A DNA stretch of 64,000 nucleotides, taken from the IMG/VR virus record IMGVR_UViG_3300032087_002150, positions 62,001 to 126,000 of that record; one strand, written 5' to 3'. Shown here one piece after another: positions 1 through 64,000 of this stretch (position 1 is its first letter; each line of letters begins with the position of its first letter). The notes below the pieces were generated by a model, which saw only the letters and a program-made list of their open reading frames with translations, ran no database searches and was not told the origin of the DNA. This DNA is from a virus. Both the position numbers and the translations under genes were made by a program.

Positions 1-371
1 AGGTTGCTTTGATTACCGACCTTCTCGCCTGCCTTGTATTGATTGAGTCGACCAACGATGTACTCTACAGTCTGACCCGCCAACGCAGGACCAACACCTC
101 CACCACCTTGCGCGCCATGACACGCACCACAAGCAGCATACTTTGCCTCACCAGGAAGTGCGGCAACTGGTACTACAGCCGTGACTCCATCTACCATTAC
201 AACGCTAAATGGTTTGATGCGTTCTTCGATAGCGGCACGTTGATCTTTTGTGATACTAATCTTCTTTGCTAGACCAGGATCATTCTGACCACATCCTGCC
301 AACAGAATGACAGACACAATCGCTATCAATAACAACAAACTTCTTGTTGGAAAACAACTATAAAATTTCAT
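1..371 (-). CDS. c-type cytochrome lipoprotein (3' end beyond window)
   Basis: The reading frame opens at ATG 371 and runs off the left edge, so about 123 residues are visible. The N-terminus is a lipoprotein signal: a hydrophobic stretch ending in a lipobox LLAGC with Cys27. A haem c attachment site CGACH lies at residues 81-85, followed by a glycine-rich segment and ALAGQTVEYI, which resembles the soluble cytochrome c4/c553 type (CxxCHG...LAGQ...YL..QL). The axial Met would lie in the missing part. The expected role is periplasmic electron transfer from a lipid anchor; this is inferred. ATG overlaps the stop of the preceding gene (ATGA), and AGGAG sits about 10 nt upstream, so it belongs to the operon that follows isocitrate lyase. 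Confidence 0.8.
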   Translation of the reverse strand, partial: MKFYSCFPTRSLLLLIAIVSVILLAGCGQNDPGLAKKISITKDQRAAIEERIKPFSVVMVDGVTAVVPVAALPGEAKYAACGACHGAQGGGGVGPALAGQTVEYIVGRLNQYKAGEKVGNQSN

Positions 372-520
372 CCGAACTTTGCTCCTGAGTTAACTCCGTC
401 TTTTTTCTTTTGCCATGGTGGTGTGTACTCACCATCAAGGTAATCTCCATAGAGCATACCAAAGAACATGATCAACGGTGCCGCAATCCAAAATACTACA
501 AATACATCAAGCAGTGTCAT
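368..520 (-). CDS. small single-pass membrane protein, 50 aa
   Basis: I chose ATG 520 over the longer upstream frame because AGAGG lies about 10 nt before it. The protein begins MTLLDVFVVFW and has one membrane segment at about residues 4-25, then a short charged tail (PPWQKKKDGV). It overlaps the lipoprotein gene before it and the cytochrome c gene after it, so translation is probably coupled. The small size and the neighbouring cytochrome recall accessory subunits of respiratory oxidases, but no diagnostic motif is present. Function unknown. Confidence 0.6.
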   Translation of the reverse strand: MTLLDVFVVFWIAAPLIMFFGMLYGDYLDGEYTPPWQKKKDGVNSGAKFG

Positions 521-713
521 TTGACTTCGCCCTCTTTCTACAATACGTGTATGGTTCTTCCCTGATGATTGTACCCTGCATCGGATAAGGCAATCGTTCT
601 CTTCTCTCGATAATCTCAGTTGTCCACTCAAGGCAAGGTGCCTTCTCTTCTTCAATAGAGGTACAACCAGATAGTAAAATCAGAAGGACTATCCCTCCTT
701 TTCCAAATCCCAT
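507..713 (-). CDS. small lipoprotein, 68 aa
   Basis: Start ATG 713 is set by a strong AGGAGG about 5-6 nt upstream. The N-terminus MGFGKGGIVLLILLSGC is a signal peptidase II signal with lipobox LLSGC. The mature part is about 50 residues, charged, with two further Cys. It overlaps the membrane-protein gene before it by 25 nt. A small lipoprotein in a phage could be an outer-membrane spanin, but no partner inner-membrane spanin is evident and the protein is not proline-rich, so I leave the function open. Confidence 0.65.
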   Translation of the reverse strand: MGFGKGGIVLLILLSGCTSIEEEKAPCLEWTTEIIERRERLPYPMQGTIIREEPYTYCRKRAKSNDTA

Positions 714-1027
714 ACACACCTCCTATCTTTGACATCAGGTAAAGGAGTTCTCTTTACCCAAAGATGTCCGTTCTTCTCAGCATCTTGAAAAGTGAGTGCT
801 GTTATGAAGAATGCGCCAATAACAAGTAAGTGTGCCCCAACACTACCGATTCCGAAATAAATTGTGTACCCAGTCCAAATAGTAAACACAACAGTCCACA
901 TTACTGACAGATAGAACATCAGAATAAACTGTGTGAATGCGTTTGGAATGTGTCGCAGTGGATTGACCTTCAAACTAAAAAAGAAGTTGTACAGATCATA
1001 AATCCAAAAACCAATTGATTTAAACAT
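689..1027 (-). CDS. membrane protein, 112 aa, unknown function
   Basis: A hydrophobic N-terminal region (FWIYDLYNFFF) is followed by two clear membrane helices at about residues 35-55 and 62-82, then a cytoplasmic-looking charged tail. GGAG precedes ATG 1027, which overlaps the stop of isocitrate lyase (TAATG). Together with the small membrane protein, lipoprotein and cytochrome c downstream it makes a run of four membrane-associated products after aceA. No family recognised. Confidence 0.6.
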   Translation of the reverse strand: MFKSIGFWIYDLYNFFFSLKVNPLRHIPNAFTQFILMFYLSVMWTVVFTIWTGYTIYFGIGSVGAHLLVIGAFFITALTFQDAEKNGHLWVKRTPLPDVKDRRCVWDLEKEG

Positions 1028-2235
1028 TAGAACTGCTCCGCTTCAGTTGAACCTGACAAGGCAGCGGTAGAACTACCAAGTGCCTCAGTGATCACATCAA
1101 AATATCCTACGCCAACTTCTCTTTGATGCTTTGTGCTTGTGTAACCAAACTGCTCTGCGGCAAACTCCTCTTCCTGTAACCAAGAGTATGCCAGCATGCC
1201 ATGCTTCTTGTACGAACGAGCGAACTGAAACACTGCGTTGTTCGTGGCATGGAAACCAGCGAGCGTGATAAACTGAAACTTGAATCCCATCTTGCTCAAC
1301 TCCCACTGGAAGTCAGCAAGTTCTTGATCACCTGGGATGCTCTTGCGCCAGTTGAATGATGGCGAGCAGTTATACGCGAGCATCGCGTCAGGGACAGCAC
1401 CCCTCACCGCATCAGCAAACTGCTTCGCTTCTTTCAGACAAGGTTTTGAGGTTTCGCACCATACTAGATCAGCATACTCTGCATATCGCTGACCGCGTTC
1501 ACAACCGAACTCTAGTCCACGTCCTTCTTGGATGGAGTAGAATCCTTCTGGGGAACGATCTCCGGTGAGGAACTTACGGTCAAGATCGTCGACATCGGTC
1601 GCAAGGAACTTGGCAGATTCTGCGTCCGTTCGAGCAATAACAAGAGTGTCGGTCCCAGCAACATCACTAGCGAGACGAGCAGCATTAAGATTACGAATGG
1701 CTTGGGAGGTTGGGATGAGAACCTTTCCTCCGAGGTGTCCGCACTTTTTTTCTGAGGAGACTTGGTCTTCGAAGTGAACGGCTGCTGCGCCTGCCTCAAT
1801 AAGATTTCGTGCCAGTTCGTAAGCATTTAAGACTCCTCCGAATCCTGCTTCTGCATCCGCGATGATAGGAGCGAACGGAAACCCTTCTCCACCTTCAGAT
1901 ACAGAGATTTGATCTTGTCGGCGAAAACTATTATTGATATTCCTAACGACATCAGGAACAGAGTTAACAGGGTAGAGACTCTGGTCAGGATAAGTTTCCA
2001 GCGCACTATTAGACGACGCTGCAACTTGCCATCCCGATAAGTATATCGCATGAATACCAGCCTTGACATGTTGTACTGCCTGTTGACCGTTGTATGCTCC
2101 GAATGTATTTATATATGGGTGCGTAGCGAACAACTTACGAAGGTTAGTCGCGCCCATCTTTGCTAATGTGTGCTCTACTTGCACCGATCCTTTTAATTTA
2201 TCCACTACCTCTGGACTGTAGTCACGCTTCTTCAT
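1027..2235 (-). CDS. aceA: isocitrate lyase
   Basis: Isocitrate lyase splits isocitrate to glyoxylate and succinate, the first step of the glyoxylate shunt, in the cytoplasm. The family signature KKCGHLGGK is intact at about residues 163-171 with catalytic Cys165. Other conserved segments are DAEAGFGG (about 127-134, metal site), the NCSPSFNW motif, and REVGVGYFD near the C-terminus. At 402 residues it is slightly shorter than E. coli AceA (434), but all active-site blocks are present, so it should be active. The start at ATG 2235 is preceded by GAGGAAAG and overlaps the PsiE-like gene by 14 nt. It is an auxiliary metabolic gene. No malate synthase is seen in the window. Confidence 0.93.
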   Translation of the reverse strand: MKKRDYSPEVVDKLKGSVQVEHTLAKMGATNLRKLFATHPYINTFGAYNGQQAVQHVKAGIHAIYLSGWQVAASSNSALETYPDQSLYPVNSVPDVVRNINNSFRRQDQISVSEGGEGFPFAPIIADAEAGFGGVLNAYELARNLIEAGAAAVHFEDQVSSEKKCGHLGGKVLIPTSQAIRNLNAARLASDVAGTDTLVIARTDAESAKFLATDVDDLDRKFLTGDRSPEGFYSIQEGRGLEFGCERGQRYAEYADLVWCETSKPCLKEAKQFADAVRGAVPDAMLAYNCSPSFNWRKSIPGDQELADFQWELSKMGFKFQFITLAGFHATNNAVFQFARSYKKHGMLAYSWLQEEEFAAEQFGYTSTKHQREVGVGYFDVITEALGSSTAALSGSTEAEQF

Positions 2236-2647
2236 TGTCTTTCCTCAATGATAACTTTTCTAAACTAATTTTATCTTTCGCCGACATAACGTATGCCGCT
2301 ATTGCCAAAATAAGAATACCGCCACTCTCATAAATTATATTCAAAGGTTCAGTGCCTTTGGTTTGTAGTATGATCATACGAGTCAATGCTGTCATCGCAA
2401 TGATCAATGGGAGTGTTACTGGTAGTCTATGGTCTTTATAGAAGGCACCAACCATGCCCAATATCTCAGCGTAGATAAAGAGTAGGAAAAGGTCAGCAAG
2501 ATCCATCCTACCCTGTGTTGTGAACATACTGATGATATCGTATACAGCCGCCCAGACCGTACCTGCTACAATGAAGAGAAGGAGTGCCTTCTCAATATGC
2601 ATGATGCCTTCACCGACACCATGTTTAATCTTATTTTTACTGATCAT
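2222..2647 (-). CDS. psiE: PsiE-family (phosphate-starvation-inducible) membrane protein
   Basis: The protein is 141 residues from ATG 2647, with a later ATG at 2602 as an alternative start with a good GAAGG. It has four predicted membrane helices and the PsiE-type pattern: an acidic/Tyr-rich segment LFLLFIYAEILGMV, then a helix with TALTRMIIL. The length matches PsiE (about 136 aa in E. coli). PsiE is an inner-membrane protein of the Pho regulon with no known activity. In this phage it sits between mazG and aceA with overlapping frames, consistent with a starvation-response set. Confidence 0.72.
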   Translation of the reverse strand: MISKNKIKHGVGEGIMHIEKALLLFIVAGTVWAAVYDIISMFTTQGRMDLADLFLLFIYAEILGMVGAFYKDHRLPVTLPLIIAMTALTRMIILQTKGTEPLNIIYESGGILILAIAAYVMSAKDKISLEKLSLRKDNEEA

Positions 2648-2933
2648 CGTCTTTAACGAAAACACCATCGACCATACGACCTGTACGATCTTTGATGTCA
2701 TTCCACGCGTGGTGCAAACACTCTTCCAAGTTTGTGCCATTACGTTCGGCAATATTTATAAGGACTACCATACAATCTCCGATGTCGTCTTTGATATCTT
2801 TGCCCTTACATACGTTGTCGCTCAACTCACCGACTTCCTGAATCAGTTTACATACCTGATCCTTGTCAGTAGCACCATTGATCAGATTACGATCGTGATG
2901 CCAGCGAGTTACCATGTGAATCAACTCTTTCAT
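2637..2933 (-). CDS. mazG: MazG-like nucleotide pyrophosphohydrolase
   Basis: The 98-residue protein carries the all-alpha NTP pyrophosphatase pattern: IQEVGELSDN followed by KDDIGDCMVVL, giving the ExxE...ExxD-type metal-binding set. MazG-like enzymes hydrolyse (d)NTPs to monophosphates. In marine phages they have been linked to nucleotide recycling and to host stringent-response control. Single-domain length is typical for phage members. It overlaps the GT2 gene before it and the PsiE-like gene after it. Confidence 0.8.
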   Translation of the reverse strand: MKELIHMVTRWHHDRNLINGATDKDQVCKLIQEVGELSDNVCKGKDIKDDIGDCMVVLINIAERNGTNLEECLHHAWNDIKDRTGRMVDGVFVKDDDQ

Positions 2934-3688
2934 AGTTTTTCCTCATACCAGTCAAAGTCTATAAATGTTTTATCCTTCCAAGTTTCTGGATGTTTATTGC
3001 GTTCCCTCGCCATCTCTAATAATTCTTCAACCCCGTCCCAAGTATGAGGATGATAAATGAAATGATCATCATACTCAGTTTTTTCCTGCCCTTCTACAAC
3101 TCTGATTTCTCTACCATATCTGGTTGGACCAATACCCGAACCATCAAGCATCACTCTCTCATATTTCGTCATCAACCTTTCAACGAAAACTCTTGAACCG
3201 CCATGTATGTTTACGAACTCCTCGTCATATCCACGAGTCGCTAGGAAATCTTCCTTGCGAATAACATAGGAGTTGTACTCTACAGGTTCTTCTTTTCCGC
3301 CAGCAAGAGGAGATGCAAACCACATACCTAAAAACTGATTCTCTTGAAGGTTGGGTATGGCGTCTCTTATAAGTTCGATGTTTTTCTTGTCAACTGCTAT
3401 GTCAACGTCAACCAGGAACACCCACTCATTACTTGCCTGTTGTACACCGAGGTTGCGACAACCGTGTCCATTGAACCCGAGATTCTCAGCAACACGCAAC
3501 ACTCTAAACTTACAGTGAGGAGGAACTATCTGTTTCTTGAGGTGCTGCCTCACAATATCTTTAGCATTTTCTACTTCAGATCCATCGTCAATGATAATAA
3601 CTTCGTCAACCAAATCAAAGCAGTCTTGAGACAAATACCTTGTCAACTGCTTCTCATCTTCGAAGTATGGTGTTACTATCGTTAGCAT
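2930..3688 (-). CDS. family 2 glycosyltransferase
   Basis: A GT-A fold glycosyltransferase of 252 residues. The N-terminus LTIVTPYFEDEKQL, the nucleotide-sugar loop IIIDDGS, the block GFNGHGCRNLGV and the metal-binding DVDIAV are typical of GT2 enzymes. Acceptor and sugar cannot be read from sequence. It is paralogous to the gene at 13711-14445 (GFN.HG.RNLG shared). It directly follows a methyltransferase gene with no gap, so the two may build or decorate one glycan. Confidence 0.8.
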   Translation of the reverse strand: MLTIVTPYFEDEKQLTRYLSQDCFDLVDEVIIIDDGSEVENAKDIVRQHLKKQIVPPHCKFRVLRVAENLGFNGHGCRNLGVQQASNEWVFLVDVDIAVDKKNIELIRDAIPNLQENQFLGMWFASPLAGGKEEPVEYNSYVIRKEDFLATRGYDEEFVNIHGGSRVFVERLMTKYERVMLDGSGIGPTRYGREIRVVEGQEKTEYDDHFIYHPHTWDGVEELLEMARERNKHPETWKDKTFIDFDWYEEKL

Positions 3689-4228
3689 TTAATCTTTTAT
3701 CCACCACCAAACGGGTCCATTCAATCCAAAAGGATGTCCATATTCTGCCACTGATTTAGCAACTCCTGGGAACTTATCGCCATAGTCGTCGCCGGAAACC
3801 AGTCCACCCTTCCTTACTTTAGGGATCCATGCTTTCATATCGTCAAGCACAGCAGGATACTGATGCGAGGCATCAATGAATATGAAGTCTAGAGATTCGT
3901 CCTGGAAATCTTTCGCGGCATCCAAACTCAATTTTCGAATTAAATGCGCTCTATCTTTCGCACCCGCTTGGAACGTGATCCAATTTTGTAAGTCCAGATA
4001 ATACCCATAGTTGACACTTGTTTTATCTTTTTCGAGATCTTCTGAAGTTGATCCATCCCAGCGCACATTTTTTGTCGACCAAATATCAACACCATAAAGT
4101 TCTAGACCTTCACACTTACTGATTAAATGTTTGAACGTAGTTCCTTGTTGAACGCCAATTTCTACGCCAACTTTGTACTTATTTTCTTTAATCATTTTTT
4201 CTAAAAAGTTAAATCTCGCCATTATCAT
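3689..4228 (-). CDS. class I SAM-dependent methyltransferase-like protein
   Basis: The 179-residue protein has the Rossmann methyltransferase layout: motif I VGVEIGVQQGTTF, the acidic strand end LYGVDIW, and the motif IV-like LDFIFIDASHQYPAVLDDM. This matches the Methyltransf_24 type often found with glycan genes. It shares the segment SLDF.F.DA...W.PKV..GGL.SG with the gene at 19352-20014, so the two are paralogues. ATG 4228 overlaps the stop of the primase-like gene (ATGA) with GAGG just upstream. The substrate is unknown. Confidence 0.75.
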   Translation of the reverse strand: MIMARFNFLEKMIKENKYKVGVEIGVQQGTTFKHLISKCEGLELYGVDIWSTKNVRWDGSTSEDLEKDKTSVNYGYYLDLQNWITFQAGAKDRAHLIRKLSLDAAKDFQDESLDFIFIDASHQYPAVLDDMKAWIPKVRKGGLVSGDDYGDKFPGVAKSVAEYGHPFGLNGPVWWWIKD

Positions 4229-5151
4229 AGCACCTCATATGAATTAGAATATGCCCATCTGAGAGCAGAAGTTGCCTCAAGTTCTAGTGGGCGGTTTTTA
4301 TACCAGTTCCCTGTTTCCATATCTAGTTCTTTACACATCTGAGCGATCTGCTGAGCAGTGATAGGATACCCTGCTTTTACTGCATTACAAGCAGTCGCTA
4401 CCATGATGCGATACATTTGATGATACCAACCTGTACCAGAAACTGATTTATAGTCCATTGCCATTTTATTAGGAAAGAAGGGGCAGTCAAGATATCCAGT
4501 CCAAGTCACATTAGTATTAGTTAGACTGTTCTTTCGATGCTCAATGACTGACTCTTTAATCTCCTCAGGCAAAACATCAAGTAGAGCATTGCCAGTTTTT
4601 TCCTGGTACGGATATTTCCTCAGGAGAGAACCCACACTAATTGGACTACCAGTGTTAACATGGAAAAAGTTATGAGCGCCCACATATCGCGCTGGTATGT
4701 AATACATACGCGAAGAATCTTTTGTTTGTTTGTCGCCAAGATCGCCGATGGATTTATTAAGAGCATACCAGAAGTGCTTGATTTCGTCTCCCTCAACTCG
4801 TCTGTCCAAATCGAATACAATGCGGAATTTAATTTTTTCTGGCGTCGAAGAAGCAGTACTGTAGATAACAAGATTAGTATCTGCGAACCGATTAATAATT
4901 CCATCAATAGTTCCCTCATAGTCGTCCACGTCAACGCATGCCCAGTTTCCCCAGTACTCGACATTTCTGTTTGCACGTGTTGTCCCCTCTTTATAAACAG
5001 CAGGGGATATTAGTTCAGCATCCTTCTTACCAGCAAGAGGTTGCTTTGATAGTTGTTCAAGAAGATAAACGAATGAATCCCAATCAGGCATGTTCAAATA
5101 CCTGTGGGTTTTATTATCGAATGCGTTCTTGAATATGGTTAGTTCATACAT
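4225..5151 (-). CDS. archaeo-eukaryotic primase (AEP/PrimPol)-like protein
   Basis: 308 residues. The N-terminal half shows the AEP catalytic pattern: an acidic CVDVDDYEG (about 72-80), then IYSTASSTP followed by FRIVFDLDR (about 96-117), then a KDSSRMYYIPARY block (about 144-156). This resembles the D-hD...S.S...R..hpL...D..R...P series of primase-polymerases. The C-terminal half is helical and may be a PriCT-like domain. The role is probably primer synthesis or translesion synthesis; T4 itself uses a DnaG-type primase. It lies between methyltransferase genes, close to gp43. The family call is from motifs only. Confidence 0.6.
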   Translation of the reverse strand: MYELTIFKNAFDNKTHRYLNMPDWDSFVYLLEQLSKQPLAGKKDAELISPAVYKEGTTRANRNVEYWGNWACVDVDDYEGTIDGIINRFADTNLVIYSTASSTPEKIKFRIVFDLDRRVEGDEIKHFWYALNKSIGDLGDKQTKDSSRMYYIPARYVGAHNFFHVNTGSPISVGSLLRKYPYQEKTGNALLDVLPEEIKESVIEHRKNSLTNTNVTWTGYLDCPFFPNKMAMDYKSVSGTGWYHQMYRIMVATACNAVKAGYPITAQQIAQMCKELDMETGNWYKNRPLELEATSALRWAYSNSYEVL

Positions 5152-5327
5152 TATTTTTCATAGGTTTTAACTATGCTGGACTTAATAACGTCCTCAAGTT
5201 TACCTTCAGTCAGATTCCAAACAACGATGCGTTCGCTGTTAGGGTTAACAGGTAAGTTATGTTCTTTGTACTCAATGGTTTTTTCTTCACCAGTTTTCCA
5301 ATGCTTAAATGTCATATATTTTTTCAT
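5151..5327 (-). CDS. small protein, 58 aa
   Basis: A short gene found by reading the gap between the methyltransferase and primase-like genes. ATG 5327 overlaps the upstream stop (TGATG), and its TAA overlaps the next ATG (TAATG), so it fits exactly into a chain of translationally coupled genes. The product begins MKKYMTFKHWKTG, is basic at the N-terminus and has no recognised domain. Its first residues resemble those of the 56-aa protein at 27239-27409 (MKKYIPKKK). Confidence 0.65.
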   Translation of the reverse strand: MKKYMTFKHWKTGEEKTIEYKEHNLPVNPNSERIVVWNLTEGKLEDVIKSSIVKTYEK

Positions 5328-5941
5328 CAATATTCCAAGAAGGCGATAGCATTACAGTCTTTACCCTGACTGTATGGTTGGATGTAACTTATCTCCCATC
5401 CAGAGTTTCTCGCCGCTAGAAGAACATCTGGTTGATCAATGTTATCTATCAACAATTGCTTCACGCCAAAATCTAAACAACATTTCAAATCAATAACAGT
5501 ATTTTGATATGTGTGCGCGCCATCAATCAAGGCGAAATCAAACGGAGCGGATTTGTCTAGATCAGAGTACGCAAAAATTGTTCGTTGACTAACCCAGTTA
5601 AATCTATCGCCATACTTTTCTTTCATTACCTTTGCCATCATCGCTCTAGTATCTGCTGTGTGTTTTTCTAAATCCTCCGGAACCTCGCCCTTTATTTTCT
5701 TCTTTTGCCTTTCTAAAACATGCTTGGCAACAGATTCATAACCAGGACTCACTGTGGTAACTTTTGCTTGTTTAAAGATTTCAAGTAGGTACGTTGTAGA
5801 GTGACCAAGATGAAATCCTATCTCCAGTATGTTTGTAGGTTCCCACCTGCCTTGTATTTGTTCAAAGAAATCAAAAATATGATTTGTTGGAGGCAAGTGC
5901 CCCCAACCATATTCGAGTTCAACTAGATGATCTAAGTTCAT
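5327..5941 (-). CDS. class I SAM-dependent methyltransferase-like protein
   Basis: 204 residues with motif I NILEIGFHLGHSTTY (about 38-52) and a motif IV-like FDFALIDGAHTYQNTVIDL. These identify a Rossmann-fold class I methyltransferase of the Methyltransf_24 type. The substrate is unknown. It overlaps gp43 by 4 nt (ATGA), so it is probably co-transcribed with the DNA polymerase. It is the most divergent of the three such proteins here. Confidence 0.7.
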   Translation of the reverse strand: MNLDHLVELEYGWGHLPPTNHIFDFFEQIQGRWEPTNILEIGFHLGHSTTYLLEIFKQAKVTTVSPGYESVAKHVLERQKKKIKGEVPEDLEKHTADTRAMMAKVMKEKYGDRFNWVSQRTIFAYSDLDKSAPFDFALIDGAHTYQNTVIDLKCCLDFGVKQLLIDNIDQPDVLLAARNSGWEISYIQPYSQGKDCNAIAFLEY

Positions 5942-8457
5942 GCGAAAAAATCTTCAAGACTTACTGACTCTTCTTCTTTCCAACCTATCGCCTCAAGCAC
6001 AGGTCGTACCACTGCCAGGAATGCCTTTTCAAACTGCTGTTCATAATCTATGTATTTATGCAACCCAAACTCCTCGGGAAGGAAATCGTAGAAAGCAATG
6101 ATGTTTTCCTTGATAGGGTTCTTTTCGTCAAGGTAGAGAAACTTAATCTTCTCCCCGTCCTTGATTATATTATACCTGCGATCCAATCCTTTGTCAAGCA
6201 ATAGTTTGTTATAAAGCAGAGATCCGCGCACGTGAATGGGGCAACCCTTTTTGTAGATTTCCTTCGCGTCTCTCCACTTACCAACGTCAGATACTCCGCG
6301 AGGAAAGGCAATCTCGTGAGGATCAAGATTGATGAAATGTTCCTTGAACATACGAATAGAGTTTTGCGTTTGCTTTTCAGTTCCCGATATCATGACAGAA
6401 AACAATGCCTTCAAGGCATCACGACAAGAGGCGGGAGTGGATGACTTGACTGCCTCAATACCCATGATCTTTAGTTTGGGTTTGGCATACTGTACACCCT
6501 CGCTGTTATGTACGTTGAGGATGTATCGCTTCTTCGCTGTCCAGATACCTGCGTCAGCGATTACCTCGCGACCCATTACCATCTTGTTCTCATATGCGTT
6601 CATGTACTCGGCAAGTTCATTGTACGATCGCTCGAACAGGGGTTCAAACTTTTCCTCGCCAATCTGCGACAGGATCTGTACAGTCTGATCTGTATCAGTC
6701 AGTCCCATCTTCTCAACGAGAGGACCGAAGTTAACATACACCGAATCAGTGTCAATCGCGATAACGTAGTCAACTCCTTCGGTCTCCAATATCTTGTTCA
6801 TGTATTCGTTGACTGCCTTCTCTGCCCAACGGATAGACAACTGACCTGACATCGTAATCGCTTCTGCCATGCGAATGTCATAGTAACGAAACCAGCGATT
6901 ACCCAACCCACCATAAAGTGAGTTCATCATAATCTTGATCGCCATTTGTTGAGTATCAAGTTTGGTCACCATCTTCGAGGCACCTTTATCACCCTTCTCA
7001 ACTTGAGATTGTAGTCCAAGCATATGCTTCTTTATTTGTTTACGCTCGGCATACAGACCATCAATCACTGCTGGTAGAACACCACGGAAGTCTTTGGAGA
7101 AGTGTACACCGTTGGCGGCGATACAGTCATGCGGCGACTTACTATCGGGTCTCTCCCGAGCGAGGCAGTTATCAACAGTGACACCAGAGGTGCGTGTACT
7201 CACGATAGTCTCAGGCGACATATTATACTGCATGATCAGGTGAGGATACAGACTGTTCAAGTCAAACGAGATAACCCATGAGTGACGACCGATATGCGGT
7301 GCCTTCACATAACCACCACCGAAGTCAGTTTTCATATGTTCTTTCTTGGGCGGCACGACGATCTTGCGTTTACACAGTTCGCGATAGATGTAGGTATCCC
7401 ACAACTGCGTAGTCCCGAATGCTTCCTGATAGTTACAACCACCCTTGTACGCGATAGTCATAGCAAGGTCAATCAAACCCATCTTCTCGTCGATGCGCTC
7501 GACCAACTGGACGTCTTTGATGTTGTAGTCGATAAACTTCTGATAATCTTCCTTGTACAGCGTGTACAGATTACCGTGCTCCTCGTAGGATAGTTTCTTC
7601 TCACCGAGTACAACGTTCGCGATATGATCCAGCTTGTATGACTCCTGTACGCCATACGAGTACACGCCAAACTTTTGAAAGAGATCCCAGTAATCTAGTT
7701 GCTCAATGCCGACCAACTCATAGACCTGCTGCTTTCTACCCTTGAGACTGATTACTTTTTCTCGAACGATACCCCATGGCGACATCTTCTTGAAGGCATC
7801 GCCGCCCAGTATATTGTTGACTCGATTGACAAGATACGGGATATCAAACAGTCGGACGTTCCAACCTGTTACGACATCGGGACAGGTATCTTTACCGTTC
7901 CAGAAACCAAGGAACTTGAGGATGAGATCTAGTTCGCCATCGCACTTGATAAACTTGATATGTTCAGGAGCAACGTCGATCTGAGTTTTCTCAGGATCAT
8001 ACTTGTCTTCAAGTGCCCAGATGAAAAAGTCAGGGCGACCATGATACTTGAGACAGATAGATTGTACTTCTTTTTCTGCTCGCTCAGGTTCAGGGAATCC
8101 GTCATCGGACTCAACCTCGATGTCGATGTTAGCAACGAGAATCTGAGCAGGGTCGTACGATATTTCGTTGGGATAATGCTTCTGTATGTACTGAGCGGCA
8201 AAGTTATTGTTACCGTGTACCTCAACATTATCTACGTTGTCATAGTTCTTCCAGAACTCAGTTGCCTCGGACAACGTTTCAAACTGTACCTCAGACACGC
8301 AACGACCGTCGAGCGTCTTCCACTCGGAGTCTGGTTTATTTGCGGGGAGATACATAACAGGTTTGAAGGTGTCGCGATACTGCTTGCGTACACCGTTCTC
8401 GTATCCTCGGTAGCAAATACTGTTACCGATACGAGAAATATTAGTATAAAACTTCAT
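5938..8457 (-). CDS. 43: DNA polymerase, family B (T4 gp43)
   Basis: The replicative polymerase, 839 residues (T4 gp43 is 898). The 3'-5' exonuclease domain shows NIDIEVESDD (Exo I) and later Exo blocks. The polymerase domain shows motif A SFDLNSLYP, motif B KIMMNSLYGGLGNRWFRY and motif C IDTDSVYV, all intact. The extreme C-terminus is SVSLEDFFA. T4/RB69 polymerases carry their sliding-clamp-binding peptide at this position. The same nine residues end the glycosyltransferase at 24590-25399. A sigma70-type promoter lies just upstream. Confidence 0.97.
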   Translation of the reverse strand: MKFYTNISRIGNSICYRGYENGVRKQYRDTFKPVMYLPANKPDSEWKTLDGRCVSEVQFETLSEATEFWKNYDNVDNVEVHGNNNFAAQYIQKHYPNEISYDPAQILVANIDIEVESDDGFPEPERAEKEVQSICLKYHGRPDFFIWALEDKYDPEKTQIDVAPEHIKFIKCDGELDLILKFLGFWNGKDTCPDVVTGWNVRLFDIPYLVNRVNNILGGDAFKKMSPWGIVREKVISLKGRKQQVYELVGIEQLDYWDLFQKFGVYSYGVQESYKLDHIANVVLGEKKLSYEEHGNLYTLYKEDYQKFIDYNIKDVQLVERIDEKMGLIDLAMTIAYKGGCNYQEAFGTTQLWDTYIYRELCKRKIVVPPKKEHMKTDFGGGYVKAPHIGRHSWVISFDLNSLYPHLIMQYNMSPETIVSTRTSGVTVDNCLARERPDSKSPHDCIAANGVHFSKDFRGVLPAVIDGLYAERKQIKKHMLGLQSQVEKGDKGASKMVTKLDTQQMAIKIMMNSLYGGLGNRWFRYYDIRMAEAITMSGQLSIRWAEKAVNEYMNKILETEGVDYVIAIDTDSVYVNFGPLVEKMGLTDTDQTVQILSQIGEEKFEPLFERSYNELAEYMNAYENKMVMGREVIADAGIWTAKKRYILNVHNSEGVQYAKPKLKIMGIEAVKSSTPASCRDALKALFSVMISGTEKQTQNSIRMFKEHFINLDPHEIAFPRGVSDVGKWRDAKEIYKKGCPIHVRGSLLYNKLLLDKGLDRRYNIIKDGEKIKFLYLDEKNPIKENIIAFYDFLPEEFGLHKYIDYEQQFEKAFLAVVRPVLEAIGWKEEESVSLEDFFA

Positions 8458-8481
8458 TCACTACTCCATTACAGAGTATCT

Positions 8482-8510
8482 ATTGTAACCTATTTTGAAA
8501 GAAAAAGCAA
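8482..8510 (-). promoter_or_regulatory. sigma70-type promoter for gp43
   Basis: On the minus strand TTGCTT (8510-8505), a 17-bp spacer, and TACAAT (8487-8482) lie about 25 nt before the gp43 start, directly after the stop of the fibre-like gene. Confidence 0.65.
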
Positions 8511-8513
8511 GTA

Positions 8514-9146
8514 TTATGATATCTTGGATGCCACGACCTCAACAGTTTTACTTCCTTCTGTTCCAACTGCTGCGACTCCTAACACATAGGTTCCATTGAG
8601 ATCAGCATCATCGCCAGTTTCGCCACTAATTGTAAAACGAACAGAATTTGTTAGAAGTTGTTGTGAAGGAACCAACGTTTGGCTTGATCCAAGGGATTGT
8701 GTTACAGTCGGACCAGAGTTGGCGTCAACATATGCTTTTACTGCTGCTTGAGTTGCGATTCTTGTTGAACTATTCGCGGCAAGGTTGGCGTCATTATCCC
8801 ATCCTTCAACATTGATTGCCCCATCATTGAGATTGGCAAAAGTAAGGTCATCAACAGTGAGATTACCAAGGGATCCACCACTAGGACCAGAAAGTCCACC
8901 AGTGATTTCTGTACTACTGCCTGAAACAGAAAGACTTGCTCCTCCTGCTCCAGACAAACTACCACCAGATATTGTCACGCCACCAATGTCGCCTGTTGTT
9001 GCGGTCAGATCACCACTTGCTTGATCAAGAATAATGCTGCCAACGTTGGCGGTGACATCTGAAATGATTTCAGAACCATCGAAGTGCATCTCATCAGTAA
9101 AAAATTCTGATACTAACTCATTATCCAGTAAAGGGTTTCTTGGCAT
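8514..9146 (-). CDS. tail fibre-like virion protein
   Basis: 210 residues, Gly/Ser/Thr-rich and low in charge in the middle (GGSLSGAGGASLSVSGSSTEI), as in phage fibre shafts. The segment NSSTRIATQAAVKAYVDAN is a common phage-fibre linker motif. It is stranded among replication genes, yet it is preceded by a CTAAATA late-type motif, which fits late expression of a structural protein. GGAGG precedes ATG 9146. Probably a minor virion fibre or fibre tip; not assigned to a T4 gene. Confidence 0.65.
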   Translation of the reverse strand: MPRNPLLDNELVSEFFTDEMHFDGSEIISDVTANVGSIILDQASGDLTATTGDIGGVTISGGSLSGAGGASLSVSGSSTEITGGLSGPSGGSLGNLTVDDLTFANLNDGAINVEGWDNDANLAANSSTRIATQAAVKAYVDANSGPTVTQSLGSSQTLVPSQQLLTNSVRFTISGETGDDADLNGTYVLGVAAVGTEGSKTVEVVASKIS

Positions 9147-9164
9147 AACTTATTCCTCCGACAT

Positions 9165-9171
9165 TATTTAG
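9165..9171 (-). promoter_or_regulatory. late-type promoter motif CTAAATA
   Basis: The motif overlaps the stop codon of the upstream gene (GAC TAA ATA) and lies about 19 nt before the fibre-like gene. It matches the pattern seen before other virion genes in this window. Confidence 0.4.
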
Positions 9172-10016
9172 TCTTCAATGATCACGAAGTCTCTGCTCCA
9201 AGTCGGACCAGTTAGTGGATTAACCTTCTCATTAGAGTATGACCCATCCTCTTGTATAAACTTCATAGTGTCGAAAATATTTTCATCCAGTTTATATTTT
9301 GTATTGTTGGTGTTGCCGCCATTTCTAAAGAAGAACTGTTTACAGGCAGGATCTAGTAACTCGTATCCCATGCCTTTTTGACACATGTAAACTGTTTCTG
9401 ATAAACAAGTCTTATCAATATCAACCCTTGCTTTCGTTGGCGCCAACACTTGATAACCATCAAAATCTAGTAGATCTTCCCTCGTCTCCAGATACAACAT
9501 TGTGCCGAATGGACCAGAAACTCTGTGGTCCATATATGGGAAGTTATACAGTAAGTCAACAAACTTCTTGGCGTACCTTTCAGACAACCCATAGAACTCC
9601 ATACAAGTTCCTGGCATAAAAATATCAACCTCACCCCAATACTCATCTACCATGTAACGGAAACTTTCTTCGTTAATCAGGGCAGCGTCATGCTCCATGA
9701 TAGCGATAGGTTCACCAGCGGCGATGCGTTCAATCAACATCAGTTGAGAATGCATGATCGAGTTATGTATTTCGTTGTCGCAGAACGTACCACCAAAGAA
9801 CCTTGCGCGCAAGTAATCTTTCCCATCATCCTCTACATAGAACGGGATTGGTTCTTCGTTCTTTTGAAATCGAATCGGGAGAGTTTTGGGTGTCGTGCAT
9901 TGAACAGGCGTGATGTTAACTATGTCACGAACTGGTTCAAAAGATTTTAGAGAAAGGTCAAGATACCGCATTGACAATTCATTATCAAAGTCACATATTA
10001 TAAATGCTTCAATCAT
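9168..10016 (-). CDS. putative GT-A-type glycosyltransferase
   Basis: 282 residues. The N-terminus MIEAFIICDFDNE and the central EPIAIMEHDAALINEE resemble GT25/GT-A enzymes, in which a hydrophobic strand ends in an acidic metal-binding motif (here MEHDA). There is no signal peptide or membrane segment. It lies between RegA and the fibre-like gene, so it could modify a virion component or a host glycan. The family assignment is weak and the substrate is unknown. Confidence 0.45.
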   Translation of the reverse strand: MIEAFIICDFDNELSMRYLDLSLKSFEPVRDIVNITPVQCTTPKTLPIRFQKNEEPIPFYVEDDGKDYLRARFFGGTFCDNEIHNSIMHSQLMLIERIAAGEPIAIMEHDAALINEESFRYMVDEYWGEVDIFMPGTCMEFYGLSERYAKKFVDLLYNFPYMDHRVSGPFGTMLYLETREDLLDFDGYQVLAPTKARVDIDKTCLSETVYMCQKGMGYELLDPACKQFFFRNGGNTNNTKYKLDENIFDTMKFIQEDGSYSNEKVNPLTGPTWSRDFVIIED

Positions 10017-10025
10017 GATATAAGG

Positions 10026-10433
10026 TTAGTGCTTGACTCCTATGTTATATTTTGGGCAGAGTTCCCATTCACTTTTTTCTCGGAAAGAAACTACTTTGAT
10101 CTGACGAAGAGGTGCTTTGTCTGCTGCCTTCGATGAGTTGATGATGTTGACCAAACCCCAATCGCTCAGTAGAGTTGCGATTGTATTTCTTCGAGCAACG
10201 TCTGCCTCTTCCAAAGTTGCCTTTTTCCCATCCAGTAGGAATAATTCTTTGAAGTGTACAATAAAATACCTACCCTGTTTGTGCAGGATATGGCAAGATT
10301 GGAATAGTTTCTTTTCCTTTCTAGACGCTATTCCTATTCGCGTTAGTGTTTCGCGAACCTTTAGGAAATCGTCTGGTTCATTCAGCGTGACCTCCAGCAT
10401 ATCTGCTGGCGTCCATGATAGTACCTGTTCCAT
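10026..10433 (-). CDS. regA: RegA translational repressor
   Basis: RegA binds start regions of phage early mRNAs and blocks translation. The protein aligns along its length with T4 RegA: LEVTLNEPDDFLKVRETLTRIGIA, QSCHILHKQGRYFIVHFKE, RRNTIATLLSDWGL and the C-terminal KYNIGVKH. It is 135 residues from ATG 10433. T4 RegA begins at the equivalent of the internal Met at 10400, giving 124 residues, so that start is a real alternative although neither has a strong SD. It sits directly after gp62, as in T4. Confidence 0.92.
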   Translation of the reverse strand: MEQVLSWTPADMLEVTLNEPDDFLKVRETLTRIGIASRKEKKLFQSCHILHKQGRYFIVHFKELFLLDGKKATLEEADVARRNTIATLLSDWGLVNIINSSKAADKAPLRQIKVVSFREKSEWELCPKYNIGVKH

Positions 10434-10474
10434 ACAACGGATCCCATATATAAAGTTATACTTGTTATTTTCAC

Positions 10475-10493
10475 TGACAGGTTTATTCTGTCA
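10475..10493 (-). other. small hairpin in the gp62-regA gap
   Basis: TGACAG-GTTTATT-CTGTCA forms a 6-bp stem with a 7-nt loop in the leader of regA. There is no T-run, so it is not a clear terminator. It could affect regA translation or RNA processing. Confidence 0.3.
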
Positions 10494-10498
10494 TAGGT

Positions 10499-10879
10499 CT
10501 ATTTAGTGTTTTTCCCTCCTTTGAAAATCCTACTGGACAAGACCTTGAGATCATCTTCGCTGAACAAGTCTAAAACTGCTTCTGCTTTGGCGGTGCTGTA
10601 CCCATACACCTCTTTGATTAAGTCAATCGCATCTATTTTTTCTTTCTTCGCCCACTTACTAAATCGCTTCCTGGGTCTGATCGCATTACGGAGGAAGTCA
10701 AACTGTAGGCGACCATCAAGATGATGATTCCTGTTCATCTCGTTGGCAAGTAGGACGGTATCGCGGAAATAAGAAAGACCACGGTTTACCATGAACGAAG
10801 GATACTTGCTTTCGTTCTCGGCATCAAGCACATCTTTCTTACTGTGGTTTACGCTGTTCAGTACATCAAAGGGATTCAT
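10499..10879 (-). CDS. 62: clamp loader small subunit (T4 gp62)
   Basis: 126 residues, shorter than T4 gp62 (187). The segments KYPSFMVNRGLSYF, LANEMNRNHHL, LQFDFLRNAIRPRKRFSKWAK match the T4 gp62 family, with T4's PRGKRYGKWAK at the same place. With gp44 it loads the gp45 clamp. The gene order gp44, (insert), gp62, RegA follows T4 except that two extra genes, a 78-aa protein and the metzincin lipoprotein, separate gp44 from gp62. Confidence 0.85.
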   Translation of the reverse strand: MNPFDVLNSVNHSKKDVLDAENESKYPSFMVNRGLSYFRDTVLLANEMNRNHHLDGRLQFDFLRNAIRPRKRFSKWAKKEKIDAIDLIKEVYGYSTAKAEAVLDLFSEDDLKVLSSRIFKGGKNTK

Positions 10880-10888
10880 AATATAGTC

Positions 10889-12520
10889 TCAAAATAAACA
10901 GATTTCAGGATCTTCTTCGAAAGTTAATCCATCCATGTACATAGTCACTGGCGAGAATTGTAGACCATGCTCCAGTTCATGTAGTTGACTCATTATATAT
11001 CTCGTTCTCGCAATGGTCTCTACATTGTTTGTGGGTGGTGGTTGTTCTTCTGGTGGTAGTACGCAAAAACATCCACCCGTTGTTCCCATTTTTACTGATT
11101 GCCCAGCATACTCGCCTGCTTCGTCGGGATAAGTGCAAGTCAGATCATAGTTTGAGAACCTTCCAGTTGCTAGATCAGCATAAGACATGATTGTACCATA
11201 ACCACCATGTATGCCGTCATACTCTGGATTATCTTTATTTGGATTGTATCCTGGTAGATTGTATGCAAAGGAGTATTCAAATATTCCTGGTCTATCAGCA
11301 TCTTCCCATTCGTGTTGAGCACCTAGCAAATGACCAATCTCATGGGCGAACGTTTCATGTGCTCGTTCATAATATCTTGTAGATGCATTTTCTTGGAACA
11401 CACTATTATGGAAACACTGTGCGATGCCTCGAGTTTTACTCAAACCTTGTGTCGCGTCTAAACTAGCAACACCACACGCAATCGGATTTTCTGGTCTCTT
11501 TTTAAACAAGAACGCTATATCAGCGCCAACCTCTCGTTGCCAGTCGTCCAACCCATTAAACTCATAACGACCACCAAAGAATGCACTATACTGTCGATAC
11601 AAGTCACCTGGTGCTACTTCTACCAACTTGATACCAGCCAACCGAACCAAGGTCTTGGTACCAGAAGAAATATACATGTGATTTGATTCATAGATCTGTT
11701 TGTTCACGAACTCTTCAACAGTCATTCCGTCACGATCTTCTTCGGTGATGTTGGTATCAAACACAATCAACATATCAATCACAGCAGTCTCATACTGATC
11801 AGGATCGTAAGGGAAACTAACACCTGACTTCTGTTTTACACCATCACATGTCAGATAACCGTAACGAGAATCACCAGTGTCGGTAGGTGTGGTAGGACAA
11901 TCTTCTGGTTGTGTCATCTGCTCAAAGCATGTTTGATCGAGGTGTTCCAAACGGTCGGTATAGATGCCACCTTCACCATCCGCATAATCTTGTAGGCGAT
12001 CTTCTCGTAACAAGTGATTGATTCTTTCCGACACTATATCCAAATATTCTAGATCTTCCTCCAACTCAACAGCGCAATATGATTCTCCGATCGGCGTACC
12101 TTCTTCTGGTACAGCAGTCCAACCACATTCTTCGGAATCAGTATCTACAACTTCAGTGTAACTACCACCCTCGCCGTCAGCGAAATCCCTCACCTTGTCA
12201 TACTGTCCCAAGTTTTGTACACTGTTCAGTAGTTCTTGGAACCTCGTTTCAGAAGCATTCGCGCAATATGCATCACCCAAAGGTGTGCCGAACACAGGAG
12301 GAGCGACATATCCACACTTGGTTGAATCTGGAGTTTCTTCTTGAGTTGAACCACCATTACCATCGGCGATAGTTTGAATGAGCGTTGTACCGTCACAAGA
12401 TTCCTCAAGTACGGTTCCTTGTGCTGGGTTTGCTGGGGTGGTAATAGTCCCTTGATCATCAGAACTCCCACCGCCACCACAAGCAGTTAACAGTAGAAGC
12501 GGAAAGAGTATCTTTTTCAT
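10889..12520 (-). CDS. secreted lipoprotein with metzincin-type zinc protease domain
   Basis: 543 residues. The lipoprotein signal ends in LLTAC (Cys14), followed by a Gly/Ser tether. Residues about 40-200 hold three imperfect repeats of the form ADGxGGxYTE...C, rich in Cys. The C-terminal half is a zinc protease: AHEIGHLLGAQH at 392-403 is a full HExxHxxGxxH site, with a Met-turn GTIMSYAD about 40 residues later, as in reprolysin-like metzincins. It should be exported and lipid-anchored in the envelope. It is translationally linked to the 78-aa gene and lies between gp44 and gp62, which is odd for an envelope protein. Possible roles are host-envelope remodelling, exclusion or lysis. Confidence 0.8.
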   Translation of the reverse strand: MKKILFPLLLLTACGGGGSSDDQGTITTPANPAQGTVLEESCDGTTLIQTIADGNGGSTQEETPDSTKCGYVAPPVFGTPLGDAYCANASETRFQELLNSVQNLGQYDKVRDFADGEGGSYTEVVDTDSEECGWTAVPEEGTPIGESYCAVELEEDLEYLDIVSERINHLLREDRLQDYADGEGGIYTDRLEHLDQTCFEQMTQPEDCPTTPTDTGDSRYGYLTCDGVKQKSGVSFPYDPDQYETAVIDMLIVFDTNITEEDRDGMTVEEFVNKQIYESNHMYISSGTKTLVRLAGIKLVEVAPGDLYRQYSAFFGGRYEFNGLDDWQREVGADIAFLFKKRPENPIACGVASLDATQGLSKTRGIAQCFHNSVFQENASTRYYERAHETFAHEIGHLLGAQHEWEDADRPGIFEYSFAYNLPGYNPNKDNPEYDGIHGGYGTIMSYADLATGRFSNYDLTCTYPDEAGEYAGQSVKMGTTGGCFCVLPPEEQPPPTNNVETIARTRYIMSQLHELEHGLQFSPVTMYMDGLTFEEDPEICLF

Positions 12521-12756
12521 CAGTGTATAGTATCCTCAATATATGGTTGAGAAAGCACCCACTGTACATCGGGCAACATACGGTATGTGAAATGAGAACC
12601 GTAGATATCCTCAACCTTTATCAATTCTTCATGAGTAAAGTCTCGCATCAATCTATCAATTACAAGTTGCTGTACTTCAGTAGCGAGGGAATCAACTTTT
12701 AATCTTACGGATTCCACGTCGCTGTCAGTAAAATCGTAGTCAAACAAACTCGACAT
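12520..12756 (-). CDS. conserved-looking small protein, 78 aa
   Basis: It starts inside the 3' end of gp44 (17-nt overlap), and its stop touches the metzincin start. The product is acidic. It begins MSSLFDYDF, which loosely resembles clamp-binding peptides (RB69 polymerase ends in a similar SLF.xF pattern), but here it is at the N-terminus. No family recognised. Its position beside the clamp loader suggests a replication or late-transcription accessory role; this is inference. Confidence 0.6.
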   Translation of the reverse strand: MSSLFDYDFTDSDVESVRLKVDSLATEVQQLVIDRLMRDFTHEELIKVEDIYGSHFTYRMLPDVQWVLSQPYIEDTIH

Positions 12757-13678
12757 TCGCCATCATCTCCGTTAAACAAGCAACCATATTTAGTTCCGCA
12801 TCAGCAACGAACGCTGCCTTGTATTGATAATCCGCAAGGATTAGAACCAACTGAGGAATGCTGTTCGGCGCAACATACTGAGTCATAGCATCATAGATGC
12901 CACGGAAAATAGCAGCGGACTCAACGTCCATGTTATTGGCAACCCATACCCGCATGTTCTTGAAGTCTTTTTCTTTGATATAGGAAAACAACTCCGCGAT
13001 ACTTTCGCTGTTTGACTTACTGAGAACATCCAGTTGAAGTTCGCCGCCACGAGAGTGACGCTGAAGTTCGTTGATGATTCTTCGCCAGTCAGGAGCGTGA
13101 CGCATAATCAGTTCGGCGAGAACTTTTCCGTTATCAAGTTTGACGTTCTCTTGATCCAGAATAAACTTCGCTCGCTTCATAAACTGTTCGCAAAGTTTCG
13201 CCATGTCTTTCTTGCTGGTGTTAAACTCAATCACACCACAACGAGAATGGAGAGGTTCGATGATCTTGTTCTTGAAGTTACAAGTCAGAATGAATCGACA
13301 GTTCTTCGAGAACTCCTCGATAAACCCACGGAGAGCAGGTTGGGTTGACTGTGCATTCAGATAGTCTGCCTCATCAAGGATACATACTTTGTACCCGCCT
13401 GACAAGGAAACACTGGAAGCGAACTGTTTGATCTTACCACGGAGAGTGTCGATATTACCAGACTCCGAAGCGTTGATCAAGATATAGTCAAGGTCAAGCT
13501 CGTTACAGATAGCACGAGCAACAGTAGTTTTGCCAAGACCAGCAGTACCAGTTAGCAACATGTTCGGCACTTCGCCAGTGCCCACAATCTCTTTAAACTG
13601 TGCCTTCAAGTGATCTGGAAGGATACACTCATCAATCGTCTTCGGACGATACTTCTCAACCCACAATGATTCAACCAT
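12740..13678 (-). CDS. 44: clamp loader large subunit, AAA+ ATPase (T4 gp44)
   Basis: 312 residues (T4 gp44 is 319). The Walker A GTAGLGKTT (about 44-52), Walker B VCILDEADYL (about 97-106), sensor I ILTCNFKNKI and the arginine-finger block HSRCGVIEF are in the clamp-loader order. It begins LWVEKYRPKTIDE, the conserved RFC-like N-terminus. With gp62 it opens and loads the gp45 clamp. A near-consensus sigma70 promoter precedes it. Confidence 0.96.
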   Translation of the reverse strand: MVESLWVEKYRPKTIDECILPDHLKAQFKEIVGTGEVPNMLLTGTAGLGKTTVARAICNELDLDYILINASESGNIDTLRGKIKQFASSVSLSGGYKVCILDEADYLNAQSTQPALRGFIEEFSKNCRFILTCNFKNKIIEPLHSRCGVIEFNTSKKDMAKLCEQFMKRAKFILDQENVKLDNGKVLAELIMRHAPDWRRIINELQRHSRGGELQLDVLSKSNSESIAELFSYIKEKDFKNMRVWVANNMDVESAAIFRGIYDAMTQYVAPNSIPQLVLILADYQYKAAFVADAELNMVACLTEMMANVEFV

Positions 13679-13704
13679 AATATAACTCCATCATCAACAT
13701 ACAT

Positions 13705-13733
13705 ATTATACTAAATTTGCCGTTTCCAGTCAA
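13705..13733 (-). promoter_or_regulatory. sigma70-type promoter for gp44 operon
   Basis: Minus-strand TTGACT (13733-13728), 17-bp spacer, TATAAT (13710-13705), about 27 nt before gp44. It overlaps the 3' end of the GT2 gene. Confidence 0.8.
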
Positions 13734-14445
13734 ACGTGATTTTCTCTATATTTTTCCATAACTTAGGATCTAGGTTTCTGGACTTAACCAGATCAACCAT
13801 AGGTTCTATGCCTCTTTGATCACGCTGTTTTACCGTCTTGTCGTCTGGGTACTCAGTCCCAGTCACCTCGTTGTCGATCACGATCTTTCGCCCCATACGG
13901 TTGGAAGGGAGGATCGTATCCATCAGTTTCGGGGAAGCAATCTGATCGAGTCGATCCCTGAACAGTTTGTCTCCCATATGCCAACCACGAAGTTCCTCGT
14001 CATACCCACCAGCGGCGAAGAAATCACTTCGGCGACAGGCGAAGATATTCCCTGGGTCACCACCGAACAGATTGCACAGTACATACTCACCTTCCTTAGA
14101 AGCGGCGATGTCCTTCTGTAATGCCTCACAGAAGTCCTCAGTGAGTTCCTGGTCAACGTCCATGAACATCAACCAGTCATGTCCAGCGGCAACAGAAGCA
14201 CCAAGGTTTCTCGCTCCATGAGCGTTGAACCCATAGTCAACTGCGACTCTGTAGAGCATGACCTTCTTTCTGTTACAGCAACATTCTTCGATGTGAGACT
14301 GTACTATAGGTTTGGCGGGATAGTTGGGAGAGGCATCATCGATGATTATAACTTTGTCAAAATACTTGAATGTACAATCATTGTACAAAATACCCTCAAG
14401 TCTATCAGGGTCTTCATAATATGGTATAATCAATGCCGTGGTCAT
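13711..14445 (-). CDS. family 2 glycosyltransferase
   Basis: I start at ATG 14445 (MTTALIIPYYED), which has AAGGA 7 nt upstream, rather than the longer frame. It gives 244 residues. GT2 signatures are VIIIDDASP, GFNAHGARNLGA and MFMDVDQE (DxD). It is paralogous to the enzyme at 2930-3688. It is the first minus-strand gene after the gap holding the + strand peptide and lies upstream of gp44. The product glycan is unknown. Confidence 0.8.
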   Translation of the reverse strand: MTTALIIPYYEDPDRLEGILYNDCTFKYFDKVIIIDDASPNYPAKPIVQSHIEECCCNRKKVMLYRVAVDYGFNAHGARNLGASVAAGHDWLMFMDVDQELTEDFCEALQKDIAASKEGEYVLCNLFGGDPGNIFACRRSDFFAAGGYDEELRGWHMGDKLFRDRLDQIASPKLMDTILPSNRMGRKIVIDNEVTGTEYPDDKTVKQRDQRGIEPMVDLVKSRNLDPKLWKNIEKITFDWKRQI

Positions 14446-14530
14446 ATAGTTCCTTAAAGCGAGCAGTTTTCCCACTTACTCAGGTGACGGTGCGCATACC
14501 GACCAGAGCGAGTTTAGAGTCATCTCGAGA

Positions 14531-14537
14531 CTAAATA
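14531..14537 (+). promoter_or_regulatory. late-type promoter motif CTAAATA (plus strand)
   Basis: CTAAATA on the + strand, about 43 nt before the only + strand gene, with small inverted repeats around it (GACCATGTGGTC at 14544-14555). The same heptamer precedes virion genes on the other strand. Confidence 0.45.
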
Positions 14538-14579
14538 ATAACTGACCATGTGGTCTATAACGACAAAAGGAGTAACAGT

Positions 14580-14672
14580 ATGGAAATGCAACTTCCTCTT
14601 ATCGGAAAACTTCACCTCCCTTCACTATTACTTGGGGGTGGCGCAATGCTACTCTTACTGTGGCTTTTGTAA
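14580..14672 (+). CDS. 30-aa single-pass membrane peptide, only plus-strand gene
   Basis: ATG 14580 follows AAAGGAGT with 7-8 nt spacing, a strong ribosome site. The product starts MEMQLPLIGKLHLPSLLLGG and ends in a run of Leu, so it is one membrane helix after a short N-terminus. It has its own late-type promoter motif upstream and a strong hairpin terminator downstream. This forms a self-contained single-gene transcription unit opposite to all other genes. Candidate roles are a membrane-disrupting or regulatory micropeptide, such as a lysis or lysis-timing factor; unproven. Confidence 0.7.
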   Translation: MEMQLPLIGKLHLPSLLLGGGAMLLLLWLL

Positions 14673-14691
14673 CACTAGATAATCTGGTATC

Positions 14692-14713
14692 AAGGGGAGC
14701 ATCTGCTCCCCTT
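14692..14713 (+). terminator. hairpin terminator after plus-strand peptide
   Basis: AAGGGGAGCA-TC-TGCTCCCCTT is a GC-rich inverted repeat followed on the + strand by TTTCATTTATTT. It is placed between the + strand peptide and the end of the converging minus-strand gene, so it may work for both directions. Confidence 0.75.
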
Positions 14714-14875
14714 TCATTTATTTAACCAAGCATCTATCTTTTCGCCCATCACTAAATCTACCCAAGACGCTCCTTTGTAGAGTTTGCCTATACACCAGTA
14801 AGTTGCATCCCAAACCAGTGCTATTGGGGCGATCAATATTATTTTTCCCCATCTAACGAGTTCTTCTTTCGCCAT
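14714..14875 (-). CDS. small membrane protein, 53 aa
   Basis: Start ATG 14875 (MAKEELVRWGKIILIAPIAL) inside a longer open frame. One membrane helix lies at about residues 11-30, and a short tail ends DAWLNK. The start lies inside the 3' part of the 66-aa gene. The SD is weak (GAAAG). Last gene before the convergent terminator. Function unknown. Confidence 0.5.
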   Translation of the reverse strand: MAKEELVRWGKIILIAPIALVWDATYWCIGKLYKGASWVDLVMGEKIDAWLNK

Positions 14876-15039
14876 AATTCTTTCGACCACTCCGGATGTT
14901 TTACGATCTGTATTTTTTCGTACCCATACCACCATTGCCCTTGTTCGTCCATACACGGGATATGATATTCTCTTGCAGATACGTTCTTCTTTTTTCTTTT
15001 TCTTCCTACAAAAAACTTTTCTGTTAGATTGTCAAGCAT
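14839..15039 (-). CDS. small basic protein, 66 aa
   Basis: ATG 15039 overlaps the 3' end of the DUF6445-like gene by 8 nt. The product has a basic cluster GRKRKKK near residues 12-18, then an aromatic segment QGQWWYGYEKI. No membrane helix and no known domain. It probably belongs to the halogenase-DUF6445 transcription unit. Confidence 0.55.
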   Translation of the reverse strand: MLDNLTEKFFVGRKRKKKNVSAREYHIPCMDEQGQWWYGYEKIQIVKHPEWSKELWRKKNSLDGEK

Positions 15040-15715
15040 CGCATTCGTACACGAACGAACAACCGTGCCTCACTTCAATGTCATAGGGAATGTAAGCACA
15101 ATGCGGTACGTTCGTTTTGTAGATTGTCATGGTTTTGTATTTCGACGGTGCCATGCCTAGAAACTCAAATCCCCAAGTTTCCCAATCATAGTTTATATAT
15201 TGAGTTTTCTTCGGCATATCTTTCAAGCGATTATAACTTTCATTCAATGCGTGGTTGGGGTCTACGCGAAAGTCATACTTGTTGTCAATCATTTCGCCGT
15301 GATACTTGTATAGATTAGTGCCGCTATGTTCCACATCATCAGTCAACCAAAGATTACATGCTATTCCAGTGTCATAAAATCCTTCTTCAATATCTTGATG
15401 AGGGATTAGTGCTTGCTCATAACAACCAAACATTTCCTTCGAGTAATAGTTTGACCAAGAGGAAGTGTTAGCGAAGGTTGGTTTCGCCTCAGAATTAACA
15501 TACTCTCTGTAGAACTCATGTAAGAAATTGTATATCGCTATTGTCCCATCCAGTTGGGAAATCATTTTATTGAAGAAAGGGTTGTATGGATTGCCTTCAT
15601 CAACATACTCGCAGTTTTTAACACCAGCAACGAAAACATCGAAATCTAATATTGAGTCGATGTCTTCAACGACCCAGTATCCCACATCATATTTGAGAGG
15701 ATGGTAGGTGATCAC
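15032..15715 (-). CDS. DUF6445-like protein (double-stranded beta-helix oxygenase type)
   Basis: I choose GTG 15715, which overlaps the stop of the 59-aa gene (GTGA); a TTG at 15733 is the alternative. About 227 residues. The core IPHQDIEEG (H-x-D), then [18 protein letters not shown] and a later PHCAYIPYD, resemble DUF6445 proteins and 2-oxoglutarate/Fe(II) folds. In bacteria DUF6445 genes often neighbour tryptophan-halogenase genes; here only a tRNA and a small membrane gene lie between them. Enzymatic activity is not established for the family. The call is from motif and context. Confidence 0.55.
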
Positions 15716-15891
15716 AGTCCGATCAATCCCCAACCGTGATTAGCAATCGCGTTCAATATAATGAAGATACAAGTTGCCATGTGAGTGAACCACCAAATTG
15801 TACGGATGACAGCAACAGAGTCTGCTTGGCGATTAGTTTCGCCAACCTTTTCACCGAGGGACTGCGCCCAGATTCTCCACCATTTTCTCAT
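15712..15891 (-). CDS. small membrane protein, 59 aa
   Basis: A gene read between tRNA-Pro and the DUF6445-like gene. ATG 15891; begins [18 protein letters not shown]; one membrane helix at about residues 36-52, ending NHGWGLIGL. The stop overlaps the GTG of the next gene. There is no strong SD because the tRNA 3' end is 7 nt upstream, so the transcript probably becomes translatable after tRNA processing. Function unknown. Confidence 0.6.
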
Positions 15892-15897
15892 ATTAGT

Positions 15898-15974
15898 TGG
15901 TCGGGGATGCAGGATTCGAACCTGCGACCTTCCGCTCCCAAAGCGGACGCACTACCAAGCTGTGCTAATCCCCG
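15898..15974 (-). tRNA. tRNA-Pro (anticodon UGG)
   Basis: A 77-nt cloverleaf on the minus strand. The acceptor stem CGGGGAT pairs with ATCCCCG. The anticodon arm TCCGC-TTTGGGA-GCGGA places TGG as anticodon. The T arm has GGTTCGAATCC, and the 3' ACCA is encoded. It closely follows the bacterial proline tRNA pattern. Its first 10 nt overlap the 3' end of the halogenase gene, so halogenase residues IGD and the stop are encoded in the acceptor stem. Confidence 0.95.
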
Positions 15975-17407
15975 ATTTGATACCTTATAAAATCTCCGTG
16001 GGGCAAGCAATCTTGCCTCATACTATAAACTTGCTGTTTCCTATGATTGTAAAATAGGTTCGCCTCTTCAGATAGGTCTAATATTTGAAGATAGTTTTTA
16101 ACAGCATCCTCACTTATCATACCGAGACCGTTAGCAACTTGCAAGTATCCATGCGAACCGAAACTTGTAATGTTAGAAACAACGTCAAAATCTTTTTCCG
16201 TCAACATAGTATACTTTAATTGTTCATGAAAAGCAACTATCCATTCCGGAGTGGACTCATCCATGTATCGCCAAAAGTCAGTGTCAGTTCTTCTTGTATA
16301 ATAATGAAAACGCAAGAAGTCTAACACTTCATCAAACATCAGGCGACATCGTTTATTGTACATCAACCTTTGATAGGATAGGTTGTCATGTAACAAACAA
16401 TCTGCTAGAAGTTCCGCTTGAATAATGGTAGACTGTATTGTAGTCGCCTCTAATGGTTCAACGAATCCGCTAGAAAGTCCGACTGTTATACAGTTACTGA
16501 TCCACTGTTCTTCAAGATACCCAACCTCAAAGGGCACGACTCGCCCATCAACTTCCTTGCCAACTATTCTGGTGAGGTCATCCATCGCCTCATCATCTGA
16601 CAGGAACTTATCTGAATAGATGTAACCGTTACCGTGTCGATGCTGTAACGGAACTCTCCACATCCAACCATTACCAGTTGCCTCTGCTAGAGTGTAGTTC
16701 GGCAAATCATTCATATCCGCTTCGGTTTGAAACGCGATAGATCTATTGTTTGGTATTAGGTGAGTCTTGTCAATATAGGTTGGATCGAAGTTGTCAATTA
16801 ATAATCGGGAGAATCCAGTGGCATCAATGTATACATCACCAACATGTATTGAACCGTCCTCTAACTCGATACCAGAAATCAATCCATCATAACTTACGAT
16901 GACTTCTTTCAACACCCCATCAACTATCTTGAGGCAATCGGAGCATCTCTTTTGTACATACTCCCCGAACTCAAATGTGTTGATGTGAATAGCATAGTGA
17001 TCTAGATGCGGCGAGCACATTCTACGATCAGTATAATATTCATCGATGCCTACACCAGAAAATGTTGACTTGTTTAGTTTACTGGCGCAGTAGAGTAGGT
17101 TCAACCCAGGATAACTGTTATGATCATCAAACTGTTTGAAGTTGTGATAATAATAAGAACCGTCGTTTAACCAGTTCTTGAACTTAACACCATACTTGAT
17201 GGTGCTATTAGTATTTTCTAACAGATCCTGAGTTGATATTCTTACACGATTAAGGTAAGAATGAATGGCAGGGGTGGTACTTTCGCCGACCCCAATACCT
17301 TTGTTAGAATGGTCGTAGATAATCGTGACATCATAACCAGAGCGAGCAAGAAAAGTTGCTACGATACTCCCGCTGGTTGATCCACCTACAACTACAACCT
17401 TCTTCAT
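15965..17407 (-). CDS. flavin-dependent tryptophan-type halogenase
   Basis: 480 residues. FADH2-dependent halogenases form HOX and pass it by a lysine to an organic substrate. Seen here: N-terminal nucleotide-binding [12 protein letters not shown], the family motif [10 protein letters not shown] (39-48), a conserved Lys region [10 protein letters not shown] (70-79), the halogenase WxWxIP motif as WMWRVP, and FVEPLEATT with the usual catalytic-site Glu. Related halogenases occur in marine cyanophages, for example VirX1 of phage Syn10, shown to halogenate with an iodide preference. The substrate here is unknown. The stop lies inside tRNA-Pro; DUF6445 lies downstream. Confidence 0.9.
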
Positions 17408-17446
17408 AGAAAGAGGGTAGGTGTTGCCGAAGCAACACCGTCCTAT

Positions 17447-17689
17447 TTACGCACCCAGTGCAGCGTAACCAGCAGCGACTACTGCGCGAGTAGGAGTACC
17501 CATGCGGTAGAACGACTTGGTTTGACCCTTGCTGTTAGTGCGCTCATTTGCGTAGATGGCGAAACCATCTGCTCGCAGAGAACGAACTACTTCGTAGGGG
17601 TTCTTAACGCCGAAACGAGCAGAGATCTGCTTAGCAGTCAGTTGCTCACCAGTTGTAAGTGCTTCAAGCACGCGTGCCTTCGTAGACAT
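17447..17689 (-). CDS. small winged-helix DNA-binding protein
   Basis: 80 residues from ATG 17689 (AGGAG 7 nt upstream). MSTKARVLEALTTGEQLTAKQISARFG followed by NPYEVVRSLRADGFAIYAN is a helix-turn-helix with a beta-wing, as in small phage HTH proteins. A sequence-specific regulator is the likely role. It stands alone between the peroxiredoxin and halogenase genes. Its leader carries a GCGC hairpin (GCGCAATTCTGCGC on the minus strand), possibly an operator; this is only a guess. Confidence 0.65.
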   Translation of the reverse strand: MSTKARVLEALTTGEQLTAKQISARFGVKNPYEVVRSLRADGFAIYANERTNSKGQTKSFYRMGTPTRAVVAAGYAALGA

Positions 17690-17743
17690 AATATAACTCC
17701 TCAAGAGTTTTCAAGTTTAACAATGCGCAGAATTGCGCGTTCA

Positions 17744-18292
17744 CTACAATGATTCAAGATAGGAAAGGATGCTCTGAGGAGAAGTGACTTCATATGGATC
17801 ACTTTCACAGTCATCTTCCTTTCCTGGTTCCTCGAACCAATGTAATACGTTTCCGTCATCAATCACAGCGGCATAGCGCCAAGAGCGACGACCGAATCCT
17901 AGATTATCCTTCGCAACCAGCATCTGCATACCATGGGTAAACTGCGCTGATCCATCAGGAAGCATCTTAACATTCTGAACACCTTGCGCTTTCGCCCAAG
18001 CATTCATAACGAAAGAGTCGTTCACGGAGACACAATAGATGTCTTGGATTCCATGAAATCTCTTAAACTTCTGATGCAACTTATCAAAGTCAGGCAACTG
18101 ATAAGTTGAACATGTTGGGGTAAACGCACCTGGCAAAGAAAAGACGAGCACACGGCGACCATGAAAAATCTCGGCGGTGCTTACATCTTGCCAACGATAA
18201 GGGTTGTCACCTTCAATAGATTCATCTCGGACACGTGTCTTAAACACCATATCTGGTACACGAGATACCTTATCAGTCTTGATCTTCTCCAT
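17744..18292 (-). CDS. peroxiredoxin (Prx5/AhpC-TSA type)
   Basis: 182 residues. SLPGAFTPTCS carries the peroxidatic Cys61 in the PxxxTxxC motif, followed by QLPDF. VNDSFVMNAWAK and the GRRSWRYA segment are typical of the Prx5 subfamily, which reduces hydroperoxides with thiol donors. It acts in the cytoplasm. It could protect the infected cell, or support the iron- and flavin-dependent enzymes encoded nearby. Start ATG 18292 has GGAG about 11 nt upstream. Confidence 0.88.
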   Translation of the reverse strand: MEKIKTDKVSRVPDMVFKTRVRDESIEGDNPYRWQDVSTAEIFHGRRVLVFSLPGAFTPTCSTYQLPDFDKLHQKFKRFHGIQDIYCVSVNDSFVMNAWAKAQGVQNVKMLPDGSAQFTHGMQMLVAKDNLGFGRRSWRYAAVIDDGNVLHWFEEPGKEDDCESDPYEVTSPQSILSYLESL

Positions 18293-18308
18293 TACTGGAT
18301 TCTCCTAC

Positions 18309-18527
18309 TTACTCGTTTTCGCTGTGGAACTGTTCGCACATCTGAGCAATCTGTACACACTGGTCGCGGAGTTGACCAATCGCGGACATTTCTTCACCTT
18401 TTACTGCGCCTCGCTGACACATAGCATCAAGTACACTGATAGTGGTGCGCGAAGTACGGAAAGAAGCATCATAGATGGGACGAACATCGTCCAGTTTAAA
18501 AGTTTTGGTTTCAGTCTTAGACGACAT
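18309..18527 (-). CDS. small protein, 72 aa
   Basis: Start ATG 18527 has GGAG 7 nt upstream and lies 2 nt after gp45. It begins MSSKTETKTFKLDDVRPIYD, is helical and has two Cys. It follows the sliding clamp gene directly, so it is probably co-translated with it. No family recognised. Confidence 0.6.
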   Translation of the reverse strand: MSSKTETKTFKLDDVRPIYDASFRTSRTTISVLDAMCQRGAVKGEEMSAIGQLRDQCVQIAQMCEQFHSENE

Positions 18528-18529
18528 AT

Positions 18530-19204
18530 TTATTCTCCATAAGTTGAGGATGGTTCGAGTGCTACGATATATTTGATATCTCCAGTATCTTTCTTCCACT
18601 CGGTGATCATTTTACTGGAAATAGAAACCTCATAGTCGCCCTCAATCATTTTAAGATTGCCGATGTTCGCGACAAGTTTAAAATCATCAATGTCAGATGA
18701 CCCAGGAACGATGAGGTCAAATGAGTTAGAAGTTGGATCAGTCACATCTACAACTGACAACTTGATGCCGTTCTCACTTGGCAGGATACTCATTTTCTCA
18801 TGACCGAGAGCGGATGCTGCTCGGCGAAGTCGATTCAACGTAGTTGAGTTGATATTAAACTTAGCAACTTCATCAGGCAAGGTGATCGACTTTTCAGTGA
18901 AGGTAAGGATCTCCTCAGAAGCATAGTAATACTTACAACTGTTGAGTCCAGTCCCGTCTGAAACTACCAGATGATCGTCATTGAAAGTTAGATGATGATC
19001 ATCCAAGATACTGATTACTGACAAGAACTCTCCCATATCATAAAGACCGAATCGCTTAGGGAAATCCTGATCTAGAGTTGCTTCCGCGAGAATACTTTTA
19101 CCGCCAGATAGACTGTTCAAGGTATTCTGTTCTCGGATCAACATGTTTGGATTAATACTCGCAAAGTTCTGAAGAACCTTTAAAGTGTTTTCATTGAGTT
19201 GCAT
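18530..19204 (-). CDS. 45: sliding clamp (T4 gp45)
   Basis: 224 residues from ATG 19204 (T4 gp45 is 228); GGAG lies 6 nt before this second of two ATGs. The N-terminus MQLNENTLKVLQNFASINPNML and the C-terminus IKYIVALEPSS match T4 gp45. The trimeric ring tethers gp43 and, in T4, also couples replication to late transcription through gp55 and gp33. It is the predicted docking partner of the SLEDFFA-type tails found on gp43 and two modification enzymes in this window. Confidence 0.93.
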   Translation of the reverse strand: MQLNENTLKVLQNFASINPNMLIREQNTLNSLSGGKSILAEATLDQDFPKRFGLYDMGEFLSVISILDDHHLTFNDDHLVVSDGTGLNSCKYYYASEEILTFTEKSITLPDEVAKFNINSTTLNRLRRAASALGHEKMSILPSENGIKLSVVDVTDPTSNSFDLIVPGSSDIDDFKLVANIGNLKMIEGDYEVSISSKMITEWKKDTGDIKYIVALEPSSTYGE

Positions 19205-19355
19205 CATTATCTCCTTCTTCAGATTCGATACGCCATAATATATCTTCAACAGCAGTTATGTAACCAGTGATCCATAACTCACTCTGCTCATAGTATCCTT
19301 TCCTTGCTTCCTTAATGATGTTGTAGAGGAAAGGTTTTAAGTCTTCAACCATCAT
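19191..19355 (-). CDS. small protein, 54 aa
   Basis: Read between the methyltransferase and gp45. ATG 19355 overlaps the upstream stop (ATGA). The frame ends 14 nt inside gp45, and its last codons contain the gp45 ribosome site. The product, MMVEDLKPFLYNIIKEARKG onward, is helical and acidic at the end. Coupled translation with gp45 is likely. Function unknown. Confidence 0.6.
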   Translation of the reverse strand: MMVEDLKPFLYNIIKEARKGYYEQSELWITGYITAVEDILWRIESEEGDNDATQ

Positions 19356-20014
19356 TTAATAAATGCCCACGTGGAGTCGTATGCTATCAAAGAACGAGGT
19401 TCGTCAAGAGTCTCACGGAACTTACGAACCTGATCACGAACTCCTCGATCATTCCAATCATGCCCAGAAAACAATCCACCTGTTTTGACTTTTGGCCACC
19501 ACTCGCGCAGTTCCCGAGCACATTGCTCTTCACTCAGATAGGCGTCTAAGAAAACGAAGTCTAGACTATCATCTTCAAACTGCTTCACTGCTTCGCTGGT
19601 ATCCATCTCCAAATATTCACCACGATCTTGCGCACCACTGTGGCGAAGGAAATGATATGCCATACCTCGCGCAAGTTCCATCTCCTGAATATTGGTAGTC
19701 TTTCCTGCTCGCGTCCCATCGGTACCAATGTAATCTTCATAGGGAACCCAAGCATCGACACCATATAGTTTTTTGATGTTAGGGCAGCATTGTAGCAAAG
19801 CACAGAATGAGTCGCCACGGTACAAACCAACCTCAGCACCAATGATATCTTCACCCAACGTGCCGATAGTCATAATCAAGGCACGGATATCGGGATAAGT
19901 GATCGTGAAGTTGTAGGGTTTATACCCTTCTTGCTTGGTAAACTGGTCACCAATAGTTGGTTCCAGTTCACGGCGACGGTCAACCCAAGTATCTGGTGGA
20001 TATTTCTTCAACAT
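19352..20014 (-). CDS. class I SAM-dependent methyltransferase-like protein
   Basis: 220 residues. Motif I IIGAEVGLYRGDSF, KLYGVDAW, and SLDFVFLDAYLSEEQ followed by GGLFSGHDW mark a Methyltransf_24-type Rossmann enzyme. It is paralogous to 3689-4228. The substrate is unknown. A TTGACA/TAGAAT promoter lies immediately upstream, overlapping the end of the CobS-like gene, so it heads the transcript that includes gp45. Confidence 0.72.
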   Translation of the reverse strand: MLKKYPPDTWVDRRRELEPTIGDQFTKQEGYKPYNFTITYPDIRALIMTIGTLGEDIIGAEVGLYRGDSFCALLQCCPNIKKLYGVDAWVPYEDYIGTDGTRAGKTTNIQEMELARGMAYHFLRHSGAQDRGEYLEMDTSEAVKQFEDDSLDFVFLDAYLSEEQCARELREWWPKVKTGGLFSGHDWNDRGVRDQVRKFRETLDEPRSLIAYDSTWAFIK

Positions 20015-20020
20015 AACTAT

Positions 20021-20048
20021 ATTCTACCTATCCAAACTCAAATGTCAA
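20021..20048 (-). promoter_or_regulatory. sigma70-type promoter for the methyltransferase-gp45 unit
   Basis: Minus-strand TTGACA (20048-20043), 16-bp spacer, TAGAAT (20026-20021), very close to ATG 20014. The -35 lies inside the 3' end of the CobS-like gene. Confidence 0.6.
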
Positions 20049-21174
20049 GCTCTTCAGAGGAATTATTTTCCTCAGTCTCAACTCTGTCGTCGAGTTTAGT
20101 ATATAGGTCACGGAAGGCAAGTTTTGTCTCATCGTCGAAACGATTCGTGCACATCTCGATGGCAGTCATGCGATCACCAAAGATGGCGAATGCCTTGACG
20201 ATATGAACCAGTCGACGCGTCGAGATGATCTCATCAACGCCACCATCCATAAAAGTCTTGCGAATGATATCCGCCCAGTCGACGAGTTTCTGAATGTAAT
20301 CAGGGTCATTGACCTCAACAGACTCAGCAACCTTGTCGAGAATCCTACGCTCGATAGAAACGGAAGGATACTCCTGCTCACAGGTGATCGGATAACGCTC
20401 AAGGAATGCTTCGTTGAGGATGTTAGTACCGATGAAGCGACCATCGTCAGATCCCTTCCCCTTCGTGTTCGCTGTAGCAACCACGGTGAACCCATGAGCA
20501 GGAGTGATATACTCACCAGTTTTCTTGATGAAGTATCCCTTGCCCTCAAGGATAGACTGAAGACACATGACTTTGGCAGGGTTCGCCAAGTCGATCTCGT
20601 CGCAGAGCAGGACGGCACCCTTCTCCATCGCCTTGATGACTGGTCCCTTGAAAAACTTGGTATCACCGTTGACCAAACGGAAACCACCAATCAGATCGTC
20701 CTCGTCAGTCTCGACGGTGAAGTTGACGCGAATGACTTCGCGTTTGGTCGCGGCACATGCCTGCTCAACCATGTAGGTCTTGCCATTACCAGACAAACCA
20801 GTAATGAAGATAGGATAGAACTGCTTCGACTTGATCACGTCACGCACGGTGCGGAAGTTGCCGAAGGGCACGAACAACGCATCCTTGTTAGGAATCAGGT
20901 TGTGCTCAAACCCATCACTGTCCACGATCAATGAAGCAGTGGGAGCGGGAGCGGGAGCAACCACAACTGGCGCAGCAGGCGCAGAACCATCGACAGCAGG
21001 AATGCGGTACATATTACGACCCACACGTGTATCTTTGTTCAGTGCCCAGTGAGGGAATCCCTGACCGATGTTCTCGGCGGTCTCCACCAGTTCGGCACGT
21101 GAATAGTTCTGCTTTTCACCGAAGTTGGCGATCAGTGCTGAAACCAATTCTTTGCGTTGCTCAATCTTGCTCAT
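20038..21174 (-). CDS. cobS: CobS-like MoxR-type AAA+ ATPase
   Basis: 378 residues. After an N-terminal domain and an Ala/Pro-rich linker comes the AAA+ core: ITGLSGNGKTYMV (Walker A), VLLCDEIDLA (Walker B), VVATANTKGKG (sensor). This is the CobS/MoxR type. CobS of bacteria works with CobT and CobN in cobalt insertion, but no CobN is seen. In marine T4-like phages cobS is common. Because the next gene is a VWA protein, a MoxR-VWA chaperone/protease machine is an equally good reading. Confidence 0.8.
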   Translation of the reverse strand: MSKIEQRKELVSALIANFGEKQNYSRAELVETAENIGQGFPHWALNKDTRVGRNMYRIPAVDGSAPAAPVVVAPAPAPTASLIVDSDGFEHNLIPNKDALFVPFGNFRTVRDVIKSKQFYPIFITGLSGNGKTYMVEQACAATKREVIRVNFTVETDEDDLIGGFRLVNGDTKFFKGPVIKAMEKGAVLLCDEIDLANPAKVMCLQSILEGKGYFIKKTGEYITPAHGFTVVATANTKGKGSDDGRFIGTNILNEAFLERYPITCEQEYPSVSIERRILDKVAESVEVNDPDYIQKLVDWADIIRKTFMDGGVDEIISTRRLVHIVKAFAIFGDRMTAIEMCTNRFDDETKLAFRDLYTKLDDRVETEENNSSEELDI

Positions 21175-21209
21175 AACAATATCTCTCTTTTAACTCAATC
21201 AATACAACT

Positions 21210-21238
21210 ATTATGAATGAAAACGTGTCCAAAAGCAA
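21210..21238 (-). promoter_or_regulatory. sigma70-type promoter for CobS-like gene (repeat module A)
   Basis: Minus-strand TTGCTT (21238-21233), 17-bp spacer, CATAAT (21215-21210). It is part of a roughly 65-bp module that begins at the CobT-like stop codon and recurs at 23.6 and 24.5 kb. Confidence 0.6.
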
Positions 21239-21267
21239 ATCTGAAATACTCTAATAGAATCAATAAC

Positions 21268-23604
21268 TTAGGCAACCTTCGCCACCAAGTCATTGAGCAT
21301 CTTGCGGGACTTCTTGCTACCAACCATTGACTTGCGGAAGGCAGTGCGGAGGCGACTCTTGGTCGCACCCTGTAGGGTATCGTCGATCTTGCTGTCAACA
21401 ATCATCAGGGATGACTTGCGGATCAGGTAGCACTCATCATATCCGACAGCAGGCATAGTGATGAATCCTTCCTTACTGTACTGATGCCAGAGGTCATCCA
21501 TAACAGTCCAATCTTTGAACCCGACCATACTGCCATAGTCACTTTCCATGTGGCGGCGACTGTTCTCAGCGATACGATATCCGATCACGTTGCTACCAGT
21601 TGCATTCTTGTACATGGCGAGAAGCATATCGGTCGCCTGAACATTGCGATAGTCATACTTCTTGTTGCCACGGAAAGTTCGGTTGGTCAACGGGCAGGTG
21701 ATAGTCACATACCCATCGCGATACAGGTTGCTGCGAACAGGACTGTACTGATGACCAACAGCGTCCATCTCGTGAGACATGCCATCCGTCAAGAAGAAGG
21801 TGTTGAGCACGTCGAGTTGATGTTGCTTGCGGAAAGCAATCGCCAAGGGTGTGCCGATAGCGATCGCCTCGTCCATAGGTGTACCGCCAAGACGGAAAGC
21901 ATCAAGTTCAAGGAACCTTCGCGCACAATGCCAGAAAGAACGACCGTTGATGTCGCCGATATTGTTGGCGAGTTCAATCATGCGCTTCTTGCTGACGTTA
22001 CGACAAAACTGAGCAAGCAATGCCTTAGCGATAAGAATCATATCTGGTTTACGCTGATCGCTGCTGAACAACTCAAGGAGGCGACCGTCTTGGACGAGAA
22101 GCGTGCCCTTGTTCATATCACGTTGATCAACAATGTTTCCATGATAGGACAGCGAGTTGGTGAAACCATACACGCGGAAGGGCACGTTGATCTGTCGACA
22201 GAAGTGAGTCAGGAGCAGAGTCTGCTCGACAGTCTCATACATGACGTCGTACATAGAACCTGACATGTCAAGGTACATAATGAAACCATGGTTCTTGCCT
22301 TCAGGTACAATGGTGACTTTCTTAAAGATATCGTCAGAGAACTTGTAGTTGTTCATCTTGACCGTGTCGATGACACCAGTTTTAGAAGTCAAGGAACGAC
22401 GATGTTCGCCAGCAGACTTCTTCATCTCAAACTCTTTGACCATAGCATTGACTGCTTTCTTATTGACACGCGACCACTCGTTGTAGAGCGCAGTGCCAAA
22501 AGTTTCAATCATCTCAAGACGAATCTCGGTCTCTGCCTCAATACGTTCGGAACGCCAAGTTTCTAAATCACGGTCATTTATCTTGTAAGAGATGAGGTCG
22601 CCGTTACGAATCTCATTGACTAAATCCTTGTGCGAGATAACGTAATCGCTCCAGTTGCGAGTGTAGTCATTGACGCGGAGGTTGGTCACCTTACCACCAT
22701 GCGTAGTGTAGATCTCATTGTTGATCGAATCACGCAAGGTCTTGTCGGTGTTAGACATGGGTTCAGCGGGAGCACCACCTGCCTGATCGGAGAAGGAATC
22801 ATAGTCGCCTTCCCACTCACCTTCTTCCTCCTCACCATCTTCATAGTCAGAGGATGTTGGCGAACCTGAGTTGTCGTCGGTGTAGTCGTCACCCTGTTCA
22901 GAAGCAGACTCCCCTGCTTCAGATTCCATGAGTTCTTCATCAGAGTCATCTTCGTCCCAACCCATGGCAGGTTCATCGTCATCCTGCTCCTCGCCTTCTT
23001 CCTCGGCAAGTTCTTGAGCACGTTGCTTCGCTTCTTCCTGTTGCTGCTCAAGTTCTTCCTTACAGAAACCAAACAGGTCGTCGGTGATAGAAACAACGTC
23101 TTCCCAAGTTTCGGCATTTTCAATACGGGGCAACCACTGCTTCTCGTCGTCAGTAAACTTGACGCCAGCAGACATACCGCACTTGAAGTAAGTATTGATG
23201 CGGTCAATCAAACCCATCTGGTTAATCGCGTCGATGTCAGCACCGAAGAAACCATCGGCGAGCAGTTTACGATAAGACTTGATGAAAGGAGCACGCAGAC
23301 CAGGATACTTGCGCTGGATCAACTTCTCGATCCGAGCATCCTCGACCACGTTGAGGAATGACTTGTAACCAGCACCCTTGGCGCATACAGCGTCATGCCA
23401 ACCTTCAAGGGGAGTGTAAAGAGCGTGACCCACCTCGTGACCAATCAGGTGGTCCTCGGTATAAGCAGAAACATCTGCCCACATAGGCAGAGTCAGTACA
23501 CGGTTCTTGACATCAAACATAGCAGTCCGCACGTTGTCCTGTACGACCGTGATGTTCTCGGTCGCTAGAAGTTTGGCGGTAACTGACTTTGCTGCTTGAT
23601 CCAT
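21268..23604 (-). CDS. cobT: CobT-like protein with zincin motif and VWA domain
   Basis: 778 residues. The N-terminal domain carries LIGHEVGHALYTPLEGW: HEVGH at 56-60 is an HExxH zinc-protease signature, with a possible third ligand Glu88 in NVVEDAR. A long acidic, low-complexity linker spans about 190-270. The C-terminal part is a von Willebrand A domain with MIDAS motif YLDMSGSMYD. The CobS-CobT pairing matches cobaltochelatase-like and MoxR-VWA systems. The zincin motif suggests a peptidase controlled by the AAA+ partner rather than, or besides, cobalt chelation. Confidence 0.78.
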   Translation of the reverse strand: MDQAAKSVTAKLLATENITVVQDNVRTAMFDVKNRVLTLPMWADVSAYTEDHLIGHEVGHALYTPLEGWHDAVCAKGAGYKSFLNVVEDARIEKLIQRKYPGLRAPFIKSYRKLLADGFFGADIDAINQMGLIDRINTYFKCGMSAGVKFTDDEKQWLPRIENAETWEDVVSITDDLFGFCKEELEQQQEEAKQRAQELAEEEGEEQDDDEPAMGWDEDDSDEELMESEAGESASEQGDDYTDDNSGSPTSSDYEDGEEEEGEWEGDYDSFSDQAGGAPAEPMSNTDKTLRDSINNEIYTTHGGKVTNLRVNDYTRNWSDYVISHKDLVNEIRNGDLISYKINDRDLETWRSERIEAETEIRLEMIETFGTALYNEWSRVNKKAVNAMVKEFEMKKSAGEHRRSLTSKTGVIDTVKMNNYKFSDDIFKKVTIVPEGKNHGFIMYLDMSGSMYDVMYETVEQTLLLTHFCRQINVPFRVYGFTNSLSYHGNIVDQRDMNKGTLLVQDGRLLELFSSDQRKPDMILIAKALLAQFCRNVSKKRMIELANNIGDINGRSFWHCARRFLELDAFRLGGTPMDEAIAIGTPLAIAFRKQHQLDVLNTFFLTDGMSHEMDAVGHQYSPVRSNLYRDGYVTITCPLTNRTFRGNKKYDYRNVQATDMLLAMYKNATGSNVIGYRIAENSRRHMESDYGSMVGFKDWTVMDDLWHQYSKEGFITMPAVGYDECYLIRKSSLMIVDSKIDDTLQGATKSRLRTAFRKSMVGSKKSRKMLNDLVAKVA

Positions 23605-23628
23605 ATCTTTCTCCTCAACTCAGACTAT

Positions 23629-23657
23629 ATTATGACTGAATCTGGGTACAAAGTAAA
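23629..23657 (-). promoter_or_regulatory. sigma70-like promoter for CobT-like gene (repeat module B)
   Basis: Minus-strand TTTACT (23657-23652), 17-bp spacer, CATAAT (23634-23629). The module is similar to those at 21.2 and 24.5 kb. GAGGAG precedes the CobT-like ATG. Confidence 0.5.
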
Positions 23658-23686
23658 GTCTAAAAAACTCTAATGAAATCAATAAC

Positions 23687-23932
23687 TTAGAAATCGAAAT
23701 GCTCAACGCGAGCATATTCAGGGTATTCAGCGGCGAGTTCTTCGGCATGAACCGCATACTCAAAGAAGAAAGTATGCTGATAGTTGTCAGTCCATGTCTC
23801 GAAATGCCATGCTTTTTTAGGCAGGTGTTCTTTGCACCATTCGCGACCTTCAAAGAATAGGTCAGAGTGCAGGTGGCAAGCAGTTCCTGGTCGCCACCTG
23901 AGTTTGTACTCAAAGATTTCTTGAGGTGTCAA
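23687..23932 (-). CDS. small protein, 81 aa
   Basis: ATG 23932 overlaps the stop of the gene before it (ATGA). The product begins MTPQEIFEYKLRWRPG and is rich in aromatic and His residues. No domain recognised. Its stop codon starts promoter module B. Confidence 0.6.
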   Translation of the reverse strand: MTPQEIFEYKLRWRPGTACHLHSDLFFEGREWCKEHLPKKAWHFETWTDNYQHTFFFEYAVHAEELAAEYPEYARVEHFDF

Positions 23933-24498
23933 AGCATAGACTCCAATGAGTTGTGCTGCCAGTCAGAGATACGATCCCATTGAACTTCCCAGAGCATCTC
24001 CTGACCTTCTTCGTCAAACTCGCGTTCTTCAGGGTCAAAGTGCGCTCGAAGTTCTTCATCGTTCTCGAGGCACATGTCGATAAACTCATCGCTCTCAAGT
24101 TCTTCTTGATCTTCCAGACCGCCAGCATCAAAGACTGCGCAACCAATAAAGTTACAGAACTCGTCTTCATATGTCAAGGCGAGGCGAACGCCAGCATCTA
24201 CCACACCAATCTGTTCAGCAAGGTAAGCGCAGAACTCGATACAGGGTGACCAAGCAGAATACATAGACAGACCATACTCATCATGATCTGTAAGGTATGC
24301 CCACTTCGCGCCAACGAGGTCGCACATATTCTCTCGATTCATATCGTCGTAGGAATCAAAGAAAACAAACCCAAGATGCTTCTCACCACCTTGAGTATCG
24401 TCTCGATCCAATCGACCAAGGATTTCGTTCCAAACCTCACGACCCTTCTCATTCAACTCAGAACGGAGACTGAGGTATTGACTCACATGATTTGCCAT
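23929..24498 (-). CDS. acidic protein of unknown function, 189 aa
   Basis: Very acidic, with Glu/Asp runs in the C-terminal third. It begins MANHVSQYLSLRSELNEKG; AGGAGG precedes ATG 24498. There are several Cys but no clear metal motif and no membrane segment. It is coupled to the 81-aa gene after it and heads a transcript from promoter module C. Strong acidity in a small phage protein is sometimes a sign of DNA mimicry, but nothing specific supports that here. Confidence 0.6.
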   Translation of the reverse strand: MANHVSQYLSLRSELNEKGREVWNEILGRLDRDDTQGGEKHLGFVFFDSYDDMNRENMCDLVGAKWAYLTDHDEYGLSMYSAWSPCIEFCAYLAEQIGVVDAGVRLALTYEDEFCNFIGCAVFDAGGLEDQEELESDEFIDMCLENDEELRAHFDPEEREFDEEGQEMLWEVQWDRISDWQHNSLESML

Positions 24499-24531
24499 AG
24501 TATCCTCCTAGTTTGATAAGGCAACTTTATT

Positions 24532-24560
24532 ATTCTGCCTGAATAAAACCGCAAAGGCAA
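24532..24560 (-). promoter_or_regulatory. sigma70-like promoter (repeat module C)
   Basis: Minus-strand TTGCCT (24560-24555), 17-bp spacer, CAGAAT (24537-24532), between the TAGT-like gene and the acidic protein gene. It has the same layout as modules A and B. Confidence 0.5.
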
Positions 24561-24589
24561 ATCTAAAAAACTTTAAGATAATCAAGGAC

Positions 24590-25399
24590 TTACGCAAAGA
24601 AATCTTCTAGTGAAACGGAACTAGACTTTTCGTACTTGCCTCCACTCTTATCTCGTAGACGAAGTTCAGCGTGCCCAGTAGAACTACGAATGTACATAGA
24701 GCAAAGATCTGGAAACATCTCAGCAATCTTGGTGATCGAATCATGCACATATTGCTCAGTCCTTATAGTTTGTAGTCCACCTTCCTCTTTGTAATAGTTG
24801 GACTTCACTGTGTATTTATCAAGGCGGCACAGTACACCGTGTTTCACATACTGTCGCAGACTATACTCATAGTCCTCGCCATGATTAGTTACACGATCAA
24901 GGTATTCATCATGATCACAAATGACGCCAAACATAGAAGCAATGATATAACAAAGTTTAGAGTAGACTCGATCCTTCATAAAGTATGCGTTCGCAGCTGC
25001 GTAGATACCAAAAGTTTTAGCACCGAGTTCCTCACAGTTTTTAAACCCCTGTTCAATAATCTCAGTGTAGAGATCATCAATGGGTTCTAGAGTTTTCTCA
25101 TCCTTCCTACGTTGTACCTGTTCAATGTCGTCATCAAACATCATCAGGTAAGTGCCCTCTGGGTAATACTTCTCAATCCAGTTACGTTGAGCACCGATAG
25201 TCGGGACACCAACTACAATGTTGCCTCCATACTTGTGTCCAGCAAGTGCCTCTTTGTATACTGCTTCCTCTTCTTCATTCGCAACGAAAACAGTAACACG
25301 TTCAGGTGGGATGTTATGTTCCTCAAATACCTTGAACGTCTTATCTTGAATAGTCTTAGATCGTTGGTAGGAAGGGCAGGCGATTTGATAATCAATCAT
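24590..25399 (-). CDS. TAGT-like (TET/JBP-associated) glycosyltransferase with clamp-binding tail
   Basis: 269 residues. The GT-A fold is suggested by IACPSYQRS at the N-terminus, VGVPTIGAQRNWI, and LMMFDDDIEQV (DDD at 89-91, metal and nucleotide-sugar site). TAGT glycosyltransferases, linked by others to phage TET/JBP oxygenases and to base-J synthesis, have this role: adding sugar to hydroxymethyl-pyrimidine in DNA. Here the oxygenase is two genes upstream. The last nine residues, SVSLEDFFA, are identical to the end of gp43 in this window, so docking on the gp45 clamp is predicted. The TAGT assignment rests on motif and context. Confidence 0.7.
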   Translation of the reverse strand: MIDYQIACPSYQRSKTIQDKTFKVFEEHNIPPERVTVFVANEEEEAVYKEALAGHKYGGNIVVGVPTIGAQRNWIEKYYPEGTYLMMFDDDIEQVQRRKDEKTLEPIDDLYTEIIEQGFKNCEELGAKTFGIYAAANAYFMKDRVYSKLCYIIASMFGVICDHDEYLDRVTNHGEDYEYSLRQYVKHGVLCRLDKYTVKSNYYKEEGGLQTIRTEQYVHDSITKIAEMFPDLCSMYIRSSTGHAELRLRDKSGGKYEKSSSVSLEDFFA

Positions 25400-25799
25400 T
25401 ACAAACTCTCTTTCTTAAATCACTAGAACTAAATCGGTGGTCTCTTTTGTTAAAGTATAGATCGATGTCACGTTTGCGACAAATATCTTTACCAGTAAAA
25501 TCTTTATCCCGATACTCTTCGCCGAGGATACGCACGTTGATATGATACATCGCTAGGATATCTTCTAGGTCTGCCTCAGTAGAGTATGGGATAATCTCAT
25601 CAACGTAGCGAACTGCTTTGAGTTGAGTGTATCTCTCGACGACAGTTTGAATAGGTTGATTTTTGTTAGGACGGTCAAGAGTCGGGTCTACCTGTAGTCC
25701 ACAAATCAAATAATCACATTGGTCTTTGGCATCACGAAGCATTTGTACATGTCCAGCATGCAGCAAATCAAAAGCACTACAAGTAAACCCAACTCTCAT
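25392..25799 (-). CDS. cytidylyltransferase-like nucleotidyltransferase
   Basis: 135 residues. FTCSAFDLLHAGHVQML contains the HxGH signature (HAGH), and DHRFSSSDLRKR stands at the place of the RTEGISTS-type motif. This is the glycerol-3-phosphate cytidylyltransferase/HldE-type fold, which makes CDP- or ADP-activated small molecules. It overlaps the oxygenase gene before it and the glycosyltransferase gene after it by 4-8 nt. I infer that it supplies an activated donor for the DNA modification; the donor is not known. Confidence 0.75.
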   Translation of the reverse strand: MRVGFTCSAFDLLHAGHVQMLRDAKDQCDYLICGLQVDPTLDRPNKNQPIQTVVERYTQLKAVRYVDEIIPYSTEADLEDILAMYHINVRILGEEYRDKDFTGKDICRKRDIDLYFNKRDHRFSSSDLRKRVCND

Positions 25800-27220
25800 C
25801 CGAAAAACTCCTCAAGCGAACCTGCTTGTTGGAAAGCATTAGGATGATATTCCATCAACATGGACTTACCACCCTTCTTTTCAAGGTATTCATACCACTC
25901 AGTCTCATCCCACATGCCAGGGGAGACACCATTCCAATACTCGCGCCATAACTTATGCTCTTTGTTAAGTCGGCGGTCATCAACGTATTGTTTACGATAC
26001 GACTCATACTCCCAAGAACCCAACTTATCCATATCCTCGCGGAAGTAATATACCAGAGACATACGCATCAAGTCATCTTCACCTGAGTCGGGTGCTTCGA
26101 TAGGAGTGTTGCCATGGATCACTCGCATGTTATCAACGAGTAGCAGGTCTCCTGGTCGAACGTTGATAGCAACGCGAACCTCTGGACAAACAAGATAACC
26201 ACCCTTCCAGTTTCGCTTACCGTCACTGATCACAGTCAGGTTTGAGAATCCTGGGACGAGCGAACCTTGGTCACGGTGGCATGCCATACGTGCATTACGA
26301 TCCTTGGTGGTTGTGTTCACTGTAATCGTAGTGAAGGTTGTATCCTCGCCGATCAAGAAACGGTTGTCCAATCTATCAGCAAATGCTTTCTGCTTGCTGT
26401 ATCGTTCAGGAAGCAACTCGGCGAAAGTCTTGTCGAGTTTACGAGCGAACGGATATGACTTCTCAAACTTCTCACGGTTGTGGTCAACGTATGAAGTCGC
26501 CCGACCATATGGGATACGTGGGTATCGACCATAGAAACCTGCGATACCTGACCAGATAGCAGTCGCATAAGAAGTATCGGAGATCATGGTATCACGAACA
26601 CGCTGAGCATATATTGATGCTGCATGAATATCTGGAGAATAACCAAGACCCTTGGTCAACTCAGAAAGTCGCACCATTAGTTTCGGAAAGAACCCATCAT
26701 ACTCGCCGAACTCTTTCTCAATAGCAGTCGTCAACCAAACTTCGCCTCTCGCCTGCTCATCGTTGCTGCTTTTAGCAATCTCTTCCAACGGATCAGATCC
26801 GTCGATGCTTGGCGGTTGCCCTTTGATGTACCAATCGAGGACTCTACTTTGAAACGCAGTGACCCACTCGCGACCATATGACTTGCCTTCCCTCGGACCT
26901 GCTGCTAGACCACGATTGTTCGACTCAACTGCTGCGCCATACAACCCTTCAAGAGCACCGTCCTGTTCTTCCTGAGTAAACACACCCTTGCGGAACTTAA
27001 ACGCAATACGATCCTCGTTTAGAGTATCACCTGTCAACGAGTTACTCGGAAGATAAAAATCTGTATCTCTATCAATCAAGATGTCATAGTGTTCCTCGTC
27101 AACAAACTGACCAAGGACTTTGTCTTCAGACTCTATGAAGTTAGCAATGTATACATCTTGACCTTCGTCACCAGTGAACCAGTCCCAAGTGTAGTTTCCG
27201 TGTTTGATTTTTTCGTTCAT
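25796..27220 (-). CDS. TET/JBP-type Fe(II)/2-oxoglutarate DNA-base oxygenase with clamp-binding tail
   Basis: 474 residues. The catalytic double-stranded beta-helix lies at about 295-395: CHRDQGSLVPGFSNLTV (H315, D317), GGYLVCPEVRVAI, GDLLLVDNMRVIHGNTPI (H369) and RMSLVYYFRE (R386 for 2-oxoglutarate). This order and spacing match the TET/JBP family, which oxidises the methyl group of thymine or 5-methylcytosine in DNA. The C-terminus GSLEEFFG resembles the clamp-binding end of gp43. No cytosine methyltransferase is seen in the window, so thymine (JBP-like) is the simpler target; this is inference. It has its own sigma70 promoter. Confidence 0.78.
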   Translation of the reverse strand: MNEKIKHGNYTWDWFTGDEGQDVYIANFIESEDKVLGQFVDEEHYDILIDRDTDFYLPSNSLTGDTLNEDRIAFKFRKGVFTQEEQDGALEGLYGAAVESNNRGLAAGPREGKSYGREWVTAFQSRVLDWYIKGQPPSIDGSDPLEEIAKSSNDEQARGEVWLTTAIEKEFGEYDGFFPKLMVRLSELTKGLGYSPDIHAASIYAQRVRDTMISDTSYATAIWSGIAGFYGRYPRIPYGRATSYVDHNREKFEKSYPFARKLDKTFAELLPERYSKQKAFADRLDNRFLIGEDTTFTTITVNTTTKDRNARMACHRDQGSLVPGFSNLTVISDGKRNWKGGYLVCPEVRVAINVRPGDLLLVDNMRVIHGNTPIEAPDSGEDDLMRMSLVYYFREDMDKLGSWEYESYRKQYVDDRRLNKEHKLWREYWNGVSPGMWDETEWYEYLEKKGGKSMLMEYHPNAFQQAGSLEEFFG

Positions 27221-27227
27221 AGTTCCT

Positions 27228-27256
27228 ATTCTACTAAATCACAAATCAAAAGTCAA
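27228..27256 (-). promoter_or_regulatory. sigma70-type promoter for the hypermodification operon
   Basis: Minus-strand TTGACT (27256-27251), 17-bp spacer, TAGAAT (27233-27228), 8 nt before ATG 27220. It overlaps the 3' end of the 56-aa gene. Confidence 0.7.
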
Positions 27257-27409
27257 TACCTGAGAATCAACCATTGTAAACTTTTGACTTTTGGTTCGTA
27301 TCTCTAATCCGTTGTATTTATGTTTGATCCCGTTTTCAGTCATTTCCTTAGATAAAGAGGCGAGGTCATTGTACTTCATTGATTTCTTCTTGGGAATATA
27401 TTTCTTCAT
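27239..27409 (-). CDS. small basic protein, 56 aa
   Basis: Found in the gap before the oxygenase. ATG 27409 overlaps the upstream stop (ATGA). The product begins MKKYIPKKKSMKYNDLA and is strongly basic. Its last codons form the -35 region of the next promoter. It resembles the 58-aa protein at 5151-5327 at the first few residues. No function assigned. Confidence 0.55.
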   Translation of the reverse strand: MKKYIPKKKSMKYNDLASLSKEMTENGIKHKYNGLEIRTKSQKFTMVDSQVLTFDL

Positions 27410-27921
27410 TTATTATGTTTCTTTGCACCTTTAAGGTACTCATTACCACAATCAGAATGCGGTCCATTGGCATCAACGTAATGTAAGAAGGATTGGTAAA
27501 CCATACCATCTGGATTAGAATCTCTCCAGTGCATCAATGGGCGGTGGTATACTACTGCGTCACCTTGTTCCATAGCATATGAACCACCATCCCAATGAAA
27601 CTCCCAAGGAGATTTTTCATTGCGAAGGCAAACAGTGACACTGACTTGACAAGCAGGACGATCGCTGTGCTTCTCTAAGGTTTCTCCTACGGAATATATT
27701 CTACAATAGTCGTAAGTTGGAATGAGTTCTAATCCAGTAATAGATTCCATCTTCTCGAGAGAATCTTCTAGTAAGTCCCAGTTTGCACCATAGATTGCCC
27801 AAGAGTTTCTACATTGACCGTCATCAAACTGCATATTTTCTTTCATGCTTTCCATTCTATCTGCGTATTGATTCGCAGTGTCAATGTCCAAGAACCCTTT
27901 TACGACTTGCGCGAGTTTCAT
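27406..27921 (-). CDS. 2-oxoglutarate/Fe(II) oxygenase-like protein
   Basis: 171 residues. EKHSDRPACQVSVTVCL carries H85-x-D87, and VVYHRPLMHWRDS supplies the distal His (H126 or H131), the layout of prolyl-hydroxylase-like 2OG oxygenases. The substrate is unknown. The gene overlaps gp46 by 4 nt and is separated from the TET/JBP gene only by the 56-aa gene. A second oxidation step in DNA modification is possible, but it could equally act on protein. Confidence 0.68.
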   Translation of the reverse strand: MKLAQVVKGFLDIDTANQYADRMESMKENMQFDDGQCRNSWAIYGANWDLLEDSLEKMESITGLELIPTYDYCRIYSVGETLEKHSDRPACQVSVTVCLRNEKSPWEFHWDGGSYAMEQGDAVVYHRPLMHWRDSNPDGMVYQSFLHYVDANGPHSDCGNEYLKGAKKHNK

Positions 27922-29636
27922 GCTGCTATCTTCGAGAAGTTTTTATCTTTAACGAACTCAATCTTAGAGTCGAACTTACCCTCAAGCATTTCACCTTTGT
28001 GTGAAATGATAAACACATTGGTATCTTCGCCGAGAGTATGAATAATCTTCATTAGGTTTTCGATACCTGCTTCATCTAGCGATGAGTCGAACGTCTCATC
28101 AAGGATGAGAAGATTAGTACTGATACTGTTCTTCATCTTAGCAACCTGTCGCCAAGTAAACAAGAGCGCCAAGTCGATACGTTGCTTCTCGCCCTCAGAG
28201 AAAGAGTCATAGGTAAACGAATCACGGTGGCGCGATCGTATAGTTTCTTGGAAACTTTCGTTAAGGTCAAAGTGAACATAGAAGTCTAGGATAGACAGAT
28301 ACTGATTGACGAGCTTGTTGATAACAGGCAAGTATTGTTTTACGATTTTAGTTTTGATGCCAGTATCCTTCAGCATCTCTGCTATCACACTGTTGTATGC
28401 TGCTGTATCATTTAGTTTATTTCTAGTGTCCATCAACTCATGGTATTCTTTTACTAGAACATCATAATCGTCGTTCGCCTTAGCAAGATCTGATTTATCA
28501 TCGGACAAGTTTTCAATGTCGTACTCAGCAATCTGTATTTCCGAGTTACACTTGTTAATCAAATCTTGATGCGTTTGTATCTCGTTTCTCCATTCTTGAT
28601 TCTGACTTGACCTAGACTCGCCTTCAGCAAGACGCTCGGTTACTTCTGCTGTTTCCTCTGTGATTTTAGCAAGAGATGATTGAAACTCTGTTGCTGTGAC
28701 TTTTGCTTGCTCGATTTTCCCTCTTTTGAGTTGCTCGTCGATGTCTTGCTCACAGGTGGGGCAGGTCTGGTTGTTCTCATAGAATCGTGTTTCCTTGACT
28801 AATGCTTTGATTTTAGTTTTTATTTCAGTATTGGCAGATTGAAGATCGACCAAAGCAGATCTCGCTTGAGTGAGTTCTTCTTCTAATCCTATACTGTTCC
28901 CAGAGATTTTATCAGTCAGTTCTGTGATGCTATTAATATGTGATTCTTTCTCATCCTTGTATCGTTGGATGAGTTCTTCTTTTTCCTGTTTAGCATCATG
29001 ATTGAGTTTAGAGATATCGCGAATGTATTTCTTTTGTGCTTCAGTTTTGGTTTCGTTAATCTCAATGTCATGGTATGCTTGATTAATCTTTTCTTTCAAT
29101 GCTGAGTTTCGTTCTTTCAGCAACGCATTCATCTTAGAGAACACGCCGATATCAAGTAGATCTTCGATCACTTCCCTACGGTTGAACGCAGACAGTTGCA
29201 TAAATGGAGTGAAGGAAGAAGAACCAAGTACCACTACCTGATGAAATGTTTTATGGGTCAACTTCAGAATATTCTGCTCTAGGACTTTTTGATATTCTTT
29301 GTTGTGAGAGTTTTGATTGAGCAGAGTACCGTCAACATATATCTCAAACTTCGCAGGTTTTAATCCACGAAACACCCTGTACTTTTTAGCACCGATAGTA
29401 AACTCCACCTCTACTTCACACTTCTTATCGTTGACCGAGTTGACCAGTTGTGGTTTATTTATGTTTCTGTGCGCTTTGCCGAACAATGCGAACGAGATAG
29501 CATCGAGCATAGTTGATTTACCCGAACCGTTTTGTCCAACAACTAATGTGTGTTTGCTCGCATCTAAACTTATATCCGTCCAGTTGTTACCAGTGGACAA
29601 AAAGTTTTTGTATCTAACCGATGTGAAATATATCAT
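27918..29636 (-). CDS. 46: recombination nuclease subunit, SMC/Rad50-like ATPase (T4 gp46)
   Basis: 572 residues (T4 gp46 is 560). Walker A VVGQNGSGKSTMLDAI (about 33-48), central coiled coil with zinc hook CPTCEQDI, ABC signature FSEGEKQRIDLALLF and Walker B LLILDETFDSSLD. With gp47 it resects DNA ends for recombination-dependent replication and degrades host DNA. The gene order gp47, glutaredoxin-like, gp46 has one small insert compared with T4. Confidence 0.95.
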   Translation of the reverse strand: MIYFTSVRYKNFLSTGNNWTDISLDASKHTLVVGQNGSGKSTMLDAISFALFGKAHRNINKPQLVNSVNDKKCEVEVEFTIGAKKYRVFRGLKPAKFEIYVDGTLLNQNSHNKEYQKVLEQNILKLTHKTFHQVVVLGSSSFTPFMQLSAFNRREVIEDLLDIGVFSKMNALLKERNSALKEKINQAYHDIEINETKTEAQKKYIRDISKLNHDAKQEKEELIQRYKDEKESHINSITELTDKISGNSIGLEEELTQARSALVDLQSANTEIKTKIKALVKETRFYENNQTCPTCEQDIDEQLKRGKIEQAKVTATEFQSSLAKITEETAEVTERLAEGESRSSQNQEWRNEIQTHQDLINKCNSEIQIAEYDIENLSDDKSDLAKANDDYDVLVKEYHELMDTRNKLNDTAAYNSVIAEMLKDTGIKTKIVKQYLPVINKLVNQYLSILDFYVHFDLNESFQETIRSRHRDSFTYDSFSEGEKQRIDLALLFTWRQVAKMKNSISTNLLILDETFDSSLDEAGIENLMKIIHTLGEDTNVFIISHKGEMLEGKFDSKIEFVKDKNFSKIAA

Positions 29637-29884
29637 AAGACAGGGAACCTTTCTATCAGATCATAGAACCCACCAATGAGTTCATCGTCAACCCAAACAA
29701 TTGGTAAGGGTTTATCACTAACCCAATATTTTGCGACTTCTTCCGGAGGATTTTTTGCCATTCCAATATCAAACTTTAGAAACTTGTATTCTATTTCTAA
29801 AAGTCTACAGTGCATTTCGCAACGTTTTGACCAAGCACAAATATCCTCACCAAATGGGCCAGTCATGCCAACTATTACAACCAT
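29633..29884 (-). CDS. glutaredoxin-like protein, CxxS type
   Basis: 83 residues from ATG 29884 (TGATG overlap with gp47). A short thioredoxin fold: strand VVIVGMTG, then active-site-like CAWSKRCEMHC, LPIVWVDDELIGGF (cis-Pro and GG motifs of glutaredoxins). The first Cys is in CxxS context, as in monothiol glutaredoxins that bind Fe-S clusters rather than reduce disulfides. Extra Cys nearby could still act. It sits between gp47 and gp46 with overlaps at both ends. Confidence 0.65.
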   Translation of the reverse strand: MVVIVGMTGPFGEDICAWSKRCEMHCRLLEIEYKFLKFDIGMAKNPPEEVAKYWVSDKPLPIVWVDDELIGGFYDLIERFPVL

Positions 29885-30945
29885 CAAGAGATTTCCATAG
29901 TTTGCGCTTCTACCATCAAGTCTGTCATTTCTTTCTTGATACGTTCTTTATCTAAGATAGTTTCAACGTTGTCAACATACTGTGATAGCAAAGTAGATGT
30001 ATCTTCAACTTCAAGTCCTTCGTCGCTTACCGACTCACCAGTAAACTCATTGAAGTCCTCTTGTATTTTAAGATCATAGATATCGCGTTGCTGAATCCTG
30101 TCGATGAATCTCTCGAAAGTAAACCCATCGGTCTTATTAATCACAACAACCTTCACGAACCTCTTGTCCAGTATGGACAAGTCCATCTCGTTGTAATCTT
30201 CCTTCTCATCATCATAGCGAATGCGATGGAAAAGTGTCAGCGGATTACGAACAGGAGTTAGTTCGCGAGTCTCAGTATCAAACACATGAAAGAACTTGTC
30301 ATCATGTGCATCATTCCAAAAGAACTCCATCTGAGAACCAAGGTAATGAATGTTGCCTTGATTAGACTTACAGTGATAATGTCCAGAGAGTACCAACTCA
30401 AACCTGCGTAGATTATCAGTAGACATACCGTGAGTACAAGGCACGCCCCGAAGCATATCAAACCCATTCAACTCAAAGTGACCGCCTACAACATCTGCCT
30501 TACAGTTTACTAGAAACTCATTTATTTCTTCCTCATTGTCTTGGCATATCCAAGGAACCAAAGCAAACTTCAACCCATCATAATCAAGGACAGTTGCTTG
30601 TTGTACAATGTTCACCTCGTTCATGTAATGACCGAGCAGTTCCTTCAATGAGTTGAGTTCGTTGGTATTCTTATAATAGGTGTCATGATTACCAGGAATG
30701 ATGTCCATCGTAATCTTATCTTTACGCAACCTTTCAAGAAACACCTTACGATTACTGTTCAGTGCTTTGAAGTTAATGAACCTTCGGTGTTCGTAATAGT
30801 CACCAAGGTGCACGATATGTTTGATGTCGTTCTCTTCCAGATATGGAAAGAACACTTCGTTATAGAAGCGTTCTTGGTAATCTATAAAAATATCTGAAGA
30901 GTTCCTGATACCACAATGGGTATCGTTTAGTATGGCAAACTTCAA
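29884..30945 (-). CDS. 47: recombination nuclease subunit, Mre11-like (T4 gp47)
   Basis: 353 residues (T4 gp47 is 339). Metallophosphoesterase motifs are in order: LNDTHCG (about 5-11), HLGDYYEHR (about 46-54), PGNHDTYY and later VVGGHFE and LSGHYH. All metal ligands appear present. It forms the nuclease of the gp46-gp47 complex. It starts 2 nt after the gp55 stop. Confidence 0.95.
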   Translation of the reverse strand: MKFAILNDTHCGIRNSSDIFIDYQERFYNEVFFPYLEENDIKHIVHLGDYYEHRRFINFKALNSNRKVFLERLRKDKITMDIIPGNHDTYYKNTNELNSLKELLGHYMNEVNIVQQATVLDYDGLKFALVPWICQDNEEEINEFLVNCKADVVGGHFELNGFDMLRGVPCTHGMSTDNLRRFELVLSGHYHCKSNQGNIHYLGSQMEFFWNDAHDDKFFHVFDTETRELTPVRNPLTLFHRIRYDDEKEDYNEMDLSILDKRFVKVVVINKTDGFTFERFIDRIQQRDIYDLKIQEDFNEFTGESVSDEGLEVEDTSTLLSQYVDNVETILDKERIKKEMTDLMVEAQTMEIS

Positions 30946-30947
30946 AA

Positions 30948-31544
30948 CTATTCCTCTAGGAATTCTGTGAGGTCTGAGTCAACTTGATATGATTTTTTAC
31001 GATTAGCGACCTTGGTCACTTTCTTATACTCATCAACTGCTTTGTCTTTTTCTTTCACGTCATCAATGCGGCGACGAAGATTATCAACAAAGGACTGCAC
31101 TGCTTTTGCTACTTGCGGATCTTCGTCAGGGTCAACCATAAACTCTTCGATGCCTGACTCAGCAAGGAACTTTAGTTTTACGTCTTGTTGTTTCTTTTCT
31201 TTCTTGATACGACGAATGAACGCAAACCAAGAGATCTGAGTAAAGTATCCGAATGCGTTTGGTTTACCCTTTCTAGTTGCTGCTTCAATGTTGTAGTTCC
31301 CCACAGCATTCAAACAGTTTTCAACTGCGTCCATCACCATTTCTTCACGATAGGTGTATCGGACAAAGTTTGATTTATGCGAAAGACCTTCAGCAATTTT
31401 TAGAAAGCAGCGAGCAATGTAATCGGTAACCATCGGATCGGGTTGATTCTTTTCCCTCGCCTCTCTAACGGTCTTTACATAATCTACGACTGCTTGTGAA
31501 AACTCTTTGTTATTCACATAATGTGGACGTTCGCTCGGTTTCAT
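30948..31544 (-). CDS. 55: late promoter sigma factor (T4 gp55)
   Basis: 198 residues (T4 gp55 is 185). YVNNKEFSQAVVDY, IAEGLSHKSNF, YREEMVMDAVENCL and FIRRIKKEKKQ match T4 gp55 regions. gp55 directs RNA polymerase to TATAAATA late promoters, which are present before virion genes here. The C-terminus SDLTEFLEE stands where T4 gp55 has its clamp-binding SLDFLYE, a weaker version of the same motif. It is preceded by a near-perfect sigma70 promoter. Confidence 0.93.
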   Translation of the reverse strand: MKPSERPHYVNNKEFSQAVVDYVKTVREAREKNQPDPMVTDYIARCFLKIAEGLSHKSNFVRYTYREEMVMDAVENCLNAVGNYNIEAATRKGKPNAFGYFTQISWFAFIRRIKKEKKQQDVKLKFLAESGIEEFMVDPDEDPQVAKAVQSFVDNLRRRIDDVKEKDKAVDEYKKVTKVANRKKSYQVDSDLTEFLEE

Positions 31545-31572
31545 AATAACTCCAAAAAATACAACAAATAAT

Positions 31573-31601
31573 ATTGTACTCTAAAATGATTGAAATGTCA
31601 A
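31573..31601 (-). promoter_or_regulatory. sigma70 promoter for gp55-gp47-gp46
   Basis: Minus-strand TTGACA (31601-31596), 17-bp spacer, TACAAT (31578-31573), about 29 nt before gp55. It is the best -35/-10 match I see in the window, at the start of a run of overlapping genes. Confidence 0.85.
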
Positions 31602-31987
31602 TCTTTTGGTTTAAACGTGACTACATTGTTTTCGAGAGGAGTTTTGGGTACTGGTTCGCCGTTACCCAATGCCTCTTGAATAGTCTTACAAGAAGTTAGA
31701 TACTGATCTATGAGAGAATCTGCTGGTGTGCAAAGGCAGACTACTGATATTGGGTTTACTGCGCAATGAGTTTCTAAGTTTTCAGTGTATGCAATAAACG
31801 GTTTCATCACATAATAGTTTCTTCCCTCAATAACTTCAAGGTCGTCATAATCAAGATCATCCAGTTCGTTAACAGTTACCGCATAGTTCAACGTAAAAGA
31901 ATTTTCATCTTGCTCAATCATTTGAGCAATGACGACGTCCCCTGTATTGAGAAGGAATTGCCCGATAGAAGGTCTACTGATATTCAT
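31598..31987 (-). CDS. small Sm/LSM-like protein, 129 aa
   Basis: The N-terminal 60 residues (GQFLLNTGDVVIAQMIEQDENSF... strands with alternating hydrophobics, then an acidic DDLDYDDLE) look like a small Sm-type beta barrel. The C-terminal half has several Cys and a Pro-rich tail. It starts 4 nt inside the UvsW stop. Comparable small proteins occur beside uvsW in marine T4-like phages. The fold call is weak; function unknown. Confidence 0.5.
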   Translation of the reverse strand: MNISRPSIGQFLLNTGDVVIAQMIEQDENSFTLNYAVTVNELDDLDYDDLEVIEGRNYYVMKPFIAYTENLETHCAVNPISVVCLCTPADSLIDQYLTSCKTIQEALGNGEPVPKTPLENNVVTFKPKD

Positions 31988-33447
31988 ATATGCACCTTGT
32001 GTAGTTCAAAGTCAAACTTCTCTCTATTGTAGATCTTGATCCGCTCGCCTGAGTGATTCAAAGTGAAGTTCTTTTTCGACTGCCATTGTAAGTCGTCGCA
32101 GAGATCATAGAGTTTTGTGTCTTGACCATTGTCTGCTTTTCTAAGTCCTCTACCGATTGACTGTAGAACTTTGACTTGTGATTTAGATGGACTTGCAAAA
32201 ATAATGTTATGGAGGTTCCTAATGTTAATACCAGTAGAAAAAGTGCCAAGACTTGCAACGATGATAGCATTTTTTGATCCCTCTACGATTCCCCGTATTG
32301 ATTCTCTATCCGAAACGTCAGTACCGCCATGTACATAGAAAACACTGTCAAACTTTTCTTTTATTAACTTATGGAGCACTTCACCATGCTTCTCAACAAA
32401 CTGAAAGAGAACTAGAGTGTTGCCTGTTTGAGTCAATGCGAGATTGCGTATCAAATTGTTTCTAGGTTCATATCCAACAAGGAAGTCCACTTCTTCCTGA
32501 TAAGTTCTCCCTACATTCATTCTACGCAGTTCTTTCGGATAGTCAAGAACTAATACATCTATTTTTAGTTTAGCGAGAGTGCCCTGATCTTGTAGGTCGC
32601 GAGTGAAGGTCACTCTCTTGGTTGGTCCGAATAATCCCTCAAGCACAAGTTTATTCACCTGAGTTCCGTCGAGCGTTCCTGTTGTACCAAACCTATAATC
32701 TGCCTCGAGGCATTTATTCATCAGGGTTGTTAATGACTTCGCCTTAAATAAGTGACACTCGTCGCCAAACACACAACCGAACTGCTCGAACCATTCTTTG
32801 CCCAAGCGATAGACTGACTGCCAAGTTGTGATGACTACCCTCTTGTCAGTCTTTTTATCTTTGCCTGAGTATATGATATGACATTCCTCAGGAGAGTCGA
32901 ATCCATAGTCCTCAAAGTCCTTGTACATCTGCTCAACCAACGATGTTGTTGGCACGACTATTAGTACCGACTTCTCATGTTGATCAAGATACCAACGCAT
33001 TAGGTTATAGATTATGAACGACTTACCAGAACCTGTCGGTGACAGCAAGAGGCAGCGTTTGCGTTCTATACCGTGTACGATAGCATCATACTGATAGTCG
33101 CGAGGAGCGAAAGGCATTCCCCACATTGCTTGAGAAGCAACTAACTTCTGATGATCCACCTTGTTAGTTGCATTGGGTAGACCGTAGGGACTGTCCTTCA
33201 ACTGTATATGGTAGTGACGATCTGCTGCGAACCTACAAAGTTTCGTATACAATCCAACGTTGAGTTCACAAGTCAGCGAGTTGAACAAACGAATCTTACC
33301 GTCCCACTGTCTGCGCCGCACAGCAGGCATAAACTTAGCACCAGGAACGTTGAATGAAAAATACTCACTCAGCTCGTGCCGAACTCCTGGTTCGCAGAGA
33401 ACTGCCATCATAGAATGGTTCTGCATTTGAAGAGTGAGTGTTGCCAC
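31984..33447 (-). CDS. uvsW: RNA-DNA and DNA helicase UvsW
   Basis: 487 residues with a GTG start at 33447 that overlaps the previous stop (TAGTG). Superfamily 2 motifs: LLSPTGSGKSFIIY (Walker A), FGDECHLF (DECH box), ATSLGT-like VASLGTFSTGIN, and QSIGRGLRK (motif VI). UvsW unwinds R-loops and branched DNA and switches T4 from origin- to recombination-dependent replication. The length is close to T4 UvsW (503). Confidence 0.93.
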   Translation of the reverse strand: MATLTLQMQNHSMMAVLCEPGVRHELSEYFSFNVPGAKFMPAVRRRQWDGKIRLFNSLTCELNVGLYTKLCRFAADRHYHIQLKDSPYGLPNATNKVDHQKLVASQAMWGMPFAPRDYQYDAIVHGIERKRCLLLSPTGSGKSFIIYNLMRWYLDQHEKSVLIVVPTTSLVEQMYKDFEDYGFDSPEECHIIYSGKDKKTDKRVVITTWQSVYRLGKEWFEQFGCVFGDECHLFKAKSLTTLMNKCLEADYRFGTTGTLDGTQVNKLVLEGLFGPTKRVTFTRDLQDQGTLAKLKIDVLVLDYPKELRRMNVGRTYQEEVDFLVGYEPRNNLIRNLALTQTGNTLVLFQFVEKHGEVLHKLIKEKFDSVFYVHGGTDVSDRESIRGIVEGSKNAIIVASLGTFSTGINIRNLHNIIFASPSKSQVKVLQSIGRGLRKADNGQDTKLYDLCDDLQWQSKKNFTLNHSGERIKIYNREKFDFELHKVHI

Positions 33448-33626
33448 TAGATACCGTAGATGTCTTTTCTAAAATCTTCACTTTTACCAAACTGCGCTGC
33501 TGCTTCTTCTTTCGCTTTCGCTAGAACGATAGGCGAGTTTGGCTTACGTTTCGCTCGATAAGAACCATGCGAACTTAACTTTGCTCTCTTTCTAACTTTC
33601 AGACTGACTTTCATCGTCTTCGACAT
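33447..33626 (-). CDS. small basic protein, 59 aa
   Basis: Start ATG 33626 has GGAAG 4 nt upstream and lies inside the 3' end of the gene before it. It begins MSKTMKVSLKVRKRAKLSSH, strongly basic in its first half. It may bind nucleic acid. It is coupled to UvsW by the TAGTG overlap. Confidence 0.55.
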   Translation of the reverse strand: MSKTMKVSLKVRKRAKLSSHGSYRAKRKPNSPIVLAKAKEEAAAQFGKSEDFRKDIYGI

Positions 33627-33972
33627 ATCGCTTCCACACTCCATCTGTTGTCAATTTAAAACATGCTATAAAAAAATCAGGGCGAGTGTTACTCGTCCAT
33701 TCTTCAGGGGCAATCATACTCATAACATCTTGCCCTTTATTATTGTACAGATAATACTTCTTCCCAATGATGGGAGTAACGCCGATAGCAGCATTCTCCA
33801 CACGTGTAGTATCTTGTACCAGTTTCACAAGAGCATCATACTCCTCTTGTAACTTTTCTATCCTGCCTTCTATATATTGGTTTCCCTTCAGTGGGTTGCC
33901 ATGGTCAACGATAGCAGGAAAAGAAGGTGTCGTACCATAAGCGAGCAGAGATTTTTTATCCCCCTGACTCAA
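33592..33972 (-). CDS. DUF2452-like protein
   Basis: 126 residues. LLAYGTTPSFPAI, a coiled segment IEGRIEKLQEEYDALVKLV, then GVTPIIGKKYYLYNNKGQDVMSMIAPEEW match the layout I know for DUF2452 (YG..xxAP.I, coil, F.P.IGK.Y.LY...LS.I.P.EW). The biochemical role of the family is unknown. It overlaps UvsY by 17 nt. Confidence 0.6.
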   Translation of the reverse strand: MSQGDKKSLLAYGTTPSFPAIVDHGNPLKGNQYIEGRIEKLQEEYDALVKLVQDTTRVENAAIGVTPIIGKKYYLYNNKGQDVMSMIAPEEWTSNTRPDFFIACFKLTTDGVWKRYVEDDESQSES

Positions 33973-34396
33973 ACCTTCGTACCTCTATGATATTTCGAAT
34001 GTGTTGATGACGCCACTTTATACCCTCTACCATTTCCTTCAACGCATCAACCATTGCTTTATAGTAAGCAATCTTTTGCTCGCTCTGCTGTATCTCTTTA
34101 TCACTGTCATAATAATAACTGAGATCGCCTTTCATAATCTTCAAACCATCGAAAGGATCATGTTCCCACCCAAGCGAGTTTATTTCTTCTTGAGACAGTT
34201 TTCCGTTATACCAAAGGAACTTATTCTTCAACAACACTTGTTGATTCGATTCCGCTCTCTTCAATAGAAGTTTCGCTTGGGTCAAATAACCCAGATACTT
34301 TGCGTGTAGTTTTGGTGTGTCACGAGAACAATCATCTAACTTATGGGATATCTCACAATCTTGCGACCATTGCGCAAGAATATCATCAAGATTCAT
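33956..34396 (-). CDS. uvsY: recombination mediator UvsY
   Basis: 146 residues (T4 UvsY is 137). Matches across the length: LDDILAQWSQDCEI at the N-terminus, KYLGYLTQAKLLLKRAE, KNKFLWYNGKL and the C-terminal IKWRHQHIRNIIEVRRFESG. UvsY loads UvsX recombinase onto gp32-coated ssDNA. It is the last replication gene before the virion block, as in many T4-like phages. Confidence 0.88.
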   Translation of the reverse strand: MNLDDILAQWSQDCEISHKLDDCSRDTPKLHAKYLGYLTQAKLLLKRAESNQQVLLKNKFLWYNGKLSQEEINSLGWEHDPFDGLKIMKGDLSYYYDSDKEIQQSEQKIAYYKAMVDALKEMVEGIKWRHQHIRNIIEVRRFESGG

Positions 34397-34399
34397 ACT

Positions 34400-34912
34400 T
34401 TACTCTATTTCAAAATAACTAAACCTGAAACTCGCTGGGAAACTGACATACTCAACTCCTTGGTTCTGCGCCTCAAACTGAATGTCGCCGATAGCAACTG
34501 GGATACAGTCTCTATACTTAAACAGTTTGTTTTTATTGTTCGCGCTGTTGAGTGCAGTGATTACTATGTCAGCATATGTTGGTGTAGTGCTACTTGATCC
34601 ACCAAAGTCATTTCTCTTGGCGATCTGTTCATTGTTAACCAACCTTAACATCCAATCATACAACTCAGTGTAGGAGTTTAAATCCTCATCTAACAACACG
34701 TTCATCGTCAGTTCGCCGTACTGCATTTGGTTTCCTGGCATAGGAACACCTGCTATACGTTGGTATGGTGTTTCAGCTGCTGGGTTTGATGCTCCAGGAT
34801 GATTGATAGATTGTACGAAAAACTCAAGATTCGCATAATTCTGACGATCAATGATGACCCGAAACCCAGTCGGTTGAAAAAGGTTGATGTTGGTTGTTAA
34901 ATTGTTGGACAT
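34400..34912 (-). CDS. gp19-like tail-tube-fold virion protein
   Basis: 170 residues from ATG 34912. FQPTGFRVIIDRQNYANLEFFVQSINHPG, then GELTMNVLLDEDLNSYTELYDWM and the C-terminal SFRFSYFEIE follow the pattern of T4 tail-tube family proteins (gp19 and gp54). It is distinct from gp19 at 40992. It may be a tube initiator or another baseplate-tube component. A sigma70-like promoter with a CTAAATAG spacer lies upstream, and there is a terminator before that. Confidence 0.55.
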   Translation of the reverse strand: MSNNLTTNINLFQPTGFRVIIDRQNYANLEFFVQSINHPGASNPAAETPYQRIAGVPMPGNQMQYGELTMNVLLDEDLNSYTELYDWMLRLVNNEQIAKRNDFGGSSSTTPTYADIVITALNSANNKNKLFKYRDCIPVAIGDIQFEAQNQGVEYVSFPASFRFSYFEIE

Positions 34913-34937
34913 GTACACTTTCCCTATTGAAAGGTCT

Positions 34938-34966
34938 ATTCTATACTATTTAGGCATAAAAGTCAA
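34938..34966 (-). promoter_or_regulatory. composite promoter: sigma70 -35/-10 with embedded CTAAATAG
   Basis: Minus-strand TTGACT (34966-34961), 17-bp spacer, TAGAAT (34943-34938). The spacer contains CTAAATAG (34953-34946), the late-type motif. It lies between a terminator and the tail-tube-like gene and could serve both early and late polymerase. Confidence 0.6.
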
Positions 34967-34974
34967 TAGGGTAT

Positions 34975-34997
34975 AAAAAATGCCCCAAAAGGGGCAT
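34975..34997 (-). terminator. rho-independent terminator
   Basis: Minus-strand ATGCCCC-TTTT-GGGGCAT followed by TTTTT, 20 nt after the secreted-protein gene. Confidence 0.85.
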
Positions 34998-35016
34998 TCT
35001 CTCTCAAGATAAAAGT

Positions 35017-35412
35017 TTATCCTGCTGGACATACTGATGCGTCGTCAGATGCATCAAACTTCTCGTCACCGCAACCATAAGTACGGTCGTTGTTCGTGTC
35101 ACAAGCACGTTCCCATGCCTGATCAGCAAACGAGTAACCAAACTCATAGAGCACATGTGCTTTACACCACTCGTGCGAACCAACAGGGTTGGGGTTAGGA
35201 GTTGGTTCTGGGCGATCTACCTTCTCAGTTGGCCACTGCTTTTTAAACTGCACTGACTTTGAGTATGGGTGATAAGACCAAAGGTTTGGTTGCTTAGAAA
35301 CGAAAATGTATTCGTCGTCAGCAACAGTGTAGACATCACCGTTATCATAAGTGATGGTATGAGCGTGTGCCAAGATGGGCAGGCACAATAAGAAAAGAAT
35401 AATATTTTTCAT
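35017..35412 (-). CDS. secreted protein with signal peptide, 131 aa
   Basis: ATG 35412 (GGAG upstream) gives MKNIILFLLCLPILAHAHT, a signal peptide cleaved near AHA. The mature part has an N-terminal beta segment (TITYDNGDVYTV), a Pro-rich linker (RPEPTPNPNP) and a C-terminal region with four Cys, including a Cys-x-Cys-like pair around YGCGDE. It is exported to the periplasm or beyond. It lies alone between two strong terminators just downstream of the major capsid gene. Function unknown. Confidence 0.7.
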   Translation of the reverse strand: MKNIILFLLCLPILAHAHTITYDNGDVYTVADDEYIFVSKQPNLWSYHPYSKSVQFKKQWPTEKVDRPEPTPNPNPVGSHEWCKAHVLYEFGYSFADQAWERACDTNNDRTYGCGDEKFDASDDASVCPAG

Positions 35413-35475
35413 ATCATCTCCAAGTTTGTTTCGAAACAAAATGCAACCTCATGTTGCAGTATTACTTATACAAAT

Positions 35476-35499
35476 AAAAAAGGGGGACCGAAGTCCCCC
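35476..35499 (-). terminator. rho-independent terminator after major capsid gene
   Basis: Minus-strand GGGGGAC-TTCG-GTCCCCC followed by TTTTTT. The UUCG-type loop and T-run are classical. It ends the gp22-gp23 transcript. Confidence 0.9.
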
Positions 35500-35544
35500 C
35501 ACACAAATACCGATTTTTATTATTATTGTTCGGTATACCGTATC

Positions 35545-36885
35545 TTAGGCAGAAACCATCAGGTTGTCTACACGGAAGATGCGGTAGTATTGGTTGGTCT
35601 TAGCAGAAGCGAGACCATCAGCAGGTGAGTTACCTACGAATGGGTTAGACGCCATGCCATAACGAGTCTTAAACCCGATACGTGGCTGGAAGTCGTTCTC
35701 GCCGACAGCGCGAACCATCTGGAGTGGTACATATGGGCAGTAGAATACACCTGCGTCATATGGGTTAGTGCCCTTGTAACCAACAGTTACATAGTCAGCA
35801 ACCGCATATGGGTCGATGTAGATGCGCATACGACCGTTCAGAACACCAGCAAAAGTGTTACCAGTGTCGTCAACTTCCAGAGAAGTGCTCAGAGCAGGAG
35901 CGTAGTCAAGCATACCAGAAGCAGCGAGAGCAGTAGCAACATCAGAAGATACGATTGCTACGTTACCCTTACCACGACGAGTTTCTTTAGCGATAGTGTT
36001 CGCTTCACGATCCAGTTGAACCAGCAGACCCTTGAACTTCTCAACAGACCAACGACCATCAGCGTCCGTAGACAGGTCGAAGATACCGTTGGTAGCAGTG
36101 TTAGCAGTCAGTGCACCAGTCTTCGCTTGGCTGTTGATAGTACGGATAACTTCGCGGTTGATTTCAGCAAGGATTTCTACTGAAAGGATGTTAGCGAGTT
36201 CCGCTTCAGCGTCAAGACCGTGGATTGCTTTCAGGTCTTGAGCGAGTTCGATGGTGTACTCTGCCTTCAGCGCACGTGACTTAGCAGTTACAGTCGCCTT
36301 CTCGATGGTGAAACCCATCTCGTTGAAGTCAGAAACACCGCCAGTGCCGAGTGCTTCAGCGTCAGCAGTTGGCATACCGCCACCAATGCTTGGACCAGAG
36401 CGGTCGTCATTGATAGTGCTGTCGCCGTTTGAGTCAGTTACACCGTCAAGACCAGAAGGACCAGCAGTGTGAGTCGTAGAAGAGTCACCAGAGTATGGTA
36501 CAACTGCTTCGTTGAACAATGCTTCTTGATCTACAGTAGTGCCAGAAGCTGCTGACTTGTAGCGAGACTTCATAGCGAAGATCAGACCAGTAGGACCAGA
36601 CATTGGTTGAACACCACATACGTCGTATGCCATCAGGTTAGGCATAGCGCGACGAACGAGCGAGATCAATACTGGGTTCCAGTTGTCAGCACTTGAAGTA
36701 TTGTTAGCAGCAGCAGCTTCGTTCAAGAAAGATGACTGAGCACCTTCAGCGCGCATTGCTGCTTCTTGGTTTTCAAGAATAGCAGCAGTTACTTTGCGAC
36801 GATAAGCATCTTTGATGTCGCCTGCTGATTCTTCGTTAAGTACTGGTGCCCACTTCTGCACCAGTGATTCGTAGTTCAAATCCAT
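35545..36885 (-). CDS. 23: major capsid protein (T4 gp23)
   Basis: 446 residues (T4 gp23 is 521). LVQKWAPVLNEE at the N-terminus, RRAMPNLMAYDVCGVQPMSGPTG, AKSRALKAEYTIELAQDLKAIHGLDAE and the C-terminal RVDNLMV are the family blocks. A likely gp21 cleavage site is SFLNE|AAAA after Glu56, fitting the (L/I)xE rule. It forms the hexamers of the prolate head. The terminator downstream and gp22 upstream are as in T4. Confidence 0.96.
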   Translation of the reverse strand: MDLNYESLVQKWAPVLNEESAGDIKDAYRRKVTAAILENQEAAMRAEGAQSSFLNEAAAANNTSSADNWNPVLISLVRRAMPNLMAYDVCGVQPMSGPTGLIFAMKSRYKSAASGTTVDQEALFNEAVVPYSGDSSTTHTAGPSGLDGVTDSNGDSTINDDRSGPSIGGGMPTADAEALGTGGVSDFNEMGFTIEKATVTAKSRALKAEYTIELAQDLKAIHGLDAEAELANILSVEILAEINREVIRTINSQAKTGALTANTATNGIFDLSTDADGRWSVEKFKGLLVQLDREANTIAKETRRGKGNVAIVSSDVATALAASGMLDYAPALSTSLEVDDTGNTFAGVLNGRMRIYIDPYAVADYVTVGYKGTNPYDAGVFYCPYVPLQMVRAVGENDFQPRIGFKTRYGMASNPFVGNSPADGLASAKTNQYYRIFRVDNLMVSA

Positions 36886-36913
36886 TTTTATTTCTCCTTA
36901 TGGGTAATATGGA

Positions 36914-37945
36914 TTAAGATCGATTGATTTTTCGCATGGCGTTGAGGTAAGATTCCATTGAAGGAGCAACTTCTTCAGAAACAACGTCGCCGTCAGTTTC
37001 TTCGACAATCTCTTCTTCGGTTTCTACCGTCGCCTTAGCAAAGAATGACTCTTTGATAGTAGCAACTTTGGACGCAAACTGTTCAGCGTCATCAAAGTCA
37101 ACACCTTCTACCAGAGAGTAGAACTTCTCTTTCTGAGTATCAGCGAGTTCAGATGCTGCTTCGGCAACGATTGCTGCACGCTTCAGACCTTCAACTTCTT
37201 CACTCAGAGAAATCGCATCAGCAGTGGTCTTGTTGAGAGCTTCTTCGAGTTCTTCAACTTGATCTGCCAAATCGTCAACGAGGTCAACCTTGGATTCTGG
37301 CACGTCGATGTAAGACTCAGTGAAGAGGTTCTTCAACCCTTCCATGAAGTTCTCAGCAATCTCAGCACGCAGACCAGTTTGGATAGCGACTTTGTTGTCT
37401 TCCATCCACTGCTCAACCACGTAGTTCAGGTAGGAATCAACCTTTTCAACCAACTCAGTCTTCTGCGCAGCAGTTTCCTCAGCGAGTTTTTCTTCGTAGG
37501 ATGATTCGATTCGCTCTACTTCTTCAGAGAGCTTTGATTTCAATGCTGCTTCAAAGATTACAGCAGTTTTTGCCTTAAACTCATCGCTGAGAGTGGCTTC
37601 AGACTCGACTAATGCTGCGAGTTCTTCAGAGTGAGTATCTGCTTCCGCAACTACTTCTTCCTCTTCCAACTCGACTTCTTCGCCCATCATCTTACCGTAT
37701 GCTGCTTGAAGGTCAACCTTCTTCATAGCATTCAACTTACCGTACATAGCATTAATCATACCTGCTTTGGTCTTTGGCATTGGTTCGCTGTTGCTCTTGT
37801 CACCCGTACGAGCAGGTGCTTTATCAGTTGCGTCTGCTGCCTTATCGACAGATGCTACTGATTGTGCTTCAGCGTTTTTCATATCATGCCCTTTTGCTTC
37901 CGCAACTTCCTGCTCATCGCGGAGTTCAATGTTTTGATCTTCCAT
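36914..37945 (-). CDS. 22: prohead core scaffolding protein (T4 gp22)
   Basis: 343 residues, highly acidic and helical with long coiled-coil stretches, as expected for a core scaffold removed by gp21. The C-terminus ends SYLNAMRKINRS. The position between gp21 and gp23 fixes the assignment, since sequence conservation in gp22 is low. AAGGAG precedes ATG 37945. Confidence 0.82.
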   Translation of the reverse strand: MEDQNIELRDEQEVAEAKGHDMKNAEAQSVASVDKAADATDKAPARTGDKSNSEPMPKTKAGMINAMYGKLNAMKKVDLQAAYGKMMGEEVELEEEEVVAEADTHSEELAALVESEATLSDEFKAKTAVIFEAALKSKLSEEVERIESSYEEKLAEETAAQKTELVEKVDSYLNYVVEQWMEDNKVAIQTGLRAEIAENFMEGLKNLFTESYIDVPESKVDLVDDLADQVEELEEALNKTTADAISLSEEVEGLKRAAIVAEAASELADTQKEKFYSLVEGVDFDDAEQFASKVATIKESFFAKATVETEEEIVEETDGDVVSEEVAPSMESYLNAMRKINRS

Positions 37946-37958
37946 TGTGTTCTCCTTA

Positions 37959-38630
37959 TTAAAAAGATCTTTTTAAGGATGAGAGGAAATTTTTGTACTC
38001 AACGATTTGATCCACGCCATTAATAGACGGAAGCGCATCGACATGAGTTTCGATTTCAGTCTCTTGTTCCTCACATATCTCTTGAGCAGTAAGTACGCCA
38101 TTGTTCCAGACCCATTCAACACCTTCCATGATTCCATTAACAAATGCTCCTGGTGCAGATGGATCTTGCACGATGTCAACCGTGCTTAAAACAAAGTCGT
38201 CCTTAACATACATTGCGCCATTGCGCTGCTCAAGACTACCCATTCCACGAGTTGAGACACCAAGATTTACACCGCCCTCAAGCAATCCCTGTACGATCTT
38301 GCCCATAGGAGTATCTAATATTGATGCCTTTCCGATAACATCATTGCCTTCAAAGTGAAGGTCAGTGATCTTATGCGAAACTTTGTCGAGGTTGACGGTT
38401 GGACCATCAGGATGGTTCAGTTCGCCAACTGCTCTATCTTTTGCGACCTGCTCGGAAACATACTTCTCGACGGCAGACTCCATAATTGGTTTAGGGTACA
38501 CCCTACCATTACGGTTCTTCTGCTCTGCCTGAGCAAATACACCTTCGATAACATATGACTTCTTGCCGTCTTTTCTTTCTTCGACAAGACACTGTAGTGT
38601 GTTGTCATTATATTCAGCAATTAGTTTCAT
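37959..38630 (-). CDS. 21: prohead protease (T4 gp21)
   Basis: 223 residues. YVIEGVFAQAEQKNRNGRVYP, GELNHPDGPTVNLDKVSHKI (catalytic His) and NLGVSTRGMGSL (catalytic Ser) are the herpesvirus-type prohead protease blocks. It cleaves gp22, gp23 and other head proteins after (L/I)xE. It overlaps the 66-aa gene by 4 nt. Confidence 0.92.
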   Translation of the reverse strand: MKLIAEYNDNTLQCLVEERKDGKKSYVIEGVFAQAEQKNRNGRVYPKPIMESAVEKYVSEQVAKDRAVGELNHPDGPTVNLDKVSHKITDLHFEGNDVIGKASILDTPMGKIVQGLLEGGVNLGVSTRGMGSLEQRNGAMYVKDDFVLSTVDIVQDPSAPGAFVNGIMEGVEWVWNNGVLTAQEICEEQETEIETHVDALPSINGVDQIVEYKNFLSSLKRSF

Positions 38631-38827
38631 GTTAGTTCCTTGATCGCAGTTTCTATTGATTTTTGTGCGTCCCTTTGACTACGGAACGTATCTAACATAT
38701 CTCCGTCAATATAGGCAACGAAACCTTTGGCAGTCTTTTGTATCTCAGTTTTAATTCTGCGATACTTCTTCGTCCAGACTACTTCGCCCTTCGGTTTGCG
38801 TTGCCTTAATTCGGAGAACGTAATCAT
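38627..38827 (-). CDS. small prohead core protein (gp68-like)
   Basis: 66 residues, basic at the N-terminus, beginning MITFSELRQRKPKGEVVW. Its place between gp67-like and gp21 corresponds to T4 gene 68. No strong SD: the TATAAATA late motif is only a few nt upstream, so a transcript from it would be almost leaderless. Assigned mostly by position. Confidence 0.55.
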   Translation of the reverse strand: MITFSELRQRKPKGEVVWTKKYRRIKTEIQKTAKGFVAYIDGDMLDTFRSQRDAQKSIETAIKELT

Positions 38828-38833
38828 AAGATT

Positions 38834-38841
38834 TATTTATA
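38834..38841 (-). promoter_or_regulatory. late promoter motif TATAAATA
   Basis: TATAAATA on the minus strand overlaps the stop codon of the acidic gp67-like gene (GTA TAA ATA), before the gp68-like/gp21/gp22/gp23 run. Confidence 0.6.
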
Positions 38842-39352
38842 CGTTTTCTTCTTCTGATTCGTCTTCAGACTCTTCAGAGTTTAAAATTTCTTCAACTTCA
38901 TCAGCATAGAGTCCAAGGGTATCCTCTGGTTCCTCATGCTCTTCCTCATCAGGAAGTTCTGCTACTGGTTCTTCTGGAGTAGGTTCTTCTTCTACTTCAG
39001 GTTCTTCAACCTCAGCAACTTCTGGTTCCGCTTCTGCCTCTGCTTCGACTTCAACTTCAGTCTCTGCTTCCGCTTCCGCTTCTATTTCTGCATCAACCTC
39101 GTCTATTGCTGCCTCTACTTCCTCATCAGAAAGTTCTTCTTCGGCACCGTTATAAACTTGATTGGCGATTCGAATCTTTTCTTGGTCCATAGCATCATTG
39201 ATTCTATCTTGAATCAAATCTTGGAACATTTTACTAGAGGTGAAAGCATCACCCTTTTCAATTGAGTTCACCAAATCAGCAACTGTAACAGTTACAGGTT
39301 CTTGTGTCTCGTTTGAGACATCACTCATTTCAACTTCAGGTTTAGTTTCCAT
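38837..39352 (-). CDS. acidic prohead core protein (gp67-like)
   Basis: I start at ATG 39352, the third of three ATGs after CAGGAG and the one with 6-nt spacing. 171 residues, extremely acidic: about residues 95-160 are almost all Glu, Ala, Val and Pro (EAEAEAETEVEVEAEAEAEP type). T4 gp67 is also an acidic core protein at the same map position after gp20, though much shorter (80 aa). Repeated GAA/GAG codons are the result of low-complexity expansion. Confidence 0.6.
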   Translation of the reverse strand: METKPEVEMSDVSNETQEPVTVTVADLVNSIEKGDAFTSSKMFQDLIQDRINDAMDQEKIRIANQVYNGAEEELSDEEVEAAIDEVDAEIEAEAEAETEVEVEAEAEAEPEVAEVEEPEVEEEPTPEEPVAELPDEEEHEEPEDTLGLYADEVEEILNSEESEDESEEENV

Positions 39353-40916
39353 CATCATCTCCTGCTGGTTCATCACCTAGTTCATCTTCTTTGGGACCTT
39401 CATTCGCTATAGCGAGGTCCATTTCTTCTATTTCTTGATCGGTAAAATGAAATACATTTTTCATTACCCATTCTTTAGAAAGATATTCACCAACATACTG
39501 GGATGCTTGATCCATTAGACCTAAACGCTCTCGGAACACTTCAGCATCTTTCAGTTCAGTATAATGATTATCTTTATAAAAGTCTACTCGAATGCGATTG
39601 TGGAACAGTTCCATCCAATCACTATCAGTAATAATTCCTTTCAGTACAAGTTGCTGTCGAAGAATATGAATGAACAACTTGCTGAATCTAGCACGTAATC
39701 GTGAGATAAACTTCTGGAATTTAATTTCTTCACGATTGATCTCAGTAGCACGACCGAGCGAATACGCTTGCTCCTGCTCCAGTCGAGATACTGGCACGTT
39801 CAGTGCTTGATAAACCTTGCGCTGGAAATACTTGATGTCATCAATCTCACCAAGATTTGAACCGCCAGGAAGTGTAGTCACCTCAGTTCCGCGACCACCT
39901 TCTCGGCGTGGTAACCAGAAGTCATCAAGCATAGACATATGCTTACGGGAATCTTTCAGTTCGCCAGTTGCCTGATCATATACCAGTTTGTTTCTGTAGC
40001 GAGTCATCAAAGAGTTTACATACTCTTCTGCCTTACCCTTCGGCAAGTTACCAGTGTCAACGTAAAAGATTCTTCGCTCGGGTGCACGCGCCAGTCGATA
40101 GATAATCAAGGAGTCTTCCATCATACGCAACTGATTAATTGGTCGCAGTGCTTTATGAAGGTGAGAAATGACTTTCGCTTTCGTGTCGTCCAGTACACCT
40201 GAAGTGACATAACTTACTGAGTCAACGCTGAGTTTAACTGCTTGGTTCGCTGTTGGATCTACACCAGCAGGAACACCTTTCTTGGTTTCAAAGTTCTTAT
40301 CAGAGAAAAGATAGAACTCTTCAACCTTGTTTACAACTTTTACACCTGATGCTTTATCTTCTTTCTTCTTGACGTTACGCACCTTGCGCATCTTCATAGA
40401 GTCGATGTATCGAACCTCTTGAATACCTGCTTTCATGTTTGCGTTATCAACAATCAGGTGATGGTACAGTCTACCGTCAATGTACCAACTACGGAAAATG
40501 TCATGAGCACGCTCATTAAAGGTGAGCATATTCAAAACATTTTGGAATTCTTCAACAATCTTTTTCTTAATACCAACAGAAACATCAACCCTATCAAGAT
40601 TGACTTCTACTACATTTTCGTCGTCAGGTATTACGATTGCTTCGTTTACAATTTCTTCAATCGCCATATCAACTTCAGGGTGAGTTGCTGCTTGACGATA
40701 TTTTCGAATGAGGTCTGCCTGATCTTTTACTTGAAGATCGGCATAGATATTCATGTGAGTGCCATATGCATACGAAGGAGCAGTTACATAACCTGCGCCA
40801 TCGTCGTCAGTTGGCGGAACAACTGATGCAGCAGGAGCCGGTGTTACAGCATCCTGATCTTTTTTAGACCGCCTGATCTCAAAACCAAATAATTTAATTC
40901 CGTCGCCTTCTGCCAT
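39342..40916 (-). CDS. 20: portal vertex protein (T4 gp20)
   Basis: 524 residues equal to T4 gp20 (524). EIVNEAIVIPDDENVVEVNLD, ERRIFYVDTGNLPKGKAEEYV, MLDDFWLPRREGGRGTEV and KYFQRKVYQALNVPVSRLE are the conserved portal blocks. It forms the dodecameric gate for DNA packaging and tail joining. A hairpin separates it from gp19 upstream. Confidence 0.96.
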   Translation of the reverse strand: MAEGDGIKLFGFEIRRSKKDQDAVTPAPAASVVPPTDDDGAGYVTAPSYAYGTHMNIYADLQVKDQADLIRKYRQAATHPEVDMAIEEIVNEAIVIPDDENVVEVNLDRVDVSVGIKKKIVEEFQNVLNMLTFNERAHDIFRSWYIDGRLYHHLIVDNANMKAGIQEVRYIDSMKMRKVRNVKKKEDKASGVKVVNKVEEFYLFSDKNFETKKGVPAGVDPTANQAVKLSVDSVSYVTSGVLDDTKAKVISHLHKALRPINQLRMMEDSLIIYRLARAPERRIFYVDTGNLPKGKAEEYVNSLMTRYRNKLVYDQATGELKDSRKHMSMLDDFWLPRREGGRGTEVTTLPGGSNLGEIDDIKYFQRKVYQALNVPVSRLEQEQAYSLGRATEINREEIKFQKFISRLRARFSKLFIHILRQQLVLKGIITDSDWMELFHNRIRVDFYKDNHYTELKDAEVFRERLGLMDQASQYVGEYLSKEWVMKNVFHFTDQEIEEMDLAIANEGPKEDELGDEPAGDDDGN

Positions 40917-40941
40917 ATTTGAAATCTCAGTTGTGGAAGAA

Positions 40942-40961
40942 AGGGGGAGCGAACTCCCCCT
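40942..40961 (-). terminator. hairpin terminator between gp19 and gp20
   Basis: Minus-strand AGGGGGAG-TTCG-CTCCCCCT followed by a short pyrimidine tract TTCTTCC. The weak T-run suggests partial termination. Confidence 0.6.
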
Positions 40962-40991
40962 GCTTTACTTTACTTATAGTCTTCTTGCAAG

Positions 40992-41540
40992 TTATCCAAG
41001 AATAGCACTATTCGTCCAGTAGTCGTACTCAATTGTCACAGTAAAGGTCTCGATTTCACCCGCCTGAGCAAAATCAAGGTCAATAGCAGACACGTTAGTT
41101 GGGAACGCATTCTTAAGGATGTACTTGCCCTTAGAACTTGGTGTACCCTGTTGATCTGCCTGATGAACTTCCATATCAACAGCATATGTGCCGATACCAG
41201 AGTTATTTGACTGTTGACCTTCGTTGCTTTCATGGGTGTTGATACCGCTCATCCATGCCTCAAACGCACCACGGAGTTCGTGGTCTACATCATTGTAAAC
41301 CGTGATAGTCCATGGTTCGAATGTTCGGTCGCCTGCCAACTTAATGATCCTGCCTCGGAATGGTACTTCTACCAGTCCAACCGTGCTAGCAGGCAACTGG
41401 GCACTGCGGCACATAAATGAGGCAAGTTCATTGTCACCACCAGCATATCCTGGGAAGTTGACTTTGACCTCGAACATATTGGCACGAGCGCCACCCTTGA
41501 CCAACTTACCGCGAAACTGATCTACATTAAGAATTGCCAT
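40992..41540 (-). CDS. 19: tail tube protein (T4 gp19)
   Basis: 182 residues (T4 gp19 is 163). RANMFEVKVNFPG, KLAGDRTFEPWTITVYNDVDHELRGAF and FPTNVSAIDLDFAQAGEIETFTVTIEYDYW match T4 gp19 (AGDRTFDDWTVTV, WPTNVGELQLDWDSNNEIQTFEV). It polymerises into the inner tail tube. GGAG precedes ATG 41540. Confidence 0.95.
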   Translation of the reverse strand: MAILNVDQFRGKLVKGGARANMFEVKVNFPGYAGGDNELASFMCRSAQLPASTVGLVEVPFRGRIIKLAGDRTFEPWTITVYNDVDHELRGAFEAWMSGINTHESNEGQQSNNSGIGTYAVDMEVHQADQQGTPSSKGKYILKNAFPTNVSAIDLDFAQAGEIETFTVTIEYDYWTNSAILG

Positions 41541-41568
41541 TTTAGTATCTCCTTGTAGTCGTTACGGG

Positions 41569-43353
41569 TTAGAATTGAATGCCAGAGTTAACGATCTCTT
41601 CAAAGTTCGCACCAGTTCTAGTAGCAACAAAGTTCAACGTGATGAAGTTGATGCTTCTAGATGGCTTGATGAAGAGTGTCGCAACGAACTCGTTACGATC
41701 GATAACTTCTGGGGTGTTGTTACGCTCGTCACACTGTACGAAGAAGTCCTGAATACCACGACGTGCTTGAATCTCTCGCAGGAGAGGTTCTACAATCGCT
41801 ACGAACTCGGCGCGAGTAAACTCGTCGTTGAATTCGAACAGGAAGTTACGTGCAGCAACAGAGATCGCTTTCTCGAGAGCAAGGAACAAGCGTCGAACAT
41901 TGATGCGATCAAACGCAGATGGTCGAGCAAGTTTAGTCTTGTCGCCGAACAGGATAATACCACGTCCTGGGAACTGAACAATTGGGTTTACACCCTTTTT
42001 GTACAGTTCGTCACGCTCTGCTTTACTTGGTGAATAAGCGAGGTTGGTCACACCAACATACTCACCGCGTCGCTCACCAGCAGGTGACCACCATGGACCA
42101 TAGTTTGTGTCCGCAGCAGCCATAATACCAGCAGTGGTAGAAGCAGCAGGAATGTAGATGTAGTTGTCGTTGTACTTGTCGTATACACGCAAGAAGTTGT
42201 TATCAACGATCAAGTAAGAAGACGCTGTAAACTGATTAGTAGTTTCCAGAGTGTCATTTACTGGATCAATGTTGTTAACAACGTCATCGCGAGCAGGCGA
42301 CGCAATAGCAACACAATCTTTTCGGGTTACGCCAGCAATTGCGGCGAGGTCATTAACGAGAGTGACTTGATCAGTCGTCGACGACATACTTGGAGCAATC
42401 AACAATGAAACGTCAATTTGCTCTACGTCTTCGAACTCATCGAATCCGTTTTGGATATCACCGACATCCAAAGCAGCGCCATCACGTCCACCAGAAAGAG
42501 CAGTGTTAGCAGAGTCTTCAGACCAAGATACGTTAGTGGCGTAGTTGGTAGTTCCTGAAGTAGCAGGAGCAGTGCCCCAAGTGGCAGTAGCAATGGTGTT
42601 TACTGAGTCGACATCACCGGACCAAATATAATTTGAACCGTTGTTCAGCACAGTTTTGAAGAAGTTGTCAGAACCGTCTACAGTCTTGGCGCCAGAAGCG
42701 ACAGACAGGAATGGGAATGTCTCGAGGACAGTTCCTTTAGTTCCTGAGATAAGACCGTCTGAGTCAACTACTACAAGGTGAATTTCGTCATGTAACACAG
42801 TTCCTGGTCGGTCAAGTGCCCATTGAGAAGTTCCTGGGATAGCATCAAACTTATCTGAATAATCCCATGCTGCCCAGTTAGTGGCAGTCTGAGCAGATGA
42901 GTCAGTTTCGCCTGATTCAATAGCGAAAATAGAAACTGCGAGAGAGTTACCGAGCTCTCCTGGATACTTTGCGACAAACATGTCGAGTCCAGATTGTTGC
43001 TCGAAGTGATCTTCATTCTTGACTTGGTGCTTAGTAGCAGTCAAAGAAGAGTTAAGTGCGCTGTCACCGATAGCGACGCTACCAGATGGAATCGCACGAC
43101 AGACTTGCAGGTTCCCAGAATAACGCAGGTACTGAGCACAGGAGAAATAATCTACTGCGTGATCAGCATCTGGCGTACCAAACTCTCTTGCGAGTTCATC
43201 TTCATTAGAGACGATAGTTGGTACTTCAACGGGACCCCACTTAAATGCTCCGACATATCCAGCAAGCGAAGTATCAACATTTGGGACCACAGGGGTCAAG
43301 TCGAATTCGCGAACTACGATAGCAGGAGACAGAGATGGAGCTGTAAGTGCCAT
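41569..43353 (-). CDS. 18: contractile tail sheath protein (T4 gp18)
   Basis: 594 residues (T4 gp18 is 659). The N-terminus SPSLSPAIVVREFDLTPVVPNVDTS, the segment YAGAFKWGPV-like YVGAFKWGPVEVP, and the C-terminal GIQDFFVQCDERNNTPEVIDRNEF are typical. It forms the contractile sheath. A TATAAATA late promoter lies 76 nt upstream in the gap after gp17. Confidence 0.95.
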   Translation of the reverse strand: MALTAPSLSPAIVVREFDLTPVVPNVDTSLAGYVGAFKWGPVEVPTIVSNEDELAREFGTPDADHAVDYFSCAQYLRYSGNLQVCRAIPSGSVAIGDSALNSSLTATKHQVKNEDHFEQQSGLDMFVAKYPGELGNSLAVSIFAIESGETDSSAQTATNWAAWDYSDKFDAIPGTSQWALDRPGTVLHDEIHLVVVDSDGLISGTKGTVLETFPFLSVASGAKTVDGSDNFFKTVLNNGSNYIWSGDVDSVNTIATATWGTAPATSGTTNYATNVSWSEDSANTALSGGRDGAALDVGDIQNGFDEFEDVEQIDVSLLIAPSMSSTTDQVTLVNDLAAIAGVTRKDCVAIASPARDDVVNNIDPVNDTLETTNQFTASSYLIVDNNFLRVYDKYNDNYIYIPAASTTAGIMAAADTNYGPWWSPAGERRGEYVGVTNLAYSPSKAERDELYKKGVNPIVQFPGRGIILFGDKTKLARPSAFDRINVRRLFLALEKAISVAARNFLFEFNDEFTRAEFVAIVEPLLREIQARRGIQDFFVQCDERNNTPEVIDRNEFVATLFIKPSRSINFITLNFVATRTGANFEEIVNSGIQF

Positions 43354-43428
43354 TTTAGTTTCCTCTTTGCAAAAAGAAATTATAAGTTTTATACATTATA
43401 AGGTCGGCACCTAAGTGCTCAATGCATT

Positions 43429-43436
43429 TATTTATA
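43429..43436 (-). promoter_or_regulatory. late promoter motif TATAAATA before gp18
   Basis: Intergenic TATAAATA between gp17 and gp18, about 76 nt before the gp18 start. A second half-match (CTAAATA) overlaps the gp17 stop codon. Confidence 0.7.
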
Positions 43437-43447
43437 AGTTGGTATAT

Positions 43448-45073
43448 TTAGGCGTAATCCTCAGGGTTATAGACCAACCATGGGTCTGCCTTCTCCTCAT
43501 ATGATACTTCAGGAACTTCTTCTTGCTTAAATCCGAAGGGTGGGACGTCTTCTTCTATTTCTTGCATACGTTGCTCAAACATCATTTTCTTAATATTGAT
43601 ATCAGTCATCTCTGCAAAGAATGTAGTTTGTACCAAGAAACCGAACATAACAAGGTTCATGACCAAGTCATCGTGATTCCCGTCTTTCGCTTCGTATGAT
43701 GCACCCTTTGCTTCAAAGGTGCTTATTTCTAGTATAGTGTTTTCATCCACAATGTCAAGTTTGCGCTCTTCCAGTAAGTCTTTAAATCCTGAGCATCCAA
43801 GACGTTTAGTTCGTCTTGTCATCTCTACGCCGATACCACTAGATTTTACTGTAGAGGACATGTGCACGTTTTCATATTCTCGTTCGTGATATAATCCAGA
43901 ACAAACCAGTTGACCTGCATCGTTAGATTCTATCACCACATATGCTTGATTGTAAGAAGTCGCCCATTTATAAATAATATCTGGGAAGAGTAGTGGAGAA
44001 ATAAGATTGTTGCGATACACTGCTACCTGTTTGAAAGGTCTACTGCTAATGTCGATGACGTTAAACGTACTATAATCCTGTCCTCTCCCTTTACTTACGT
44101 CAACACACATGACGTATTGTGACCCCTTGCGAGGTTCATCGTAAACAAGTAGATCACCGCCCTCGAGAATTTTCTTGGGTCGACCTGCCTTCAGGTTTAA
44201 CAGGGTCTCGGCATTGATTAACGTATCGCCTGTACCGAAGAAGGTGTTGCCAAACTCCTGATCAAACTGTATCTGAGAAGTGTTATTAATCGTTTCTTCT
44301 TTCCACTTCTCGTCTCTCCCAGGAACGTCCCACCAATCTACACGGAACGGTTTATATTCATTCACACCCTGTACGGCACCTTCCCATATCTTATGGAAAG
44401 GATTACCGATACCGTTGGCGGTAGATGTAATGATCACCTTCGTATCTTTACCTGACGAAACCACAGGGTAAGTTGAGGTGTAAAACTCCGCTGCCCTTTC
44501 GACGAACGCAAACTCGTCAAGGAACAGTAGGTTTACAGACTGACCACGAATAGATGATCCGGAAGTCGCTGCGGCAAATATCTTTGAGTTATTACTAAAC
44601 TCTATACTACCTTTGTTTAGAACCTTACATCCTGGTTGTAGATAAAAAGGCAGGTTCTCTAGCATCAAGGTGATACGCGAAAGCATCTCCCTCGCAGTCG
44701 CACCCTTGTTAGCAAGGACTGCTACAGTTTTCTCAGGGTGAAATATAGCATACCAAAGGAGATATGCTACCGAGGATATAGACTTACCAGACTGACGACA
44801 AGCAAGGACAACAGTAAAACGGTTGTCATTAAATTGCCGGAACATTTCCTCTTGATATGGGTACAACTCAAACGGGACTAGACCATCGTTGAGATTAATG
44901 ATTTTTAAATGGTTAGTAGCAAAGTGAGCAGGGTCCGACATACACTTGGCGTACTCGGCAACTTTTTCTTGAGTCCAATCCTCCTGTATGCCATCTTTCT
45001 TGACATGAGGATTACCGAGATAGTGCGTGTCGGGTTTAGACTTGGTCGTGTCCTGAATCTGCGAGGGCATCAT
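43448..45073 (-). CDS. 17: terminase large subunit (T4 gp17)
   Basis: 541 residues (T4 gp17 is 610). ATPase: VVLACRQSGKSISS (Walker A) and VNLLFLDEFAFVERA (Walker B). Nuclease: CVDVSKGRGQDYSTFNVID and the C-terminal DGNHDDLVMNLVM. It packages and cuts concatemeric DNA. The start overlaps gp16 by 38 nt, with no clear SD, so coupled translation is likely. Confidence 0.96.
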   Translation of the reverse strand: MMPSQIQDTTKSKPDTHYLGNPHVKKDGIQEDWTQEKVAEYAKCMSDPAHFATNHLKIINLNDGLVPFELYPYQEEMFRQFNDNRFTVVLACRQSGKSISSVAYLLWYAIFHPEKTVAVLANKGATAREMLSRITLMLENLPFYLQPGCKVLNKGSIEFSNNSKIFAAATSGSSIRGQSVNLLFLDEFAFVERAAEFYTSTYPVVSSGKDTKVIITSTANGIGNPFHKIWEGAVQGVNEYKPFRVDWWDVPGRDEKWKEETINNTSQIQFDQEFGNTFFGTGDTLINAETLLNLKAGRPKKILEGGDLLVYDEPRKGSQYVMCVDVSKGRGQDYSTFNVIDISSRPFKQVAVYRNNLISPLLFPDIIYKWATSYNQAYVVIESNDAGQLVCSGLYHEREYENVHMSSTVKSSGIGVEMTRRTKRLGCSGFKDLLEERKLDIVDENTILEISTFEAKGASYEAKDGNHDDLVMNLVMFGFLVQTTFFAEMTDINIKKMMFEQRMQEIEEDVPPFGFKQEEVPEVSYEEKADPWLVYNPEDYA

Positions 45074-45401
45074 GTTGAGGAGTAATATCCTTTTCGTTCA
45101 CTTGTTTCAGCGCACGCTGAAGATCGGTAGTTGAACCGATAAAAACATTCGTCGTTTCTTGTTTAGGTAGTGCCTTGACATCTTCCTTTTCTATATCCTT
45201 CTTTTGCTTGTGAAGGTTCATCAACTGTTGAGAAACATCAGAGGTGTCTTTTATAAGTTTGGCAAGAACTTCATATGCTCTGGGGTGTTCGCTGCTCTTA
45301 GCGACTTCAATCATTTCTTCTACACCGTCGCGACCCTTGCCGATTAAATCGTACAGAGTTTCTCTGGCGAACTGGTAGTCATTATCTTTATCTGATTCCA
45401 T
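45036..45401 (-). CDS. 16: terminase small subunit (T4 gp16)
   Basis: 121 residues (T4 gp16 is 164). Helical, with ARETLYDLIGKGRDGVEEMIEVAKSSEHPRAYEVLAKLIKDTSD, the core oligomerisation region of gp16-type small terminases. It overlaps gp15 upstream and gp17 downstream. Position supports the call. Confidence 0.85.
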   Translation of the reverse strand: MESDKDNDYQFARETLYDLIGKGRDGVEEMIEVAKSSEHPRAYEVLAKLIKDTSDVSQQLMNLHKQKKDIEKEDVKALPKQETTNVFIGSTTDLQRALKQVNEKDITPQHDALADSGHDQV

Positions 45402-46213
45402 TATGGATTATTAAAATAGTCATGAGGCACATAGGTATCACTATCTAGTATTGACGGCGATACGGTATAATCAGAGTCCAATGAAACTGGACGAGGATTC
45501 GTTTCAACTCTTACAGTCTCCAAATACCTATCAGAGTCAGCAGAGTTAATATCCATATTGTACATATCCATGTCGATACGAGTAATAATCTTGCCTTCGT
45601 CTGGTTTTGGACCATAGAAGTTTACTTTCATATCAAAGGTCAAGGTATAGATTATCGTACGACGATCTTCCATCGCTCCTTCAAAGTTATCAGTAAATGC
45701 TACCGACTGTAATATTACAGGAACGTCTTCTTTGATATCCGGATAATCTTCAATCGGTTTAAAACTTACTGTGTATTGTGGAGCAAAGTAAGGCAATATT
45801 TGTTCTACTACTTGTAGGGCATCGTTGTGCTGTTTAGCATAAACATTAAGTTCAAACGTAATAATGTATGGAGTTGCAGTGTAGAACTTACTCGCTTTCT
45901 GACTGTCTTCAATACCAGTTCTAGTAAAATAATTGGTCTTAGGAAGTTGTCGTTGAGCATCATACGCAATTGATAGAACTTCAAAGGACATACGAGGCAG
46001 TTTGATTGCTAACTGTCTTTCATTATCCTCGCCCTGATTCATTTCATTGATACGTTCTAAGAACTTACGAGCAGGCGCATACGCCAGAGGAACTTTTTGC
46101 TGGGCATAAACATTATTACCATCACGGCGAATCATGTATAGGTTGTTGAACATCGCACCAAATACTGCGACGCACTTCCTAACTCGCTCGTGATAAAAAT
46201 GACCGCCAAACAT
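45401..46213 (-). CDS. 15: tail terminator / sheath stabiliser (T4 gp15)
   Basis: 270 residues equal in size to T4 gp15 (272). FGGHFYHERVRKCVAVFGAMFNNLYMIRR at the N-terminus and KLPRMSFEVLSIAYDAQRQLPKTNY are family blocks. It caps the sheath and tube and joins the tail to the neck. Confidence 0.93.
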   Translation of the reverse strand: MFGGHFYHERVRKCVAVFGAMFNNLYMIRRDGNNVYAQQKVPLAYAPARKFLERINEMNQGEDNERQLAIKLPRMSFEVLSIAYDAQRQLPKTNYFTRTGIEDSQKASKFYTATPYIITFELNVYAKQHNDALQVVEQILPYFAPQYTVSFKPIEDYPDIKEDVPVILQSVAFTDNFEGAMEDRRTIIYTLTFDMKVNFYGPKPDEGKIITRIDMDMYNMDINSADSDRYLETVRVETNPRPVSLDSDYTVSPSILDSDTYVPHDYFNNP

Positions 46214-47157
46214 TAACTAAAATCCCCAAATGGATTATCTTCGCTGAAGTCTACGAACTCTAATACAGAAACATCAAAGTCAGTGACGTTAGAAGTCCAA
46301 GTACTGCTCGCTCCTATTGGATTTATATCTCCACCAGCAGCGCCAGATTGAATCTGTTGTAGTTCAGCAACAGCAATAGGAGTAGCGATAGAAGTCGCAA
46401 CTCCGACGCTATCAACAGAGAAAACTTGCCTTGTGGTAGTAAAGGACTTGTACTCACCAGAGGTGTTACCAACGTTGGCAAGTCTCATAATATTATCGGA
46501 ATCAGACCAGTGTACAACTTCACCAGTAACAACATAATCGTCGAATGCTTGAGTAACTCTATCCCCTCTAGTGAATCCATTAGAGGCAGAGTCCATAGTA
46601 AGTTGCCACTGATATGCGGCGAACTCTTCAATGTCGTCGATGCCCTGATATGTACCAGTACTGAACCGTTCTCCACTGTACTCGAACAACTCAAGTCTCA
46701 TTCTGAATACAGGAAGTTGCCCTAACTGATAGAAAGGATTCTCATCTTCTACCTTCATAATCTCAAAGGTAGAACCAGATAATGGAATGTGTATCAGGTC
46801 GCCTTCGCGAGGACGATAGTAGACATCATCTTTTTTCTCAACATACTGACGAATCTCGCTGTTAAATCTACGGCGAGCCATAATAACTGTGGCAGCATCA
46901 CGGATCTCTACACCAAACTTTTGAAAGAGGTCGCCCTCTCCATCGTATCCTTCTACGTTTTCAACATAGACTTCTACTTTGAATGCATATCGAAACTCTG
47001 AAAGAATCTCATCATTAAAGACCATATCTCTGGACACAACTTCTCGGGGCAGATAATAAACATCTTGCCCATAGAACTTGAGAGATTCAACGATTAGATT
47101 TTCGTAGAGAGCTTGTTCAGATTTTACGTTGTGGCGAAAGTGTACTGAAGTTGCCAT
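46213..47157 (-). CDS. 14: neck protein (T4 gp14)
   Basis: 314 residues. ESLKFYGQDVYYLPREVVSRDMVFNDE and RYAFKVEVYVENVEGYDGEGDLFQKFGVEI, then RPREGDLIHIPLSG, match gp14/neck proteins. It is larger than T4 gp14 (256). With gp13 it closes the portal after packaging. The last residues read FSEDNPFGDFS. Confidence 0.92.
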   Translation of the reverse strand: MATSVHFRHNVKSEQALYENLIVESLKFYGQDVYYLPREVVSRDMVFNDEILSEFRYAFKVEVYVENVEGYDGEGDLFQKFGVEIRDAATVIMARRRFNSEIRQYVEKKDDVYYRPREGDLIHIPLSGSTFEIMKVEDENPFYQLGQLPVFRMRLELFEYSGERFSTGTYQGIDDIEEFAAYQWQLTMDSASNGFTRGDRVTQAFDDYVVTGEVVHWSDSDNIMRLANVGNTSGEYKSFTTTRQVFSVDSVGVATSIATPIAVAELQQIQSGAAGGDINPIGASSTWTSNVTDFDVSVLEFVDFSEDNPFGDFS

Positions 47158-47161
47158 GACG

Positions 47162-47920
47162 TTATCCTACAAAGAAGTCTGGCGGCACTTCCTGTTCGAG
47201 ACGCATTCTTTCTCGAATCTTTTCCTGTTCTTCTCTGCCCTCTTCGATATAGCGAGCGCCACTAATGGTGACGCCGCCAGGAAGTTGCATACCTTCAAAC
47301 TTTGACATATTTTGACCCCACTGCTCTTTGATAAGGGCAGTGGTATAGTCCTTAATGAACATATCATTGTAGATATTGGTATGCGTTGTTGGATCAACGG
47401 TTTGATAAACTTCAAGAGCAATATATTTTCCAGCACTCAAGGTGCCGTCTTCAATATCGCTGTGCATATATAAACGATTTTGCCGACGTGCAAAAGTAAT
47501 TAAAGGTAGACCATTGACTTTCATATCAATCAACTCCATGTACTGACGAACTTGGTCATAGTACGACAGACCGCCATAACCAACATCAGACATTTGATGA
47601 AAGTCGCTCATGGCAAATTGGTAGTTGAATGAAAAGAAATTAGAACTGTTAATGACCGAAGCACTAACAGGGAACATTTTAGTTACATACAATATATTTG
47701 TAGGTAGAGTAATATATTTGTTTGTAATGTCGTCAGATGTTAACTGATGTTCGTAATAGACGCGCATAGTTGCGTCGTGATGAAACTCTTGATACAACTG
47801 AATGGCATCATCAATCTTATCTTCGATTTGATCTTCATCGACGTTGACTTCAACAACTGGTTCACCCAGTCTACGAAGGCAAAATTCGATCAGGTCAGCG
47901 CGAGATGAAACTACCGCCAT
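47162..47920 (-). CDS. 13: neck protein (T4 gp13)
   Basis: 252 residues (T4 gp13 is 309). FCLRRLGEPVVEVNVDEDQIEDKIDDAIQLYQEFH is the hallmark N-terminus. GVTISGARYIEEGREEQEKIRERM lies near the C-terminus. It forms the neck ring with gp14. Confidence 0.93.
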   Translation of the reverse strand: MAVVSSRADLIEFCLRRLGEPVVEVNVDEDQIEDKIDDAIQLYQEFHHDATMRVYYEHQLTSDDITNKYITLPTNILYVTKMFPVSASVINSSNFFSFNYQFAMSDFHQMSDVGYGGLSYYDQVRQYMELIDMKVNGLPLITFARRQNRLYMHSDIEDGTLSAGKYIALEVYQTVDPTTHTNIYNDMFIKDYTTALIKEQWGQNMSKFEGMQLPGGVTISGARYIEEGREEQEKIRERMRLEQEVPPDFFVG

Positions 47921-47921
47921 G

Positions 47922-48695
47922 TTATGCTCCGTTCAGCAATGTACCAGCAGAGTCGTAAATTCCGATACCATTAAAACCATCAACTTGATCTGCGTTGAGG
48001 TTTGTTACTTTAGTTGTTGATGCAACAGTAAAAGGTGCTGTTCCTGTTGTGTTACTGAAGTTAACAGTTGCACCAGCAGCAGCAGTAAGTGTAGTTCCGT
48101 TATCGAACGTCAGCGTACCAGTAGTGTAGTTATCGGTAGCACCGCTGCTAAGGAACAATGGGGCATTTGAATCAATTTGACCTTGAACCTTTGCCGAATC
48201 GTACGACTCAACAGTAGCAAAGGAAAGTACACCAGATCCATTCGTAGTTATAAACTGATTAATTGCGCCATCAGAAACAGGATAAGTCAATCCGTTTAAT
48301 ACCGCACCACCAGATGCTGTTAAAGTATTAGTAAAAGTTTTAGCACCAGAAACAGATTGCGTACCAGTTAGTGTAACAGCAGCAGAATCAATCTGACCTA
48401 GAACTTTCGCGGAATCATATGATTCTACAGTTGCAAAAGAAAGTGTGCCTGAACCGTTTGTGGTTATAAACTGATTGATAGCACCATCAACAGTAGGATA
48501 GGTCAGACCATTTAAGACAGCACCGTTGGATGCAGTCAAAGTATTAGAGAACGTCTTAGCACCGCTAATCGTTTGACTAGTGCCGAGAGTTACATAATTG
48601 TTTGTAACATCTGAATTTAATGCCTGAAAGTTGGAGTCTAACTCTGTGAAGGTTAGTGCAGATCCTTTTACGTTTCTTAGAGTGAGTTCGGCCAT
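47922..48695 (-). CDS. fibre-like virion protein with two tandem repeats
   Basis: 257 residues. The N-terminus AELTLRNVKGSALTFTELDSNF is typical of phage fibre and neck-whisker-type proteins. Two about 53-residue repeats follow, each with ...GAVLNGLTYP..DGAINQF and GSGxLSFATVESYDSAKV. The C-terminus IYDSAGTLLNGA closely matches the end of the protein at 59598-60752 (VYDRNGTLLNA). It lies 1 nt from gp13, as neck-associated fibres do. The exact role is unknown. Confidence 0.7.
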   Translation of the reverse strand: MAELTLRNVKGSALTFTELDSNFQALNSDVTNNYVTLGTSQTISGAKTFSNTLTASNGAVLNGLTYPTVDGAINQFITTNGSGTLSFATVESYDSAKVLGQIDSAAVTLTGTQSVSGAKTFTNTLTASGGAVLNGLTYPVSDGAINQFITTNGSGVLSFATVESYDSAKVQGQIDSNAPLFLSSGATDNYTTGTLTFDNGTTLTAAAGATVNFSNTTGTAPFTVASTTKVTNLNADQVDGFNGIGIYDSAGTLLNGA

Positions 48696-48719
48696 ACCAT
48701 TATTTCCTCAGGCAAGTTG

Positions 48720-48739
48720 AGGGGGAGGATACTCCCCCT
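48720..48739 (-). terminator. hairpin after the 126-aa virion protein gene
   Basis: AGGGGGAG-GATA-CTCCCCCT, a strong inverted repeat with little T-run on the minus strand. A second stem (ACGAATCA/TGATTCGT, 48755-48775) lies just upstream. Probably a terminator or RNA-stability element. Confidence 0.5.
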
Positions 48740-48781
48740 TGATCTTTATTCATCACGAATCAACAACTGATTCGTTTTAAA

Positions 48782-49162
48782 TCAGTTTGGCGCTTCGTAA
48801 GTCAGTGAAGAAATACTGATAGTATCGCCAGCACCGATAGAGGTAGATGACAAGATAATGTCGCCACCGCCACCAGTAGCAGTAACTGAACCAGTGAAGC
48901 AAGAATCACCAGCGCCAGAGAATACAGTAAACTTAGTTACAGTACCTGCTTTACAGTTAGTGTCGTCTGTGATTGCAGCAGCAGTAGCAATACCGTTAGC
49001 AGCAGCACCGAAAGCAGTTGCGCTAAAAGCAAGTGAAGCAACTACTGAGTCGTTCTGACCACCATTCTGGAACTTAATAGAACCAGCACCGCCAGCGTCA
49101 ATCAGGTCAACAACATAATCCGCAATACCGTTGCGAACATCAGTTGGGTGAGTAACAGCCAT
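48782..49162 (-). CDS. putative virion protein, 126 aa
   Basis: Ala/Gly/Ser/Thr-rich with two Cys and no charged runs: AVTHPTDVRNGIADYVVDLIDAGGAG..., ending ISSLTYEAPN. This composition is common in phage decoration and structural proteins with beta folds. GGAG precedes ATG 49162 and two hairpins follow it. Late, well-translated features suggest a virion component; not assigned. Confidence 0.6.
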   Translation of the reverse strand: MAVTHPTDVRNGIADYVVDLIDAGGAGSIKFQNGGQNDSVVASLAFSATAFGAAANGIATAAAITDDTNCKAGTVTKFTVFSGAGDSCFTGSVTATGGGGDIILSSTSIGAGDTISISSLTYEAPN

Positions 49163-49183
49163 TTTAATCTCCTTTAGGATTTA

Positions 49184-49348
49184 TTACTTTTGTTTTTCAT
49201 CCCGCTCTTTGCCGTCGGCGACAAGTTTAGCGAGTTGCTCTTTCGAGACTTTTGCGGTCACTTTCACCTCTTCACGAGTGCCATCCTTTCGGATAACTGT
49301 GGCGGTGCCCGTCAACTTTCCAAGACTTGATTTAGTCTTAATACCCAT
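49184..49348 (-). CDS. small charged protein, 54 aa
   Basis: Read in the gap between two virion genes. ATG 49348; the product begins MGIKTKSSLGKLTGTATVIR and continues with alternating charged residues to KERDEKQK. A short beta-hairpin plus helix is likely. SD is weak (GAGGA about 9 nt upstream). No family recognised. It lies between virion genes and is probably transcribed with them. Confidence 0.6.
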   Translation of the reverse strand: MGIKTKSSLGKLTGTATVIRKDGTREEVKVTAKVSKEQLAKLVADGKERDEKQK

Positions 49349-49375
49349 TATTTATAATCCTCAATGATTTAAAAA

Positions 49376-49732
49376 TTATTTAGTTACGCTCTTAGAGACA
49401 ATTATTTTACCTTCTAAGATTCGTTCAACATACGGATTACCTGATGCTGAATCCGTATATTCAATCTCCACGTCATAAACATACCTCCTCCTGGTCAAGG
49501 AGTCGGTTTGTGTGTTAGTGAGGATTATATCAATAATCCCGTCACTAGCAGGGGAAATAACTCTAGCGTCAAATGAAACTGCTTCTGAGGAGTCTGCCCC
49601 ATAACTACGATTAATCTTTCCTCTAACAGTGGTATTCGCTAAATCCCTGTAAGATGCATCTGCGTCAAGAAGTCTCAAACGCCATCTAGCGTCTGCTCCT
49701 TGATCTACATATAAATCTTCATACAATGCCAT
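49376..49732 (-). CDS. virion-associated protein, 118 aa
   Basis: Begins MALYEDLYVDQGADARWRLRLLDADASY and continues with beta-strand-like segments (VRGKINRSYG, GIIDIILTNTQTDSLTRRRYVYDVEI). The layout resembles short N-terminal domains of phage baseplate or receptor-binding upper proteins, and similar proteins accompany marine T4-like structural clusters. A TATAAATA motif lies 33 nt upstream. Function not assigned. Confidence 0.6.
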   Translation of the reverse strand: MALYEDLYVDQGADARWRLRLLDADASYRDLANTTVRGKINRSYGADSSEAVSFDARVISPASDGIIDIILTNTQTDSLTRRRYVYDVEIEYTDSASGNPYVERILEGKIIVSKSVTK

Positions 49733-49764
49733 CTGTTATATCCAAGTATCTTTTTTAACTATTC

Positions 49765-49772
49765 TATTTATA
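49765..49772 (-). promoter_or_regulatory. late promoter motif TATAAATA
   Basis: It overlaps the stop codon of the 1229-aa repeat protein (GTA TAA ATA), 33 nt before the 118-aa gene. Confidence 0.65.
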
Positions 49773-52700
49773 CTTCAATCTGACCAAGTGGTCGTCTGAT
49801 AGTAATTGTCGACAATGCAGGTTTATATATTCTAAATGCTTTAACCAGCGGAATCGCCTCAGTCAACTCTGTACGTTGGGCAACACCCTCTACTGAAGAT
49901 ACACCAACCTCATCAGCGGTTAGATCTGCTTCTATCGAGAATACAGTTCGTTTAGTTACAGCATTAACTACTGAAGGTTGAGCATCTAAACCTGCAACGC
50001 CATTACTATCTGGCACACCTGTTGCTACAACCACTATTCTCTCAGCAACACCAGATGCTGAAGATGATCCTGCTTCTACAGATAGTCCACCTTGGTCATC
50101 AACTTCTCGATCACCAACACCAGCAACTCCGGAGGCACCAACTTCAGCAGCAGTTAGAGCACCGTCTACTATGACAACTACTCTTTCAGCAACTCCAACT
50201 ACTGTTACATCTTGAACAACAGCAGCGCCAGAACCAACTACGGTTCTTTCAGATACACCAGCAACAGTCGAAGATTGAGCAGCAGGAGTTGCGTCAGTGT
50301 CAACAACGGCACGTTCTGCCACACCAGTAACATCAGATGCATCCGCTACCACCAAAGCAGCGTATTCTGTTACAACTTCACGTTCGCCGTTACCAGTTAC
50401 AGAAGAAACACCAACTTCAGCAGCAGTTAGATCGCCGTCTACTATTACGACAGTTCTTTCTGCTACGCCAGATACAGTTGCTTCTTGCGCCTTTGGCGTT
50501 CCTGACGAATTGGCAACAATTTCTGGTACAACTTCTACCTGTGAATCGCTAGGTTGTAGTGAACCAGTTGCTGTTATAACACGTTCCGCTACACCAGCGA
50601 CAACGTTGTTAACAGTAGGTCTTAGGGCATGCGTAGCAAGGTTATCATCAATCTCACGTTCAGCAACGCCTGCGACTCCCGAAGCACCAACTTCCGAAGC
50701 ACTTAGATCGCCATCTACAATAACAATAGTTCTCTCTGATACGCCAGAAACGGTAGAGGATTGAGCAGAAGAAGTTGCATCAATATCGTTTATAGTTCTA
50801 ATACCAGATCCATTAACTGCTGCATCTTGTGTAGTTAAGGAAACTGCTGATCTAATCTCACGCTCTGCTACACCAGCAACAACGTTGTTGAGCGTAGGTC
50901 TTAGAGCATGGGTAACGCCATCGTCTTCAATCTCGCGTTCTGCTACACCAGCGACACCGGAAGCACCAACTTCAGCAGCAGTTAGATCTGTTTCAACAGA
51001 TACGACAGTTCTTTCTGCTACGCCAGATACAACAGCATCCTGCGCCTGTATAGCACCTGTTGAGTTAGAAGTTATTTCTGTAACAGCAGTTACAACTGGC
51101 GCATCGGTGGTAAGAGTAACTGCTGACCTAATCTCACGCTCGGCAACACCAGAAACATCGGAAGGATCGTCAACTATTAGCGCAGATTGCTCGGTGATTA
51201 TTTCGCGCTCACCATTACCAGCAACTACTGAAACACCGATTTCATCAGCGGTTAGATCTGCTTCAACAGATATAACAGTACGTTCGGATGTACCTACAAC
51301 AACAGAAGATTGAGCAGCAGGAGTAGCATCAACATCATTGATTGTACGTTCTGCTGTTCCTGCTACAGAAGAAGAATCAACAGCGAGTGCTTGTACAACG
51401 TTGTTAGTTTCAATCTCGCGTTCTGCTACACCAGCAACACCAGAAGATCCTATCTCTGAAGCAGTTAATGCTCCGTCAACGACAGTGATTTCTCTTTCTG
51501 CTGTGCCAACAACAGTTACATTTTGAGCAGATAAGGTCGCGCCTGATCGTATTTCTCTTTCCGCGACTCCCGATACTATTGCGTCCTGAGATGCTACTTG
51601 CGGTGGTATCGGATCTCTTACAGTTCTTTCAGATACACCACCAACCGTCGAAGACTGGGCAGTAAGAGCGGTGTCAACATCAACTATAGTCCTTTCCGCA
51701 ACACCAGTTTCAATACTAGAAGATTGAGCAGCAAGCGCAGTGCTGACGTCTACAATGATGCGCTCAGCGGCACCAACAACAGCAGAAGGATCATCTATCG
51801 CAAGCGCACTTACCTGAGTAACAACGTTTCGTTCAGCGTTACCTGTGGTTGCCGCTACTCCAACTTCAGCAGCAGTTAAATCAGTGTCAACTCCAACTAT
51901 GGTGCGCTCAGCGACTCCAGTTTCTATAGTTGAAGAATCAGCAGCAAGAACAGTATCTACATCAACAATGCTGCGCTCAGCAAAACCACCTGTACCACTA
52001 CCACTCGTTTGTAGAGAAGAACTTAAGACTGATGGTCCTTTAGTTGCGGTGATATTTGTAATGTTATTTTCTGTTGGTTTTAGTGCTATTGCTCCAGCAA
52101 CTATAGTACGCTCAGCAACGCCAGCAACTACATTGTTTTCTGATGGTTGTAAGGCAGCGGAAGTTACTCGTCCAATATTTGCTGTTACTGTAACTTGAGA
52201 AGGAGTATCTACTTCTGCTGCTGAGACAACAGTTACAATAGAACGTTCGCCATCACCAGCAACATCAGTAATAACTGATTCGTCATCGTGTAAAGAACCA
52301 GATCCAGTGATTTCACGTTCAGATACACCAGCAACAACAGAAGATTGAGCAGTAGGAGTTCCCGATCCAACTATGGTTCTTTCCGATACACCAGAAACAG
52401 TAACATCTTGAGAAGCAGGTGTGGCATCTACATCTGCGATGATACGCTCTGCGACACCAGAGGCACTAGATGGATCTGCGTTTACATCACCATCAACTTG
52501 CCCATGTACTTCAAGTTCAATAACACGCTCGGCAACACCAAAGACTAAGTTATTTGAAGTTGGTTGCGGAGCACCAGAACCTGTAATAACCCTCTCGGCG
52601 GCACTAGCAACGGTGCTACTTTGTGCTTGTATCGCAGCACTCTCAGATACAATAGTTCTTTCTGCTACGCCAGATACAGTAACGTCTTGAGCAGATATCG

Positions 52701-53457
52701 TAGGTGATGTTACAAACCCTTGATTACCTGATCCAGAAACAGAAGATGATTCCGCTGTTACTGTAATGCCACCTTGATCATCGATGATTCTTTCAGCAAC
52801 GCCAGCAACTACATTGTTAGCAGTAGGTTGTAACGTGCCTTGAGCAGTACGAGAAGCACGTGCTTCTCCAGATACATTATTATTAGTGATAGGTTGAAGT
52901 GCCGCTGATCCAACTTGTGTTATTTCGCGTTCGGCGGCACCATCTACTGCTACATTTTGAGCAGATACAGCACCTGATGCATTTCTAGTTGCTGTAGCGG
53001 AACCAGAAACAGTAGAATTTTGTGCTTGCGGGGAACCACTACCATTACTTGTGATTACAGTGGTTCCAGAAACAGAAGATTCTTGAGCAGCAGGAGTAGC
53101 ATCAGTATCTACTACACTACGTTCGGCAATACCTGCGACGTCTGATGCGTCAGATACAACGAGGGCAGCGACCTCAGAGACAACTTCACGTTCACCATTA
53201 CCAGTTACGGAAGAAACACCAATCTCATCAGCAGTTAAATCTGCTTCGATTGTTGTTACAGTTCTCTTGGTAGTACCTGAGACGGAAGAATCTTGTGATT
53301 GGGCAGCGCCAGATCCAGTAATCTTGCGCTCGGCAACTCCAGAGACTGTTGCGTCTTGCGCTGTTAGTTCAACGACGAGTCTATGCTCGCCGCCAACATA
53401 TCCAGAATCATGATACGTATCGTCTACGTATGGGATAAACTGTGCTGATGATGCCAA
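49768..53457 (-). CDS. giant VSGVAER-repeat virion protein, 1229 aa
   Basis: After about 30 N-terminal residues (SAQFIPYVDDTYHDSGYVGG) the protein is made of dozens of short units, roughly 17-25 residues each, with core (V)SGVAER(T/E)I and neighbouring AQSSTV, AEVGASGVAG or QPTxNNVVAG. It ends with a non-repeat tail (FRIYKPALSTITIRRPLGQIEV). No Cys. The regular beta-like pattern suggests a long fibrous shaft, or a tape-like spacer. A CTAAATAG motif and GGTAACACC leader precede ATG 53457. Repeat DNA is diverged, so the array is old and under protein-level selection. Confidence 0.75.
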   Translation of the reverse strand: MASSAQFIPYVDDTYHDSGYVGGEHRLVVELTAQDATVSGVAERKITGSGAAQSQDSSVSGTTKRTVTTIEADLTADEIGVSSVTGNGEREVVSEVAALVVSDASDVAGIAERSVVDTDATPAAQESSVSGTTVITSNGSGSPQAQNSTVSGSATATRNASGAVSAQNVAVDGAAEREITQVGSAALQPITNNNVSGEARASRTAQGTLQPTANNVVAGVAERIIDDQGGITVTAESSSVSGSGNQGFVTSPTISAQDVTVSGVAERTIVSESAAIQAQSSTVASAAERVITGSGAPQPTSNNLVFGVAERVIELEVHGQVDGDVNADPSSASGVAERIIADVDATPASQDVTVSGVSERTIVGSGTPTAQSSVVAGVSEREITGSGSLHDDESVITDVAGDGERSIVTVVSAAEVDTPSQVTVTANIGRVTSAALQPSENNVVAGVAERTIVAGAIALKPTENNITNITATKGPSVLSSSLQTSGSGTGGFAERSIVDVDTVLAADSSTIETGVAERTIVGVDTDLTAAEVGVAATTGNAERNVVTQVSALAIDDPSAVVGAAERIIVDVSTALAAQSSSIETGVAERTIVDVDTALTAQSSTVGGVSERTVRDPIPPQVASQDAIVSGVAEREIRSGATLSAQNVTVVGTAEREITVVDGALTASEIGSSGVAGVAEREIETNNVVQALAVDSSSVAGTAERTINDVDATPAAQSSVVVGTSERTVISVEADLTADEIGVSVVAGNGEREIITEQSALIVDDPSDVSGVAEREIRSAVTLTTDAPVVTAVTEITSNSTGAIQAQDAVVSGVAERTVVSVETDLTAAEVGASGVAGVAEREIEDDGVTHALRPTLNNVVAGVAEREIRSAVSLTTQDAAVNGSGIRTINDIDATSSAQSSTVSGVSERTIVIVDGDLSASEVGASGVAGVAEREIDDNLATHALRPTVNNVVAGVAERVITATGSLQPSDSQVEVVPEIVANSSGTPKAQEATVSGVAERTVVIVDGDLTAAEVGVSSVTGNGEREVVTEYAALVVADASDVTGVAERAVVDTDATPAAQSSTVAGVSERTVVGSGAAVVQDVTVVGVAERVVVIVDGALTAAEVGASGVAGVGDREVDDQGGLSVEAGSSSASGVAERIVVVATGVPDSNGVAGLDAQPSVVNAVTKRTVFSIEADLTADEVGVSSVEGVAQRTELTEAIPLVKAFRIYKPALSTITIRRPLGQIEV
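49780..53390 (-). repeat. coding tandem repeats (VSGVAER units)
   Basis: Imperfect 50-75 bp coding units recur through the gene; the GTTGCTGA(A/G)CG-type core on the minus strand codes VAER. Spacing varies, and units fall into several subtypes such as ADLTADEIGVS and AAQSSTVSG. Confidence 0.7.
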
Positions 53458-53494
53458 GGTGTTACCTTTTTATAGTTATAAATCAGTACAACTA

Positions 53495-53502
53495 CTATTT
53501 AG
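53495..53502 (-). promoter_or_regulatory. late-type promoter motif CTAAATAG
   Basis: It overlaps the stop codon of the oxygenase-like gene (GCC TAA ATAG), 38 nt before the 1229-aa repeat protein. Confidence 0.5.
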
Positions 53503-54170
53503 GCAGTTTCTATTTCCTCAATCACGTTTTCGGCCATTGCTTTTCCTCGTTCATCACCATTAAAGACGAATGCTATAGTAGTTCTGAGGCAATTGGTCTT
53601 AGCAGCATGATATAAAAGTCTATCAGGTTCTTCATATGTTCCATAATATCCATACTTACACTGCCAACCCTTCACGTCAGGGATTACTACATGTTCTTTG
53701 GTTTTGGGATCAATATGTTCCCATTGCCCGTCACCGCTTTCAGACCAAGTAAAGATAATATTAAATCCTGGTGCGTTGGCGTTGTTATGCCAACCAATAT
53801 AACCTTTTGGGGGGTAAACCATAGAAAGTGCTTTACGGTGAGCACCAAGATAAATGCAAACATCATCAACAAGTTGTTCACCCTTTCCCGCGAGTTCTAC
53901 TTGTTTGTCGATATCGGCGTATCGAAAGTGTTCCGCTCTCAGTTCAAATCCCATCGATGATTCTGGGTATCCAAAATGTTCTCTACCTTTGTAGATTATT
54001 TGTTTGCGGTAATCGTCTCCAGTGTACCAGTCAGCATCATCATCTTTGTTGTAGTTGCTGACTTTTGCAATGTCAATCGTTTGTACTAAATCAGAATATT
54101 CGTTTAACAGATCTAAGAATTCTTCATTGCGAATAATCGCAGTGTTCATCGGTTCAGCATAAAAATCCAT
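53499..54170 (-). CDS. 2OG-Fe(II) oxygenase-like protein
   Basis: 223 residues from ATG 54170 (MDFYAEPMNTAI). KGYIGWHNNANAPGFNIIFTWSESGDGQ looks like the first metal-binding turn of a double-stranded beta-helix, but with H-x-N in place of H-x-D. DRLLYHAAKTNCLRTTIAFVF would hold the distal His and the 2OG-binding Arg. Similar proteins are frequent in marine T4-like structural regions. It might hydroxylate the adjacent repeat proteins; this is inference. The missing Asp leaves catalysis uncertain. Confidence 0.6.
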   Translation of the reverse strand: MDFYAEPMNTAIIRNEEFLDLLNEYSDLVQTIDIAKVSNYNKDDDADWYTGDDYRKQIIYKGREHFGYPESSMGFELRAEHFRYADIDKQVELAGKGEQLVDDVCIYLGAHRKALSMVYPPKGYIGWHNNANAPGFNIIFTWSESGDGQWEHIDPKTKEHVVIPDVKGWQCKYGYYGTYEEPDRLLYHAAKTNCLRTTIAFVFNGDERGKAMAENVIEEIETA

Positions 54171-54174
54171 AATA

Positions 54175-56310
54175 TTAATCAACTCTCACATATAGCGTAT
54201 AAGTTTCAATCGTCTCCGGAGTATTAGTTAGTGTCGCACCAGTGTATTGCCCAGTGTATTGAGCAGTATAGTTTCCAGTGAAGTTCGCAGTATAAGTTCT
54301 TGATCCAGCAAATCCTCGTATGCCCAAAAATGTTCCTGGTGTGAGGTAGTTAGAGCTTGCATAGTTTCTAGATCCACCAAAGGATCTGGTACCACCAAAT
54401 GTTCGAATACCTGTGAAGTTAGCATTCGCAAAACCAGCAAAGGTGCCAGGGACTGGACTGGTGAAAGTACCAGATCTCGCACCAGAATAGTTTGCGGGAG
54501 TTACACCTAGGAAAGCAGCATTTGATGCAAAGTTTCCTGCCCTCACTCCAGAATAGTTTGCTGGTGTTACTCCGAGGAAGTTATTATTGCTCGCAAAACT
54601 TCCTGGTCTCACACCAGTATAGTTCGCTGGAGTGGTTCCCAAGAAGTTAAAGTTCGCGGCGAAGTATGCGTTTCTTGTGCCGAGATAAGATGATGTTCTA
54701 CTGCCAAGATAGTTTCTTACCCCAAGATACCCACGAGGACCGACATAGTTTCTGGTGCCAGCAAACTGCCAAGTTCTCGATCCAGCGAATAATCGCCAAC
54801 CGTTAAAGTTCTTCGGTCCTTGGAACCAGCGCAATCCAGTAAAGGGGAGTGGTTCAAAAGGTTGGAAACGAGTGAATACCCTTGCCCCTTGATAACCGCC
54901 AACACCCAAGAACGACTGATAAACGCCAAAGTTTGCTGGCATTGGACCATTGAAGTTTGCAGATCCACCAAATGTTTGTTGCGCTCCTTCGAAGTAAACG
55001 GATCTCGCAAAGTTTGCAGGGGTGGTGACAGAGAAATAAGCACTTCTTGGACCCAAGAAACTTCTTGGTCCAACATAATATGTTGGCGTAACACCTCCAA
55101 ATGCAGCAGATCTCGTACCAGCAAAACTTCTGGGTCCAACGTAATATGTTGGAGTTGTTCCTAGGAAGTTTGCTGCTCTTGTACCAGCAAAACTTCTTGG
55201 TCCAGTATAGTTTGCTGGGGTGGTGCCAAGGAAGTTAAATGCACGGTTTCCTACATAAGAACCTGTTCTTACACCAGCATAGTTTGCTGGTCTCGTTCCC
55301 GCAAAAACTGCTGGAGAAGTAAAATTGGCAGGACTTGTATAGTTACCAGCATAGTTTCTCGAACCACCAAATGCTCGCACTCCAGTAAAATTGGCAGGAG
55401 AAGTATAAGTGGCAGCGTAGTTCCTAGTACCAGAATATTGAACATTAGAATATCCAGTGTACTGACCTGCGTATTGTTGGTCCGCAGTAGTATAACGAGT
55501 GTCTACAGCTGTACCACGTGCTTCCCAAGTTCCTGTTCTCGTAGGTGCGCCCTGTGCCGATGAGCGTAGTTCGTATGTACCGACTTCTCCATGCCTAAAA
55601 TATTTTCCTGCTATCTGTCCAAAGGTAAGCGACATCTCTGAATCAGTCATCGCTTCTAAACCACCATCATATGACGCTAGAGGATAGGAACCATACTGTG
55701 TTCGTTTGACGTGCATCGCATTACATTTAGCAGGAGCAGTAATAGTCTGTCTCTGCCAAATACTATACTGAGTTACATTGCCATCTGTAGTTGTATCAGT
55801 AAAAACATTAGAAAGAGTGGCAGACCAGTCTCCGCTCGGAGCAGAGGCAGCAAGTCTTTGCGATCCAGGATATTCATTTGACTGTATAATTGACATGAGC
55901 GATTGCCCGATGCCATCCATAGCATCAGAATCCATATCAAATATGTTACCGTCCGACTCATAAACAGGACGACGAAACAATCCCGTACTCTGGTCGTCCA
56001 GTTTTACTGCTCCGGAAGCACTATCACCCTTTAATTGATAGAGAGTAGTTGTGGTCGATCCAATAGAAAGTGAAGATCCTGGGTGTGTTCCTACTGCTTC
56101 GTTATAGAAAGTGTCAGTGTATGAACCAATGGCAGAATCTCTATGCGCGATTGTAATAGATGATTTAATAGCAGTGGGACCAAGAGTCCCTCTTTCAGCA
56201 AAGCGCAATCCCGCCTGATACGCGAGATAGTTCTCATTGGTAGAAGTCGCCCTTTGCAAATTGCCAGACGCATCTTTTTGAATAATTGGTAATTTGTAAG
56301 GTTTCGCCAT
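54175..56310 (-). CDS. tail fibre-like protein with FxGTxxANYTGxR repeats
   Basis: 711 residues. N-terminal domain about 1-210 (KPYKLPIIQKDASGNLQ; DSAIGSYTDTFYN), then ELRSSAQGAPTRTGTWEARGTAVDT (about 240-265). Then about 430 residues of short Gly/Arg/aromatic repeats such as FLGTTPANYTGVR and SFAGTR, ending in a Y/T/Q-rich tail and ETYTLYVRVD. It is paralogous to 57628-59580 at both ends and in the ELRSSAQGAPT block. A likely long virion fibre. The late promoter TATAAATA is 33 nt upstream. Confidence 0.75.
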   Translation of the reverse strand: MAKPYKLPIIQKDASGNLQRATSTNENYLAYQAGLRFAERGTLGPTAIKSSITIAHRDSAIGSYTDTFYNEAVGTHPGSSLSIGSTTTTLYQLKGDSASGAVKLDDQSTGLFRRPVYESDGNIFDMDSDAMDGIGQSLMSIIQSNEYPGSQRLAASAPSGDWSATLSNVFTDTTTDGNVTQYSIWQRQTITAPAKCNAMHVKRTQYGSYPLASYDGGLEAMTDSEMSLTFGQIAGKYFRHGEVGTYELRSSAQGAPTRTGTWEARGTAVDTRYTTADQQYAGQYTGYSNVQYSGTRNYAATYTSPANFTGVRAFGGSRNYAGNYTSPANFTSPAVFAGTRPANYAGVRTGSYVGNRAFNFLGTTPANYTGPRSFAGTRAANFLGTTPTYYVGPRSFAGTRSAAFGGVTPTYYVGPRSFLGPRSAYFSVTTPANFARSVYFEGAQQTFGGSANFNGPMPANFGVYQSFLGVGGYQGARVFTRFQPFEPLPFTGLRWFQGPKNFNGWRLFAGSRTWQFAGTRNYVGPRGYLGVRNYLGSRTSSYLGTRNAYFAANFNFLGTTPANYTGVRPGSFASNNNFLGVTPANYSGVRAGNFASNAAFLGVTPANYSGARSGTFTSPVPGTFAGFANANFTGIRTFGGTRSFGGSRNYASSNYLTPGTFLGIRGFAGSRTYTANFTGNYTAQYTGQYTGATLTNTPETIETYTLYVRVD

Positions 56311-56342
56311 GACTATCTGCTATGCCGATGAATTTATTAATC

Positions 56343-56350
56343 TATTTATA
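56343..56350 (-). promoter_or_regulatory. late promoter motif TATAAATA
   Basis: Intergenic TATAAATA 33 nt before the 711-aa fibre-like gene and 15 nt after the glycosyltransferase gene. Confidence 0.7.
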
Positions 56351-56364
56351 CGTTTAGCAACTGC

Positions 56365-57147
56365 TTATGGTTTGCCTTCAAAATGATCCCCAACCTGAAT
56401 CGCTGTTATTTCAGATAGATTTCTAGTAGCAGTATATGATTTATGATATAAAACTGTATTTTCTGGCATAGGCACTTCCCTATGCAACAAAGACCAATAG
56501 TTCCAACGATAGTTGTCTTCAAAAACACCAATCTTCAAGTCTTTATACTTCTCAACTTTTTCTGTTAACCACCAAAGAGTAAACTGATCCCAATGCCTTA
56601 AATGGTATGGGTAAGTTTCTTTATCATAGTTCCCCTCTTCATCGGTCGGCCACCAATGACCTGCTCTTTGCTGCACATAAATGTCATACCATTCTTGCAT
56701 AAATTCCATGACTAGAGGGTTGCTGCTATCATACAAACAAACGCCACCGCAAAGAGTAAACTTACCGCCAGGAAAATCTATGTCTCTAAAGATATGATAA
56801 CACTCTTCTCTTAAGTCAGTGAATACCATATCATTATCGCCGAGTTCATCAAACACCAAGGCGATGTCTTCATGCAAACATTCCATATCTGCGTCAATAT
56901 AGAAAGTTTTATCGAATGGACTTTGAGCCATGCCCCAAAGTTTCGCTCTGTAGTTGTCGTCGCAGAAAATTATATGATCAGCAATCTTTTCCCGACCATC
57001 ACAAAACCGTTCTTCGGTTACAAAGCAGACTTTTGCCTCGGGGTGATAGTCCTTTATCTGCTCTATAAGATTTAATGCCCAAGCATAGTAGACATCTTCT
57101 TTAGAGGCAACAATCAAGTATCCGTTATTTTGACTCTGCTGCTTCAT
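56365..57147 (-). CDS. GT-A glycosyltransferase (GT8-like)
   Basis: 260 residues. YLIVASKEDVYYAWALNLIEQIKDYHPEAKV at the N-terminus, KTFYIDADMECLHED with a DxD metal site (about 97), FTLCGGVCLYDSS and HWDQFTLWW are features of GT8-type nucleotide-sugar transferases. It lies between two paralogous fibre-like genes, so glycosylation of virion fibres is a reasonable inference. It overlaps the coiled-coil gene by 23 nt. Confidence 0.72.
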   Translation of the reverse strand: MKQQSQNNGYLIVASKEDVYYAWALNLIEQIKDYHPEAKVCFVTEERFCDGREKIADHIIFCDDNYRAKLWGMAQSPFDKTFYIDADMECLHEDIALVFDELGDNDMVFTDLREECYHIFRDIDFPGGKFTLCGGVCLYDSSNPLVMEFMQEWYDIYVQQRAGHWWPTDEEGNYDKETYPYHLRHWDQFTLWWLTEKVEKYKDLKIGVFEDNYRWNYWSLLHREVPMPENTVLYHKSYTATRNLSEITAIQVGDHFEGKP

Positions 57148-57601
57148 TAGTTACAAATCCAATACCAAGTTCTTCCATCATGATTAGTTGAGCGTACAAG
57201 TTGAGTTCTACAAGATTCTTAGAACGTCGCAGTTTGCTCTTTAAAGTTTTATTGGAAGTGTTTTTGATTTGATCGATTTCTAGGATTTTGATCTTGGCGT
57301 CAAACAGTTTTTCTAACTCTCTCGCCTGCTCTTCTGCCTTCTTCCTTTGCTCGTCGATTTCCTTTTCTTTGGATTTGCGTTCTTGACGTTCTTTGGTGTT
57401 CTCGTCAATTTTTTCCTCACCAATCTGTTCTAACAATTCGGTGAAGTCGGGATTTAAATCCCCATTAATGTCAAACTTCCGGACAGTAACGACTTGAGAG
57501 ATTTCTCTGTTATTTTCGTCAGTAATTAAAAGAATGGCTTCTGCCATTTCTTTTTCTTCATTGTGCCAAAAGGCATTGTCCATCCACTTTCTGGTCGCCA
57601 T
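57125..57601 (-). CDS. coiled-coil protein, 158 aa
   Basis: AGGAG lies 6 nt before the second ATG (57601), which I use; ATG 57604 is possible. N-terminal beta-like part (MAEAILLITDENNREISQVVTV), then a long charged coiled coil at about 65-125 (KERQERKSKEKEIDEQRKK), then a helical tail. It is placed between fibre genes. It could be a fibre assembly chaperone or bracket; not assigned. Confidence 0.6.
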   Translation of the reverse strand: MATRKWMDNAFWHNEEKEMAEAILLITDENNREISQVVTVRKFDINGDLNPDFTELLEQIGEEKIDENTKERQERKSKEKEIDEQRKKAEEQARELEKLFDAKIKILEIDQIKNTSNKTLKSKLRRSKNLVELNLYAQLIMMEELGIGFVTNEAAESK

Positions 57602-57627
57602 CATAAACTCCTATGATATAAAATAAT

Positions 57628-59580
57628 TTAAGTTGCTGACACCCTTGTATATAGTGTATATGTTTCCACATCTACTGGCACTGCCACCAGAGTTTCGCCA
57701 GCATATTGATTACCAAACTGTCTCGTATAGTATCTAGTGTATTGTCCAGTGTACTGCCCTGCATAATAACCAGTGTATGTTGCTGATCTTGTTCCGGTGA
57801 AGTTGATACTAGAAGGACCCAAGTACTGATCAGCATAGTTTCGGTTGCCAGTATAGTTTGCTGCGAAGTTTCTGACTCCTAAGAAGTTAACAGGTGCACT
57901 TGTATATTGTCCTGCATAGTTTCTTGAACCAGCAAACTGCCTAGTGCCAGCAAACTGTCTAGTTCCTGGGAAGTTTGCTGCTCTAGTTCCTAAGAAAGCA
58001 CGAACCCCAGAATATGCAATATAGTTAGTGGATGCGAAATAATTATTTCCTAGGAAGTTAGCAGGTGTTGCTCTGACTCCAGAATAAGTTGGGAATCCAG
58101 TAAAAGTTGCAGGAGCAGGTCCCAAGAAATTCGTAACAGGTCCAGAGAAGTTTTCAGATACCGCAACAAAGTTATTCGTTGGTCCTGGTCTCACCCCTGA
58201 AAAGAAATTCGGAAAACCTGCTTCAAAAGGTGCGGTGTTGCCTAATCTTTGACCAGTGTAAAATGCTGGTCCAACAAAGGTGCCAGGAGTAGGCGCACCA
58301 AAGGTTGTATAACTGCGTATTCCAGAATAAGAGCGAGTTCCTGCGAAGTTTGCTTGCCTAACACCCACATAGGATGATGCAATATTAGCAGTGAAGGTTC
58401 CTGGAGCAGGTCTAGTTCCTAGGAAGTTTCTAGAACCAAGGTAAGAGGATGTTCCGAAAGCAGTAAAGGTCATTGGAACATAATCTGTTGCTGGTCTCAC
58501 GCCCAAGAAGTTAGTCAAGGCAGAAGTAAACTGTGTTGTGGCGCTTGTGTATTGCCCAGCATAGTTCCTTGACCCCGCAAACTGACGAGTTCCCGCAAAG
58601 TTTACAGGATTTGCTCTAACGCCAGCAAAGGATTCAGATTTAGTTCGTGATCCACTAAAAAGAACTTGCCTTACACCGAGGAAAGTTGCGGGAGGATTTT
58701 CATACCTTAATCTTGTGTATTGCCCAGTGTACTGTCCACTGTACTGAGTAGCGAACTGTCCAGTATACTGAGTTCCAGCATATTGCAGAATCTGTGTGGT
58801 GTTCTTTGTATCAACAGCAGTTCCTCTTGCTTCCCAAGTTCCGGAAGCAGTTGGAGCACCTTGCGCTGAAGAGCGCAGTTCGTATTCACCAACTCCGTTC
58901 GTATAGTACCCATAACGAATCATACCGTTACCGATTTCACCAACTTCTGATGCCGACAACTCCTGAAAATCAAAATCGTTTATTCGTTTAATTGGATAAT
59001 ATACTTCTGAGTCAACATTGATTGTGAATTTGCGCCAAATATGATAATCAGTTGTCCCGTCAGTTTTAGTATCACTGAAGCAAGTATCAATCCATTTTTC
59101 GTATTCTGCTGATGGTTGAGTAGAGGACAACCTGAAAGTTCCAACTCTTTCTTCAGAATGGACAATTTCGTTTACTCTGAGAGCAAGAAGTTCATAACTC
59201 GCAGAATCCATAGGGTGTAATCCACCGTCTGAATCTACAACAATCATGTTCTCAACTACGCCATCAAATGGCACCTCATAAACTGAGTCCAACATCTGAT
59301 ACAATGTTGTAGTGGTAGTTGATGGTGCGGAAATGGACGTTCCTGGGTGCGTTCCGATTGGATCAGTGTAGAACGTATCGGTAAAAGTACCAATAGCAGA
59401 ATCTTCAGCAGTATTCGTTAAGGTAATAGCACCGGAATATCGTTTACCTACTGAATCGAATGCACCGACAAGTGCAAGACCACCTTCGTTGGCGAAGAGT
59501 TCTTCTTCCAACAAGGTCATTTGTTTAAGATCGCCGCTTGAGTTTAGGATCTTTATCGGTATGCTATTCCAAGCAGACAT
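57628..59580 (-). CDS. tail fibre-like protein with FAGTRNYAGQYTG repeats
   Basis: 650 residues, built like 54175-56310: N-terminal domain with DSAIGTFTDTFYTDPIGTHPG, the shared ELRSSAQGAPTASGTWEARGT block (about 233-253), then about 370 residues of short FxGxR, NYAGQYT and NFLGVR repeats, ending VETYTLYTRV. The two genes arose by duplication and then diverged in the repeat region. Virion fibre or fibre shaft is the expected role. Confidence 0.75.
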   Translation of the reverse strand: MSAWNSIPIKILNSSGDLKQMTLLEEELFANEGGLALVGAFDSVGKRYSGAITLTNTAEDSAIGTFTDTFYTDPIGTHPGTSISAPSTTTTTLYQMLDSVYEVPFDGVVENMIVVDSDGGLHPMDSASYELLALRVNEIVHSEERVGTFRLSSTQPSAEYEKWIDTCFSDTKTDGTTDYHIWRKFTINVDSEVYYPIKRINDFDFQELSASEVGEIGNGMIRYGYYTNGVGEYELRSSAQGAPTASGTWEARGTAVDTKNTTQILQYAGTQYTGQFATQYSGQYTGQYTRLRYENPPATFLGVRQVLFSGSRTKSESFAGVRANPVNFAGTRQFAGSRNYAGQYTSATTQFTSALTNFLGVRPATDYVPMTFTAFGTSSYLGSRNFLGTRPAPGTFTANIASSYVGVRQANFAGTRSYSGIRSYTTFGAPTPGTFVGPAFYTGQRLGNTAPFEAGFPNFFSGVRPGPTNNFVAVSENFSGPVTNFLGPAPATFTGFPTYSGVRATPANFLGNNYFASTNYIAYSGVRAFLGTRAANFPGTRQFAGTRQFAGSRNYAGQYTSAPVNFLGVRNFAANYTGNRNYADQYLGPSSINFTGTRSATYTGYYAGQYTGQYTRYYTRQFGNQYAGETLVAVPVDVETYTLYTRVSAT

Positions 59581-59597
59581 ACTGTATTATCCTTTCT

Positions 59598-60752
59598 TTA
59601 AGCGTTCAACAATGTGCCATTGCGATCATAAACGTTCGGGACTCTGGCGTTGACTTCGGCAAGTGCTCCGTGGACAGTTTTAGCAGTTGTATGCGGAGTG
59701 GCATCACCAGAGGCAGGCATTTCTATTGCTCGAGAGAAAACGATATCTGCGCTGTCAGTTCTCCACACTTCCTGTGAAGCAGAATAAAGTCCAGTGTAGA
59801 AAATTATGTCGCCGGAATTATTAACAATACTGGCAAACTCAGAACCTTCTACAGAATCAGTTTGAAAGTGAATATGCCCATTACCAGAAGCAAGGCGCAC
59901 ATCCGAGTCAGCATCAAGAGTAACACCACCAACAGCGGTAGTAATCATGAGAGTGCGAGCAACTTCCATTCGAGTTTCTGCTGGCGCGAGGTTCCAACTG
60001 ATAACCTGATCGCTGTCTCTATAGAAGTAAATATTACCGTCATAGGTGTCTAGTGTCATATCGCCTGTAACATCAATATGGTATCCACCAGTTACTTCTA
60101 GTTTATTATCTGGACCAAAGGTGTACTCGTATCTTGTATTGCTACCTCGCATGAAGGTAATACCAGAAGCAGAATCTGCTACTTGCAGAGTCAACTGACC
60201 ATCAGTTGAAATGGTGTAGTCGCCAGTTACAGAATCTATGTTACTGGTTCCCATCGTACGATTGAATCGAGTGACGCCGCCATCTTTATGGACGATGACC
60301 CCACCATCAGCATCTAAGGTAATGTTATTTTGAACATCGAATGAAAGATCGCCTGTTACTGTGTGCGTTTCATCGCCAACAGTGATTACGGCGAGAGCGG
60401 AGTCAGTGGTAATCTTACCTGCGTTAGCATCAAATACTGCTTCGATTTCATTAATGGCGTCAACAATCACCTTCGCTTCGGTGTCCAAGTCAGCACCACT
60501 ACCGCCACCAGCACCGTGCAAGTCGCTGTCAAGTTCGTTGAGAGCGTCTACAAGGGTGTTCGCGGTAAAGTCGGTCAAACCCCTTACCTTACCCAAATTG
60601 CCTGATGTTTCTGGTCCAATAGCGGAATCCAGATACTTCATATCTGAGTCAACAATATCACCGAAATGATTAAGGTCAGTGATTAGTTGTTGAAAGGTAT
60701 CCGTCGTCTGAAATAGAGGATGGTCGCTGTCATGAAACATGTTATTCGACAT
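59598..60752 (-). CDS. fibre-like virion protein, 384 aa
   Basis: The N-terminus (MFHDSDHPLFQTTDTFQQLITDLNHFGD) is helical with repeated NALNEL/INEIE turns (VDALNELDSDL, VDAINEIEAV), typical of phage fibre attachment domains. The rest is a beta-rich shaft with short repeats (VTGDLSFDV, VTGDYTIST, VTGDMTLDT). The C-terminus NVYDRNGTLLNA closely matches that of 47922-48695. Probably a structural fibre. Confidence 0.7.
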   Translation of the reverse strand: MSNNMFHDSDHPLFQTTDTFQQLITDLNHFGDIVDSDMKYLDSAIGPETSGNLGKVRGLTDFTANTLVDALNELDSDLHGAGGGSGADLDTEAKVIVDAINEIEAVFDANAGKITTDSALAVITVGDETHTVTGDLSFDVQNNITLDADGGVIVHKDGGVTRFNRTMGTSNIDSVTGDYTISTDGQLTLQVADSASGITFMRGSNTRYEYTFGPDNKLEVTGGYHIDVTGDMTLDTYDGNIYFYRDSDQVISWNLAPAETRMEVARTLMITTAVGGVTLDADSDVRLASGNGHIHFQTDSVEGSEFASIVNNSGDIIFYTGLYSASQEVWRTDSADIVFSRAIEMPASGDATPHTTAKTVHGALAEVNARVPNVYDRNGTLLNA

Positions 60753-60753
60753 T

Positions 60754-60984
60754 TTAGTGCTTCTCTATCATTGTTTTTATTAGGTCTTTAAGTTCCGAGA
60801 ACTCTTTTTTTAAATCAGCGATATCTTCTTGCATCGCTTTTTCTTTTTCCCTTTTGGCGATTACACGTTTTTTCATTTCGCGTGCACGCTGTATTTCTTC
60901 CTTGTTTGTATTTAGTATTGCGCCAGTAGAGAGGTCTTTAACTAGACTAGAATGACCCTCAACATGCCTAAGTTCTTTTTTCAT
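60754..60984 (-). CDS. small coiled-coil protein, 76 aa
   Basis: Charged helical protein with heptad-like segments (REMKKRVIAKREKEKAMQ, IADLKKEFSELKDLIKTM). ATG 60984 overlaps the stop of the large virion gene. A start segment HVEGHSSLVKDLSTGAILN is shared in style with small phage structural adaptors. It may be a trimerisation partner of the neighbouring fibres. Confidence 0.6.
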   Translation of the reverse strand: MKKELRHVEGHSSLVKDLSTGAILNTNKEEIQRAREMKKRVIAKREKEKAMQEDIADLKKEFSELKDLIKTMIEKH

Positions 60985-63900
60985 CAGATCAAAGCAATCG
61001 CTTTAATGTCTCGAATGATCGGAACTTGACAACTATTCCTGGTTCTCAACACTATTTTTATTTGGAACTGACGGAAGTCAGGAAGGTTGCCATCAATCCC
61101 GCCTAGAAGATACCTATACTCGCTATATGTAATCTCTCCAGGACCCTGAACATACAGGTTCTTAGGAGGATCATTATCTGGGACGACTCGCTCCCAGTCT
61201 ACAGTATAGATATCCTGATCATCGCCAGTAGTTGTTCGATAATATAAATCGAAATCTGCTTCTGGCGGTACGTGCAACTTAGCAATAATTCGCAAACCAT
61301 TTCCTGCCTCAGGGAGGATAATTGGTTTTGTAATATGCTTGGATGGAGTAGTACCAGACAACGGATGAGTTTCAGGCAGGAAGTCTTGTGGAGCATTCCT
61401 TACGGTATCAGCACCATCAGAATCCCATGCTTGGTTGTCAACGATGTAGTTAAGCATGTTTGCTCCGACACCTTGAATATCAATCATCGGAGTCAAATCA
61501 GAAACGTAACCAGACGCTTTCACAGATTGCGCTCTAGGACCGCCAAAGTTGGAAACCTGAGATGTTTGTAACTTAGTGGTAACAACGATTGAAGGTTCTC
61601 CATTCAACGCTGTTGGACTCAAAGTTTGATCACTATTAGCGAGGTAACGAGGTGTGTCAAAGTATATTGTCTCAAATGGAGTCAATGTAAACATTCCATT
61701 ACCATTTGTTCCTGGGGTTGACGTATCGTCGATATCAAATCTGGTGTCTTGGGTTGGTGTAGAAAGTCCAACCTTACCATGCGAGAATCCGCTAACGAAA
61801 CTTGCTTGATACTGAATACTGGTTCCTGTGAATTCTACATCAGAAACATTCCAAGTAAACCTGTCGATATTACAAGCGGAAAGACTGCTTACTGAATCTG
61901 CGCCAAACTTACCAGTCGAAGTAAAGGTTGATCCGTCATTAATGGCAACATAATAACCATTAACATCAGGATCCACAACCACGTTGGCACTGTCCATAAT
62001 TGAACCGCCAGTAACACCGTTGTAATCAGTTCCTGATCCTAATCCTCGGATAATAACCTTATCGCCGTCTAGCAAGTTGTGGTACTTGTGCTCAACACGG
62101 AAACGAGTTAGGTCGTCCGAATCAACAGATAAACTTGTTGCATAATTGTGGTTAACTCTAAAATCTGGTTGATTGTAGAAATTAACAAATCCTTGCTTCT
62201 TGAACTTCGCAGTATAGATACGGAATGCCAAATCTTGATTCTGTTTTGGAGTCCAAGTAGAACCGTTCTGAGACAAGAAGAGAGAACCAGTTGCAGGTTG
62301 CTTAGAAACACGCTTATCAGTTCTACCGATTACCAGATCATATGTTGTTGCTACAAATGCCTCGTATCCATCACAGTCTGACAATAGAACCAGAGCGTAT
62401 TCTTTACCCGCCTGAATATAAATTGGTTCTTCAAACTCAAAAGTTACTGGGTTCGCTAGAATATTATCCAGAGTAGTTTCGTCAGGATCGGTCACATTAG
62501 GAATCGCAGCAACCACATCACGCACTTCTTTAGCGGTCTTATAAACACAGTGCTGCTCGCTTATAGGCGCACGGTTCGGAGTTCCGTTTGTCACATCTCT
62601 TATCTGTAACTGTAGTTGAACTTGAGGTTCACTAGCAGCAGGTGCTCTCCGCATAAACACATCAATCTTGGTGATGAATGCTCCGCTAGTCATGGATGAA
62701 GCGACTAGCGAGAAAGTCTGCGCCAATGGATCATATGGAACCCAAACAACTTCGCTTTCTGTCGAGATCGTTTCGCTTTCTAACGTCTCTGCCACTCGAT
62801 CAATATAATCCTCAGTTCTAACAACGCGAGTGCTTACAATATCTCTCCTTCTGGTGATTGCACGACCAGCAGCGCGATATCTTGTTTTCGCTCTAGAAAG
62901 TGCGTCGCTACTTACGCCAGAAGAAACGTCCAAAAGTTTTACTTCGCGCGAACCAACTCTAAACTTCCATCCGGCATAGTCATAAACAGCAGGATCTCCT
63001 GCGCCGAAACGAGCAACACCTTCTTTAACTTTCTTCAACCAAGTTTCAAGTTCTTCTTCGTAAGGGAACACTTCAGATTCAGGAACAGGGATGACTGCTG
63101 TATTCGGGATGAACAAATCAAAATACAGATTACCGAATTGGTCTGAAATAAGAACGTTTTCGTTTGAAACATTGAGAGAATTAGGATGCTTCTTCATCCA
63201 AGTAGCAACAGGCGCATATTGTTTATTTTGTGCACCTGCGTCCAGCAATGTGGTGTAAGAACCTTCGTCCCGACTCAATACCCACTGATCCATCCTAACT
63301 CCGTCGAAGTACAACCAGAAACGTGTATCTGGGCGCAGACCTTCTGCTTTACCGAGCACTCGTCGAGCTCGGATAAATGGAACAGTACTTACATCTATGA
63401 TCTTATCTTCGTCGAAAGTTTCAATTTGATCGCTTACTACGCGAGTGCGAACACGCTCAGTAATTCTTTGAGTAACTCGGCGAGTGGTTGTCGTTCTTTC
63501 GATTTCTCGCTCGACACGACCTGCCTCATTAATTCTACGTCCACCCAAATCTCTAGTTGTGGTTCTTGTAGAAACAAAGGTAGCAGTCCAAGTTCTAGGA
63601 ACATATGCAGATAGATCATTCAACTTAATGTAAATGGTTTCGTTGGTAATATTTCTATCAGGCAAGCGATGATTGTCTACCCAGAAATCAGCGGAAGGTC
63701 TTAGTTTCAGATTACCTTCACCAGCAAATACGTTAAATGGGTTGACATTATAGTACCCACGTTCTTCGTATGAGTATGGGGTCATCCATGAAATTACTTC
63801 TTGACTTAGAGCGGAATCAAGAACTTCTTGATAGTCCAGCATCAACATATCGCCCTTTCGGACAATGTTGCTCAAAGAAGGAATAGTAGTTGTGCCTCTT

Positions 63901-64000
63901 GCTCCGGATACCGAGTCGCCTGAATCGTAGATAAAGTCGTTCCAGAACTTAGTATGCTTCGGTTGAATCTCGCCCTTTAACGTATCAAGAGTCTGCGTGA
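60984..64000 (-). CDS. large virion structural protein, 5' end beyond window
   Basis: The frame stays open past position 63875 (TTG) to the window edge with no stop, reading KGEIQPKHTKFWNDFIYDSG upstream, so the visible 1005 residues are a C-terminal part. An Arg/Thr-rich segment (RRINEAGRVEREIERTTTTRR) lies near the middle of the N-terminal third. Later beta-rich domains include YIQAGKEYALVLLSDCDGYEAFVA and VPPEADFDLYYRTTTG. Size and position fit the big structural proteins of marine T4-like phages, probably baseplate or fibre related. No T4 gene number is assigned. Confidence 0.75.
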   Translation of the reverse strand, partial: TQTLDTLKGEIQPKHTKFWNDFIYDSGDSVSGARGTTTIPSLSNIVRKGDMLMLDYQEVLDSALSQEVISWMTPYSYEERGYYNVNPFNVFAGEGNLKLRPSADFWVDNHRLPDRNITNETIYIKLNDLSAYVPRTWTATFVSTRTTTRDLGGRRINEAGRVEREIERTTTTRRVTQRITERVRTRVVSDQIETFDEDKIIDVSTVPFIRARRVLGKAEGLRPDTRFWLYFDGVRMDQWVLSRDEGSYTTLLDAGAQNKQYAPVATWMKKHPNSLNVSNENVLISDQFGNLYFDLFIPNTAVIPVPESEVFPYEEELETWLKKVKEGVARFGAGDPAVYDYAGWKFRVGSREVKLLDVSSGVSSDALSRAKTRYRAAGRAITRRRDIVSTRVVRTEDYIDRVAETLESETISTESEVVWVPYDPLAQTFSLVASSMTSGAFITKIDVFMRRAPAASEPQVQLQLQIRDVTNGTPNRAPISEQHCVYKTAKEVRDVVAAIPNVTDPDETTLDNILANPVTFEFEEPIYIQAGKEYALVLLSDCDGYEAFVATTYDLVIGRTDKRVSKQPATGSLFLSQNGSTWTPKQNQDLAFRIYTAKFKKQGFVNFYNQPDFRVNHNYATSLSVDSDDLTRFRVEHKYHNLLDGDKVIIRGLGSGTDYNGVTGGSIMDSANVVVDPDVNGYYVAINDGSTFTSTGKFGADSVSSLSACNIDRFTWNVSDVEFTGTSIQYQASFVSGFSHGKVGLSTPTQDTRFDIDDTSTPGTNGNGMFTLTPFETIYFDTPRYLANSDQTLSPTALNGEPSIVVTTKLQTSQVSNFGGPRAQSVKASGYVSDLTPMIDIQGVGANMLNYIVDNQAWDSDGADTVRNAPQDFLPETHPLSGTTPSKHITKPIILPEAGNGLRIIAKLHVPPEADFDLYYRTTTGDDQDIYTVDWERVVPDNDPPKNLYVQGPGEITYSEYRYLLGGIDGNLPDFRQFQIKIVLRTRNSCQVPIIRDIKAIALI

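Follow-up and report, generated by a model that had tools for sequence, protein, structure and literature searches.

The gene described here raises the question of why a phage would encode an exported protease among its replication genes, and what such an enzyme would do in the envelope of its host. The window (the whole 64,000-nucleotide stretch that was analyzed) belongs to a virus record of 151,660 bases from a marine relative of phage T4, and the order of the genes on its minus strand is gp44, a 78-aa ORF, the protease, gp62, regA, a 282-aa ORF, a 210-aa ORF, and gp43. The initial annotation had described the protease as a metzincin lipoprotein that is inserted into the clamp-loader operon, and had proposed that it is expressed early and acts at the cell surface.

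Domain organization of the protease

The ORF at 10889-12520 (-) has an ATG start and encodes a 543-aa protein; because members of the same family are encoded by 35 further contigs, the ORF is not a chance reading frame. The N-terminus of the protein, MKKILFPLLLLTACGGGG, is a short signal peptide with the lipobox LTAC (lipobox cysteine C14). The corresponding DNA segment (12464-12520, -) covers the signal peptide, the lipobox (MKKILFPLLLLTAC, C14), and the start of a Gly/Ser-rich linker. A lipobox was present in every full-length copy of the family that was scanned, and the residue at position +2 after the lipobox cysteine is Gly or Ser in the relatives, with the exception of Asp in contig L027. 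The protein is predicted to be exported and lipid-anchored.

Three Cys-paired ADGxGG repeats, as originally described, are located at approximately residues 35-203 (11912-12418, -), with the DGxGG motifs at approximately residues 53, 115, and 181 and one cysteine pair in each. The relatives carry one to three repeats. Besides the lipobox cysteine there are 14 cysteines in the forms with three repeats, 12 in those with two, and 11 or 12 in the one-repeat forms, and only two full-length relatives depart from an even number (12 or 14). An even cysteine count that drops with the number of repeats fits disulphides in an exported protein.

The metzincin (reprolysin-like) catalytic domain spans approximately residues 245-457 (11150-11788, -) and contains the zinc motif HEIGHLLGAQH (HExxHxxGxxH, H393-H403), with the Met-turn GTIMSYA (M445) located downstream. 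An alignment of 21 family sequences shows no variation at the zinc ligands or at the Met-turn methionine. The domain scored 44.3 bits against Pfam Reprolysin_4 (PF13583; cut-off 22, 2e-11), and it also exceeded the cut-offs of Reprolysin_3 and Reprolysin_5 (PF13582, 35.9 versus 22.4 bits; PF13688, 34.1 versus 27). The C-terminal extension (10889-11149, -) carries GGCFC, PPPTNN, and a terminal ICLF that are invariant or nearly so across the family, the last being kept as ICLF or ICMF. By these sequence tests the product is a metzincin, and the description of it as an exported metzincin lipoprotein stands. The lipid anchor, the Cys-paired repeats, and the intact zinc site together support a presumed role in envelope proteolysis.

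In the AlphaFold model, the repeat region is formed by beta structure with a pLDDT of 69-91 by block. The model of the catalytic domain is weak (mean pLDDT 52, with the N-subdomain mostly at 66-86) and was used for topology only. The best Foldseek match of this domain was CpaA (6o38; 1.7e-5), followed by adamalysins, with E values of 1.7e-5 to 1e-3 for a model whose pLDDT is only 52. The full model, in which only the repeats are confident, matched proteins of uncultured phages. The repeats had no family match in Pfam or PHROGs, and none were found in phage records by tblastn. Given the confident fold and the presence of the repeats in unrelated proteins of other phages, the suggestion that they constitute a module separate from the protease domain is supported. 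A pattern scan identified the YADGxGGxYxE repeat, often Cys-paired, in unrelated uncultured-phage proteins on L101, L102, L107, L114, L123, L129, L154, and L156.

Genomic context and expression in the window

Both flanking genes were identified by profile matches. Upstream lies gp44, the clamp-loader large subunit (12740-13678, -; phrog_168, 1e-115), and downstream lies gp62, the small subunit (10499-10879, -; Phage_clamp_A 1.5e-14, phrog_225 7e-41), followed by the translational regulator regA (10026-10433, -; profile match). The position between gp44 and gp62 was thus described correctly, except that the 78-aa ORF (12520-12756, -) also sits between gp44 and the protease. This ORF is present in all clamp-loader loci sequenced on that side, its stop codon overlaps the protease start as TGATG, and it has no lipobox and no match to any family profile. 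The 210-aa ORF before gp43 (8514-9146, -) is represented in L024 and L037 by a different-looking ORF of 376-378 aa and appears to be another swapped gene.

A putative early promoter, TTGACT-17-TATAAT, precedes gp44 (13705-13733, -). This sigma70-like sequence recurs without change in every clamp-loader relative compared. The preceding gene does not include the -10 box, but the -35 box falls in coding sequence. Between approximately 2.8 and 38.8 kb of the window, the coding strand contains no T4-type late motif (TATAAATA). Because this promoter is conserved and the late motif is absent nearby, it is likely that the protease is expressed early together with the clamp loader, as had been proposed. 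The only RNA element found in the window was a tRNA. The sole SleB gene found in this phage is far off, close to the opposite end of the record, so that the endolysin does not adjoin the protease and SleB was ruled out as its partner. No lipoprotein gene adjoins the protease in the window, and no TIMP-like partner was recognized.

Distribution of the family and its loci

The 35 relatives are IMG/VR contigs that were collected by scans, and they are approximately 56-77% identical to the window protease at full length, with the exception of a near-identical copy of the window's virus. Their neighborhoods were sorted into six locus types, A to F. In locus A (11 contigs), the order is gp44, orf78, protease, gp62. 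In locus B (10 contigs), the protease directly follows a SleB-type cell-wall hydrolase or endolysin (PF07486, 1e-27), the SleB stop and the protease start usually overlap, and isocitrate lyase comes next in four; this locus, too, is within the cluster of replication genes, and gp44/gp62 precede it by a few kb. Locus C (6 contigs) follows a lipoprotein gene and small ORFs, and there the protease faces either major-capsid genes or a gene for a TonB-dependent receptor, or is followed by isocitrate lyase. Locus D (5 contigs) follows a MazG-like gene, and in L029 lysozyme-like and Rz-like spanin genes are located upstream on the other strand. Locus E is found on two large contigs (217 and 340 kb). 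In locus F (one contig), the protease precedes a gene for a fatty acid desaturase.

An insertion between gp44 and gp62 was recovered in 11 of the 35 relatives. A tblastn search of 50,697 phage records returned no relative of the protease at an E value of 0.01 and only unrelated weak matches at an E value of 10. In the nearest isolate, C48C1, the protease is missing and gp44 directly overlaps gp62. In other marine T4-like phages the gp44-gp62 gap holds a dioxygenase (Mosig) or small ORFs; because of this other cargo, the gap is, judged from the genomes compared, a recurrent cargo place. In Pelagibacter phage Mosig, the gene in the gap encodes a Fe2OG dioxygenase (L018, 5942-6511). The idea that the clamp-loader position itself is a clue to function was abandoned, since the family also occupies five further locus types, its alleles have been exchanged between the types, and the gap is variable and holds other cargo elsewhere.

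Outside phages, one genome scan returned no close cellular homolog, and a second with a motif pattern returned only three generic reprolysin-like proteins (17-19 bits); both used a short pattern by which distant cellular kin may be missed. The sole match among plasmids was a Xanthomonas reprolysin-like protein with 27% identity.

Several companion genes recur near the relatives. L028 encodes a 952-aa phage TonB-dependent receptor (9005-11863, -) that is convergent with the protease and carries a ParB-like domain at its N-terminus (Plug 4e-14, barrel 1e-33, ParBc_2 2e-4); the same gene occurs on L026 and L027, and the Plug domain also in records G014, G015, and G016. The receptor was ruled out as a constant partner because it is absent from the window's phage. 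Isocitrate lyase is located directly after the protease on L004 (4347-5594) and on L023, L032, L063, and L003; the isocitrate lyase of C48C1 is 77% identical and is annotated as hypothetical.

Selection and allele exchange

The dN/dS of the protease is mostly 0.09-0.2 across the family, with 0.5 on few changes in one very close pair, and these low values indicate purifying selection. The exchange of alleles is best seen in pairs of contigs with nearly identical backbones. In L024 and L037, gp44 is 100% identical (dS 0), regA is near-identical, and gp62 is 95-100% identical. The proteases of this pair have a dS of 0.35 and contain 3 and 2 repeats, and identity in windows falls to 40-65% in the repeats and returns to 95-100% at gp62. 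Similarly, in L023 and L032 the flanking SleB gene is approximately 97% identical (protein 98%) and isocitrate lyase is 89-100% identical (protein 100%), and the proteases between them share 60% protein identity (55-78% by nucleotide window, about 70%).

Exchange between loci was observed as well. The proteases of L032 (endolysin locus) and L033 (clamp-loader locus) are 85% identical, and the gp44 proteins of the two contigs are strongly different. In a tree built from the catalytic plus C-terminal part, the window allele is placed beside L021 of the endolysin locus, and a single clade of clamp-loader alleles was rejected (AU p=1e-47). By these comparisons the gene is a cassette that has been repeatedly swapped, into the same site and between loci. 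The protease is not the only hypervariable gene in these comparisons, as strong divergence also affects a few others in the same regions, such as orf501 (about 50%). The orf501 gene (L004, 422-1927, and relatives), the second with such hypervariability, lies near the endolysin locus and is 49-61% identical where most of its neighbors are about 88-98% identical.

Comparison with known systems

In terms of its domain, the window protease resembles the M12B/reprolysin-like metzincins (PF13583; NCBIfam Mep72) in its HExxHxxGxxH motif, its Met-turn, its score above the Pfam cut-off, and adamalysin-like fold matches of a low-confidence model, but its score against Mep72 is only about 30 bits (cut-off 645). 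In contrast to these enzymes it has a lipid anchor, a phage repeat stalk, and a conserved C-terminal extension. The CpaA glycoprotease of Acinetobacter (6o38), which has four tandem repeats (PMC7542363), is likewise exported and also places tandem beta repeats before a metzincin domain. However, CpaA is bacterial and secreted, and it has four Ig-like repeats and the chaperone CpaB, whereas the window protein is encoded by a phage, is a lipoprotein, carries Cys-paired ADGxGG repeats, and has no recognized chaperone.

The Mtz-Tim pair of Listeria was the only system found in the literature searched on phage metzincins and peptidase cargo. It is encoded downstream of holin and lysin genes in prophages and sensitizes cells to lysis (PMC8235301). 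The two systems share a phage metzincin that is thought to act on the envelope and, in some relatives of the window protease, an adjoining endolysin. Mtz-Tim belongs to a Gram-positive prophage and consists of a secreted protease with a separate lipoprotein partner, whereas the window protease is itself a lipoprotein and no partner was seen. No case that combines a lipid anchor and a phage repeat stalk with the repeated exchange of alleles in T4-like phages was found in the literature searched.

The closest logic is that of outer-membrane exclusion lipoproteins such as Llp of phage T5, which functions in superinfection exclusion (PMC9586334); these lipoproteins, however, only bind. Llp and Cor are phage outer-membrane lipoproteins, and exclusion is the use proposed for the window protease. 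They are small blockers with no enzyme domain, whereas the window protein has 543 aa and a metzincin domain. No superinfection-exclusion lipoprotein is known to be a protease, and this counts against an exclusion role for the window protein.

Possible functions of the protease

The lipobox, the repeats, the zinc motif, the Met-turn, the operon position, purifying selection, allele exchange, and the multiple loci were read from the sequence, and from these we infer an early timing, an outer-membrane location, proteolysis, a target, and a purpose. The explanation that we tentatively prefer is a lipid-anchored envelope protease that is made early and alters the host surface, by superinfection exclusion or receptor shaving. 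The gp44 promoter would drive early synthesis of the protease, which would then be exported, receive its lipid at Cys14, and be transferred to the outer membrane, where the disulphide-bonded repeat stalk would hold and aim the protease domain, which in turn would clip selected envelope proteins of the infected cell. The most likely use would be to remodel the cell surface against competing phages. The gene would be interchangeable cargo: a given site holds different alleles in different phages, and one type of allele occurs at different sites, which is expected if the target of the protease differs between hosts. Early timing and allele exchange thus favor a variable surface target and hence exclusion or receptor shaving, although the high recombination could reflect general phage mosaicism.

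If an early enzymatic outer-membrane protease is confirmed, it would give a lytic phage a means of altering the host surface that is distinct from the receptor blocking of the known exclusion lipoproteins. A fuller version, which is possible but more doubtful, is a surface-remodeling device in which a lipid-anchored metzincin with an exchangeable binding stalk cuts receptors off the infected cell and excludes competitors, and is diversified as marine T4-like phages repeatedly swap its alleles with one another and from one locus to another. The natural pairs with near-identical backbones, different alleles, and different repeat counts make the question of which surface proteins are the target, and of whether this is set by the allele, directly testable. 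In these uncultured phages, a hypervariable cargo gene moves between the clamp-loader operon and other sites.

An accessory role in lysis, in which the protease cuts envelope proteins such as the ties between the outer membrane and the wall and thereby speeds the action of endolysin and spanin, as in Mtz-Tim, is also only a possibility, one nearly as likely as early surface proteolysis. The endolysin-linked position of 10 of the 35 relatives points to lysis and counts against exclusion; in L039, moreover, an Rz-like spanin gene precedes the endolysin and the protease, and the Mtz-Tim precedent points the same way. However, the distance to the SleB gene in the window's phage, the 11 relatives whose gene lies in the clamp-loader operon, where no late promoter motif was found, the absence of a recognized TIMP-like partner, and a hypervariability that lysis genes do not need all argue against this role.

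It is improbable that the protease scavenges nutrients by freeing peptides at the surface in the course of a prolonged infection of a marine host that is short of nutrients. The neighbors and genome mates, which include phage TonB-dependent receptor genes, isocitrate lyase, and fatty acid desaturase, suggest metabolic or uptake cargo, but the TonB receptor plug family is absent from the window's phage, the surface protease of one cell would also feed its neighbors, and allele swapping is not predicted. A component of the virion or its assembly, or a protease acting on phage particles instead of the host envelope, is very unlikely: the ADGxGG repeat does occur in other uncultured phage proteins that are possibly structural, but every full-length relative has a signal peptide and a lipobox, the gene lies among replication genes, and head genes adjoin it only in part of one locus type.

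Additional features of the relatives

IscU genes are present in some relatives, and viral IscU has been linked to gammaproteobacteria and SAR86 (PMC5332604). This hints at gammaproteobacterial hosts for some relatives and does not extend to the window's phage, which lacks IscU. In L043 (record G018), gp44 contains one in-frame TGA that leaves a 214-aa ORF, either a sequencing error or a real truncation. Lastly, L003, L008, L026, L027, L028, and L031 carry a late-like motif, AATAAATA, approximately 60-75 nt before the protease start, and in this same locus type an inverted repeat (ATGTAC...GTACAT) extends over the ribosome site and may act as a translation switch.

Follow-up and report, generated by a model that had tools for sequence, protein, structure and literature searches.

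Sequence comparisons indicate that the TET-associated GT-A glycosyltransferase (TAGT), the TET/JBP dioxygenase (TET), and related DNA-modifying enzymes very probably dock on the phage sliding clamp gp45 through short C-terminal tails, which suggests that the disguise of phage DNA is physically coupled to its copying. The tails are conserved among homologues, follow particular enzyme families, and are exchanged for a different motif in related enzymes. The window analyzed here, a stretch of 64,000 nucleotides, covers positions 62001 to 126000 of a 151,660-base IMG/VR virus record.

Clamp-type tails in the window

The family B DNA polymerase gp43 (5938 to 8457, minus strand; DNA_pol_B, E = 2e-29) terminates in ...EEESVSLEDFFA, and its clamp-binding peptide SVSLEDFFA (5941 to 5967, minus strand) has its counterpart in T4 gp43, which ends in KASLDFLFG. 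The 269-amino-acid TAGT (24590 to 25399, minus strand; PF20691, E = 1.1e-16) ends in ...SSSVSLEDFFA, and its predicted gp45-type tail (24593 to 24619, minus strand) is identical to that of gp43. The TET, a 2OG-Fe(II) dioxygenase of 474 amino acids (25796 to 27220, minus strand; PF12851 [Tet_JBP], E = 4e-15), ends in ...QQAGSLEEFFG, with a predicted tail GSLEEFFG at 25799 to 25822 (minus strand). Both endings, and the identity of the TAGT ending with that of gp43, had been pointed out in an earlier note on this DNA and are confirmed by the translated open reading frames. The late sigma factor gp55 (30948 to 31544, minus strand; phrog_234, E = 8e-51) ends in DSDLTEFLEE, of which DLTEFLEE is the clamp-binding tail, and its homologues have endings such as DSDLSDFLEE. 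The proposed docking partner, the sliding clamp gp45 (18530 to 19204, minus strand), for which the earlier note gave no position, was recognized by phmmer matches to gp45 of Stenotrophomonas phage DLP6 (E = 2e-37) and RB69 gp45 (1b77; E = 8e-16), and the clamp loader subunit gp44 (12740 to 13678, minus strand; phrog_168, E = 1e-115) has no tail.

The enzyme assignments are supported by conserved residues. In the TET, whose profile also matches human TET2 in PDB (E = 2e-4), H315, D317, and H369 (H-x-D...H) and the 2OG-binding arginine R386 are invariant in 31 homologues. In the TAGT, DDD at residues 89 to 91 is invariant in 27 homologues, and this PF20691 gene lies in the TET neighborhood. Between the two is a tailless cytidylyltransferase-like protein (25392 to 25799, minus strand; PF01467, E = 7e-14) with a probable role in sugar or polyol activation. 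Neither a C5-methylase (PF00145) nor a thymidylate-synthase-type hydroxymethylase (PF00303) was matched in the whole 151,660-base record. A methylase-like match (phrog_2675) is found at 3689 to 4228.

Over the entire record, good tails are confined to gp43, TAGT, TET, and gp55. Looser matches in the same record are a baseplate-hub-like protein ending in GLTDFF and a weak SLESML at 23929 to 24498.

AlphaFold2 predicts a GT-A-type fold for the TAGT, with core pLDDT values above 90, for which Foldseek retrieved generic GT-A relatives only. The last block of the model has a mean pLDDT of 52 and comprises a low-confidence linker and a short helix at residues 264 to 268; that of the TET model has a mean pLDDT of 56 and a short helix at residues 469 to 473. 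According to these models, both tails are appendages outside the folded core.

Chance, copying, and conservation among homologues

In favor of a chance or compositional coincidence are the shortness of the motif and the GLTDFF ending of the baseplate-hub-like protein in the same genome. However, gp45-type tails occur at only 0.36% of shuffled C termini and in 0.41% of internal windows (1537 genes), and this background of about 0.4% compares with 97% in T4-type TETs. The shuffles and the homologue survey described below rule out a chance origin of the TET and TAGT tails, which we regard as scarcely credible.

The nine identical terminal residues of gp43 and TAGT might also be a functionless relic of gp43, whose 3' end would have been copied recently or passed on by gene conversion. 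Yet the codons differ at seven of the nine positions (the same Ser is encoded by AGT in gp43 and by TCA in TAGT), which excludes a recent DNA copy and implies that the identity is explained by selection on the peptide. The motif is, moreover, kept across homologues of 44 to 100% identity. A recent duplication of the gp43 3' end as the source of the TAGT tail was thus rejected by the codon comparison, and the relic explanation is highly improbable.

IMG/VR searches and named phages provided 73 distinct TETs and 56 distinct TAGTs, and tails were counted on clusters at 90% identity from contigs with T4 core genes. Tails were present in 28 of 29 such TET clusters and 18 of 19 such TAGT clusters; almost all T4-type homologues, including those only about 44% identical, retain the tail. 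In a second TET set, gathered by adjacency to ADDT rather than by TET sequence and partly overlapping the first, 49 of 50 were tailed, the one exception being a short frame. In an alignment of 31 TETs, Leu469 is invariant and Phe472 nearly so. The linkers that precede the TET and TAGT tails are divergent in sequence and variable in length. As a point against gp45 docking, three tailed TET clusters come from contigs, one of them 54 kb long, on which neither gp43 nor gp45 was found (L039, L064/L065, and L081/L155).

The earlier note had stated that its reading, in which both enzymes ride the clamp, would be refuted by tails missing from close homologues or unrelated to the gp43 tail; the homologue survey did not refute this reading but supports it. 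Tails of the same genome resemble each other, as in STLEGFFS/STLEGFFS (gp43/TET), SDLSAFLV/GSLAGFL/SSLADFLV (gp43/TET/TAGT), and ATLDSFFA/ATLGDFFV (gp43/TET of DLP6, whose TAGT is also tailed). Caulobacter phage Cr30 has KADLSSLFD and SDLSKLF on gp43 and TAGT, though its TET ending is degenerate (...GATLF). Permutation tests on 10 to 14 genomes, which compared this likeness with that between tails of different genomes, gave P values of 0.014 for gp43-TAGT, 0.011 for TET-TAGT, and 0.09 for gp43-TET; these values ignore phylogeny, and because related genomes are not independent, we take them as supporting evidence only.

Distribution of tails among other enzymes

The pattern extends beyond the two enzymes of the earlier note. 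When the endings of 1326 genes were scanned without regard to what the genes encode, TET, TAGT, and gp43 came up first, followed by further enzymes from the same islands. Besides TET and TAGT, the carriers include the amino acid:DNA transferase ADDT (PF18724), GNAT acyltransferases of two kinds, a GT-B glycosyltransferase encoded immediately after the TET in L038, and a D12 (Dam-like) adenine methylase in C48C1. In the island census, tails were present on 39 of 40 TETs, all 22 TAGTs, 13 of 14 ADDTs, all 12 GNATs, all four gp43s, and five of six gp55s. They were absent from every gp46 (0/19), gp47 (0/16), amidotransferase (0/10), gp44 (0/9), cytidylyltransferase (0/5), UDP-galactopyranose mutase (0/3), and epimerase (0/3) counted. 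A larger ADDT set contains many looser variants, such as GLEAFY and GLERFT. With enzymes divided by family knowledge into those acting on DNA and those acting on precursors, the tail follows those presumed to work on polymeric DNA and avoids probable free-precursor enzymes. No convincing tail is found on the P-loop kinases from ADDT islands; related kinases act on DNA, and the island kinases are therefore a possible exception to this pattern.

These distributions bear on whether the tail could instead be intrinsic to the TET and TAGT folds, serving oligomerization or a contact between the two enzymes, with the likeness to clamp motifs due to convergence. Such a role would agree with the usual co-occurrence of TET and TAGT and with the presence of tails on both in T4-type phages, but it would have to accommodate a poorly predicted peptide outside the folded core, the same motif at the ends of gp43, gp55, ADDT, GNAT, GT-B, and Dam-like proteins, and TETs that keep their tails although their islands have no detected TAGT. 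Related TAGTs, furthermore, end in QxxLF or have no tail. We therefore consider a fold-intrinsic role improbable.

Absence of the tail and exchange for a beta-clamp-like motif

The tail is not universal in phages with TAGTs. Untailed TAGTs occur in two T4-related Aeromonas phages (65 and avDM6), in PTm1, and in Vibrio phage henriette, and a universal tail is further ruled out by its absence in Acadian, Altadena, and one further contig group, whose TAGT has neither a gp45-type nor a QxxLF tail. Inspection of the endings of T4 alpha-GT, beta-GT, and Dam likewise revealed no C-terminal tail of this kind. Taken together, the untailed TAGTs of the first four phages and the T4 enzymes indicate that not all gp43-type phages need the tail to modify their DNA.

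In another set of loci, the TAGTs end in NQLEIF, NQTQLF, NQETLFS, NQKTLFDMI, NQGSLFNVI, or NQQTLF; one TAGT of this QxxLF type is 53% identical to that of the window. Such endings, which have a shuffled background of 0.11%, occur on six TAGT clusters and two methylases, all from loci in which no gp45 was detected, and among the 347 genes of those loci they are found only on the TAGTs and these two methylase-like proteins (SQQTLF in P12024L and EQIGLFK in L147). The bacterial beta-clamp consensus at C termini is QL(S/D)LF (PMC9690074). The complete genome of Nonlabens phage P12024L contains no match to PolA, PolB, or gp45, and replication by the host is therefore likely. Acadian and S-CBWM1 encode their own PolA; as noted, the Acadian TAGT is untailed, and that of S-CBWM1 has an ambiguous ending (HELEDLLP). 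No QxxLF-type TAGT turned up when bacterial genomes were searched. Judging from these endings, it is difficult to see what other than clamp binding would account for the exchange of one motif for another within a single enzyme family. The same tail on unrelated folds, together with its replacement by a beta-clamp motif in related TAGTs, argues specifically for clamp docking.

Docking might nevertheless serve regulation rather than modification: the tails could compete with gp55 and gp33 for the clamp and time late transcription, or they could load the enzymes on clamps parked at any place on the DNA. In T4, gp45 slides from the fork as a mobile activator of late transcription and is bound by the same motif in gp55 and gp33 (PMC2988020, PMC7892883). 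A study from 2026 attributes the alpha/beta ratio of T4 mainly to expression and finds that the contact between alpha-GT and gp45 does not set this ratio and is not the main determinant of the pattern (PMC13216743). Both observations would suit a regulatory role, but the tail is found on DNA-acting modifiers with several different folds and not on precursor enzymes, and the beta-clamp-like motif occurs on related TAGTs where no gp55/gp45 late-transcription system was seen. The distribution of carriers and the exchange of motifs both point to the modification step itself, and we consider a regulatory role possible but unlikely. Modification of newly made DNA, by comparison, is probably the main purpose of the tails.

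A proposed clamp-docking explanation and its significance

We propose that the last eight or nine residues of TAGT and TET are sliding-clamp-binding motifs on flexible linkers. They would fit into the hydrophobic pocket of the gp45 ring that the phage itself encodes, where gp43, gp55, gp33, and DNA ligase bind in T4. The gp45 trimer might thereby act as a tool belt that keeps the polymerase, the oxygenase, and the glycosyltransferase together on one DNA. Each base of new phage DNA would then be oxidized first and glycosylated next, in a processive manner and shortly after it is made, and DNA copied by the replisome of the phage would be the preferred target. From the sequence patterns described above, we infer that the tails physically bind gp45, that modification is processive and takes place behind the fork, and that it is selective for phage DNA. 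The DNA-acting modifiers would be addressed to gp45 in T4-type phages and probably to the host beta clamp in some gp45-less phages. More generally, it seems fairly probable that enzymes of any fold that modify the DNA polymer take on the tail of whichever clamp copies the genome (gp45-type SLEDFF or host beta-type QxxLF), that precursor enzymes do not, and that multi-step modification lines consequently assemble on the clamp.

Outside T4, there is little explanation of how phages achieve modification that is fast and complete enough to counter restriction, and yet confined to their own DNA. A clamp tail would explain this in a simple and testable way and would also supply a signature in the sequence. 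If the proposal is correct, TET/JBP-TAGT systems become parts of the replisome instead of diffusible enzymes, and the T4 observation on alpha-GT and gp45 extends to several enzyme folds. The last eight residues of a protein could then flag unknown DNA-modifying enzymes, as they did here for the ADDT, GNAT, GT-B, and Dam-like proteins.

Comparison with known systems

The closest parallels are the sliding-clamp-binding motif (SCBM) proteins of T4. The C-terminal clamp motifs of T4 gp43, gp55, and gp33 can replace one another, and in gp55 the linker, which is divergent and varies in length, tolerates changes (PMC2988020). The earlier note states that T4-type gp43 binds the clamp through a C-terminal peptide and that gp55 has a similar one. 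T4 DNA ligase also has a clamp-binding motif (PMC7892883). As in these proteins (gp43 ...ASLDFLFG, gp55 ...SLDFLYEAND), the tails described here are short acidic-hydrophobic peptides on divergent linkers, with a gp45 from the same phage. In contrast to the T4 proteins, the carriers here are base-oxidizing enzymes and enzymes of glycosylation, amino-acylation, acylation, or methylation, and their docking is predicted from sequence.

The enzymes and the gene neighborhood of the window are those of known TET/JBP-TAGT hypermodification systems (PF12851, PF20691). In line with the earlier note, which knew of no account of clamp docking in such systems, we found no description of clamp tails on TET/JBP, TAGT, or ADDT in the searchable literature, outside which Iyer 2013 and Burke 2021 lie. 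There is, however, a glucosyltransferase precedent. T4 alpha-GT was reportedly shown by Sommer in 2004 to bind gp45. This binding has been confirmed by pull-down (PMC13216743), and clamp-coupled modification therefore has a precedent. Like alpha-GT, TAGT is a phage DNA glycosyltransferase that would contact the phage clamp, and replication-coupled modification has been proposed. Unlike TAGT, alpha-GT is an unrelated GT-B enzyme that lacks a C-terminal SCBM (it ends in FDIITK), bound gp45 while carrying a C-terminal His tag, and uses hmC that is made at the nucleotide level, not by TET. The window TAGT and T4 alpha-GT may thus be alike in function, whereas their endings suggest that they differ in binding mode.

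The QxxLF ends of TAGTs and a methylase in phages with no detected gp45 fit the bacterial beta-clamp motif; phage base glycosyltransferases, here represented by six TAGT clusters, were not described as carriers of this motif in the papers found. A eukaryotic counterpart is DNMT1, a DNA-modifying enzyme recruited to the clamp PCNA by a short motif (PMC9690074). Like the phage enzymes in our proposal, DNMT1 is tethered to a clamp and acts on new DNA, but it is unrelated to them and maintains a methyl mark, whereas the phage enzymes would install a hypermodified base.

Gene neighborhoods of the TET/JBP oxygenase

In many T4-type phages in which no TET-associated glycosyltransferase (TAGT) was detected, the TET/JBP oxygenase (TET) gene is grouped with genes for an amino acid:DNA transferase (ADDT), GNAT acyltransferases, a class-II-amidotransferase-like protein, and a P-loop kinase, as in the TET-ADDT islands of the homologous IMG/VR loci L028 (11803-14676), L022 (11389-16749), and L033 (9545-14462). 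Known ADDT phages use a nucleotide-pool hydroxymethylase route. The grouping suggests that bases in the TET-ADDT phages are instead amino-acylated, and possibly acylated, via a TET-initiated route.

The protein encoded directly upstream of TET in the window (27406-27921) is labeled "ferrochelatase" in PHROGs (phrog_2954) but appears to be a second 2OG-Fe(II) oxygenase, of small size; its C terminus lacks the gp45-type clamp tail. Downstream of TAGT, a 189-amino-acid protein (23929-24498) with no confident family match and its homologues in L014 and L016 end in a weak version of this tail (HNSLESML, NTLEAML, or ALEAML). The window also encodes a 480-amino-acid protein (15965-17407) with a match (E = 5e-96) to phrog_2928, a phage family of tryptophan halogenase-like proteins.

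Clamp-like endings on other proteins

In the window's own record (L011), a baseplate-hub-like protein (9138-9869) ends in ELKGLTDFF, whose likeness to the clamp tail is probably due to chance. In L147, where TET and TAGT are both tailless, a DNA-methylase-like protein (2384-3025) ends in EQIGLFK, near the canonical beta-clamp motif.

Annotation and gene structure in related phages

The TET/JBP oxygenases of DLP6 (KU682439), Cr30 (KF301602), and S-CBWM1 (MG450654) are named "SNF2 DNA repair protein" in GenBank, a label under which searches by annotation do not reveal them. The family B DNA polymerase gp43 is encoded by two open reading frames in contigs G008 (L033) and G009 (L038). In one contig an in-frame TGA is present and the gap is ~20 bases; in the other, ~900 bases separate the halves. 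gp43 is likewise split in Aeromonas phage 65, avDM6, and Vibrio phage henriette.
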